From assembly GCA_002685935.1 (NCBI GenBank), contig NYZD01000083.1, positions 1 through 38,661 on the forward strand: a DNA stretch of 38,661 nt, given 5' to 3'. Made by a program: the position numbers and the translations under genes. Shown one piece after another: positions 1 to 38,661 of the stretch. How positions within the stretch are numbered: the stretch's first letter is position 1; every line of letters starts with the position of its first letter. The notes beneath the pieces were generated by a model, which was not told the origin of the DNA, ran no database searches, and saw only the letters and a list, made by a program, of their open reading frames with translations. This DNA is from Planctomycetaceae bacterium (lineage in GTDB: Bacteria > Planctomycetota > Phycisphaerae > Phycisphaerales > Zrk34).

Positions 1-917
1 GGCGGCTCCCACGTCACCGGCTCCGTCGCGTGAGGGAAGCTCCAGCCCGGCTCGTCGGACATGGCAAAGAACCGCAGGCGATCCAGCGAGCCGTACTCCT
101 TGATCAGGCTCGCGCGAGTCTTGCCATAGTGTTCGCGCGCAGCCTTCTCCTCCGACTCCCCTTGCGGTGTCGGCGGTCGATAGTCGCCGCCGCTCACGTA
201 CGGCACGCCGATCTTGTCCACCAGTGCGGGCGGGACCGCGATCGCCGTGTTGTATCCGAGATTGAAGACGGCTCGCGCTTCGATCTCATCGACTGCTTCA
301 CTGCAGCCACTGCCGAAGTTGCGCACCGCGGCGACGAAATGCTTGGGCCGATCCTCGGCCGACACGGCGAGGCGCTCACTGACTGCCAGGTGTGCGCACG
401 CGACGTCCGGCACGCTGCGGAAGCGGGCGGGCAACTCGGCGTCGGCCGTCTCCCGTTCGGGCAGCACGAATCGCAGCCCGCCATCCTCGTGAGACAGTCT
501 GATCGCGGCGAGCGGCTTCTTGGCGTCGTCAGTGCGCGCCAACTCCACGACCGTGCTCACGCCTTCGCCGATCGGCTTGCCGTCGCCCGCAATAGCGAGG
601 CTTGCCGTCGCGACGTCTGTCGTCGGATCGAGCGCATCCGAAAGGTCGACCCACGCCGACGGCTTGCCGAGCGGAAGGTCCTCGAAGCGCACGCTAAGGT
701 TCGGGTACCACGGCGACCGGTGAATGATGTTGATGCCGATCGTGGCCTCGAACGGTCCTTCAGACTCACCCGCCTTCAGCACCGTGACGCGCGCGAACAA
801 AGACCGGCCCTCCGCAGCCGACGCAGAGGCACAAAAACCCCCCAGTGTGATCCAAAGTAACAGCGAACCGAGCAGACCCGCCGCAAGACATCTGTTCACG
901 TCCGAGAGCTTCGCCAT
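1..917 (-). CDS. Secreted protein of unknown function, C-terminal part outside window
   Basis: An open frame on the minus strand runs from an ATG at 917-915 to the window edge (305 residues visible, no stop). AGGAG lies about 8 bases before the ATG and decides the start. The N-terminus is a good signal peptide: a charged start, then a hydrophobic stretch around residues 12-28 (LAAGLLGSLLLWITLGGF) ending in A-S-A-S-A-A, so the protein is probably exported. The mature part is a beta-rich, unremarkable sequence, followed near residue 290 by F-F-A-M-S-D-E-P-G-W. An Asp-Glu-Pro in this setting is often seen at the end of a TIM-barrel strand in glycosidase-like proteins, but that is a weak hint. 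I do not recognise the family. Codon endings are a G/C mixture. The overlapping plus-strand frame at 30-860 is rich in Arg/His and is a shadow. Confidence 0.75.
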   Translation of the reverse strand, partial: MAKLSDVNRCLAAGLLGSLLLWITLGGFCASASAAEGRSLFARVTVLKAGESEGPFEATIGINIIHRSPWYPNLSVRFEDLPLGKPSAWVDLSDALDPTTDVATASLAIAGDGKPIGEGVSTVVELARTDDAKKPLAAIRLSHEDGGLRFVLPERETADAELPARFRSVPDVACAHLAVSERLAVSAEDRPKHFVAAVRNFGSGCSEAVDEIEARAVFNLGYNTAIAVPPALVDKIGVPYVSGGDYRPPTPQGESEEKAAREHYGKTRASLIKEYGSLDRLRFFAMSDEPGWSFPHATEPVTWEP

Positions 918-1559
918 CGCATCTTCTCCTCAGTAATTTGGAGATACCGTTCCGGTCGTCAGTTTTCACCGCAAAACCTCCGTCGATTGTCTCGCCGCCC
1001 TGGGACACGTCAAGGCGAGTGCACTTTCGCGTCGAGACAGCGCCGGGACCGGCCGCAGAAAAACTGCCAGGAGTCTTGAAGCGGCCCAGCCGATTGTCAG
1101 ATCATGCGGAAAACGCGAGCATGGCCGACGCCGAAGAAAGGTCTGCCAGATCGCACACGCCACACGCGCAAACTGACCGACGCGATAACCGTCGACGGCA
1201 TCGAGTTAGCGTCAGTTTATGTCGCCTCCATTCGGTTCACCCGGATCGCGATCATCGGTGACCCCGGGTCGCCGCGATACGATCACCTCTGGCAATTCGT
1301 AGTCTTGCCAGGCCTCTTCGGGCGTACAACCGGCGACGGATGCGAAGTCAGACGAGGCCGTACGAGGATGTATTCTTGAGCAATGGCGATCACGACGGCT
1401 TCGATGAGCCGCAGAGCGGGTGAAGCCAACCAAGTGGACGTGATCCGCGCCGCTTCAGGGAGCATTGTCGTTATGCTAACGACCTGAGATCGACGGCTGC
1501 TCGAATGACGCGGCCTGCACCGATTGCGGCGGTGTCACAATCTCTTGGGTCGCTGCACC
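918..1559. other. Intergenic stretch, possible gene remnant
   Basis: No convincing gene. The part next to 917 should hold the promoter and leader of the minus-strand secreted protein. On the minus strand, two overlapping short frames between 1465 and 1212 read sensibly one after the other: an N-terminal part with V-V-I-A-I-A-Q-E-Y-I-L-V, then in another frame D-F-A-S-V-A-G-C-T-P-E-E-A-W-Q-D-Y. They may be the frameshifted remains of one small gene, but I cannot assign a family. The left border of the compositionally distinct segment that starts near 1.5 kb must lie in this stretch. Confidence 0.4.
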
Positions 1560-2261
1560 ATGACAAAACACCGGCATTGGAACTGGTACGTTTCGGCCCC
1601 ATTTTACAAACGGACCTACATTCAGATCGCCCACCAGTTGGACGACGACCTGTTTGCCTGTTTGGGAACTCGCACCCAGGATGCTGTAGTCGCTGATTGC
1701 GGCTGCGGGCCGGGAGTCGTGACGGAGAAATTTCTGGAAGAAGGAGCGCGCCGCGTGTTCGCCGTTGATGTGAACCCACGTATGCTCAGTCAGGCTAGGG
1801 AACGGTTGTCGGATGCCGTTGCCGCCGGGCAGGTGATTCCGCTGCAGCGCGCCGCCGACGCTCAGCTCTTCACCGATCTGCGCCATCAATTCTTGCAGGG
1901 CGGCGGCTTCGACGTCATCCTCTTCAAACGCAGCCTATACAACCACCGAGACGAGGCGCTGCCCATCTTGCAGTCGGCGGCGGCGAGCCTGAATCCGGGC
2001 GGTGTGCTGGTCGTGATTCACGGCGAAAGGTCGCTGCGCCGCTATGCCTTTGGGCCGGGATTGAGGCCCATGTCCCACACACCCTATCACCTGTTCAACC
2101 GCGCCATCAGCAAGATTGGCCAGGTATTGGGGTTGGGCCACTATCAGGTATACGCCCAAAGCGAGTTGCTGGATTTGCTGCGCGAAGCGGCCCACGGTGG
2201 CGACGTAGAGTTGATCCCCAGTCGGCAGCGGGCGTATAACCTGGGAGGTGTGATAGCCTGA
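1560..2261 (+). CDS. Class I SAM-dependent methyltransferase
   Basis: A 233-residue protein with a class I Rossmann methyltransferase core. Motif I (V-A-D-C-G-C-G-P-G-V-V) lies near residues 44-54 and the acidic residue ending strand 2 follows in F-A-V-D-V-N-P. Then come G-F-D-V-I-L-F (strand 4) and L-N-P-G-G-V-L-V-V (strand 5). It should transfer a methyl group from S-adenosylmethionine to a small molecule, but the substrate cannot be read from the sequence. I chose ATG 1560 over an in-frame TTG at 1524 because the protein begins naturally there; neither has a strong ribosome site. It lies 387 bases before the acyltransferase/aminotransferase gene on the same strand. Its codons end in G far more often than those of the C-rich plus-strand genes further right, which suggests a different origin. 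Cytoplasmic; no membrane segment seen. Confidence 0.85.
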   Translation: MTKHRHWNWYVSAPFYKRTYIQIAHQLDDDLFACLGTRTQDAVVADCGCGPGVVTEKFLEEGARRVFAVDVNPRMLSQARERLSDAVAAGQVIPLQRAADAQLFTDLRHQFLQGGGFDVILFKRSLYNHRDEALPILQSAAASLNPGGVLVVIHGERSLRRYAFGPGLRPMSHTPYHLFNRAISKIGQVLGLGHYQVYAQSELLDLLREAAHGGDVELIPSRQRAYNLGGVIA

Positions 2262-2648
2262 CTCGAGCGCCACGGGCGCACGCGCCGCCCGGCCTTGCCT
2301 GAACAGAAATGACGTTCAGGCGCAGCCTGATCCTCTTTGGGTAATTGCCCCCGCGCCACGGCACTGACGCATGCCCACACGGATTCAAACTTCCTATCCA
2401 TCATGGTGGTCATGTGCAGCTTCTCGGTAGCCCGTCTGATCGCCCTGCTGCTGCCTGCCGGGTTGATACTGCACAAGCATGAGGAGACCATATCGGCAGG
2501 GATGGCGCTGATCGCGGCTCTGGCTCCGGCGGCGCACAGGGAGAACATCCGGCGCATTGTCCGGGAACACCGCGCGGCACGGGGAGTGACGGCCGAGGGA
2601 CGTCGGCGCCACATCGGACTGCGGGCACGCACAGGGACGAGTAAGCAC
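2262..2648. other. Intergenic stretch between methyltransferase and fusion gene
   Basis: Apart from the hairpin at 2297-2321 nothing certain is seen. The frame of the downstream gene stays open upstream to 2337 and contains a hydrophobic piece at about 2412-2466, but it has no good ribosome site and reads unlike a protein domain. I treat it as leader sequence rather than coding. The promoter of the fusion gene should be here. Confidence 0.35.
2297..2321 (+). terminator. Hairpin after the methyltransferase gene
   Basis: Perfect 8-bp arms GCCTGAAC (2297-2304) and GTTCAGGC (2314-2321) with a 9-base loop, 36 bases after the stop codon. There is no clear T-run behind it, so it may be a weak terminator, an RNA-processing stem or chance. 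Confidence 0.3.
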
Positions 2649-4622
2649 ATGACGGAAACGCCAACAGATTCGCTTGTATTCAAACAGGCGACCGAATCGT
2701 GGGAGTTCGGGGAGGTACACCGGCTCAACTACGACACGTTTGTCGAAGAGATTCCGCAGCATGAGCCAAATACCGACAGGCGGCTGGTGGACAAGTTCCA
2801 CTCCGAAAACGTCTACTTCGTCTGCCTCAGCGGACGCGAACTCCTCGGTATGGTTGCCGTGCGGGGAAAGCGACCGTTCTCCCTGGACCAGAAACTTGAG
2901 AACCTTGATTCATACCTTCCGGCCGGCAGGACGGTATGCGAAATCCGGCTGCTTTCGGTACGGCCCAATCGGCGCAACGGGCATGTCTTTCATGGGCTTC
3001 TCAGGACTGTTCTCGACTACTGTATCCCTGCCGGCTACGACATGGCGGTTATCTCGGGAACGGTGCGGCAGGATCGATTGTACCGGCACCTGGGCTTTGT
3101 CCCTTTCGGTCCGCGTGTCGGCGCGGGCGCGGCGTTGTATCAGCCGATGTACCTCACGGCGGAGGCCTTTGACGCAACGGCGTTGAAGATGCGGGAGACG
3201 CGGCCGACAACGGCCGTAACGGACGGCCGACCCGGGCCGGGAACCGAGGATCGGTCTGCGCTACCGGCCAGCTTCCTGCCCGGTCCGGTCAACGTGCATC
3301 CCGATGTGATGGCCGCGCTGAGCGGGGCGCCCGTCTCGCATCGTTCAGAGAGCTTCATCCGGGATGTTGCGGAAACGAGAAGGATGCTCCGCGACCTGAC
3401 GGGCGCACAGCACGTGGAGATTCTCCAGGGCAGCGGCACGCTGGCGAACGAGACCGTTGCCGGTGAACTTGCCTGTAGCGGTGAACGCGGTTTGCTTCTG
3501 AGCAACGGGGAATTCGGGGGCAGGTTGATTGATCATGCCACGCGGTGGCAGTTGGACTTCTCCGTGCTGTCCAGCGACTGGGGCGCCCCGTTCGACTACG
3601 CTGAACTCGAGCGGGCCCTGCATGCCGACCCGGATGTGCGCTGGGTGTGGTGCGCACATTGCGAGACGTCGACAGGGGTCCTGAACGACCTCGAACGATT
3701 GGAGACCTGCTGCCGGAAGAGGAATGTGGATCTCTGCCTGGATGCGATCAGTTCGGTCGGCACCGTACCGGTGAACCTGCGGCACGTACGCCTGGCCTCC
3801 TGTGTCAGCGGCAAGGGGCTGGCGGCATTTCCGGGCCTGGCGATCGTGTTCTGCGTCGAGTCGCATGCCACGCCGCGCCGGTCTCTGCCGAGGTACATCG
3901 ACCTGTCCTACTACGCCGAAAAAAGCGGGATTCCGTTCACCCTGTCTTCGAATCTGCTGCATGCGCTGCAAGCTGCCTTGAAGCGATTGAGTCCGACCGA
4001 GCGGTTCGAGCATATTCGTCAGGTGGGTGCCTGGCTGCGTGGCGAACTGCGAGCGCAGGGGTTCCACATCGTGGCGGCGGATGACCACGCCTCGCCCGCG
4101 GTGGTGACCATCGCGCTTCCCGAAGGCCTCGACTCAGGAACAGTGGGACGGGCGATGGAAGCGCAGGGTATTATTGTAAGTTACAACAGCGAGCGAGTAC
4201 CTCTTGAAGAAACGATGGATTCAATTCTTCCTGATGGGGGAATGCGCGCAGATCGATCTCGCCGCGGCCGTGGCCCGGCTCGCGGCACTCACGCACTGAC
4301 CGCAGTCTGGCGGGACACGTATGGCATCGACTGCAACGGTAGCGCCATGACCTGTTGGACGGAATATGACATCGGAGCGCTGGAGCGGCGCGGCCTGAAC
4401 GAAGCGGCCGACCGCGTCTGTCATCACCTCGAAGAATCCATGGCGGATAATCGCATCGTCGGAGGCATGTTCAGCGGCACCGAAATGATCACTTGGTCCG
4501 GCGCCCCTTGCGGCTACGAAGGCCTCCTGCAGGGCCAGTTCAGAATGATGCTTGCCGTCGCACGGCACCGCCGGTGGGTGCCGCGCTTCGAACCGAAATG
4601 GTGGGCCTCGCCCCCGAAGTGA
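2649..4622 (+). CDS. GNAT-type acyltransferase fused to class V PLP aminotransferase, frameshifted near C-terminus
   Basis: Residues 1-180 form a GNAT-like acyltransferase. The L-N-Y-D-T-F-V-E-E-I start, E-I-R-L-L-S-V and Y-R-H-L-G-F-V-P-F-G resemble the acyl-homoserine-lactone synthase/FeeM N-acyl amino acid synthase branch. Residues from about 210 form a class V (fold type I) aminotransferase: F-L-P-G-P-V-N-V-H-P, G-S-G-T-L-A-N, C-L-D-A-I-S-S-V-G and the PLP lysine in S-G-K-G-L-A. The fusion suggests that one protein makes and acylates an amino compound. GGGACGAG before ATG 2649 supports this start. At 4191-4197 a tandem GCGAGCGAG shifts the frame. Without the extra 4 bases the protein would run on as Y-N-S-E-Y-L-L-K-K-R-W-I-Q-F-F-L-M-G-E-C and stop at 4297-4299 (548 aa). 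As it stands, translation continues into a foreign fragment up to 4622. The aminotransferase core before the shift is complete, so activity is uncertain rather than excluded. Confidence 0.8.
   Translation: MTETPTDSLVFKQATESWEFGEVHRLNYDTFVEEIPQHEPNTDRRLVDKFHSENVYFVCLSGRELLGMVAVRGKRPFSLDQKLENLDSYLPAGRTVCEIRLLSVRPNRRNGHVFHGLLRTVLDYCIPAGYDMAVISGTVRQDRLYRHLGFVPFGPRVGAGAALYQPMYLTAEAFDATALKMRETRPTTAVTDGRPGPGTEDRSALPASFLPGPVNVHPDVMAALSGAPVSHRSESFIRDVAETRRMLRDLTGAQHVEILQGSGTLANETVAGELACSGERGLLLSNGEFGGRLIDHATRWQLDFSVLSSDWGAPFDYAELERALHADPDVRWVWCAHCETSTGVLNDLERLETCCRKRNVDLCLDAISSVGTVPVNLRHVRLASCVSGKGLAAFPGLAIVFCVESHATPRRSLPRYIDLSYYAEKSGIPFTLSSNLLHALQAALKRLSPTERFEHIRQVGAWLRGELRAQGFHIVAADDHASPAVVTIALPEGLDSGTVGRAMEAQGIIVSYNSERVPLEETMDSILPDGGMRADRSRRGRGPARGTHALTAVWRDTYGIDCNGSAMTCWTEYDIGALERRGLNEAADRVCHHLEESMADNRIVGGMFSGTEMITWSGAPCGYEGLLQGQFRMMLAVARHRRWVPRFEPKWWASPPK
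4191..4197 (+). other. Frameshift by 4-bp tandem duplication
   Basis: The sequence GCGAGCGAG around 4190-4198 contains two copies of a 4-base unit. Removing one copy restores an aminotransferase-like C-terminus that ends at its own TGA (4297-4299). This is a direct reading of two frames, not a database result. Confidence 0.75.
4300..4622 (+). pseudogene. C-terminal fragment of an unrelated, possibly glycosidase, gene
   Basis: Directly behind the original aminotransferase stop, the frame encodes about 107 residues that look like the end of another protein: D-C-N-G-S-A-M-T-C-W-T-E-Y-D, then G-L-N-E-A-A-D-R-V-C-H-H-L-E-E-S, then M-F-S-G-T-E-M-I-T-W-S-G-A-P-C-G-Y-E-G-L-L-Q-G-Q-F. The helix-rich pattern with Trp and Gly-Tyr near the end resembles the last hairpins of six-hairpin (alpha/alpha)6 glycosidases, but this is only a resemblance. 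Codon use is regular and the stop is at 4620-4622. No start codon or ribosome site precedes it, so it is best read as the surviving 3' end of a gene cut by insertion or rearrangement. It is now translated only through the frameshift of the aminotransferase. Confidence 0.5.
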
Positions 4623-4673
4623 CACCACCTTCGCCCTGATCAACGGATGCTCAGCTGACGTGGCATGAGTCGA

Positions 4674-5987
4674 TTAGGGAGGTGTCACATTCTCCTCCGC
4701 CGGAGCAGGGACCGTATCCATCACGTCATACGCATGCAGAAATCCACCGTGCCGGACATAAAGCCTTCCGCCCGACACAACCGGATGAGCCCAGTGATTG
4801 CCGCTTCCTTTCGGGAGATTGAATCTGCCGACGATCTCGAATTTCTCCGGCGTGGCATGGGCCAGCCACACTTCACCGCCCTCATCGTAACCGTAAAGCA
4901 TCCCGCCGGCCCAGGTGATCGCCCCCTTGTGCTTCCGATCTGATGTGAACCGGGCGTAAACCGTCTCTCCCGTCTTGATCGGCACGCACATCAACTGTCC
5001 CTCTGCGTTGGTGATCCAGTTGAATCCGTAGAACGAATCCTTCACGAACAGCACACCGCCGAAATCGTTGTCGAGATCCGGATTGCGCCACACTTCCTCG
5101 ATCTCGCGACCGTCCGCCGAGAGCTTGATCAGGACGCCGCCGCAGTCCCAGCCGCTTGAGATGAAAACATGCCCCTCGTGGTACAACGGCGTCTGTGCAT
5201 TGATGCCGTGCTCATTGACGTGCTCGAAGTGCCAAAGCAGACTCCCGTCAGCCGCATCGACGCCGAGCAGAGCCGCGCCGGTCATCGTCAGGACGATGCG
5301 CCGCTCGCCATGTGCGATCGCCACCGCGGAGGCATACCCGGCCGCATGGTCCACCCCCGTCGTCTTCCAGACCTCTTCCCCCGTCATTTTGTCCAGTGCC
5401 AGCACCACCGCCTTGCTCCCACCGGGCGTGCAGATGACCCGTCCGCCGTCGATGAGCAGCGATTCCGAATAGCCCCACGTCCCGTGCCTCCCGTCGTACT
5501 TGTCCCGGACGTTCACGGCCCACACCTCATCGCCGTCCGCAGCGCGCAAGCAAGCAACGCGCCCGTTCCCGCTCATGACATACACATAATCGCCGTCCAC
5601 CGTCGGTGTACAGCGTGTGCCCGGGAGGCCGCCGCGCCAAGCGGGACCGTTGGTGGCCGTCCACTTCACCTCGCCGTTCAGGTCAAGCGCGAAGACGACC
5701 ATGTCCGTGCCCACCTTGCCGACGGTGTAGATGGTCTTTTTGGAGATCGCAACGCTCGAATACCCGTCGCCGAACCCGGGCTTCACCCACAGCAGCTTCG
5801 GACCACCCTCCGGCCAGCTCTTCAGCAGGCCTTTCTCAGTGGAAATGTTGTCTCGATTCGGGCCGTTGAACTGCGGCCAGTCCGCGCCCCGCCCCACCCC
5901 CACAAACGCGAGAACCAGACAGATACCAACGAACCGGCAGACCAACCATTGCCGCCCGTCCCAAGCGCTTCGATCACATTCACTCAT
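4674..5987 (-). CDS. Secreted PQQ-like beta-propeller protein
   Basis: A 437-residue protein with a signal peptide (hydrophobic V-G-I-C-L-V-L-A-F-V-G-V-G, cut near residue 33) followed by W-P-Q-F-N-G-P-N-R-D-N, a start very common in exported planctomycete propellers. The rest holds repeated blade signatures typical of the PQQ/BamB-like family: V-F-A-L-D-L-N-G-E-V-K-W, A-C-L-R-A-A-D-G-D-E-V-W, L-A-L-D-K-M-T-G-E-E-V-W and G-V-D-A-A-D-G-S-L-L-W. It probably acts outside the cytoplasm as a binding scaffold. The residues needed for a quinoprotein dehydrogenase are not evident, so enzyme activity should not be assumed. I chose ATG 5987 over one 54 bases upstream because the signal peptide starts properly there and AAGGTG precedes it. 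It converges with the fragment ending at 4622 and diverges from the SDR gene. Confidence 0.85.
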   Translation of the reverse strand: MSECDRSAWDGRQWLVCRFVGICLVLAFVGVGRGADWPQFNGPNRDNISTEKGLLKSWPEGGPKLLWVKPGFGDGYSSVAISKKTIYTVGKVGTDMVVFALDLNGEVKWTATNGPAWRGGLPGTRCTPTVDGDYVYVMSGNGRVACLRAADGDEVWAVNVRDKYDGRHGTWGYSESLLIDGGRVICTPGGSKAVVLALDKMTGEEVWKTTGVDHAAGYASAVAIAHGERRIVLTMTGAALLGVDAADGSLLWHFEHVNEHGINAQTPLYHEGHVFISSGWDCGGVLIKLSADGREIEEVWRNPDLDNDFGGVLFVKDSFYGFNWITNAEGQLMCVPIKTGETVYARFTSDRKHKGAITWAGGMLYGYDEGGEVWLAHATPEKFEIVGRFNLPKGSGNHWAHPVVSGGRLYVRHGGFLHAYDVMDTVPAPAEENVTPP

Positions 5988-6333
5988 CACATGACACCTT
6001 CGCAACCCCTGGAATGACGCGAGCAGAGCCGACCCGGACAAGCCAGTCTAACTCGTGATCCGGGGAACGATCAATAGACGACCTGTCGTGTATGTCGTCA
6101 CCGGATCTCTAAATGCTCGGGCGATGGATCAAGTGACAGATTCGGCATCCTCAAACGACCGGCTCCGAACTGGCCACGCTGTTATTCCTGGCATCCAGCA
6201 CGATCCTGGCCTCCGTCCCGCGCCCGTCGCTGGTGCACTCGGTCGTCGCTGACGTTATGGTGTGGGCGCACTGCTGGATAAAGCAACCGGAGCAACCGGA
6301 CGGGGCTATCCACACTCAGCCACGGGATACACC
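5988..6333. other. Divergent intergenic region
   Basis: This 346-base stretch lies between the minus-strand propeller gene and the plus-strand SDR gene and should carry both promoters. I see no convincing -35/-10 pair, hairpin or small gene. The open frames inside are short and lack ribosome sites. Confidence 0.4.
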
Positions 6334-7107
6334 ATGAGTAAACTCGAGGGCAAGGTCGCGCTGGTCACCGGATCCGGTCGTGGCTTGGGACGGGCCTACG
6401 CCCTGCGCCTGGCTGGTTTGGGCGCCGACATCGTCGTGAACGACGTGAACCTGGACGCGGCCAGTCAATACGACGAAGAACTCAGCGCCGCCACGGTTAT
6501 GGACGAGGTCCGCAACCTTGGTCGCCGCGCCCTGGGCATCCAGGCCGATGTGGCCAGTAGCGATCAGGTGAACGACATGTTCGGCCGCGTCCTCGACGAG
6601 TTCGGCCACCTCGACATACTCGTCAACAACGCCGGCGGCGGCCTCAAAGCGCCTGGAGATCCGTCTCCTCAGGATTCCTTCGACTTCACCGTGCAGATCA
6701 ATCTGATGAGTGCGGTCAACTGCTGCGAAGCCGCCCGAGCGCCGATGCAGCGGCAAGGAACTGGCAAGATTGTCAACGTCTCTTCGCTGTGCGGCCTGCG
6801 TGGCACCGAGGGCGGCGCCGCCTACAGCATCGCCAAGGCCGGCGTTGCCCACTACACCCGCGTCCTCGCCGCCCAACTCGGGCCTCATGGCATCCAGGTG
6901 AACTGTATCGCGCCCGGCATGATCATGACTTCCCGCAAGATCGCAGAGGGGATTGCCGACCCGGACAGAAAACACGCCGACAAAATAGCCCTGCGGCGGT
7001 TGGGCACGCCCGAGGACTGCGCGAGGGTCGTCGAGTTCCTCACCACCGACTTGTCCGACTATGTCACCGGACAGTGCATCTCCGTCTGTGGCGGCATTGT
7101 CCTGTGA
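6334..7107 (+). CDS. Short-chain dehydrogenase/reductase (SDR)
   Basis: A 257-residue classical SDR. The cofactor motif T-G-S-G-R-G-L-G lies at residues 13-20, N-N-A-G near residue 92, the catalytic Ser in V-N-V-S-S-L-C-G, and the Y-x-x-x-K pair in Y-S-I-A-K. G-I-Q-V-N-C-I-A-P-G and a C-terminal Y-V-T-G-Q-C-I-S-V-C-G-G complete the family pattern. It should oxidise an alcohol or reduce a carbonyl with NAD(P). The substrate is not readable; FabG-like or sugar/polyol oxidoreductases are closest in appearance. An in-frame GTG/ATG further upstream (6262) is ignored because the family begins at M-S-K-L-E-G-K-V-A-L-V-T-G. The TauD-type dioxygenase gene follows after 97 bases on the same strand, so the two may be co-transcribed. 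Confidence 0.92.
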   Translation: MSKLEGKVALVTGSGRGLGRAYALRLAGLGADIVVNDVNLDAASQYDEELSAATVMDEVRNLGRRALGIQADVASSDQVNDMFGRVLDEFGHLDILVNNAGGGLKAPGDPSPQDSFDFTVQINLMSAVNCCEAARAPMQRQGTGKIVNVSSLCGLRGTEGGAAYSIAKAGVAHYTRVLAAQLGPHGIQVNCIAPGMIMTSRKIAEGIADPDRKHADKIALRRLGTPEDCARVVEFLTTDLSDYVTGQCISVCGGIVL

Positions 7108-7204
7108 CGCCCCGGCAGTGGGTCTCGCCCCGCACCGACGTGATCGTGATCACCGGCGATGACCAACGGACCGTCCGCCACAGCATCCGAGCAATGCGCG
7201 AGCG

Positions 7205-8422
7205 ATGAGTAAAAACCACGGTACGAAGAATCAGCGGTCGGATCAGGCGCTCAAGGCGCTGTTTGGCACCGACGCGCACAGCGAAAGCCCTCTGGCACAT
7301 AGTGGTGCCGGTGTGCGCTTCACCGGGATCGACCTGTGCCGCCCGCTCACCGAGGACCAGGTCGATTTCCTGCTCGACGCACTGAGCCGGTTTCGGATCG
7401 TCTGCATCGCCGGCCAGGATCTGGCCCGGTTCTCTCTGGCCCACTTCGAACGATTCGCCAACCATTGGGGCGCGCCGATTCCCCACCCGAGCAACCTCAT
7501 GCGCGGGGGCAAGCCCGCACAGCAAGATGGGCCAACCGACGGACCGATCGAGCTGATCCCCCGTGACAAGCGGGCCGCCGCCGCCGTCGATCAGGTCTTC
7601 CCCGGCCGGTTGCAGTGCATGCCCCATGACTCGCCAACCGTCCTGGTCGTGTCCAATGCCAAGCAGATGCCCGATGACGCCGAACCCCAGGTGACCGCCG
7701 GCGGCGCGTGGCATACGGATATCGAGTACGAGCCGCTTCCGATCTACGTCTCGATGTTTCTCGTTCATCGTGTGCCTGTCTCGCGGGACGCGCCGGGCGG
7801 GACTTGGATACCCGACCCGCGCCACGACCTGCCCCATCCGTATGACCAGGGCGCCGACGATGAATTGATGCAACTGCGCCTGCGTCTGCCATTGAACGGC
7901 GACACCGCCTTTGCCGATACCGCGGCGGCTTTTGCCGCCCTACCAGCCGCCGAACAGGCGGCACTGGAGCGTGTCCAACTGCGACGTCGACTCAACGAAG
8001 GGGACGAAGGGTGGCTCGCGCCGCTCGTCCGCGCCAACCCGCGATCGAACGTCAAGTCCTTCCATAGCCCGATCTGGGCGTCGCGCCCCGGTGTCAGGCC
8101 CCCGGTCGAAGTAGACGGGATGACCATGGCCCAATCGCGTGCCTTCCTGGACCGTTTGGAAACGCACGTGCTCCAGCCGCGGTTCCGCTACGACCATGCG
8201 CACACGCCCGGCGACGTGACGATCTGGGACAACTTCATGACCCTCCACAACGCGCCGCCGATCAAGTCGAATATCAAATCGATCGACGATGCGCGACTGC
8301 TCTACCGTCTCAGTTGCAAAGGCGAGCCCGCCCTGTCACTACCGCGGCGGGACGATCCCGAATGGCTTGCTGCCCATGTCGCCGGCGGCTACTCGACGCC
8401 GCCGCGGATACTCGACGTATAA
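7205..8422 (+). CDS. TauD/TfdA-family Fe(II)/2-oxoglutarate dioxygenase
   Basis: A 405-residue protein with the iron-binding facial triad of the TauD/TfdA family: H-x-D in W-H-T-D-I-E-Y and the distal His in F-M-T-L-H-N-A-P-P. The 2-oxoglutarate-binding Arg follows in A-R-L-L-Y-R-L-S. The N-terminal part (G-A-G-V-R-F-T-G-I-D-L, then F-E-R-F-A-N-H-W-G-A-P-I-P) is the usual start of the double-stranded beta-helix fold. At 405 aa it is longer than TauD (about 280), with an insert around residues 190-270. It should hydroxylate or oxidatively cleave a small organic acid; the substrate is unknown. It lies behind the SDR gene, and a dioxygenase plus SDR would suit stepwise oxidation of one compound. 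It converges on the TrpB2-like gene. If that gene ends at its restored stop (8558) they do not overlap; read through the frameshift they overlap by 34 bases. Confidence 0.9.
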   Translation: MSKNHGTKNQRSDQALKALFGTDAHSESPLAHSGAGVRFTGIDLCRPLTEDQVDFLLDALSRFRIVCIAGQDLARFSLAHFERFANHWGAPIPHPSNLMRGGKPAQQDGPTDGPIELIPRDKRAAAAVDQVFPGRLQCMPHDSPTVLVVSNAKQMPDDAEPQVTAGGAWHTDIEYEPLPIYVSMFLVHRVPVSRDAPGGTWIPDPRHDLPHPYDQGADDELMQLRLRLPLNGDTAFADTAAAFAALPAAEQAALERVQLRRRLNEGDEGWLAPLVRANPRSNVKSFHSPIWASRPGVRPPVEVDGMTMAQSRAFLDRLETHVLQPRFRYDHAHTPGDVTIWDNFMTLHNAPPIKSNIKSIDDARLLYRLSCKGEPALSLPRRDDPEWLAAHVAGGYSTPPRILDV

Positions 8423-9936
8423 CCCAGCCTCGTACGATGCGATGACCGACCGTCCCTTGCGATCATCCCGCACGCTCGCCTGATGCCGTCTGTCAGCCGT
8501 CCAACACCCACCCAGCCACAACTCAACACGGTGCCGACCGTGGATGGGATATGCCCGTTAGCCCGGCGCTTCGACCGGGGGCAGCCCTGCCAACGCATCG
8601 CGATCTCTTCGGCGGGGTACTCGTAGTCGTACAGCTTGCCGTCGAAGTAATCCAGGTACGCCTGCATGTCGAAGTGCCCGTGACCGCACAGATTGCACAA
8701 GATCGCGCGGCTGACGCCTTCTTCCTTGCATTGGAGCGCCTCGCGGATCGTGACGGCGAGCGCGTGCGTGGGCTCGGGTGCCGGGATGATCCCTTCCGCC
8801 CGAGCGAAGTTGACCGCCGCGTCGAAGATCTCCGTCTGATGCACCGACGTCGCCTCGATCTCCCCCAAGTCCAGCAGGTGAGAGACCAGCGGCCCCATCC
8901 CGTGATAGCGCAGCCCGCCCGCGTGGATCCCGGGGGGAATGAACGTGCTGCCGAGCGTGTGCATCTTGACCAGCGGCGTCAGGTGCGCCGTGTCGCCGAA
9001 GTCGTACGCGAGTTTCCCCCGCGTCAGCGACGGACACGCGCTCGGCTCCACCGCGATCATACGCGGGGCCTTATCCTTATCTTCGCCGCGCAACTTGCGA
9101 CCGATGAACGGGAACGCGAGCCCCGCGAAGTTCGACCCGCCGCCCGTGCAACCGACGACAACATCCGGCCAGTCATCGGCGAGCCTGAACTTCTCGATCA
9201 CCTCCTGACCGATCACCGTCTGGTGCATCAACACGTGGTTCAGCACGCTTCCCAGCGCGTACCGCGAATCGGGGTCTTTGGCCGCGAGTTCGACCGCTTC
9301 GGAAATCGCGATGCCCAGCGATCCATTCGTGTCCGGATCCTGGCCGAGGATGGCGCGCCCCGATTCGGTCTCCTCGCTCGGGCTGGGTGTGACGTCCGCG
9401 CCGAACACTTGCATCATCGCCTTGCGGTACGGCTTCTGGTTGTAACTCACGCGCACCATGAACACTTTGCATTCGAGGTCGAAGAAGTTGCACGCCATCG
9501 CCAGCGCCGAACCCCATTGGCCGGCGCCCGTCTCCGTCGTCAGTCGCTTGACCCCTTCCTGCTTGTTGTAGAACGCTTGCGGCACCGACGTGTTGGACTT
9601 GTGCGATCCCGACGGGCTGTGCCCTTCGTAGTTGTAGTAAATGCGCGCCGGCGTATCCAGAGCCTTTTCAAGTCGCCGGGCGCGGTGCAGCGGCGTCGGA
9701 CGCCATAGCTTGTAAATGTCGATCACCTCGCCGGGGATGTCGATGTAACGCTCGGTCGACACCTCCTGCATGATCAGCCCCATGGGGAACAGCGGCGCCA
9801 GATCGTCGGGACCGATCGGCTGGCCTGTCCCAGGATTCAGCACCGGCGGCAGGGGCGCCGGCAGGTCCGCCTGGATGTTGTACCAGGCGCTGGGGATGTC
9901 GTTTTCGGTCAGGACGTACTTGGTCTGTTCAGGCAT
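8389..9936 (-). CDS. TrpB2-type (tryptophan synthase beta-like) PLP enzyme, C-terminal frameshift
   Basis: A fold type II PLP enzyme of the TrpB2 (TrpB-like) group. The PLP lysine is in S-G-S-H-K-S-N-T-S, T-E-T-G-A-G-Q-W-G-S follows, and the phosphate loop is C-T-G-G-G-S-N-F-A-G. A G-H-G-H-F-D-M-Q-A-Y-L-D-Y segment near the end is typical of this group. It makes tryptophan from indole and serine in known members, but no trpA or other trp gene is near. AGGAG lies 7 bases before ATG 9936. As read, the protein is 515 aa with a poor tail (C-P-R-S-K-R-R-A-N-G-H). In the neighbouring frame the family-like ending M-R-W-Q-G-C/L-P-P-V-E-A-P-G stops at 8558-8560. One extra base in the C5 run (8576-8580, G on plus) would give a normal 459-aa protein, so the last 50 residues are probably not genuine. 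Confidence 0.88.
   Translation of the reverse strand: MPEQTKYVLTENDIPSAWYNIQADLPAPLPPVLNPGTGQPIGPDDLAPLFPMGLIMQEVSTERYIDIPGEVIDIYKLWRPTPLHRARRLEKALDTPARIYYNYEGHSPSGSHKSNTSVPQAFYNKQEGVKRLTTETGAGQWGSALAMACNFFDLECKVFMVRVSYNQKPYRKAMMQVFGADVTPSPSEETESGRAILGQDPDTNGSLGIAISEAVELAAKDPDSRYALGSVLNHVLMHQTVIGQEVIEKFRLADDWPDVVVGCTGGGSNFAGLAFPFIGRKLRGEDKDKAPRMIAVEPSACPSLTRGKLAYDFGDTAHLTPLVKMHTLGSTFIPPGIHAGGLRYHGMGPLVSHLLDLGEIEATSVHQTEIFDAAVNFARAEGIIPAPEPTHALAVTIREALQCKEEGVSRAILCNLCGHGHFDMQAYLDYFDGKLYDYEYPAEEIAMRWQGCPRSKRRANGHIPSTVGTVLSCGWVGVGRLTDGIRRACGMIARDGRSSHRTRLGYTSSIRGGVE
8576..8590 (-). other. Frameshift at a homopolymer run in the TrpB2-like gene
   Basis: The run of five G on the plus strand (8576-8581 region) is where the reading frame departs from the expected C-terminus. 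With six bases the frame would read G-C-P-P-V-E-A-P-G and stop at 8558. A homopolymer length error in the sequence is the simplest cause. Confidence 0.65.
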
Positions 9937-10006
9937 TGCGATCTCCTAATGGGATCGTTAAAGTGCCCGAGATGTAACTGGATGTAAAACTCCAATACTG
10001 GTCGCC

Positions 10007-10032
10007 GGCCCCTCTGTCGCGGGGCCAAGGAG
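10007..10032 (+). promoter_or_regulatory. Leader hairpin abutting a strong ribosome site
   Basis: GGCCCC (10007-10012) and GGGGCC (10021-10026) form a 6-bp GC stem with an 8-base loop. The perfect Shine-Dalgarno AAGGAG (10027-10032) starts at the next base. The stem could affect access to the ribosome site or protect the mRNA 5' end. The 103 bases between this gene and the divergent TrpB2-like gene must hold both promoters. Confidence 0.35.
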
Positions 10033-10039
10033 ATTCACG

Positions 10040-10987
10040 ATGCCCTCACGTCTTTGCATGTTGCTCATCGCCGCCGCCGTGCTCGTTGGATCGCTCAACG
10101 AGCTCACCCACGCCCAGGCCTTGCCCCCGGTGAACCTCGGTTTTACCAGCTTCCTCGACGGCGGCCCGCCCGCCGGTCCCGGCTTCTACTTCCAGGAATA
10201 CATCCAATATTGGTCCGCCGACGACCTGCAGAACGCTGCCGGCAACAACACCGGCCTCATCGACGACCTCGACGTCTGGATCAGCCTCAACCAGTTCATC
10301 TACCAGTCGGACCAGCCGATCCTGTTCGGCGGCAAGTGGGGACTCGATGTGATCGTCCCGCTGATCTCACTCGACGTCGACCCCGGCATGCCGCCGATCA
10401 TCACCGACAACACCGAGGGCCTCGGCGACATCCTCGTCGGGCCATTCATCCAGTGGGACCCTGTCATGGGCGAGAACGGTCCGATCTTCATGCATCGCTT
10501 CGAGATGCAGACTGTATTCCCCACCGGCAAGTACGACGACAACGAAGTGCTGAACCCTGGGAACAATCATTATTCCCTCAACCCCTACTGGGCCGCGACG
10601 TTGTGGGTCGCACCGCCGTGGTCCATCACCTGGCGCATTCATTATCTGTGGAACACCGAGAACGACGCACCCAACACAACCCTGTTCCCCGGCGCCGACG
10701 ACGTGCAGCCGGGCGAGGCGATACACATCAACTTTGCCTCGTCGTTTGAACTGATCCCCAAAAAGCTCCACGTCGGTATCAACGGCTACTACCTTGAACA
10801 GATCACCGACTCGAAGGTCGACGGCGCCGACAGCGGCTACCGCGAGGAAGTGCTCGGCCTCGGCCCCGGCGGCGTATGGCATTTCTCCGCCGACGATCAC
10901 CTGTTCTTCAACCTGTACTTCGAGAGCGGCGCGGAAAACCGCCCCGAAGGCATCCGCCTCAATATTCGCTGGACGCATCACTTCTAA
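10040..10987 (+). CDS. Outer-membrane beta-barrel protein, MetA-pathway phenol-degradation/transporter type
   Basis: A 315-residue protein with a signal peptide (C-M-L-L-I-A-A-A-V-L-V-G-S, cut after H-A-Q-A near residue 28). The mature part has alternating beta strands with many Tyr/Trp, such as F-Y-F-Q-E-Y-I-Q-Y-W and W-A-A-T-L-W-V-A-P-P-W-S-I-T-W-R-I-H-Y, and it ends in a terminal Phe (W-T-H-H-F), as outer-membrane barrels do. The order fits the MetA-pathway phenol-degradation/outer-membrane transporter family: early G-P-G-F-Y, mid G-L-G-D-I-L-V-G-P-F, then E-M-Q-T-V-F-P-T-G-K-Y. Members are thought to pass small hydrophobic or aromatic compounds, but the actual cargo is unknown. AAGGAG sits 7 bases before the ATG. 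It diverges from the TrpB2-like gene and is the only likely transport-related protein in the window. Confidence 0.85.
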   Translation: MPSRLCMLLIAAAVLVGSLNELTHAQALPPVNLGFTSFLDGGPPAGPGFYFQEYIQYWSADDLQNAAGNNTGLIDDLDVWISLNQFIYQSDQPILFGGKWGLDVIVPLISLDVDPGMPPIITDNTEGLGDILVGPFIQWDPVMGENGPIFMHRFEMQTVFPTGKYDDNEVLNPGNNHYSLNPYWAATLWVAPPWSITWRIHYLWNTENDAPNTTLFPGADDVQPGEAIHINFASSFELIPKKLHVGINGYYLEQITDSKVDGADSGYREEVLGLGPGGVWHFSADDHLFFNLYFESGAENRPEGIRLNIRWTHHF

Positions 10988-11316
10988 GCAGGGCCGCCAA
11001 TCGTCGCCGCTGCTTGGCCCGATGTAGCCCATGCGCTCGATGAATGACGCCGCCCGCCGCGTCCAAACTCGCGGCAGCCGCGACACCACTGTGTGAGCAC
11101 CGCGCCGCCGCCCGGCCGTGTCCGTACGCTCGGACGCCCGAGGGCCCCGATCGACCCCCAAGGCCACGCCAGATCGGCCACTACCCCCGCCGCGCCTGGG
11201 TTCTGTATTATGCTCATCAAATGCATCTGTCGTAAATCAAGAGCCCGATGGCCGCACGGCTGACGACAGGCCGTCTCACGCAATAGCGACCAGGCAAGAC
11301 AGCAAGGAGATCTGCC
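10988..11316. other. Intergenic stretch
   Basis: No gene is seen. A loose inverted repeat AAGCAG...CTGCTT just after the barrel gene could end its transcript but has no T-run. The end of the stretch holds the AAGGAG of the next gene (about 11304-11309). Confidence 0.35.
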
Positions 11317-12453
11317 ATGTGGTTCCAACGCATGACCCTCGAAGTATGGTTTGATAAGTACCAGTATGAAGTCGACTACGACATCGGCGAAAGCGCCGTC
11401 AAATACATGACTTTCGACCAGCTCGGCGTCGATCTCGCCGGCCTCCCCCTACGCTACGGCTATCACGAAGGCCGCCCCGACCTCAGAGAACTCCTCGCCC
11501 ACGACTATCCCGGCTTCACCGGTGAAAACGTCATCGTCACGTCCGGCGGCAGCGAAGCCAACTTCGCCATCATGTCGGCGCTATGCAAGCCCGGCGACCA
11601 TGTCATTGTCGAACATCCCAACTACGCCTCCATGTATGAGGTCCCGCGTTCGCTCGGATGCAATGTCGAGCTGTTCCATCTCGAATACGACAACGCCTTC
11701 AAACCCGATATCGACAAGCTCCAGTCCATGATCACCCCCGAGACGAAAATCGTCAGCCTCACCCACCCCAATAATCCGACCGGCTCGATGGTCACCGAAG
11801 GCGAACTGCGCCGCATCATCGAGATCATCGAAAACAACAACACCTACCTGCTCTTCGACGAAACCTACCGCGAGATGTGTTTCGATTTCATGCTCCCCCC
11901 CGCCTCAATACTCAGCCCTCGAGTGATCAGCCTCTCCAGCATGTCCAAATGCTACGGCATCCCCGGCATTCGACTCGGCTGGGCCGCGACACAGGACAAA
12001 CAACTCCTCGCCCAACTCCTCGCCATCAGAGAGCAGATCAGCATCACCAACAACGTCATGAGTGAGGCCATCGCCCTCAAGGTCCTCGCCGACAAGGAGA
12101 AATTCCTCGCCAACGCACGCCGGCAAATCAAAACCAACCGCGACTATGTCGACCAGTGGATGGCCGCCAGAGACGACTTCGAGTGGATCTTCCCCGAAGC
12201 CGGCGTCGTCGGGTTCCCGCGCCTCAAGAAAACCACCGGCGTCGACCCCGAAGACCTCATCGTCTCCATCGTCGAAAACTACCGCACCTTCACGATCCCC
12301 GGACGCTGCTTCGAGTCGGACAACCACCACTTCCGCCTCGGATTCGGCGCCAACCTCGACGAAATCAAGATCGGCCTGGACAACGTCGACAAAGCGCTCG
12401 CCGGCTTGAAGCAGACCAACAGCCCACGCGAAACCAAACTGCCCGCCGGCTAA
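11317..12453 (+). CDS. Class I/II PLP aminotransferase
   Basis: A 378-residue fold type I aminotransferase. Visible signatures are Y-G-Y-H-E-G-R-P-D-L-R, T-S-G-G-S-E-A-N (PLP phosphate loop), H-P-N-N-P-T-G-S (substrate and PLP contact), L-L-F-D-E-T-Y-R (PLP N1-binding Asp), the Schiff-base lysine in S-S-M-S-K-C-Y-G-I-P-G-I-R-L-G-W, and the carboxylate-binding Arg in H-H-F-R-L-G-F-G. It starts with M-T-L-E-V-W-F-D-K-Y-Q-Y-E, which I associate with a subgroup of aspartate/alanine-type aminotransferases of uncertain substrate, related in appearance to capreomycidine-synthase-like enzymes. AAGGAG precedes ATG 11317 by 7 bases. It stands at the border between the general metabolic genes and the sugar region. 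No biosynthetic partner is adjacent, so the amino acid it handles is not known. Confidence 0.93.
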   Translation: MWFQRMTLEVWFDKYQYEVDYDIGESAVKYMTFDQLGVDLAGLPLRYGYHEGRPDLRELLAHDYPGFTGENVIVTSGGSEANFAIMSALCKPGDHVIVEHPNYASMYEVPRSLGCNVELFHLEYDNAFKPDIDKLQSMITPETKIVSLTHPNNPTGSMVTEGELRRIIEIIENNNTYLLFDETYREMCFDFMLPPASILSPRVISLSSMSKCYGIPGIRLGWAATQDKQLLAQLLAIREQISITNNVMSEAIALKVLADKEKFLANARRQIKTNRDYVDQWMAARDDFEWIFPEAGVVGFPRLKKTTGVDPEDLIVSIVENYRTFTIPGRCFESDNHHFRLGFGANLDEIKIGLDNVDKALAGLKQTNSPRETKLPAG

Positions 12454-12595
12454 CCCCTCACCACCGGCTCACCCACGTATGCACAGTCCAATCACACTCC
12501 CTTCCAGTCATCCGTGACCGCACAGCAGTTCCTCGTGCGCAACTGTAACGGCCCCCCATGGCATCGCATCCGCCAACCGCACAGGAGATCATGAC

Positions 12596-14299
12596 GTGAC
12601 CCAGCAAATCACTAACAGCAAATGGCACCCGATGCCCCTGTACGATCGTCCGCTCGGTAGCGCCACCGACGCGACCGATGACGGCCGTCCCGTCATCACG
12701 ATCACCGATTTCTCCGCCTGCACGCCCGCCCAGCACATCGGCGGCGTGGGGCCGGGCTTCTGGGACCTGATCGACTATGAAACCGATGCGTTCGGCGGCA
12801 GGCTCCTCCACGCCGATCGCGCCGCCGGGGCCGCGGACGTCGTACTGCCGCTGAACGTCAATGGCTGGTACGCCGTCTACGTCTGGCAGATGGGCGGCGA
12901 TGCCGATCTCGAGAAACAGTTCCCCTTCGACCTCGACAGCGTCTACTCCCAATCCGCCGGGCCCGCCCTGAAACTGTCGCGCGACGCGCACTTCTCAGGC
13001 CATCTGCGCACCCTCTCGCACGACTACATGATGTGGCGCGGCATCGAGGCCGGCTTCTGGCGCTACGATGACCTCACCGACCAATCCATCACCATCCGAC
13101 ATCAGGGCGGCACCGTCTACCTCGCCGCCATCCAACTCATCCCGCTGTCACCAGGCGAAGTCGAGGCCGTCGAACGCGATCGCGCCGACCCCGCGCGCCG
13201 CCGACTCATCGTCAAAGGCGATGACTTTGACCCCAACCATGGCGAACTGTGGGCGCAGCGCCTGCGCGACAGCGACGTGTGCGCCTGGATCGCCGGATGC
13301 GAAGACACCGAAAAGCTCATGTCGCCGAACGGCGCTCAGAACATCACGTCGTTCTGCCGCGCCATGCGCGACATCGGCATCGAAGCTTACATCGGCGAAC
13401 GGCCCAGCCTCTGGAGTCTGTATGTCCACTGGGGCGACCAGCGCGCCGTCGATTACGACCGCCACCCCGAGTGGCACTGCCGGGATCGCGACGGCACCCA
13501 TACCCACACCTGCAGCTACGCCGTGCCGGAAGTGGTCGATTACATGCTCGCCCGCGCCCGGGCCGTCGCCGAGGCCGGTCCCGACGGATTCGGCTACTTC
13601 TTCAACCGCGGCGAAGGCATGGTCCTCTTCGAGCCCGCCGCCATGGCCGGATTCGAGCAGCAACACGGCGTCGATCCGCTCACACTCAGCGATCGCGATG
13701 ACCGCCTGCTCGCGTGGCGGGCCGACATCGTCACCGACTTCCTGCGCAAAGTCCGGCAACTGCTCGACGACGTCGCCGCCGAGAAAGGATACCCGCGCAT
13801 CAAGATGGTCCACGTCGTGCTTGGCTGCGAGGCGGCCAATCGCTTCCATGCCTTCGACGTGCCCACCTGGGTCAACGAAGGACTCGTCGATGTGCTCTGT
13901 CCCTACCCCTGGGCCGACTACCCCGACCGCTGGCTGTGCGAAGGCTTCGTCGATGTCGACGTCAAATATTACGCCCAGCTCGTGAGCGGCACCGATGTCA
14001 AGCTCTACCCCATGTGGCTGGCCGGGATCTGGCGATCCCACTGGACGCCCGAGCATGTCCAGATGAAAGACTACTTCACGCAGGCGATGTCCGATTACGC
14101 CGACGGCGCCGATGGCATCTCCGCGTGGGACTTCGTCGGCCTCGACACCGCGTTCCGCGCCGATCGCTGGCTGCGCCTCGGACACAAGGACAATCTCGCC
14201 GATTGGGCGACAGACGACTTCCCCCTTCCCCCGAAACTACGCTTCACCCGCTACGCTGGCCGCACCCCCGACCGCTACCCCGTCGGCACCGGCGGCTGA
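12596..14299 (+). CDS. Probable TIM-barrel glycoside-hydrolase-like protein
   Basis: A 567-residue cytoplasmic protein (no signal peptide). The start is GTG 12596: AGGAG lies 9 bases upstream, while the nearby ATG at 12591 stops after two codons. Residues 1-185 read as a beta-sandwich (many aromatic strands, W-Y-A-V-Y-V-W, T-V-Y-L-A-A-I-Q-L-I). From about residue 200 the pattern is that of a TIM barrel: R-L-I-V-K-G-D-D-F-D-P-N-H, later W-H-C-R-D-R-D-G, G-F-G-Y-F-F-N-R-G-E-G, V-D-V-L-C-P-Y-P-W-A-D-Y and D-G-I-S-A-W-D-F-V-G-L-D. Acidic residues at strand ends fit a retaining or inverting glycosidase, but I cannot name the catalytic pair or the family. It opens the sugar-degradation region and converges on the aldo/keto-reductase-like gene. 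Confidence 0.8.
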   Translation: MTQQITNSKWHPMPLYDRPLGSATDATDDGRPVITITDFSACTPAQHIGGVGPGFWDLIDYETDAFGGRLLHADRAAGAADVVLPLNVNGWYAVYVWQMGGDADLEKQFPFDLDSVYSQSAGPALKLSRDAHFSGHLRTLSHDYMMWRGIEAGFWRYDDLTDQSITIRHQGGTVYLAAIQLIPLSPGEVEAVERDRADPARRRLIVKGDDFDPNHGELWAQRLRDSDVCAWIAGCEDTEKLMSPNGAQNITSFCRAMRDIGIEAYIGERPSLWSLYVHWGDQRAVDYDRHPEWHCRDRDGTHTHTCSYAVPEVVDYMLARARAVAEAGPDGFGYFFNRGEGMVLFEPAAMAGFEQQHGVDPLTLSDRDDRLLAWRADIVTDFLRKVRQLLDDVAAEKGYPRIKMVHVVLGCEAANRFHAFDVPTWVNEGLVDVLCPYPWADYPDRWLCEGFVDVDVKYYAQLVSGTDVKLYPMWLAGIWRSHWTPEHVQMKDYFTQAMSDYADGADGISAWDFVGLDTAFRADRWLRLGHKDNLADWATDDFPLPPKLRFTRYAGRTPDRYPVGTGG

Positions 14300-14513
14300 G
14301 CGATCAACCACGACCCGCGAACGCCGCGGCAACTCAACCCTTCCGCGCGCTGATCGCCCGCATTATTGAACGTCGGGATTCACGATGCGAAACCGCCGCG
14401 CTCACGCCGCCATCCGCAACCCGCATCACACCAACCCGACCTCTTCCGGCCGCAACTCCGTCGTCCACGCCAGGAACCGGCTCTCGGCCGGCAGCTCCGC
14501 GTACCGCCGCCAT

Positions 14514-15416
14514 TTACGCCTCAATCAACGCCTCGTTGTCCGGCCACCAATCCGCCTGCGCCGCCGCGACCAGTTCATCGATCTGCTGATGATTGTGAAC
14601 GCCCGGAACCGTCGTCGAGATCAGTCGATTCCTCAGCACCCATTGCACCGCCGTCTGGAACGGTCGGCCCAACCCAAGATACGGCTCCAGTCCCTCCGCC
14701 AACTCATCGCCCGCATACGCCCAGCACAACAATCCGCCCTTCGGATATGCGCTGCCGCACGGTTTCATCGCCACCATCCCCACGTCCAGATCGTTCGCCA
14801 GCCCGATCAACTCCTCATCCGCCTTGTGGTAAAGAAAATTGTACGGGAACATCAACACATCAAAGTGGTCATACGTCCGCAACGCGCTGATCGCGAACTC
14901 CGGTCCCTCGTGACACGAGAATCCCAGGTAATCGCACCAACCCTCTTTCTTGATGGCTTCAAAACCTTCAATCAGCGGCTCGAACACCGCCGCGCCCGGC
15001 GCCAGGTTGCCCACCGCGATCACCAGCAGAATATCGATACGTTTCAGCCCGTATCGCTTCTGATGATCGTGACAATAGTCAATCACGTATTGCGCCGTCA
15101 GACTGCCGTTCGCCAATTGCTCAGCCACCCCGTGCAGCGGCCACGCGACAACCACCTCATCACCGCGCTCGCGCAACACCCGGGCCGACGCTTCTTCCTC
15201 CGGTTCCCACTGCACATCCCAATAGTTGATCCCCTGGTCGAGCACATGATGAAGTTCCCCGACGCGCCGATCCACATCCTCATGCTTCGTCGGGCCCACC
15301 GTGAAATGGCCCCCGATGCCCAGCTCCGTAACGAGCTTCTCCGTGCGGCCGAGCCGACGCAGCCGCAGTCCGTTTCGCGTGCCGAGGTCCTGATCCGACC
15401 GGGATTGGTTATCCAT
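14514..15416 (-). CDS. Aldo/keto reductase fold protein lacking the catalytic tetrad
   Basis: A 300-residue protein with the outline of the aldo/keto reductase superfamily: start L-R-R-L-G-R-T-E-K-L-V-T-E-L-G-I-G-G, then V-L-D-Q-G-I-N-Y-W-D, K-R-I-D-I-L-L-V, G-W-C-D-Y-L-G-F-S-C-H-E, A-M-K-P-C-G and V-P-G-V-H-N-H-Q-Q-I-D-E. The active-site Asp is kept (Y-W-D), but the usual Tyr in the next segment is absent (V-Q-W-E-P-E-E-E). The Lys of the v-x-x-T-K strand is replaced (V-V-V-A-W-P-L), and the His after I-D-I-L-L-V is Ile or Ala. It may therefore be catalytically dead or chemically different. ATG 15416 is preferred over an upstream in-frame start because AGAGG precedes it and the family begins there. 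It diverges from the GH95-like gene. Confidence 0.85.
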   Translation of the reverse strand: MDNQSRSDQDLGTRNGLRLRRLGRTEKLVTELGIGGHFTVGPTKHEDVDRRVGELHHVLDQGINYWDVQWEPEEEASARVLRERGDEVVVAWPLHGVAEQLANGSLTAQYVIDYCHDHQKRYGLKRIDILLVIAVGNLAPGAAVFEPLIEGFEAIKKEGWCDYLGFSCHEGPEFAISALRTYDHFDVLMFPYNFLYHKADEELIGLANDLDVGMVAMKPCGSAYPKGGLLCWAYAGDELAEGLEPYLGLGRPFQTAVQWVLRNRLISTTVPGVHNHQQIDELVAAAQADWWPDNEALIEA

Positions 15417-15739
15417 GATGTGCCTCTCTATCCGAGGATGACATTCGTCCTCTGCGCCCCCCGACTCGCGCCGCTCCGTCCGCATCGCACATGCCGCCGC
15501 CAATTGCCCCACGGGCATCAGGCAATTGTATGCACGGATCAGCGCTGCGCGAAACCTCCACGGGATGACTGCCAATGACGTCACGCATCCGGCCCCGGTA
15601 ACCGCCGGCTGCCCCGCGATAGTCCCGATCCGCATCGCTGCTGCCGTGCGCCGACCCAGATGGAACCCACCCCAACCGTGCGGTAGATTGCTCCAAAGCC
15701 GCCCTCCCGCGGAGTAATGCAGTTCAAGGAACCATCGCC
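15417..15739. other. Divergent intergenic region
   Basis: These 323 bases separate the minus-strand aldo/keto-reductase-like gene from the plus-strand GH95-like gene and should hold both promoters. I see no clear operator or hairpin. AAGGA (about 15725-15729) is the ribosome site of the plus-strand gene. Confidence 0.35.
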
Positions 15740-18194
15740 ATGGCAGATTCGAGCCAACCCATCTGTTTCCAAAACGGTCAGTGGCTCATCGACCACCAGG
15801 CCGTCGTCGCGCGCAATGACGTGCTCTACACGTCCCCCTCCCCCGAGCCGTGGGAGGCCATGCCCGTCGGCGGCGGCGATCTGTCCGCGATGGTCCGCTG
15901 GGATGGCAGCCTGCACCTGCACCTGTCCAAATCCGACTGCTGGGCATTCGCCGCTCCGCCCGACGCCCCGCCCGCCACACGCTTCTTCAGCAATGTCAGC
16001 CCCGGCCACGTGCGCCTCATCGTCGGCCCGCGCGCCTCGCAAGCCGCCGCTAAACACTTCCGTCAACATCTCGACCTCTACCGTGGGCGCATCGTCGTCG
16101 AACTCGGCGAAAGCGACGCCTCCGCGCGGATCGTGATCTGGGGCCCCCCGAGCCGACGCCTGCTCATCGTCGAGATCACCGATCCCACCGGTCTGCTCGC
16201 ACCCGCGACCGTCGAGTTGTCCGAGACCCGCCCAACGATGCATGTCGGTTGTACCGACGCGCAGCTCCACGCCTCCGAGGTCCACACCCGTCCCGCGCGC
16301 CCCAACCTTCGCAACACCGGGATGCACGATTACGATCCCGATTGGCCCGACCCAATGCTCGGTCGCGGCGCCGCCGTCGTCGTCAGGTCACCCGATATCG
16401 CGCCCCTGCGCAGCGCCGCCGAAGATCACAGCGCCACTCTCGACCTGCCCGACACCACGCCCGCCGCCTACCGACTGATTATCGCCGCCGCCGTCACCGA
16501 AGTCGGCGATCCCCTCAACAGCGCGCGCCGAACTCGCCGACGCCGAGCGCGTCCCCGCCCGGCAGCTACGTCAGGACCACGACGAATGGTGGCAGGAGTA
16601 TTGGGACCACTCGTTCATCCGAGTCTCCAGCCCGAACCGCGACGCCCAATGGCTCAACGCCGCCTACTACGTCCACCTCTACACGCTCGGCTGCACCAAC
16701 CGTGGCCCCGTGCCCGCCAAGTGGGACGGCGGGGCCGGACTCATGCGCGGCGACGAGCGCACCTGGGGGCTTTCCGAGTGGGTCCAGGAACTTCGCTTCA
16801 CCTTCATGCCCCTCTACGCCGCCAACCGCATGGAGATGGCCCGCGGGTTCTGCGATTTCTACACGCAAATGCGCCCCTATCTCCACGCGCAAACCGAACG
16901 CATGTGGGGCCTGCCGGGGATCTGGATTCCCGAAACCGTCACGCCCTGGGGCCATGCCGAAGACTGGATACTGGACCCCCAACCTTCTGAAACGTTCCGT
17001 TGGCACATCAAGCCTTGGGATCCCGCCACCGCCCCCTACGGCAAGTTCCACCACTACAACGTCTTCATCGGATTCCTGTTCACCGCGGGTCTGGAGGTGT
17101 GCCATCACTACCTGACCTACGCCCGCTACGCAGGGGACCAACCCTTCCTTCGAGAGCGGGCCTACCCCATGGTCCGGGACGTCAGCGCATTTGTGATCAG
17201 TCTCCTGCGCATCGGCGATGACGGTCGTTACCATCTTGATCCCGCCAACGCTCTGGAAATGTGGTGGATGGTGCGCGACCCCAGCGATACCATCGACGCA
17301 CTGCGCGCGATCCTGCCCCAGTTCATCCAGCTCTCGCGGGACTATGCCGAAGATCCCGAACTGCGACAAAAAGCGTGCGATGTCCTGGCCGCCCTGCCCG
17401 ACCCGCCCCACGCGTGGTGTCGCGAGGACGGTTCGATCGACCTCGACCACGACGTCTACGCCCCCCCCGCCGCCAAGGGAGCGTTCCCCAAGTTCGGAAG
17501 CGCCGAAAATCCGCAACTCTATCGCGTCTTCCCGTTCGGCCTAAGCGGCATCGGCTCCGCCGACCACGCCCTCGCCCGCCGCACCTTCGACCGGCGCCTC
17601 TGCGGCCTCGGCAACGGCTGGTCCATGGATGCCATCTGGGCCGCGCGGCTCGGACTCGGCGAACAGGCCTGCACCCTCCTCGCCGAACACGCCCGCAAGT
17701 TCAACCGCTTCCGCTACGGAGGCTGGGATAGCAACGATTCAGACGTCTTCCCCGACGACCTCGCCGTCGCGCCCTGTCTCGACGCCGGAGGTCTCAGCGC
17801 CTGCGCGCTCCAGGAGATCCTGCTCCAAAGTCACAACGGGATCATCCGCATCGCGCCCGCAGTCAGCGCCGAGTGGTCGGGCGTCTTCCGATTGCGCGCC
17901 GAGGGCGGATTCATGATCACCGCCGATGTCCACCGCGGCGCGCCGCGGCTCGCGCAGGTCCACTCCCTCCTCGGCGGCCCGTGCACCATCGCCAATCCCT
18001 GGACGGGCCGCTGTGTGGTTCAACGCCGCGACGATGTCCTGCTGCGGACCGACGACCGTCTACTGTCGTTCCCGACGTCGCCCGGAGACACATACCTGCT
18101 CCAGAACGCCGATCACCCTCTGTCCAGATACCAGCCCCAGGCTCTCTGCGACGAACCGAATGCAACGCCCGGCCTCCCCGGTCGAGACCGATAG
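15740..18194 (+). CDS. GH95-like glycosidase (alpha-L-fucosidase/galactosidase type), internal frameshift
   Basis: Two frames together encode one protein of about 818 aa. The first (from ATG 15740) has the N-terminal domain with P-W-E-A-M-P-V-G-G-G-D-L-S-A-M-V, the GH95-type start. The second picks up near 16521 with A-R-A-E-L-A-D-A-E-R-V-P-A-R, then W-W-Q-E-Y-W-D-H-S-F-I, and runs as an (alpha/alpha)6 barrel to 18194. The C-terminal block L-D-A-G-G-L-S-A-C-A-L-Q-E-I-L-L-Q-S-H and F-R-L-R-A-E-G-G-F matches the GH95 pattern, in which a conserved Asp takes part in catalysis and is present here. The frame changes in a GC-repeat at 16521-16529; one more GC unit would join the halves. Family members remove terminal L-fucose or L-galactose. 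No signal peptide. A propeller glycosidase gene follows after 31 bases. Confidence 0.82.
16521..16529 (+). other. Frameshift at a GC dinucleotide repeat in the GH95-like gene
   Basis: The upstream frame is coherent up to D-P-L-N-S-A-R and the downstream frame is coherent from A-E-L-A-D-A-E-R-V-P. The junction is the tract GCGCGCGCC. Adding one GC unit gives an uninterrupted gene. Confidence 0.75.
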
Positions 18195-18225
18195 CCCCAT
18201 CCATCCAAAGCCGGAACCCCACACC

Positions 18226-19617
18226 ATGAACCACATCGACATCGCATCCCGCCGCGAACTGTTTGTCGACGATCACCTGATTGACCGTTTCGACGGCGAC
18301 GCCCATCTGAAACTCCACCCCCCCAAACGTGAAGACGTCGTCTTCCAGGTCACAGGCCCCCTGGAAAATGCATGCAGCGGCGTCTACAACGTCCTTGTCC
18401 AGCATCAGGACAACTACCTGCTCTATTACCGCGGCAACTATCCGACCGGTGAAAACGCCGGCGACCACTCCGACCTCCAGACCGCCAACGTCGCGATCAG
18501 CGACGACGGCATCCACTTCAACCGACCCGAACTGAAGATCTTCGACCTCGGCGACGGCGGACGTAACAACGTCGTCTGGCAAGGCATTCAGGCCCACAAC
18601 CTCGTCGCCTTCCGCGACGCCAACCCCGACTGCAAACCCGACCAGCGCTTCAAGGCCGTTGGCGGCACCGGCAAGGACAACCTCTACGCGCTCTACTCAC
18701 CCGATGGATTCCAATGGCGACTCGCCCAGGACACCCCGCTCGATGTCCCCGGCGCATTCGACAGTGCCAACGTCGCGCTGTGGGACGCCGTCATCGGCAA
18801 ATACCGCCTCTTCAGTCGTTTCTTTGAAGAAGGACGCGGCCGCGCCATTCAAAGCTCCACCTCCGATGACTTCTGCCACTGGACCCCGCCCGCACCTCAT
18901 CGCTACGACGAAGACGCCCCCTTCGAACAGTTCTACACTAACGCCACCGTGCCCGTGCCCGGCGCCGAACATCTCTTGCTCTCCTTCCCCATGCGCTACG
19001 TCGCCGAACGCGCCACCCCCGTCCAGGACATCAGCGCCATGGACTACCCCGGCACCGGCGATCCGGGCATGGCCGGAATGACCGACGCTGTCATGATGTC
19101 CAGCCGCGACGGTGTCCACTGGCGCCGCCCCTTCCCCGAAGCCTGGCTCCGCCCCGGCCTCGACCAACGCAACTGGACGCACCGCAACACCTGCCCCGCC
19201 GTCGGCATCCTCCCCCTGCGGGAAACTGAATGGTCGATGTACGTCAGCGAACATTACGGCTGGCCCGACAATCAACTCCGTCGCCTCAGCCTCCGACCAT
19301 GGGGATTCGCCGCCATCAACGCCGGCCGTCGCCGCGGCCACGTCATCACCAAGCCGCTTACCTTCGACGGCGCCCAACTGCGAATCAACTTCGCCACCTC
19401 CGCCGTCGGCTCCGTCCGCGTCGAACTCCAGGACCCCGACCGCCGCCCCATCCCCGGCCACGCCCTCGATGACATGCCCCCGATCTTCGGCGACCGCCTC
19501 GACCTCCCCGTCTCCTGGAACGATAACCCCGACCTCCGCCCCCTCGCCCAGCGCCCCGTAAGATTGCGCTTCGAACTCACCGACGCCGACGTCTTCTCAT
19601 TCAGATTCGCAGACTAA
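18226..19617 (+). CDS. GH32/GH43-like five-bladed-propeller glycosidase, paralogue A
   Basis: A 463-residue cytoplasmic protein. It starts R-R-E-L-F-V-D-D-H-L-I-D-R and continues with propeller-like repeats: Y-L-L-Y-Y-R-G-N-Y, T-A-N-V-A-I-S-D-D-G-I-H-F, L-Y-A-L-Y-S-P-D-G-F-Q-W, V-A-L-W-D-A-V-I-G-K-Y-R and M-M-S-S-R-D-G-V-H-W-R-R. S-D-D-G/S-R-D-G-x-x-W repeats are usual in GH32, GH43 and GH130 propellers. The last 80 residues form a beta-sandwich ending A-L-D-D-M-P-P-I, D-L-P-V-S-W and F-S-F-R-F, as in GH32 C-terminal domains. The Asp of F-V-D-D is a candidate nucleophile by analogy only. The protein at 24490-26013 is a clear relative with the same two ends. ATG 18226 was chosen because the family starts there; the frame is open upstream only as overlap with the preceding gene. 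Confidence 0.82.
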   Translation: MNHIDIASRRELFVDDHLIDRFDGDAHLKLHPPKREDVVFQVTGPLENACSGVYNVLVQHQDNYLLYYRGNYPTGENAGDHSDLQTANVAISDDGIHFNRPELKIFDLGDGGRNNVVWQGIQAHNLVAFRDANPDCKPDQRFKAVGGTGKDNLYALYSPDGFQWRLAQDTPLDVPGAFDSANVALWDAVIGKYRLFSRFFEEGRGRAIQSSTSDDFCHWTPPAPHRYDEDAPFEQFYTNATVPVPGAEHLLLSFPMRYVAERATPVQDISAMDYPGTGDPGMAGMTDAVMMSSRDGVHWRRPFPEAWLRPGLDQRNWTHRNTCPAVGILPLRETEWSMYVSEHYGWPDNQLRRLSLRPWGFAAINAGRRRGHVITKPLTFDGAQLRINFATSAVGSVRVELQDPDRRPIPGHALDDMPPIFGDRLDLPVSWNDNPDLRPLAQRPVRLRFELTDADVFSFRFAD

Positions 19618-19721
19618 GACGCGTCCCCCATCACCCGCCGCATCATTCCCCTCACCACGGGATGCACGTTATCATCCCATCATGCGCGCCCTTGCCCACG
19701 CCCATCCCAAGGAACACCCCC

Positions 19722-20534
19722 ATGCCTCCAAAGAAAGTGATGATCACCGGCGTCTCCGGCATTGTCGGCAGTTCCGCCTATCTGGTGATGCGACAGTCGC
19801 CTGATCGCTACGACCTCTATGGGCTCGGACGGCGCCGCGCCCTGTCCGAGCGCGTCCTCGACGCCCGCGACATCGACCTGCCCGATGACAAGTATCGCAT
19901 CGCCGACATCGCCGACTTCGACAACGTCCGCCGCGCCGTCGACGGCATGGACGTCGTCGTCCACATGGCCGCCGACCCCGCCGGCGGACAGTGGGCCAGC
20001 GTCCTGCGCAACAACATCATCGGCGCTTACAACGTCTTCGAGGCCTGCCGACAAGCCGGCGTCAACCGCATCGTTGCCGCCAGCACCATCCAGGTCTCCA
20101 CCGGCCATCGCATGCAGGAACCCTACTGCGCCGTCAGCAACGGCCGACTCGAACCCCTGCCCCAAGGCGTCCCGATGATCGGCGCCGACGTCCCCGCCGA
20201 ACCCCGCAACCTCTACGCCTCCAGCAAAGTCTTCAACGAATCCCTCTGCCGCACCTATGCCTTCAGCCACGGCATGTCCTGTCTCGCCATTCGTATCGGT
20301 TGGGTCGTCGGCGAGGACCGCCCGCCCGATAAAGGGGGCGCCGATGTCTGGTGCTCCCAGCGCGACATCGGCGGCATCATCCAGGCCTGTGTCGACGCCC
20401 CCGACGACCTCCGCTTCGACATCTTCTACGGCATGTCCAACAACCGCTACGGATGGGTCGATATGACCAACGCCAAAGACAAACTCGGCTTCGTACCCCA
20501 GGACCGCGCCGAAGACTTCCTGCCCCCGCAATGA
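19722..20534 (+). CDS. NAD-dependent epimerase/dehydratase family, uronate-dehydrogenase-like
   Basis: A 270-residue extended SDR. The nucleotide loop G-V-S-G-I-V-G lies at residues 10-16, D-I-A-D-F-D-N-V near 60, H-M-A-A-D near 78, [12 protein letters not shown] near 95, and Y-A-S-S-K holds the catalytic Tyr/Lys. The latter half ([34 protein letters not shown]) follows the order seen in bacterial uronate dehydrogenases, which oxidise galacturonate or glucuronate to the aldarolactone with NAD. A general sugar-nucleotide epimerase is less likely because the protein is short and sits among degradative genes. AAGGA is 9 bases before ATG 19722. It follows the propeller gene by 104 bases and converges on the 1210-aa gene. 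Confidence 0.85.
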
Positions 20535-20619
20535 AACCCTTTGATGACCGGCAAGTCACGCGACAGGCCAAACCTCCGAATCACCCCCCGACCGCCGCTG
20601 TGCATGCGACGCGACCGGC

Positions 20620-23600
20620 CTACCCCACCTCAAACGACGTCGTCGCGGCCAGTCCCAGCGCCGCATCGGCTACGCTGATCGTCCATGTGCCGCCCGCGCC
20701 GTTGACCGGAAGCGTGCGCTCGATCATCGCCGTGCCGTTGTGCACGACCACCGGCCCGCCAAGTTGCCGATGCGCCTGGCCGTCGGGGTCGATGACCGTC
20801 ACGTCCAGCAGATAAGCGCCGCGTATCGGTCCCGACGCGCCCTCCACGGCCAGCTCGTATTTTAGCGGTCCGCCCGCCTGCACGTGACGATTCCCAACCA
20901 CCACCCCGCACGTCCGCGGCCCGTCCGGCAGCAACGCCACCAGCGCCCCGTGATAACGCCGCAGAGATACCACGAAGCTCACACCATCGCCCTGCGGTCC
21001 CAGCTCGACCGGCGCCGCCCGCGTCAGATCAATCGCGAATCGCGGCTCGAATGGCAGCTCGCGCAACGTCACCTCAACCGCCGCCTGGGCCTCGCCAAGA
21101 TTCGTGATCGGCACCAGGCACACGCCGTCGCCCAGCCGCGGCGCCGCGTCGAAATCCCCGCGGTCCACCTGCCACCTGGGCCGCAACCCCGCGTCGCCGA
21201 GCAGCCGACCAACCGCCGTCTCAATCTTCTCCTGGATCCCCGCGCGCCCACTCTCCAGCGCATCGGCGTACGCCGTCTGCAGGCTCGCCGTGAATCGCAC
21301 CACCACACCCCGACCAAACGTGAACCGCTCGTACCCCAGCCCCGGCACAATCACCCCCTGCTCGGTCGGCCCATCTTGTGTCAGACGCTCCACAAAGTCC
21401 CGGCGCGCCCCGGTCTCGTCCCGCGCCGGATCACAATCCAGCACCAGCACCCCACCCGCCTCCACATACGCGCCAAGCTGCTGCATCGTGCGTCCCATCA
21501 GAAAGCGGCAGTCGGTAATCACAATCGCCTGATAGTCGATCGTCCGTTCGCATAAAAGTTGCTCGTCGACCTGTTCGACGTCGCGAATCGTCCGGTGCAT
21601 CAGCTCGTACGCCAGCATGCGGCGATTTTCGTGCGGCCACTGCCCGTCGAACGGCGCGCCGCGCGACATGCGGTAGTAACCGTACCCCTCGTGATTCGGC
21701 GGCAACCGGTGCGGCGCCGGGTCCATCACCCATTGACACCACGGGTTCATGAATGCAAGACGCCCGCGCGGACGCCGCGTCTGCGCCAGCAGCGGAAAAT
21801 ACGGACGAATCCTGCCGACCTCACTGCCGAACTCCCGCACACGCTCCTCGCTGATCCCGAACACCTCCGATCCATACGAGATGTAAAACGTGTTCATCCG
21901 CGTCACGCCCTCGGCCAGCAACGCATAAAACTGACCCACCGGCCAATACGGCAGCATCTGCCGGTTCGGGATGTCGTTCTCCCACAACTCCATGAACACG
22001 CCCCACGGAATGTCGTAATGTCTCGCCAGTCCACGGATCCACGCCGCGATCCAATGCGTCTGGCTGTGCGGCGCCTGATGCCGACCGCGCCACACCAGAT
22101 AGCTCCACGGATAGCACGCCATATAGATCTCGTCGCCCCACTTCGCCCAACGGTGCATGCCGTTGAACATGAAGTTGCTCGAGAACAGCCGATCCACCGC
22201 CACGTTGTGCAGATGCAGTTCCGGGGCCAACTCATCCTTGACGCCGCGCATCGTCTCAAAGGCCCGCGCGCTGTACTCCTCGAGCCATTCAAACAACCGC
22301 CATCGCCGCGTCGTCTGATCGCCCGCCAGATCGTCCCAGATCGGAATCGGCTCACCGTATCGCTGCTCGTACAACTCCTGACAGATCGCGCATCGGCACA
22401 CGTTCGCCGGGTACAGGTGTGGCTCGTCGATGATCTCCCTGGAAATCAATCCCTTGCGCAATCGCTGCAGCGCCAGCAGCGGCGTCAGACGCTCGCGCAC
22501 CGCCGCTTCGTAATCCGGATGGTGCACGCACGGCTCCGTGGGTAGGTACGGCTCCTTCGTGCCATGTGTGGCCAGCAGAACCGTGTATGCATCAAAATCC
22601 GCCCACAGCCGCCGGCCGTGCGCCGTGACCATCGCGTCCACGTACCGCAAACGCCGCACCCGAAGCGTCCGCTCGTGCCACGGCGTCGACTCATCCGCCA
22701 ACGCATCGCCGCGACCGGCCACAGGGATGCTCAACGTGTCCATCCCGTAACCGTCCAGGTAACCGTCGATCCGCGCCGCCAGTTCGACCTCGCTGGATCG
22801 TCCTTCCCGAAAATGCCCCGCCACGTGGAACTCCTCCTCAGCATCCGACACGTGCACTACTTTCAGTCCGTATTCGAACCGCTCAACGTCGCCGGTCGTC
22901 AACGTCACCGTAATTCGAGCCGTGTAATCGCCCAGCGCCAGCGCCGGGACCGACCACGACAGTTCCCGCTCGCCCCCGTCGCTCTCGACCGCAGCCTCAC
23001 CCACCGCCCGACCCGCGCCATCCACCACATCCAACTCCACCGACGCAGCCCCCGGCGGCGCCACGCGCACCGACCACCGATCACCCTCGCTCACCGCGCA
23101 CGTCCAGTCTTTCACCGTCACCCGCGACCGGCGCTGATCGCCGAAGCGCACCCCAAACCGCCGCACGTCCACCGCCTTGTGCTTCCAACTCGTCCACTGC
23201 GGCGGCAATGACATCCCGAACGAGCCCGGTGGCGGTGCGTTGGGCGGATCGTCCATCTCCACCGCCAACTCGACCTCGTACACGCCGTGGCACTGACCCG
23301 CTGCCGGATCCGCCAATTCAATCGTTGCCTCAAACGTCGACGCGTCGATCGGCCACGTCTGCTCGACCACAGTTTGCGTCGTGACCGTGTCGCCGCCCGC
23401 CATCAGACGCCCCTCGTCGACCGCCCGCATCGAGCAGCGCAACCGCGCTCCCTCCGCCCGCTCGGGCATCGCGACGCCCACGTGAACAACCTGCCCGTCG
23501 CTCGTCGCGCTCGCATCGCCGCCCGGCTCGACTTTGCTCAAGTGCATCGGTAACTCGACGCCCATCAGCCACGTCATCAGCTGTCGCATCAAATCTCCGT

Positions 23601-24252
23601 AGAACGGATGTCCGTAGAAACCCGACGCATCCAGCGCATCGCAACTCATTCCCTCAGCACCCGCCACCGCCAGGATCGCCTGGCGCGCGCCGAATCGCTC
23701 CGTGACCGCGAGCACCGGCTTGTCGTCCGCCGCGAGCAACACCGCAGCGTCCGCGGCCGGCTCGATCGGATGCAGCGCCGTGATCCCGCCAAACGCATCC
23801 GGCAGCCCGCGCAGCAAGGGGTGCGCCGCCGCGACTCGAACCTTCGCGTCCACGTCATCCGCCTTCGCCACCGGCACGTGCGCCGGCAGCGCCCCTTCAA
23901 CATCGTGCCACACTCGATACCCATGCCCCAGCCCGAACTGACCCCCGCACAGCAGCACCGCCAGACCGCGCTCCGCCGCCGAACGAAAGTGCGCCACGTC
24001 GCGCTCGCCGCCGGCCTCCAGGTCCACGCCCGCAAAAATCGCCAGATCGTGCTGCAGCCAACCCGGATAACCTTCACTCGCCGTCGACACGCGCTGCGGC
24101 AGTGCGGGCCACAGCGGGATCCACGGCGTGTTGAAGAAGTATTGGTTGAACCGCGTCTTGTACGCCAGCCCCTCCGACGCCGCCTCAAGCTGGTAAGGAT
24201 TATCCACGTGCGGACGCACGAGCATGATTTCACGAATGCCGGCTGGGTCCAT
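20620..24252 (-). CDS. 1210-residue protein: GATase-like domains flanking a TIM-barrel glycosidase-like domain
   Basis: No signal peptide. Residues about 45-230 look like a class I glutamine-amidotransferase-like fold (L-A-I-F-A-G-V-D at 69, G-L-A-V-L-L-C-G-G-Q near 97), which in such proteins is structural. Residues about 240-500 are beta-sandwich. From about 540 to 860 a TIM barrel is suggested by L-I-S-R-E-I-I-D-E-P-H-L-Y-P (near 600), a C-R-C-A-I-C motif just after it, and W-G-V-F-M-E-L-W-E-N-D (near 752). The two Glu are possible catalytic residues. A second Rossmann-like domain (Y-Q-A-I-V-I-T-D-C-R-F, V-E-A-G-G-V-L-V-L-D-C-D) lies at about 900-945, as in GH42-type trimerisation domains. 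The last 200 residues are beta-rich. I read it as a cytoplasmic glycosidase distantly like GH42. Codons end mostly in G. It diverges from the 24490 gene. Confidence 0.75.
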   Translation of the reverse strand: MDPAGIREIMLVRPHVDNPYQLEAASEGLAYKTRFNQYFFNTPWIPLWPALPQRVSTASEGYPGWLQHDLAIFAGVDLEAGGERDVAHFRSAAERGLAVLLCGGQFGLGHGYRVWHDVEGALPAHVPVAKADDVDAKVRVAAAHPLLRGLPDAFGGITALHPIEPAADAAVLLAADDKPVLAVTERFGARQAILAVAGAEGMSCDALDASGFYGHPFYGDLMRQLMTWLMGVELPMHLSKVEPGGDASATSDGQVVHVGVAMPERAEGARLRCSMRAVDEGRLMAGGDTVTTQTVVEQTWPIDASTFEATIELADPAAGQCHGVYEVELAVEMDDPPNAPPPGSFGMSLPPQWTSWKHKAVDVRRFGVRFGDQRRSRVTVKDWTCAVSEGDRWSVRVAPPGAASVELDVVDGAGRAVGEAAVESDGGERELSWSVPALALGDYTARITVTLTTGDVERFEYGLKVVHVSDAEEEFHVAGHFREGRSSEVELAARIDGYLDGYGMDTLSIPVAGRGDALADESTPWHERTLRVRRLRYVDAMVTAHGRRLWADFDAYTVLLATHGTKEPYLPTEPCVHHPDYEAAVRERLTPLLALQRLRKGLISREIIDEPHLYPANVCRCAICQELYEQRYGEPIPIWDDLAGDQTTRRWRLFEWLEEYSARAFETMRGVKDELAPELHLHNVAVDRLFSSNFMFNGMHRWAKWGDEIYMACYPWSYLVWRGRHQAPHSQTHWIAAWIRGLARHYDIPWGVFMELWENDIPNRQMLPYWPVGQFYALLAEGVTRMNTFYISYGSEVFGISEERVREFGSEVGRIRPYFPLLAQTRRPRGRLAFMNPWCQWVMDPAPHRLPPNHEGYGYYRMSRGAPFDGQWPHENRRMLAYELMHRTIRDVEQVDEQLLCERTIDYQAIVITDCRFLMGRTMQQLGAYVEAGGVLVLDCDPARDETGARRDFVERLTQDGPTEQGVIVPGLGYERFTFGRGVVVRFTASLQTAYADALESGRAGIQEKIETAVGRLLGDAGLRPRWQVDRGDFDAAPRLGDGVCLVPITNLGEAQAAVEVTLRELPFEPRFAIDLTRAAPVELGPQGDGVSFVVSLRRYHGALVALLPDGPRTCGVVVGNRHVQAGGPLKYELAVEGASGPIRGAYLLDVTVIDPDGQAHRQLGGPVVVHNGTAMIERTLPVNGAGGTWTISVADAALGLAATTSFEVG

Positions 24253-24489
24253 GGCGGGATCTCATCAAGAAATCGCGTATCGTTCCGCCCGCCAGTCTAC
24301 TGATCCATCCCCCACGTGCCCACGCACATGCTCGGTCTCGACCTCGCGCCGTCGCCGAAATCGTGCGCCTCGACAGCATCCACCGCTCGCAGCAAACGCT
24401 GATACGTCACGCTATGCTGTCAACCAGAACACCCCAAGTAACCCGCCGCCGAGATCTGGCGCCTCCGCCGACCCACCGGAGCCCCAATT

Positions 24490-26013
24490 ATGACCGACGC
24501 CCACGACCCCGCCCTGCACCTGTTCGTCGACGATCATCACATCCGCAACTTCCTATCAATGAAGCGCGTCTTCGGCGCCGCGACCAGGCACCCCCAACCC
24601 GCGCTCACCGACATTGCCGGCCGGACCATCGGATGGGGCTGTGTCATCTCCGAACAGGGCAAACACCGCCTCTGGTATGAGTCCGGCGTGCCCAACAATT
24701 GCCACGATCTGGCCACCGCCGGCGTCTGGGGACGCGGCGCCGACTACGCCTACCACCCCGATCGCCATCCCGACGCCGTCCCCGAATACCAGGCCTCCGT
24801 CCTTAGCTATGCCGAAAGCGCCGACGGCTTCACGTGGACACGTCCCGACGACCTCGGCTTGATCGAATGGCAGGGCTCGACCGCAAACAACATTGTCATG
24901 GACGGTTCCAGCGCCGCCCAACACTACGACAACGCCCTGACCCACCTCGACAGCCCCTCCGTCGTGCGCGATGACGATGCCCCCGCCGAACAGCGCTACA
25001 AGTTCATCGCACACTGGGCATCGATGCACGCTTTCGACAACAGCATCTCCGACCTCAATCGACCCGACGCCGACATGCAGCGCTTCTGGGCTGCCAGCGC
25101 CAAATACATCACCACCAGCCCCGACGGCATCCACTGGCACGGCCCGCCCACTCGACTAAAAGAACACGCCGGCGGCGGAGACTACAGCGGCGTCACCCGC
25201 GACCACCGCAACCAACGATGGTGGTACAACGACCGCGCCCGCCACGGCCTCTGGGGGCCAACCTACATCCGCACCGCCGGCCTCTGCTCCAGCCCGTCCC
25301 TCGACCACTGGCCCCAGCACGTCGAACAGCTCTTCCCCCTCGCCGAAACCGAAGACTTCGGCGCCCGCTACGAACATCACGGCATGGTCCCCTTCAACTA
25401 CGGCGACCAGGACCTCGGCTTTCTCGAACTTTCAACTAAGGGCAAGCCCAAAGCCAGCCTCCTCGTCAGCCACCACGACGGCGGACGATGGCGCCGCGTC
25501 CCCGACGCGCCACCCATCCTCGAATGTGGCCCGCCCGGATCAATCGACAGTTGGATCGTCTTACCCACCCGTAACGCCCCGCTCCTGGTCGGCGACGAGA
25601 TGATCATCACCTACAACGGACGCCGCACATCAGATCACGACCCCACCCTACATCACGGCTGCCTATGCCTCGCCAAAATGCGCCGCGACGCATTCGTCGG
25701 CATGCAGGTAGACCGCCACGCCGCCGCCCGGCACGACAGACCCGCGCTCCTCCAGACCCAGCCCGTCGCCGTCACCGTCGACACGCTCGCCCTCAACATC
25801 GAACAACACCGCGGCACCGCCCGCGCTGCCCTGTTCGATGAAGCCGCCGAGCCCATAGACGGATTCTCCCTCGACGACTGCCTGCCCATCGACGAAGACA
25901 ACACCCGCGCCCCCGTCCGCTGGAAAAACGCCGACCTCCGCCAACTCATCGACCGACGCGTTATCCTGCTCATCGAAATCCAGGCCGGCATCGTCTGGTC
26001 CTTCCGCCTCTGA
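24490..26013 (+). CDS. GH32/GH43-like five-bladed-propeller glycosidase, paralogue B
   Basis: A 507-residue cytoplasmic protein. It begins H-L-F-V-D-D-H-H-I-R-N-F and shows the same propeller rhythm as the 18226 gene: Y-A-E-S-A-D-G-F-T-W, T-T-S-P-D-G-I-H-W-H-G and C-S-S-P-S-L-D-H-W. It closes with a sandwich domain ending F-S-L-D-D-C-L-P-I, A-P-V-R-W-K-N-A-D-L-R and W-S-F-R-L. It should act on a sugar chain inside the cell; the linkage is unknown. GGAG lies 9 bases before ATG 24490. The URO-D-fold gene starts 33 bases after its stop with its own good ribosome site, so the two are very likely one operon. The long minus-strand frame covering 25663-27186 is an antisense shadow. Confidence 0.82.
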   Translation: MTDAHDPALHLFVDDHHIRNFLSMKRVFGAATRHPQPALTDIAGRTIGWGCVISEQGKHRLWYESGVPNNCHDLATAGVWGRGADYAYHPDRHPDAVPEYQASVLSYAESADGFTWTRPDDLGLIEWQGSTANNIVMDGSSAAQHYDNALTHLDSPSVVRDDDAPAEQRYKFIAHWASMHAFDNSISDLNRPDADMQRFWAASAKYITTSPDGIHWHGPPTRLKEHAGGGDYSGVTRDHRNQRWWYNDRARHGLWGPTYIRTAGLCSSPSLDHWPQHVEQLFPLAETEDFGARYEHHGMVPFNYGDQDLGFLELSTKGKPKASLLVSHHDGGRWRRVPDAPPILECGPPGSIDSWIVLPTRNAPLLVGDEMIITYNGRRTSDHDPTLHHGCLCLAKMRRDAFVGMQVDRHAAARHDRPALLQTQPVAVTVDTLALNIEQHRGTARAALFDEAAEPIDGFSLDDCLPIDEDNTRAPVRWKNADLRQLIDRRVILLIEIQAGIVWSFRL

Positions 26014-26046
26014 CCTCGCAACAGTCCCGCTCCGGAGACACAACAG

Positions 26047-27135
26047 ATGTTCGATCTGAAGCCCGACTTCGAGCGCGTCCTCGAACGTTACGAGGCGTGG
26101 TGGCATTGCCAGATCGTCGATCGCCCGCTCGTCGCCATCGCCTTCCCTGTCCCCGATGCTCGCCGCCTCGCCCCGCCGCACAAACAACACCCAACCGTCC
26201 GTGACCGATGGCTCGATACGCAGTACGTCGTGGCCGCGCACGAAACACGTCTCCAAAACACCGTCCACTACGCCGACGCACTGCCCATCGCATACCCCAA
26301 CCTCGGCCCCGAAGTCTTCTCCGCCTTCTATGGATGCGAGCTGGAATTTGGCCCGACCACCTCCTGGAGTAAACCTATCCTCACCGATTGGTCTAAACAG
26401 TCCCTCAGCCAACTCCGCCTCGACACCGACAACTTCTACTTCCGCAAGCTCAACGAACTCACCGACGCCCTGCTCGAAGCCGCGAAGGATACCTTCATCG
26501 TCGGCTACACCGACCTCCACGGCGGAGGCGACGCCATCGCCGCATTCCGCGACCCACAGCAATTGCTCTTCGACACCATCGAACATCCCCATGCCATCAA
26601 GCGTTTGTGCGATACCGTCACCACCGACTTCCTCAGCGTCTACGACCACTTCCACCAGAAGCTGTCCGCCGCCGGCATGCCCAGCACCACCTGGCTGCCC
26701 GTCACCGGCAAAGGTAAGTGCCACGTCCCCTCCAACGACTTCTCCTGCATGATTGCCGATGAAGTGTTCGAAGACCTCTTCGTGCCCGGCATCATCCGTG
26801 AATGCCGACACATGGACCGCTGCATCTACCACCTCGACGGCCCCCAGGCCCTGCGCTATCTCGACCGCCTTCTCGAAATCCCCGAGATCCACGCCATCCA
26901 ATGGGTCGCCGGCGCCGGCCGAAACTACTGGGCCGATTGGATCCACGTCTACCAACGCATCCAGGCCGCCAATAAGGCGATGCAAATCCCCTCTGTCCCC
27001 GCCGAAGACCTCGACCTGCTGTTCCAGTCCCTGCATCCTCAAGGCGTCTGGATCAGCTCCGTCATCGGCATCGAAAACCAGCACGACGCCGACGCCGCCC
27101 TCGCCCGCATCGCACAATGGACAACCAAAACATAA
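26047..27135 (+). CDS. URO-D-superfamily protein, paralogue A
   Basis: A 362-residue TIM-barrel protein resembling the uroporphyrinogen decarboxylase/corrinoid methyltransferase superfamily: N-terminal E-A-W-W-H-C-Q-I-V-D-R-P, middle D-L-H-G-G-G-D-A-I-A-A-F-R-D-P-Q-Q-L-L-F-D, then S-N-D-F-S-C-M-I-A-D-E-V-F-E-D-L-F-V-P. The core block is Y-H-L-D-G-P-Q-A-L-R-Y-L-D, with L-L-E-I-P-E-I and A-I-Q-W-V-A-G-A-G-R-N behind it. MtaA/CmuA-type methyltransferases have a zinc-binding H-x-C at the H-L-D-G position; here the Cys is Asp, so a standard methylcobamide reaction is doubtful. True heme-pathway HemE is excluded by context and lack of its N-terminal signatures. The ribosome site CGGAGA precedes ATG 26047. 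It follows the propeller glycosidase by 33 bases. Its relative at 34325 also follows a glycosidase. Confidence 0.82.
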   Translation: MFDLKPDFERVLERYEAWWHCQIVDRPLVAIAFPVPDARRLAPPHKQHPTVRDRWLDTQYVVAAHETRLQNTVHYADALPIAYPNLGPEVFSAFYGCELEFGPTTSWSKPILTDWSKQSLSQLRLDTDNFYFRKLNELTDALLEAAKDTFIVGYTDLHGGGDAIAAFRDPQQLLFDTIEHPHAIKRLCDTVTTDFLSVYDHFHQKLSAAGMPSTTWLPVTGKGKCHVPSNDFSCMIADEVFEDLFVPGIIRECRHMDRCIYHLDGPQALRYLDRLLEIPEIHAIQWVAGAGRNYWADWIHVYQRIQAANKAMQIPSVPAEDLDLLFQSLHPQGVWISSVIGIENQHDADAALARIAQWTTKT

Positions 27136-27213
27136 ACTCCAAGCCAAAGCGCCGAACGCAATGCCCCGCGCCTTGCCCACTCGCACTCCATTCAGTTTCC
27201 CGTGAGGTGCAAC

Positions 27214-27435
27214 ATGACACGATCACTGACGATTGTTGCCCTGCTCTTCGCAACCCATGGCTGCGCCCGCCAACCTTTACTCTCTGACCCGGAGTCAGCC
27301 CAATTCAAGCCGGCCTCCGCCGAGCCCGAGAGCGTGTTCCAGGATTGTGACGACAAGCTCGAATCGCTCCGGACGGGTCTTGCTCGTGACCGAACCGCCC
27401 CACGCACCGTGATCGCCGCCGGTGACCGCGGATGA
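27214..27435 (+). CDS. Small putative lipoprotein
   Basis: A 73-residue frame with GAGG before ATG 27214. It starts M-T-R-S-L-T-I-V-A-L-L-F-A-T-H-G-C, a short signal with a Cys at residue 17 that could be a lipobox, although H-G before the Cys is only a fair match. The rest is hydrophilic with no recognised domain, and it may be the remnant of a longer gene. It lies between the URO-D-fold gene and the isomerase gene, with 10 bases to the latter's start, so it would be part of the same transcript. Confidence 0.45.
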   Translation: MTRSLTIVALLFATHGCARQPLLSDPESAQFKPASAEPESVFQDCDDKLESLRTGLARDRTAPRTVIAAGDRG

Positions 27436-27445
27436 AAGCAGGCAA

Positions 27446-28273
27446 ATGAAACCCGCGATTTTCACTTCGTTCGATGAAACGATCCCCCTGACGCAAGCCA
27501 TTCCCATGATTCGCGACGCGGGATTCGAAGCCGTGTCCTTCGGAGCCAGGCCCCAGCAATCAGACTGCACGACCGCGCACGCAAGAGACGCCATTCGAAA
27601 GCTGATCGACGCCAGCGGCATGACGATCGACTCCCTGCACGCCCCTTTCCCCGAGGCAGATCGCCTGTTCTCACTCGATGAGACCGAGCGCTCCGAATCC
27701 ATACGCCAATGCCGGATCTCCCTCGATGCCGCCGCCGACCTCGATGGCAAAATCGTCGTCATCCACCTCATTCAGCCATATGGCATCCCGCCCGGCGAAG
27801 TGCGAAACAAGATGATTGAGCGGGGCCGGCGCAGCGTCGGTGCCCTGGCCGACTACGCCGCCGATCGAGGCGTGAAGCTGGCCCTCGAAAACGGACAGAA
27901 ACGCGATTACGATCAGGTGTTGGCAGGCCTCCTCGCCGAATTCAACGATCCCCACGTCGGGCTTTGTTACGATTCAGGTCACGAGAACGTCCAGGGCACA
28001 TGTTTCAAGCTGCTCGAGCAGTTCGCCGATCGACTCCTGACCGTCCACATCCACGACAACCGGGGATCCGACACCCACACGCTGCCCTATGAGGGAACGA
28101 TCGACTGGGATCGCTTCCGCGAAATACTCCACGGACTTCACTACGCCGGCAACCTGCTCCTCGAAGTGCACATGCACCATTCCCAATTCAAGGACCACAA
28201 AGTGTTTCTCGCCGAGGCCCGCAAGCGCGCCCACAAGCTGCTTCAACCTCCGCTCGAAGATCACAAGCAATAG
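27446..28273 (+). CDS. Xylose-isomerase-like TIM-barrel sugar isomerase/epimerase
   Basis: A 275-residue protein of the xylose isomerase-like/AP endonuclease 2 fold, the family of sugar phosphate isomerases/epimerases (IolE/IolI, hydroxypyruvate isomerase, tagatose epimerase). Metal and substrate positions are easy to follow: D-S-L-H-A-P-F-P near residue 60, V-V-I-H-L-I-Q-P near 110, L-A-L-E-N-G-Q (a Glu ligand), G-L-C-Y-D-S-G-H-E-N (Asp and His), L-L-T-V-H-I-H-D-N-R-G-S-D-T-H and L-L-L-E-V-H. All usual metal ligands seem present, so it should be active. The sugar is unknown. ATG 27446 matches the family start M-K-P-A-I-F-T-S-F. It probably ends the transcript that begins with the 24490 propeller gene. 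Confidence 0.9.
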   Translation: MKPAIFTSFDETIPLTQAIPMIRDAGFEAVSFGARPQQSDCTTAHARDAIRKLIDASGMTIDSLHAPFPEADRLFSLDETERSESIRQCRISLDAAADLDGKIVVIHLIQPYGIPPGEVRNKMIERGRRSVGALADYAADRGVKLALENGQKRDYDQVLAGLLAEFNDPHVGLCYDSGHENVQGTCFKLLEQFADRLLTVHIHDNRGSDTHTLPYEGTIDWDRFREILHGLHYAGNLLLEVHMHHSQFKDHKVFLAEARKRAHKLLQPPLEDHKQ

Positions 28274-28434
28274 ACTGGTCCGCGCCCCGCCCTGCCGATC
28301 GAAACGCCAAACAGCAGCGACCGCCGCCTCCCCAACTCCGACGCTTGACAACTCACCGTCGCGCGAATCGACCTGTCAAAACACACCCCCAGCAACGGTC
28401 CCCGACGGTTCCACCTCAAACTCCCAATACCCCC

Positions 28435-29688
28435 TCAGATCTCCCCCACACCCAGATGCCGCGCCCCATCCTTCGGCGCCGCCTCAGGCCCCACCTCCGC
28501 GAACCCAACCGGCGACTCAAAACGCACCCCGCCGCTATCGCCCACCACATCTTCCGCCCGTTGCTCCCGACCATCCACTGTGTTGCCCACCACATAGACC
28601 TCCTCGACCGGTCCACCCACGCAGATCACTGGCCTCGACTCCGGTCGAATCGCGTTCGACTCCACCCAGACCTCCCGCAACCCCGCCGCGATATCGATCT
28701 CCGCCCGACCTTCGCCCTTGCCGTTCGCCGCAATCTCATTCCGCCGCAGTCGCACCCGGTCCCCCGACCGTCGCATCGGCTCGCGAAACAACACCCCCGC
28801 GCCCCCGTTCTCGCGGATCACGTTCCCCTCAATCAAATGGTCCGAGTCGCGCTCGCCGATCGATATCCCGTCCAATCCATTCCGCTCGATCGTGTTGCGA
28901 TCGCACCGCGAATGCGTCGTCCGCAGACAATAGAAAATCCCGCACCCCCCGTTGTCATGCACATGATTCCCACTGATGACATAACGCACCGTCCCGCTGC
29001 CCGGATGCAACCCCTGCCCCGTCACGTGATGCACCCCACACGCCGTTACGTTCACATCAACGCATTGCTGAAACCCAATCCCATCCCCACGATAGTTCCT
29101 CACCTCGACGCCGCACACCTCAATCGATCGGCTCCCCAGCACAAACACGCCGCTCCCCCGACATCCGTTCAGCGTGAACGTCTCCTCATCCATGTTCCCG
29201 TCTAGCGTCAGACCCTCGATCCCCGCATTCGACACGCCCTCCATCTCCACCAGACTATACGCACTGACCGCCCGCGCGTGATCCGCCGGCGCGTAGTCAT
29301 GATTCAGCATCCGATCGATGAACAGCCGCTCCCCGTCAATCCCCACAATCGTCGCCACCGTCGTGTAAAACCCAAACGCCTTGTCGTCCAGCACGTGCAC
29401 GCCCATCCCCACGCGAAACTTCTCCGGCTCCGCCACCGTCAACTCGTAATGTCCGTACCCCAGATAATCGACGATGACACTCGCCACGCTCGGCGCCTTC
29501 TCAAGCACCGTCCCCGCCTCACCCACCACCCGCACCCCGTCCCGCAGCCGTAGCGCGTTCTCCATCCGATACGTCCCCGCCGGCACTTCAACCACACCCC
29601 CGCCCGTCCCCGCCATCTCATCAACCGCCCGCTGAATCGTCGCGGCAGTGGGGGGGTCGCGGTCAATCACGATGTGCGTCGTACCCAT
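28435..29688 (-). CDS. Right-handed parallel beta-helix protein (pectate-lyase-like)
   Basis: A 417-residue protein. The start A-T-I-Q-R-A-V-D-E-M and G-G-G-V-V-E-V-P-A-G-T-Y is the classic entry of pectate-lyase-3/GH28-like beta-helices. Then come many short rungs such as I-E-G-L-T-L-D-G-N, I-E-V-C-G-V-E-V-R-N-Y, I-S-G-N-H-V-H-D-N-G-G-C-G-I, R-N-T-I-E-R-N-G-L-D-G-I-S-I and I-E-G-N-V-I-R-E-N-G-G-A-G-V, the N-x-I-x-x-N-G pattern of parallel beta-helix repeats. It may cleave, epimerise or bind a uronate-rich glycan; catalytic residues cannot be assigned. No signal peptide is seen, which is unusual for such proteins. GGGAGA precedes ATG 29688 and decides against an in-frame start 36 bases upstream. 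Codons end in G. It diverges from the secreted repeat protein. Confidence 0.85.
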   Translation of the reverse strand: MGTTHIVIDRDPPTAATIQRAVDEMAGTGGGVVEVPAGTYRMENALRLRDGVRVVGEAGTVLEKAPSVASVIVDYLGYGHYELTVAEPEKFRVGMGVHVLDDKAFGFYTTVATIVGIDGERLFIDRMLNHDYAPADHARAVSAYSLVEMEGVSNAGIEGLTLDGNMDEETFTLNGCRGSGVFVLGSRSIEVCGVEVRNYRGDGIGFQQCVDVNVTACGVHHVTGQGLHPGSGTVRYVISGNHVHDNGGCGIFYCLRTTHSRCDRNTIERNGLDGISIGERDSDHLIEGNVIRENGGAGVLFREPMRRSGDRVRLRRNEIAANGKGEGRAEIDIAAGLREVWVESNAIRPESRPVICVGGPVEEVYVVGNTVDGREQRAEDVVGDSGGVRFESPVGFAEVGPEAAPKDGARHLGVGEI

Positions 29689-30161
29689 CAGTCGTCTCCC
29701 TGAACTCGACAAACGATACCACACGCCGCGCCCCGCCGGTCACCCGCGCGTCCCATCCCCCGCCCTCACGCCGTCGCCCCACAATCACGGGCCGCCCGTC
29801 CGCGCCGCCCTCCTCGAACGTTTCGAAATGATCACGCCGCAATAGACTCAATGAACTCTTTTCTTGACGCGTTCACGCCGGCCAATCAAGACGCGCCCGT
29901 GCCCCGTCAAAACTCCATGTCCAACAGATATTGATAAGTAACTCACCTCCAACCTATTTGTTATCGAAATAACATGCCGCCGCGCCGTGATATTAAGTTG
30001 CGATCAACCCCCCTGCCTCACCCCGGCCCTCATCCACCTCGGCCCGCCGAACGTAGCAACGCCCCGCGCCGGCCGCTACAGTGAACGTAACGTCCGACGA
30101 TTCGGACCCGGAAAAGGCGCTCGGGAAAGGTCGCTTCACACAACTTGGCGGAGGGTGAGAA
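29689..30161. other. Divergent, partly A+T-rich regulatory region
   Basis: These 473 bases lie between the minus-strand beta-helix gene and the plus-strand secreted repeat protein. The part at about 29860-30000 is clearly richer in A+T than its surroundings and holds a TTGACG at about 29863, the palindrome at 29959-29974 and short TA-rich pieces. It is the most likely promoter/operator region of the window. No gene is seen inside. Confidence 0.5.
29959..29974. promoter_or_regulatory. Perfect palindrome, possible operator
   Basis: TGTTAT (29959-29964), CGAA (29965-29968), ATAACA (29969-29974): a perfect 6-bp inverted repeat in an A+T-rich pocket of very G+C-rich DNA, between two divergent genes. 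It is suited to a dimeric repressor such as a LacI- or GntR-type sugar regulator, although no regulator gene is in the window. Confidence 0.5.
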
Positions 30162-31586
30162 ATGGTTCCTTCAAGAATGACGCAAGTCGGTTTCGCTGTC
30201 TTGGGCGCGCTGTTGTGTGCTTCGACCGCGCACGCCGCCGAATGGATCAATCCCGTCGCCGGCAATTGGACCGACGGCACCAAATGGTCCACCGGTTCCG
30301 AGCCCACCTCCACCGACCCCGCCGTGTTCCCGGACTCCGGTTCCTTCATCGTTACCGTCACCGGTTTCCACGATGCGAAATCCCTGTCGGTGACCGCTCC
30401 GACCGTGCGCTTCAGTGGCACCGCCGGCAACCGCATCATCGACCTCGTCAACGACCTGTTCGTCAATGGCGGCACCATCGATCTCGACGACATGGTCGTC
30501 ATCAAGGCCGGCGACACCGGTGTCGGCGCCATTCGTGTCCGATCCGGCGCCACCATCAACGTCCAGACCGCCAGTGCCCTCTGGGGCGATCGCCTGAACA
30601 TCGGAGAAGCCGGGACCGGCACCGACAACGCCATCAACCTCATCGGCGGACAGCTCACCACCAAGGACACCAGCGGCACCAACAACTTCATCGGTCGTAG
30701 CGGCTCCACCGGTCGTCTTGTCCTCAGCGCCTCCGCCACCGCCAACTTCGCCCACACCATCGGCATGGCCGACTCCGCCAGCAACAACAGCAAGGGATAC
30801 CTCGACGTCCTCACCAACAGCACCCTCACTGCGCGCGGCATCCTCATCGCCACGCGCGGCATCCCCGGCCAGGACGCCCGACTCACCGTCAGTGGCTCTG
30901 GCTCCCTCGCAGAGCAGGACGCGTGGGGAAATGACCTGACCATCGGCGCCGCGTCCAACAGCACCGGCGAACTGCTCGTCTCATCAAGCGGCAGATTTGA
31001 GACCGCCCCTTTCGGCCAGGTCACCGTCCACAACACCGGTGCCATCACCCTCACCAGCGGCGGGCAGTTCGACCTTCGCAGCAACATGCTCATCGACGGC
31101 GGCCTCTTCACCGGCAGCGCCGCTGGCCTGAACTTCGTCGACACCGGCGTCGGCAGCGCCGTCGGCATTGATATTCGCAATGGCGGCAAGCTCGACCTCA
31201 CCTCTTCACTCATTTACACCGACGACGCCGCCATCACACTCGCCGACACCGCCTCCGAACTTGAGGTCACCAACTTCATTGTCCACACCTCCATCACAGC
31301 CGACACCGGCTCGATCATCGATGTTGATACCCTCAGTGTCCACGAAGGCGCCGTCACCGCCGCCGACACCGGCACCACCATTGACGTCGCCGGTGACCTC
31401 AGCATTGGTTCACCAGACGTCGGCTCCAGACTTGTCACCATCGAGAACGACGCTATCGCCACCATCGGCGACGATCTCTACGTCGGGCGCCAGCCGACCA
31501 TCTCACCTGACCGTCATCCGTTCGCACGGCGTGCCGCATATTCGCCGGCTCGGATGCCACACGAAACACGCAAAGCCAAAATCTAG
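30162..31586 (+). CDS. Secreted beta-helix/autotransporter-like repeat protein, 3' end probably broken
   Basis: A 474-residue protein. GGAGGGTGAG directly precedes ATG 30162. The signal peptide (V-G-F-A-V-L-G-A-L-L-C-A-S-T-A-H-A-A) is followed by E-W-I-N-P-V-A-G-N-W-T-D-G-T-K-W-S-T-G, the entry of exported planctomycete repeat proteins. Gly/Thr/Asp/Asn-rich rungs continue to about residue 440, e.g. I-D-V-A-G-D-L-S-I-G and I-A-T-I-G-D-D-L-Y-V-G. After D-D-L-Y-V the sequence turns into R-Q-P-T-I-S-P-D-R-H-P-F-A-R-R and stops. The neighbouring frame continues the pattern with G-A-S-R-P-S-H-L-T-V, as if one G in GGG (about 31486-31488) were extra. No PEP-CTERM, autotransporter barrel or sorting signal is found, so the 3' end is likely truncated or frameshifted. 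It is probably a surface or extracellular protein. Confidence 0.78.
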   Translation: MVPSRMTQVGFAVLGALLCASTAHAAEWINPVAGNWTDGTKWSTGSEPTSTDPAVFPDSGSFIVTVTGFHDAKSLSVTAPTVRFSGTAGNRIIDLVNDLFVNGGTIDLDDMVVIKAGDTGVGAIRVRSGATINVQTASALWGDRLNIGEAGTGTDNAINLIGGQLTTKDTSGTNNFIGRSGSTGRLVLSASATANFAHTIGMADSASNNSKGYLDVLTNSTLTARGILIATRGIPGQDARLTVSGSGSLAEQDAWGNDLTIGAASNSTGELLVSSSGRFETAPFGQVTVHNTGAITLTSGGQFDLRSNMLIDGGLFTGSAAGLNFVDTGVGSAVGIDIRNGGKLDLTSSLIYTDDAAITLADTASELEVTNFIVHTSITADTGSIIDVDTLSVHEGAVTAADTGTTIDVAGDLSIGSPDVGSRLVTIENDAIATIGDDLYVGRQPTISPDRHPFARRAAYSPARMPHETRKAKI

Positions 31587-32026
31587 ATATATATATCCTA
31601 ACAGTAAGTCCGTCACGATCAAGTCTTTTCTCCTGTCATCCCGCCTCATCCCCCAGCGCCTCAAACCAACGCATCGGCGACGCCCGACGTATCTCATCGC
31701 ACCGGCATCTTCCGTATCTTACTGTCTTTTCAATATATACAATCACTCGGCCCCGCCGCTCCGCCCGACGGCCCTCCCGACCCCCATCCGTCAAACGACG
31801 CCACCCCCGCACCGCCGATCACCGCCCACCCGCCGGTGCCGCGCCCCGCGCCCACCCCAACACCATCAGCCGCCACCGGTCCCCCCGGCCGACCACCCAA
31901 CACCCGAATCAAACGCCCTCACCGCGTGCCCCGGCGCCCTGCATGGCGCATTCGATCAGGCTATTCTCTACACGCTGTGATCCATCCATCCCATCCCGCA
32001 CCACCTGCCGCACAAGGTTACTCCCC
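31587..32026. other. Intergenic stretch with A+T-rich pieces
   Basis: Besides a possible decayed continuation of the repeat protein, it holds A+T-rich pieces (a TA-repeat at about 31586-31599 and another at 31730-31741) that could carry the promoter of the GH127 gene. The second half is extremely C-rich and I see no gene. AAGG at about 32015 serves the GH127 start. Confidence 0.4.
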
Positions 32027-33949
32027 ATGACACTCCCCGCCGCGCGCACCATCCCCAACCTCAAAATGCAACTCGACGGCTTCATCGCCGACTACCTCCG
32101 CGGCGTCACCGATCAGTGGCTCCTCCCCGCTCCGGCCGCCAACCCCGCCATCCTCGAAATGTTCCGCGATCGCGACGCCTCCCCCGTCCGCGCCGGCGTC
32201 GAGTGGTGTGGCGAGTTCGCCGGCAAATACCTCACCAGCGCCGTCCAGATCCTCCGCATCACCGCCGACCCCGCCCTCAAAGCGTCACTCCGACAGTTCG
32301 TCCGCCGACTCATCAGCTTCCAGGATACCGACGGCTACCTCGGCCCGTGGACCCGCGCCTGTCGTCTCACCAACAAAGACCACACCGGCACAGGAAACTG
32401 GGATACTTGGTCCCACTATCACATCATGATGGGTCTCACCCTCTGGCATGAAGTCACCCGTGACGCCGACGCCCTCACCGCCGCGACCAAAATCGCCGAC
32501 GCCCTCTGCCGCAAATACCTCGGCAACAAGAAACCTCGACTTGTCGACACCCCCTACACCGAAATGAACCTCGCCCCCGCCCACGTCCTGCCCATCCTTC
32601 ATCGCAAGACTAGGGACGAACGCTACCTCAAACTCGCCCGCCAGTTCGTCGATGAATTCGCCGCCAAAAACAGAAAAGGCCCCCTCGCCGGCGACTATCT
32701 CAACCTCGCCCTCGCCGGTATCGAGTACCACAAAACCCCCAAACCCCGCTGGGAAAGCCTCCACCCCGTCATGGCCCTCGCCGAACTCTACTGGGCCACC
32801 GGCGATCCCAAATTCCGCGATGCCTACGCACAAATCTGGTGGAGCAACCTCAGATTCGACCGCCACAACAACGGCGGTTACTCCTCAGGCGAACAGGCCA
32901 AAGGCGATCCCTACGACTTCGGCGGCATCGAAACCTGCTGCACCATCGCCTGGATGGCCACCACCGTCGAAATGCTCAAGCTCACCGCCGACTCCGTCGC
33001 CGCCGACGAACTCGAACTCTCAACCCTCAACTCCGTCGTCGGCATGCACTCCGTTACCGGCAGATGGTGCACCTACAACACCCCCATGAACGGCGTCAAG
33101 AGAACATTCCTGGATGCGTGCAACTGGCATGCCCGGCCCGGCGGCGGCGAACTCAGCTGCTGCACCGTCAACTCCCCGCGCGGCTTCGGATACCTCAGCG
33201 ACTGGGCCTGCATGCGCGATCGCCACGGACTCATCCTCAACTACTACGGCCCATCCACCTTCTCACCCAAACTCAAGCCCGGCATCGCCGTCACCCTCAC
33301 CCAGCAAACCAACTACCCCGTCGATCCCCACATCAAAATCCGCGTCGCCCCCACCAAGCCCGCCGAGTTCACCCTCAAACTGCGCATCCCCCATTGGTCC
33401 AAACGAACATCACTCAAAGTCAACGGCAAAACCATCCCTAAAATCGCATCCGGTCAATACGCCCACATCACCCGCCGTTGGCGCCGCGGCGACACCATCG
33501 ATCTCAAACTCGACTTCGCCCTGCACTTCTGGACCGGCGAAAAAGACTGCAAAGGCTTCACCTCCGTCTACCGCGGTCCGATCCTCCTCGCCTACGACCA
33601 CCGCTACAACCTCGAGCACGCCACCCCCGGCAAGCCCGTCAATTTCTACGACTATCTCGAAGAGCGCCGCGAATCACCCAAGTGGAACGCCACCGACTGC
33701 CTGCTCAATGTCCCCGCCCTCAGCGCCAAGAATCTCAAACTCACCCCCGCCAAGTGGACCGAATGGATGCCCCCCGTCCTCTTGGTCAAATGCAAAGCCG
33801 CCAACGGAAAAACCGTCCACCTCTGCGACTTCGGCAGCGCCGGCGAAACCGGCACCCCATTCCTCTCCTGGCTCCCTGTCAAACACCTCCCGCCCGTCCC
33901 CGACTTTTCTCCTGCCACCCCCCTCGGCACCAACCGTTGCACAGCCTGA
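32027..33949 (+). CDS. GH127 (DUF1680) beta-L-arabinofuranosidase-like glycosidase
   Basis: A 640-residue protein close to the 600-680 aa usual for GH127. The (alpha/alpha)6 part is clear: A-G-V-E-W-C-G-E-F-A-G-K-Y-L, Q-D-T-D-G-Y-L-G-P-W, W-D-T-W-S-H-Y-H-I-M-M-G-L, and S-G-E-Q-A-K-G-D-P-Y. The zinc/catalytic cysteine pattern of this family is present: E-T-C-C-T-I-A-W (Glu and Cys) and later S-C-C-T-V-N-S-P-R-G (Cys-Cys). The C-terminal beta-sandwiches follow (L-K-L-R-I-P-H-W, R-G-P-I-L-L-A-Y-D). Known members remove beta-L-arabinofuranose or related sugars using a cysteine nucleophile. No signal peptide, so it is cytoplasmic. ATG 32027 was chosen over an in-frame upstream frame because of AAGG and the family start. 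The small membrane protein, the URO-D-fold gene and the dehydratase gene follow closely on the same strand. Confidence 0.92.
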   Translation: MTLPAARTIPNLKMQLDGFIADYLRGVTDQWLLPAPAANPAILEMFRDRDASPVRAGVEWCGEFAGKYLTSAVQILRITADPALKASLRQFVRRLISFQDTDGYLGPWTRACRLTNKDHTGTGNWDTWSHYHIMMGLTLWHEVTRDADALTAATKIADALCRKYLGNKKPRLVDTPYTEMNLAPAHVLPILHRKTRDERYLKLARQFVDEFAAKNRKGPLAGDYLNLALAGIEYHKTPKPRWESLHPVMALAELYWATGDPKFRDAYAQIWWSNLRFDRHNNGGYSSGEQAKGDPYDFGGIETCCTIAWMATTVEMLKLTADSVAADELELSTLNSVVGMHSVTGRWCTYNTPMNGVKRTFLDACNWHARPGGGELSCCTVNSPRGFGYLSDWACMRDRHGLILNYYGPSTFSPKLKPGIAVTLTQQTNYPVDPHIKIRVAPTKPAEFTLKLRIPHWSKRTSLKVNGKTIPKIASGQYAHITRRWRRGDTIDLKLDFALHFWTGEKDCKGFTSVYRGPILLAYDHRYNLEHATPGKPVNFYDYLEERRESPKWNATDCLLNVPALSAKNLKLTPAKWTEWMPPVLLVKCKAANGKTVHLCDFGSAGETGTPFLSWLPVKHLPPVPDFSPATPLGTNRCTA

Positions 33950-33978
33950 CCCGCGCACCCAATTTCGGAGGCAATGCC

Positions 33979-34251
33979 ATGAACTCAGATGAACCCGAAG
34001 CCCCCTGGCGCACCATACTCGGCGCCGTGTGCATCGTCGTCTTCTGCGCCGCGCTCTGCGGCGCCTTCGGCTACCTCACTCAGACCGGTTTCTTTGAAGC
34101 CGCCTCGGGCGACCCCACGCTGCAGAGATCCGTCTCCGAGCCGATCACCAAACAGCAATACCAGAAACAAACCAGACGCGGATGGTGGATCGGCTGCGCC
34201 GTCGGCGGCACGCTCGGCGCCGGCTACGTCCTCTGGCCGAGAAAATCCTGA
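33979..34251 (+). CDS. Small two-helix membrane protein
   Basis: A 90-residue protein with CGGAGG before ATG 33979; an ATG five bases earlier stops at once. One hydrophobic helix lies at about residues 12-32 (I-L-G-A-V-C-I-V-V-F-C-A-A-L-C-G-A-F-G-Y) and a second, Gly-rich, at about 71-86 (W-I-G-C-A-V-G-G-T-L-G-A-G-Y-V-L-W), joined by a polar K/Q/R-rich loop. No family is recognised. It sits 29 bases after the GH127 gene and 73 before the URO-D-fold gene, so it is probably co-expressed with them. Confidence 0.7.
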   Translation: MNSDEPEAPWRTILGAVCIVVFCAALCGAFGYLTQTGFFEAASGDPTLQRSVSEPITKQQYQKQTRRGWWIGCAVGGTLGAGYVLWPRKS

Positions 34252-34324
34252 CCGCCCCCGCGCCCCCTTGCGTCCCACACCCCAACCCGTTCACATAAGT
34301 CGCCCACACCACCAAGGATCCGCC

Positions 34325-35449
34325 GTGAGCGACGACGCCCCCCGCACCCTCGACCCCGCCCACCTCTCTGTCGCTCCGCACTACGACCCGCAATTCAAAA
34401 CCAACTGGCCGGCATTCTTCGACCGCATGACCGCATGGTGGCACGGCACCCTCCCCGGCCCCATCATCCGCATCCCCATTGCCGACCCTAGTGATCCGCC
34501 TCCGCCCTTGCCCGACGACACCGACTTCCAGGCCCACGCCAACGACGTTGAATCCAGCATTCGCCGGCGAGAACACACCTTCCAATCCACGCGATTCCTC
34601 ACCGATCTGCCCCCGAGCGCCTCGGACTTCATCGGACACGGCATCGCTTCCTATTTCGGCTGTCCGCTTGAGTACCGCCGCGAAACCGTCTGGACCCACC
34701 CTTGTCTCAACGCCATCGACGACCCGATCGACGTCACCCGCTGGCGCACAGATGCCCGTTGGCTCGCCGCCATCGATCGAATCCGATACATGACCAACCG
34801 CGCCGCGCGTCGATACGGCGTCGCCTACTACTTGGGCGGCATCATTCAGGGAATGTCCCTCATGCGCGGCGACGAAGCCTTCCTCATCGACCTCATCGAT
34901 CACCCCAATCACGTCGAATCCCTGCGCGACCGACTCCTCCCCCAGTGGTTTGAAATGGCCGACCAACTCGAAGCGCTGCTTCCCCCCGACGCCGGCCGCT
35001 GGGCGCCCTTCTCCCTCTGGGCCCCCGGTCGATTCGCCTTCCTTGAGTGCGACGTCTCCTGCAATTTCTCACCCGACCACTTCCGCCGATTCGTTGTCCC
35101 CGAACTGCTCGCCATGGTGCGCTGGGCTCCCTACAGCCTCTACCATCTCGACGGGCCCGGCGCCATCCACCACCTCGACGCCCTCCTTGAAATCCCCGAA
35201 CTCGACGCCATCCAATGGATCCGCGGCGACGGCGCCGGCAACGCCCTCGACTGGCTCGACCTGCTCCAGCGCATCCAGGCTGGCGGCAAACGACTCTACG
35301 TCGAATGTCCCCCCGACGAACTTCAGCCCATGCTCGATGCCCTCGATCCCCGCGGCCTGCTCATCACCGTCGACCCGCCCGCCCATCCCGAACAGCTCGA
35401 CGCCCTGCAGCGCATCGCCTCCCAGCACGCAGCCGACCAGAACGACTGA
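34325..35449 (+). CDS. URO-D-superfamily protein, paralogue B
   Basis: A 374-residue TIM-barrel protein clearly related to the 26047 gene: T-A-W-W-H-G-T-L-P-G-P-I-I-R-I-P-I, then G-G-I-I-Q-G-M-S-L-M-R-G-D-E-A-F-L-I-D-L-I-D-H-P, C-D-V-S-C-N-F-S-P-D-H-F-R-R-F-V-V-P-E-L, and Y-H-L-D-G-P-G-A-I-H-H-L-D with L-L-E-I-P-E-L and A-I-Q-W-I-R-G-D-G-A-G-N behind it. As in the relative, H-L-D-G stands where zinc-binding H-x-C is expected in methylcobamide methyltransferases. The D-x-S-C motif is shared by both. The start is GTG 34325, with AAGGATC upstream; the frame is open further up only because it overlaps the membrane-protein gene. It sits between GH127 and the enolase-superfamily gene, with 40 bases to the latter. 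Function unknown; a sugar-linked role is suggested by repeated context. Confidence 0.82.
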   Translation: MSDDAPRTLDPAHLSVAPHYDPQFKTNWPAFFDRMTAWWHGTLPGPIIRIPIADPSDPPPPLPDDTDFQAHANDVESSIRRREHTFQSTRFLTDLPPSASDFIGHGIASYFGCPLEYRRETVWTHPCLNAIDDPIDVTRWRTDARWLAAIDRIRYMTNRAARRYGVAYYLGGIIQGMSLMRGDEAFLIDLIDHPNHVESLRDRLLPQWFEMADQLEALLPPDAGRWAPFSLWAPGRFAFLECDVSCNFSPDHFRRFVVPELLAMVRWAPYSLYHLDGPGAIHHLDALLEIPELDAIQWIRGDGAGNALDWLDLLQRIQAGGKRLYVECPPDELQPMLDALDPRGLLITVDPPAHPEQLDALQRIASQHAADQND

Positions 35450-35489
35450 CCATCCATCACCAACCCCCGCCCCGCGCATGGAGACTTCC

Positions 35490-36752
35490 GTGGACCCATC
35501 AAGCAACTTCAACCCACACTCAAATCCATCGCAACTCAAAATCACCGACCTGCGCGTCGCTCGGCTCGTCGGCCAGCCCATGGACTGCAACGTCCTCCGG
35601 CTCTCCACCAACCAGGGCATCACCGGCTACGGCGAGGCCCGCGACTTCGGCTCCAAAACCTACACCCTCATGCTCAAGAGCCGACTCCTCGGCGAAAACC
35701 CCTGCGACATCGATCGCCTCTTCCGAAAAATCAAGCAGTTCGGACATCACGGCCGACAAGCCGGCGGCGTCTGCGGCATCGAATTGGCCCTCATCGACCT
35801 CGCCGGGAAGGCCTACGGCGTCCCCGCTTACCAACTCGCCGGCGGAAAGTTTCGCGACAAGATCCTCTGCTACGCCGACACCACCTCCTCCCCCGACCCC
35901 ACCCAAATGGCCGCCCACCTCCAACGCCGCATCGACGAGGGTTTCAGATTCCTCAAGATGGATGTCGGCATCGATCTGCTCCGCGATACCCCCGGCGCCC
36001 TCGTCGCGCCCCCCGGCATGCTCGACAACACCGACCTCATGCATCCGTTCACCGGCATCCAGATCACCGACATCGGCATCGACGCCCTTTGCGCCTACGT
36101 CGCCGCCATCCGCGATGCCATCGGCTACGACATCCCCCTCGCCGCCGACCACTTCGGACACCTCGGACTCGAATCCTGCATCCGCCTCGGACGCGCCCTC
36201 GATCAGTTCACCCTCGCCTGGTACGAGGACATGATCCCCTGGCAGTTCACCGATCAATACGTCCGGCTCTCCCGCGCCGTCAACACACCCCTCTGCACCG
36301 GCGAAGATATCTACCTCGCCCAGGGCTTCGCCGACCTGTTCCAACACCGCGCCATCTCAATCGCACACCCCGACCCCATGACCTCCGGCGGCATTCTCGA
36401 AACCAAAAAAATCGGCGACCTCGCCCAGGAACACGGCATCGCCATGGCCCTCCACATGGCCGGCACCCCCATCGCCGTCATGGCCGCCGTCCACTGCGCC
36501 GCCGCCACCGAAAACTGCCTCGCCCTCGAGTTCCATTCCGCCGACCTGCCCTGGTGGTCTGATCTCGTCGAAGGCACCCCCCGCCCACTCGTCCAGGATG
36601 GCCACATCCACGTCCCCGACACCCCCGGCCTCGGCATCACCGCCCTCAACGAAGATCTCATGCGCCAACACCTCAACCCCAACGACCCCGACTTCTTCAA
36701 CCCCACCGACACCTGGAACTCCGAATCATCCCACGATCGCCTCTGGAGCTAG
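35490..36752 (+). CDS. Enolase-superfamily (mandelate racemase/muconate lactonizing) sugar-acid dehydratase
   Basis: A 420-residue member of the mandelate racemase subgroup. The N-terminal capping domain (L-K-I-T-D-L-R-V-A-R, I-T-G-Y-G-E-A-R-D) is followed by the barrel: F-L-K-M-D-V-G-I-D (K-x-D), metal ligands Asp in L-A-A-D-H-F-G-H-L-G, Glu in W-Y-E-D-M-I-P-W and Glu in C-T-G-E-D-I-Y, and a His in M-A-L-H-M-A-G-T-P near the last strands. All metal ligands are present, so it should be active. Related enzymes dehydrate acid sugars or aldarates, or cycloisomerise lactones; the exact substrate cannot be told. GTG 35490 is preferred over ATG 35478 because the G-G-A-G at 35480-35483 is an ideal ribosome site for the GTG. 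It ends the GH127 transcript unit and would suit the step after uronate oxidation. Confidence 0.88.
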   Translation: MDPSSNFNPHSNPSQLKITDLRVARLVGQPMDCNVLRLSTNQGITGYGEARDFGSKTYTLMLKSRLLGENPCDIDRLFRKIKQFGHHGRQAGGVCGIELALIDLAGKAYGVPAYQLAGGKFRDKILCYADTTSSPDPTQMAAHLQRRIDEGFRFLKMDVGIDLLRDTPGALVAPPGMLDNTDLMHPFTGIQITDIGIDALCAYVAAIRDAIGYDIPLAADHFGHLGLESCIRLGRALDQFTLAWYEDMIPWQFTDQYVRLSRAVNTPLCTGEDIYLAQGFADLFQHRAISIAHPDPMTSGGILETKKIGDLAQEHGIAMALHMAGTPIAVMAAVHCAAATENCLALEFHSADLPWWSDLVEGTPRPLVQDGHIHVPDTPGLGITALNEDLMRQHLNPNDPDFFNPTDTWNSESSHDRLWS

Positions 36753-36884
36753 CCTCCATTCCGCACACCGCTCCGTACCCACAACCCCCGACTGGCCAAC
36801 CCCCATTCACCCCGCTATCCTGACAGCTTCAACTAACGCCCACCGATCCGACACGCAATCAAATCAGCCGTCTCAGATCGCCTT

Positions 36885-36900
36885 GGAGCACAGTTGCTCC
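36885..36900 (+). terminator. Short hairpin between dehydratase and helicase genes
   Basis: GGAGCA (36885-36890), CAGT, TGCTCC (36895-36900): perfect 6-bp arms with a 4-base loop, 132 bases after the dehydratase stop and 75 before the helicase start. It has no T-run, so it could be a factor-dependent terminator aid or part of the helicase leader. Confidence 0.3.
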
Positions 36901-36975
36901 GCATCGGACGGTTTACACCCACGCCTATTCGCCGGGGCCGTCACCGTTGCACCTGTTTCACGTAAGGAATCGTTT

Positions 36976-38223
36976 GTGAATTTTGTTGATCTTGGACTCT
37001 CAAATCCCATCCTCCGCGCCGTCGAAGCGCAAGGCTATCACACCGCCACCCCCATCCAGGCCCAGGCCATCCCCCACATCCTCCAGGGACGCGACCTCCT
37101 CGGCTGCGCCCAGACCGGCACCGGCAAAACCGCCGCCTTCGCCCTGCCCATCCTCCATCGACTCGCCGCCGAGCAGCCGCGCAAAAAACGAAAGCTCGCC
37201 CGCGCCCTCGTCCTCGCCCCCAGCCGCGAACTCGCCCAGCAAATCGCCGAGGCCTTCCAAACCTATGGCCAACACCTCGACGTCTTCGGCACCGTCATCT
37301 TCGGCGGCGTCGGACAGGGACCCCAAGTCCAGTCCCTCCAGCGAGGCATCGACATCATCGTCGCCACCCCCGGCCGACTCATCGACCTGATCAACCAGGG
37401 CCACTGCGATCTGTCCGGCATCAACGCGTTCGTCCTCGACGAAGCCGACCGCATGCTCGACATGGGTTTCATGCCCGACATCAAACGCATCATCTCCCAC
37501 CTCCCCGACCGCAAGCAGACCATGCTCTTCTCCGCGACCATGTCTCGCGAGGTCCGCACCATCGCCGACGCCCTCCTGCACAACCCCGCCGAGGTCACCG
37601 TCAAATCCAAAACCGTCGCCATCGACAAGATCGAACACACCGTCTACCACGTCGCCAAACCGCAGAAAGCCGCCCTCCTCGCCGAACTGCTCGATACCCT
37701 CTCGATCAGCCGCGCCATCGTCTTCACCCGCACCAAGCACGGCGCCGACCGCGTCGCAAAACAGATCAAGCGCACCGGCACCGTCGCCGAATCCATCCAC
37801 GGCGACAAAACCCAACAAGCCCGCAACCGCGCCCTCGGCCGCTTCCGATCCGGCAAGGCCCACGTCCTCGTCGCCACCGACATCGCCGCCCGCGGCATCG
37901 ACGTCGACGGCATCTCCCACGTCATCAACTACGACATGTCCCGCTGCGCCGAAAGCCCCCTCCACCGCATCGGACGCACCGCCCGAGCCGGCGCCGACGG
38001 CGCCGCCATCAGCTTCTGCGATCGCGAAGAACTGCCCTACCTCAAAGCCATCGAACGCCTGCTCCGCATCAAGTTCGACGTCGTCGGCCACGCCCCCGTC
38101 TACGCCAAAACCCGCCGCACCGAACCCGCCGTCCACCCCATCGAACGCGCCCACAGCAAATCCAAACCGAGCTTCCACCCCCGCTCCCGCAAACAACGCA
38201 AAGCCCGCCGCGGCAACGCCTGA
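36976..38223 (+). CDS. DEAD-box ATP-dependent RNA helicase (RhlE-like)
   Basis: A 415-residue helicase with the full motif set: F-V-D-L-G-L and the Q motif T-P-I-Q-A-Q-A-I-P, Walker A A-Q-T-G-T-G-K-T, P-S-R-E-L-A-Q-Q, T-P-G-R-L-I-D, D-E-A-D, S-A-T, V-F-T-R-T-K-H-G, A-T-D-I-A-A-R-G-I-D-V and H-R-I-G-R-T-A-R-A-G. A basic Lys/Arg-rich tail (R-K-Q-R-K-A-R-R-G-N-A) should bind RNA. One small oddity is P-L-H-R-I-G where most relatives have Y-V-H-R-I-G. It unwinds RNA in ribosome assembly, decay or cold adaptation. The start is GTG 36976 (V-N-F-V-D-L-G), chosen because AAGGA lies 6 bases before it. The large minus-strand frame at 37000-38262 is an antisense shadow. Confidence 0.95.
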   Translation: MNFVDLGLSNPILRAVEAQGYHTATPIQAQAIPHILQGRDLLGCAQTGTGKTAAFALPILHRLAAEQPRKKRKLARALVLAPSRELAQQIAEAFQTYGQHLDVFGTVIFGGVGQGPQVQSLQRGIDIIVATPGRLIDLINQGHCDLSGINAFVLDEADRMLDMGFMPDIKRIISHLPDRKQTMLFSATMSREVRTIADALLHNPAEVTVKSKTVAIDKIEHTVYHVAKPQKAALLAELLDTLSISRAIVFTRTKHGADRVAKQIKRTGTVAESIHGDKTQQARNRALGRFRSGKAHVLVATDIAARGIDVDGISHVINYDMSRCAESPLHRIGRTARAGADGAAISFCDREELPYLKAIERLLRIKFDVVGHAPVYAKTRRTEPAVHPIERAHSKSKPSFHPRSRKQRKARRGNA

Positions 38224-38400
38224 ACACCCCACGCACCACTTTGCCGGCCGCATGGAAACCACCCGGGCCCAACCCGCGCACGTCCGCCCGCGCCCTGTCA
38301 GCCAATAGCCGGGCCAAGACTTCGACCTGACCCCACCCGAAGGTTACGCGCTCGAAGATCTCTCCCAGTAACGCCTCTCCCGAACAGTCCACCCAACGCC

Positions 38401-38438
38401 ACAGCAGGCGCCCTCACCCGGGCGCCTGCTGTTCTTTT
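38401..38438 (+). terminator. Strong intrinsic terminator
   Basis: Perfect 13-bp arms ACAGCAGGCGCCC (38401-38413) and GGGCGCCTGCTGT (38420-38432) with a 6-base loop, followed by TCTTTT. This is a textbook Rho-independent terminator, 178 bases behind the helicase gene. It separates that gene from the one starting near 38535. Confidence 0.9.
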
Positions 38439-38534
38439 ACCCCCGCGTCCCGTCCCCCTACAATCGCGCCGCGCAATCATCGTTTTCCCGCACCGCGATC
38501 TTCCCGACCAATCCCACCCCTCGGATTCACTGCC

Positions 38535-38661
38535 ATGCCCACCAACTCCGGCCCTCTCGCCCCGCAACTCACCAACCCATCCCCCGATCCCCTCGCTCGC
38601 ATCGCGATGATCTCCCTGCCCGTCCCCTGCCCCGAATCCGAATCACCCGCCCCGCCCCCCA
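38535..38661 (+). CDS. Start of a gene cut by the window edge, possibly a glycosyltransferase
   Basis: An ATG at 38535 opens a frame of 42 codons that runs to the edge without a stop. The segment A-R-I-A-M-I-S-L-P-V-P resembles the first strand of GT-B glycosyltransferases (which often start R-I-A-M-I-S), but the length is too short to be sure. No strong ribosome site precedes it. It lies after a terminator, so it would have its own promoter in 38440-38534. Confidence 0.4.
   Translation, partial: MPTNSGPLAPQLTNPSPDPLARIAMISLPVPCPESESPAPPP

Follow-up and report, generated by a model that had tools for sequence, protein, structure and literature searches.

Two genes of a planctomycete contig, both lying among carbohydrate enzymes, encode proteins that had been assigned to the URO-D fold, and the question was what such proteins might do there. 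The window analyzed was the stretch from position 1 to 38,661 (38,661 nucleotides) of contig NYZD01000083.1, assembly GCA_002685935.1, of a Planctomycetaceae bacterium. Both open reading frames named in a preliminary description of this DNA, P0001 and P0002, were present at the positions in Table 1; an ORF at 25663-27186 on the minus strand and other overlapping frames were discarded on codon-position GC and homology. We lean towards the view that P0001 and P0002 work as URO-D-superfamily substrate:corrinoid methyltransferases of the MTI type and act on O-methylated sugars, both parts taken jointly. Of the two halves of this proposal, corrinoid methyl transfer is the stronger and is considered likely; the substrate in the window, judged from the glycosidase neighbors, would probably be an O-methyl sugar, which is the weaker half.

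Table 1. Positions in the window of the two HLDG genes, their motif codons and the genes around them
Feature	Position	Strand	Remarks
P0001	26047..27135	+	362 aa, HLDG-family URO-D-fold protein, predicted substrate:corrinoid O-demethylase
P0002	34325..35449	+	374 aa, GTG start, HLDG-family paralogue, separate subgroup
His262-Leu263-Asp264 codons of P0001	26830..26838	+	position of H-x-C zinc ligands
His-Leu-Asp codons of P0002	35144..35152	+	site equivalent to His262-Leu263-Asp264 of P0001
507-aa ORF, possible beta-propeller glycosidase (GH32-like superfamily)	24490..26013	+	33 bases upstream of P0001
GH127-type beta-L-arabinofuranosidase, upstream of P0002	31943..33949	+	PF07944 1.2e-38; PF20736 1.9e-23
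90-aa ORF, probable small membrane protein, between GH127 and P0002	33979..34251	+	no Pfam
Enolase-superfamily sugar-acid dehydratase	35478..36752	+	28 bases after P0002
Xylose-isomerase-like TIM barrel protein, downstream of P0001	27422..28273	+	PF01261 3.8e-32

P0001 and P0002 aligned over 284 residues with 28% identity (E = 5e-34), which showed that they are homologous, and the motifs previously said to be shared were found in both (AWWH, DFSC or DVSC, YHLDGP, LLEIPE, AIQW and a G-rich stretch). Neither protein had a match at E 0.01 in the Pfam and NCBIfam searches, and of 11 members of their family only one touched the URO-D family PF01208, at E 0.097 and not above the gathering score. Sequence searches of the PDB with P0001, P0002 or the family profile A1 returned nothing reliable. 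The AlphaFold (AF2) models, with pLDDT of 96.4 for P0001 and 85.9 for P0002, matched HemE/UROD and MtaA only among PDB structures at E<1e-5. MtaA 4ay8 had the best TM-score among the PDB matches of the P0001 model (0.62/0.65), and it was the top-ranked match of the P0002 model, with the best E-value. Both proteins are thus predicted to have the URO-D TIM-barrel fold, and the fold assignment was borne out by predicted structures together with the matches to HemE/UROD and MtaA.

In hhalign profile-profile alignment (98.5%), the H-L-D-G motif of the two proteins was aligned on the H-x-C-G of ordinary URO-D proteins, which aligns in turn with LHICG of MtaA. At the level of profile alignment, the motif therefore appeared to occupy the position of the zinc site, as had been proposed. 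Among 152 distinct family sequences, D231 and H262 were present in all (152/152 each), and the Cys that the S-methyl type has in its H-x-C motif was replaced by Asp, D264, in 150. The conservation of HLDG in the set scanned with a five-sequence profile was partly built in, because the scan pattern contained HLDGP, whereas the whole-profile genome search and the 152-sequence tally were mostly free of that bias. For the third zinc ligand of MtaA, a C-terminal Cys, no conserved Cys, His or acid counterpart was observed in the family alignment A4, which is weak in that region. The claim that a zinc-binding Cys had been replaced by Asp was right in that both proteins do have an Asp that lines up with the zinc-site Cys, but H-x-D-G is frequent across the superfamily: 98 ordinary URO-D proteins tallied in HLDG loci had Cys (45), Asp (45) or His (6) at the position equivalent to Asp264. 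It was reported that S-methyltransferases of the URO-D superfamily use His-Cys-Cys, and that O-methyltransferases of the superfamily carry carboxylates or non-ligands in place of one or both Cys (Kountz and Balskus, PMC10418091); CdmB and a Moorella O-demethylase function without zinc (PMC13222342). By analogy with these enzymes, the Asp of HLDG points to O-methyl rather than S-methyl chemistry, and not to a dead site.

A scan of bacterial genomes with the five-sequence profile yielded 201 places confirmed as encoding relatives. The 80 kept for analysis came from Planctomycetota, Verrucomicrobiota/Lentisphaerota/Kiritimatiellota, Chloroflexota, Clostridia, Spirochaetota, Latescibacterota and others. 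In the tree, a branch with an SH-aLRT of 100 and a length of 1.65 separated the HLDG proteins, as one well-supported group, from ordinary URO-D proteins. HLDG is an unnamed, cross-phylum protein family. It was found in 53 of the 160 genomes sampled from the planctomycete class, about a third, with up to seven copies per genome.

Evidence for a corrinoid role came from the genomes that carry the family. RACE (PF14574), which reductively activates corrinoid proteins, was encoded in 45/50 genomes of HLDG loci versus 1/14 control genomes. Within the class, HLDG occurred with RACE in 51 genomes and alone in 2; 31 had RACE only, and 76 had neither. RACE was thus present in 51/53 genomes with HLDG and in 31/107 without (p = 2.5e-17, shared ancestry ignored). 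In the phylum outside the class, the counts were 13/14 with HLDG and 40/about 167 without (p = 4e-7, shared ancestry again ignored). The two HLDG genomes of the class that lacked RACE were G017 (98% complete) and G140 (74%). RACE was also found in 69 of the 72 genomes that encode at least three URO-D proteins. No corrinoid gene was found near P0001 or P0002 within the window. Elsewhere in the same genome, which has 31 PF01208 matches in all, contig C3 encodes RACE, a corrinoid protein, a homocysteine methyltransferase (an S-methyltransferase) and a URO-D protein together, and a further corrinoid protein was found among URO-Ds on contig C149.

At 7 of 154 HLDG loci, from three planctomycete lineages, a corrinoid protein was encoded within about 10 kb. 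In a single genus of family f9 (L181, L182 and L185, where L182 is the same locus as L090), the clustered genes all had one orientation, were separated by short gaps and ran corrinoid protein, MTHFR, MeTr (methyl-corrinoid:tetrahydrofolate methyltransferase), amidohydrolase, two URO-Ds with HTDG, a URO-D with HLCG, and HLDG. This gene order recurred in family f11 (L177), with RACE divergent; at another f11 locus (L176), the module lay directly before HLDG without the URO-Ds. At L086, HLDG lay amid many URO-Ds and genes for RACE, corrinoid protein, MTHFR and MeTr, and RACE and a homocysteine methyltransferase were found at L075. Because such clusters encode as many as four proteins of URO-D fold, HLDG included, the catalytic MTI could be another of them, and the amidohydrolase implied that the substrates need not be sugars. 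We infer an MTI role for the HLDG protein itself, and a metal at its site.

Glycans of plants, algae and bacteria commonly carry methyl ethers. Each of the two HLDG genes of the window had been placed directly behind a glycosidase; this fits P0001 and the 507-aa ORF, but P0002 is separated from the GH127 gene by the 90-aa ORF and 375 bases. The 507-aa ORF, which had been called a propeller glycosidase, is a plausible candidate for such an enzyme and is graded no higher, because it had no Pfam or PDB match of its own and its homologue (L148:7978-9456) touched GH32N weakly (E 7e-4). Its pairing with P0001 was not conserved, the best homologues of the ORF being found in genomes without HLDG. Other P0001-type genes adjoined GH31 and GH2 (L019), GH2 (L016) or GH29 (L018). 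Contexts like that of P0002 were found at L154, where a GH127 homologue was 188 bases from the HLDG gene, and at L013, where an enolase-type dehydratase homologue overlapped it; near the closest P0002 relative (L149) there was a DUF2961 gene, which we take to be of family GH172. A third HLDG member of the window's genome, on contig C75, had a GH42-type gene behind it and a heparinase II/III-like gene close by, so that all three HLDG genes of this genome lie beside carbohydrate enzymes. In unrelated phyla, the operon neighbors included GH2, GH31, GH78, GH29, GH4, GH38, a ROK kinase, AraC and LacI regulators and ABC transporters.

Among the Pfam matches listed, however, glycosidases accounted for about 7-9 of 88 near HLDG genes and 3-4 of 85 in a far set of genes 5.5 kb away in the planctomycete class, which is no clear difference. 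The sugar link is thus recurrent but not statistically proven, since the far genes were nearly as rich in carbohydrate enzymes. Of the "new sugar-linked group" first proposed, the unnamed family is real and repeatedly has sugar enzymes as neighbors; no clear excess over the genes at 5.5 kb was seen in these glycosidase-rich genomes. This result would be expected if the HLDG proteins were corrinoid-linked methyltransferases for non-sugar methyl donors (methylated aglycones, osmolytes or amidohydrolase products) and their glycosidase neighbors mirrored glycosidase-rich genomes. The amidohydrolase fixed in the f9 and f11 clusters and the high diversity of HLDG neighbors agree with such donors, but the glycosidases, ROK kinase and sugar regulators in operons of unrelated phyla, as well as the three copies of the window's genome, argue for sugars, and we regard non-sugar donors as unlikely.

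The dehydratase next to P0002 raises another explanation, namely a sugar enzyme on the URO-D scaffold that is no methyltransferase, for instance a sugar-acid decarboxylase, aldolase or epimerase that depends on a metal and works through the His/Asp pair. It is compatible with the lack of a nearby corrinoid gene at most HLDG loci and with weaker structural matches of the models to class II HpaI aldolases. The TM-scores of the latter were below 0.4, though, and the RACE association and the operons shared with genes for corrinoid protein, MeTr and MTHFR stand against it; to our knowledge, no URO-D superfamily member is a sugar-acid decarboxylase, aldolase or epimerase. This explanation is improbable. 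Of the two substrate classes originally suggested, O-methylated sugars were favored by RACE, the corrinoid operons and the carboxylate rule (PMC10418091), but sugar acids gained no support.

It was also considered that HLDG might be a non-catalytic partner or delivery subunit of adjacent HxCG URO-D methyltransferases in a heteromeric pair. PF01208 URO-D proteins were the commonest single operon neighbor of HLDG genes (21/103), and an HLCG paralogue lay immediately upstream, with an overlap or a short gap, at L077, L082, L090 and L185. But most HLDG genes, including both copies of the window, had no URO-D neighbor (one was present in 42 of 154 loci), and His and Asp are nearly invariant, as in an active site, so that a mere partner role seems very improbable. 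That HLDG is a HemE-like uroporphyrinogen decarboxylase for heme synthesis can hardly be right: the fold is common to both and HemE was among the top PDB matches, but P0001 and P0002 have no PF01208 match, the family reaches several copies per genome, no heme gene context was seen, a HemE-grade match (E<1e-90) was found in 0/53 HLDG genomes of the class, and HLDG is linked to RACE instead.

If the O-methyl sugar methyltransferase proposal is correct, a glycosidase would release the methylated sugar, and the HLDG protein would bind it in the TIM barrel with the methoxyl oxygen near His262/Asp264, a site that might hold a metal or whose His and Asp might act directly. The methyl group would pass to Co(I) of a corrinoid protein. 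In the window's genome, the corrinoid proteins, RACE and methyl acceptor enzyme would be supplied in trans from C3 and C149. MeTr would then hand the methyl to tetrahydrofolate for oxidation by MTHFR, or the methyl might end on a thiol; RACE would repair oxidized cobalt, and the demethylated sugar would enter catabolism. It is proposed more tentatively that HLDG proteins supply the missing anaerobic O-demethylation of methylated polysaccharide sugars in Planctomycetota, Lentisphaerota/Kiritimatiellota, Chloroflexota, gut Clostridia and Spirochaetota, a B12-dependent step in glycan-degradation loci with His/Asp instead of a thiolate zinc site and with the methyl passing to folate metabolism. 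If true, a family carried by about one in three sampled genomes of the class (53/160) and by gut Clostridia would link glycan degradation to B12-dependent one-carbon metabolism, and the presence of about 30 URO-D paralogues in some planctomycetes without a HemE-grade one would be accounted for.

The URO-D superfamily and the principle of corrinoid O-demethylases are already known. The methylcobamide:coenzyme M methyltransferases MtaA, MtbA and MtsA (PDB 4ay7, 4ay8) have in common with HLDG the URO-D fold, the H-x-[C/D]-G position and a corrinoid context, but HLDG has Asp for the first Cys, the third-ligand Cys is not conserved, identity in the fold alignment is about 10%, and no coenzyme M pathway is implied. 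The MTI role proposed for HLDG is that of OdmB, VdmB, MtvB, MtoB and CdmB, proteins of the UroD superfamily with corrinoid protein, MTII and RACE partners, for which carboxylate or absent zinc ligands were reported as in HLDG (PMC10418091, PMC13222342). These O-demethylases and the chloromethane dehalogenase CdmB act on methoxylated aromatics or chloromethane, whereas HLDG members adjoin glycosidases, and CdmB matched the P0001 sequence at E 0.25 only. The type 1 mlp clusters (Kountz and Balskus, PMC10418091) likewise contain several URO-D methyltransferases with a corrinoid protein and RACE per cluster, but the mlp proteins keep His-Cys-Cys and were assigned to S/Se-methyl substrates, while HLDG has His-x-Asp and its clusters add MTHFR and MeTr. 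In the literature search, no report of sugar O-demethylation by UroD proteins and no description of the HLDG family or of an anaerobic sugar O-demethylase was found. New here are an unnamed family that spans phyla and has a fixed His/Asp site, its tie to RACE and C1 modules, and its repeated occurrence in glycan loci. "Undescribed system" was therefore too strong a term, since the family falls within known corrinoid methyltransferases and its Asp is not unique, although the family itself is unnamed.

The two proteins of the window differed in their placement in the tree. P0002 belonged to a subgroup distinct from that of P0001, which was nested among proteins of Kiritimatiellota, Lentisphaerota and other phyla with about 70% identity. 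Its relatives from its own family and order had 43% identity at most, and this difference suggests that P0001 was acquired by horizontal transfer. Two more distant members were also encoded in the window's genome, with HLHS in place of HLDG.

It was observed that URO-D expansions accompanied the corrinoid activase RACE (PF14574) across the class sample of 160 genomes, RACE being present in 69 of the 72 genomes with at least three URO-D proteins. The window's own genome, G000 (3.5 Mb, 79% complete), contained 31 PF01208 URO-D matches, located on contigs C3, C149 and others, and none of these 31 was of HemE grade. On C149, one URO-D domain was fused to DUF1638, and the genes beside this fusion encoded a corrinoid protein as well as additional URO-D proteins.

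At four loci (L077, L082, L090 and L185), the gene encoding the H-L-D-G protein (HLDG) was directly preceded by that of a URO-D paralogue with H-L-C-G. This direct adjacency, with the stop of the first gene overlapping the start of the second in some of the four, suggests that the two proteins form a working pair. At three Chloroflexi loci (L044, L050 and L060), the HLDG gene was directly followed by a gene for a DUF6937-DUF6938 protein.

The operon of two planctomycete families encoding a corrinoid protein, MTHFR, MeTr and URO-D proteins also included an amidohydrolase (L090, L176, L181 and L185), which was identified by Pfam in L090 and L176 and corresponded to a gap of the same size in L181, L185 and L177. 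The amidohydrolase may point to the substrate of this operon.

Features of the window and of contig C149 of G000
Location	Strand	Feature	Matches or neighbours
Window 15740-18194	+	Overlapping ORF pair in different frames	DUF5703 N-terminal domain; GH95 catalytic and C-terminal domains
Window 20620-24252	-	1210-aa ORF	Weak MG2/DUF7382 match only
C149 (locus L108) 1233-3314	-	DUF1638 and URO-D domain fusion	Corrinoid protein; more URO-D proteins

The overlapping ORF pair was apparently one GH95-like gene broken by a frameshift or a sequencing error. A homologue of the 1210-aa ORF adjoined a URO-D gene on contig C69 of G000 (L128).
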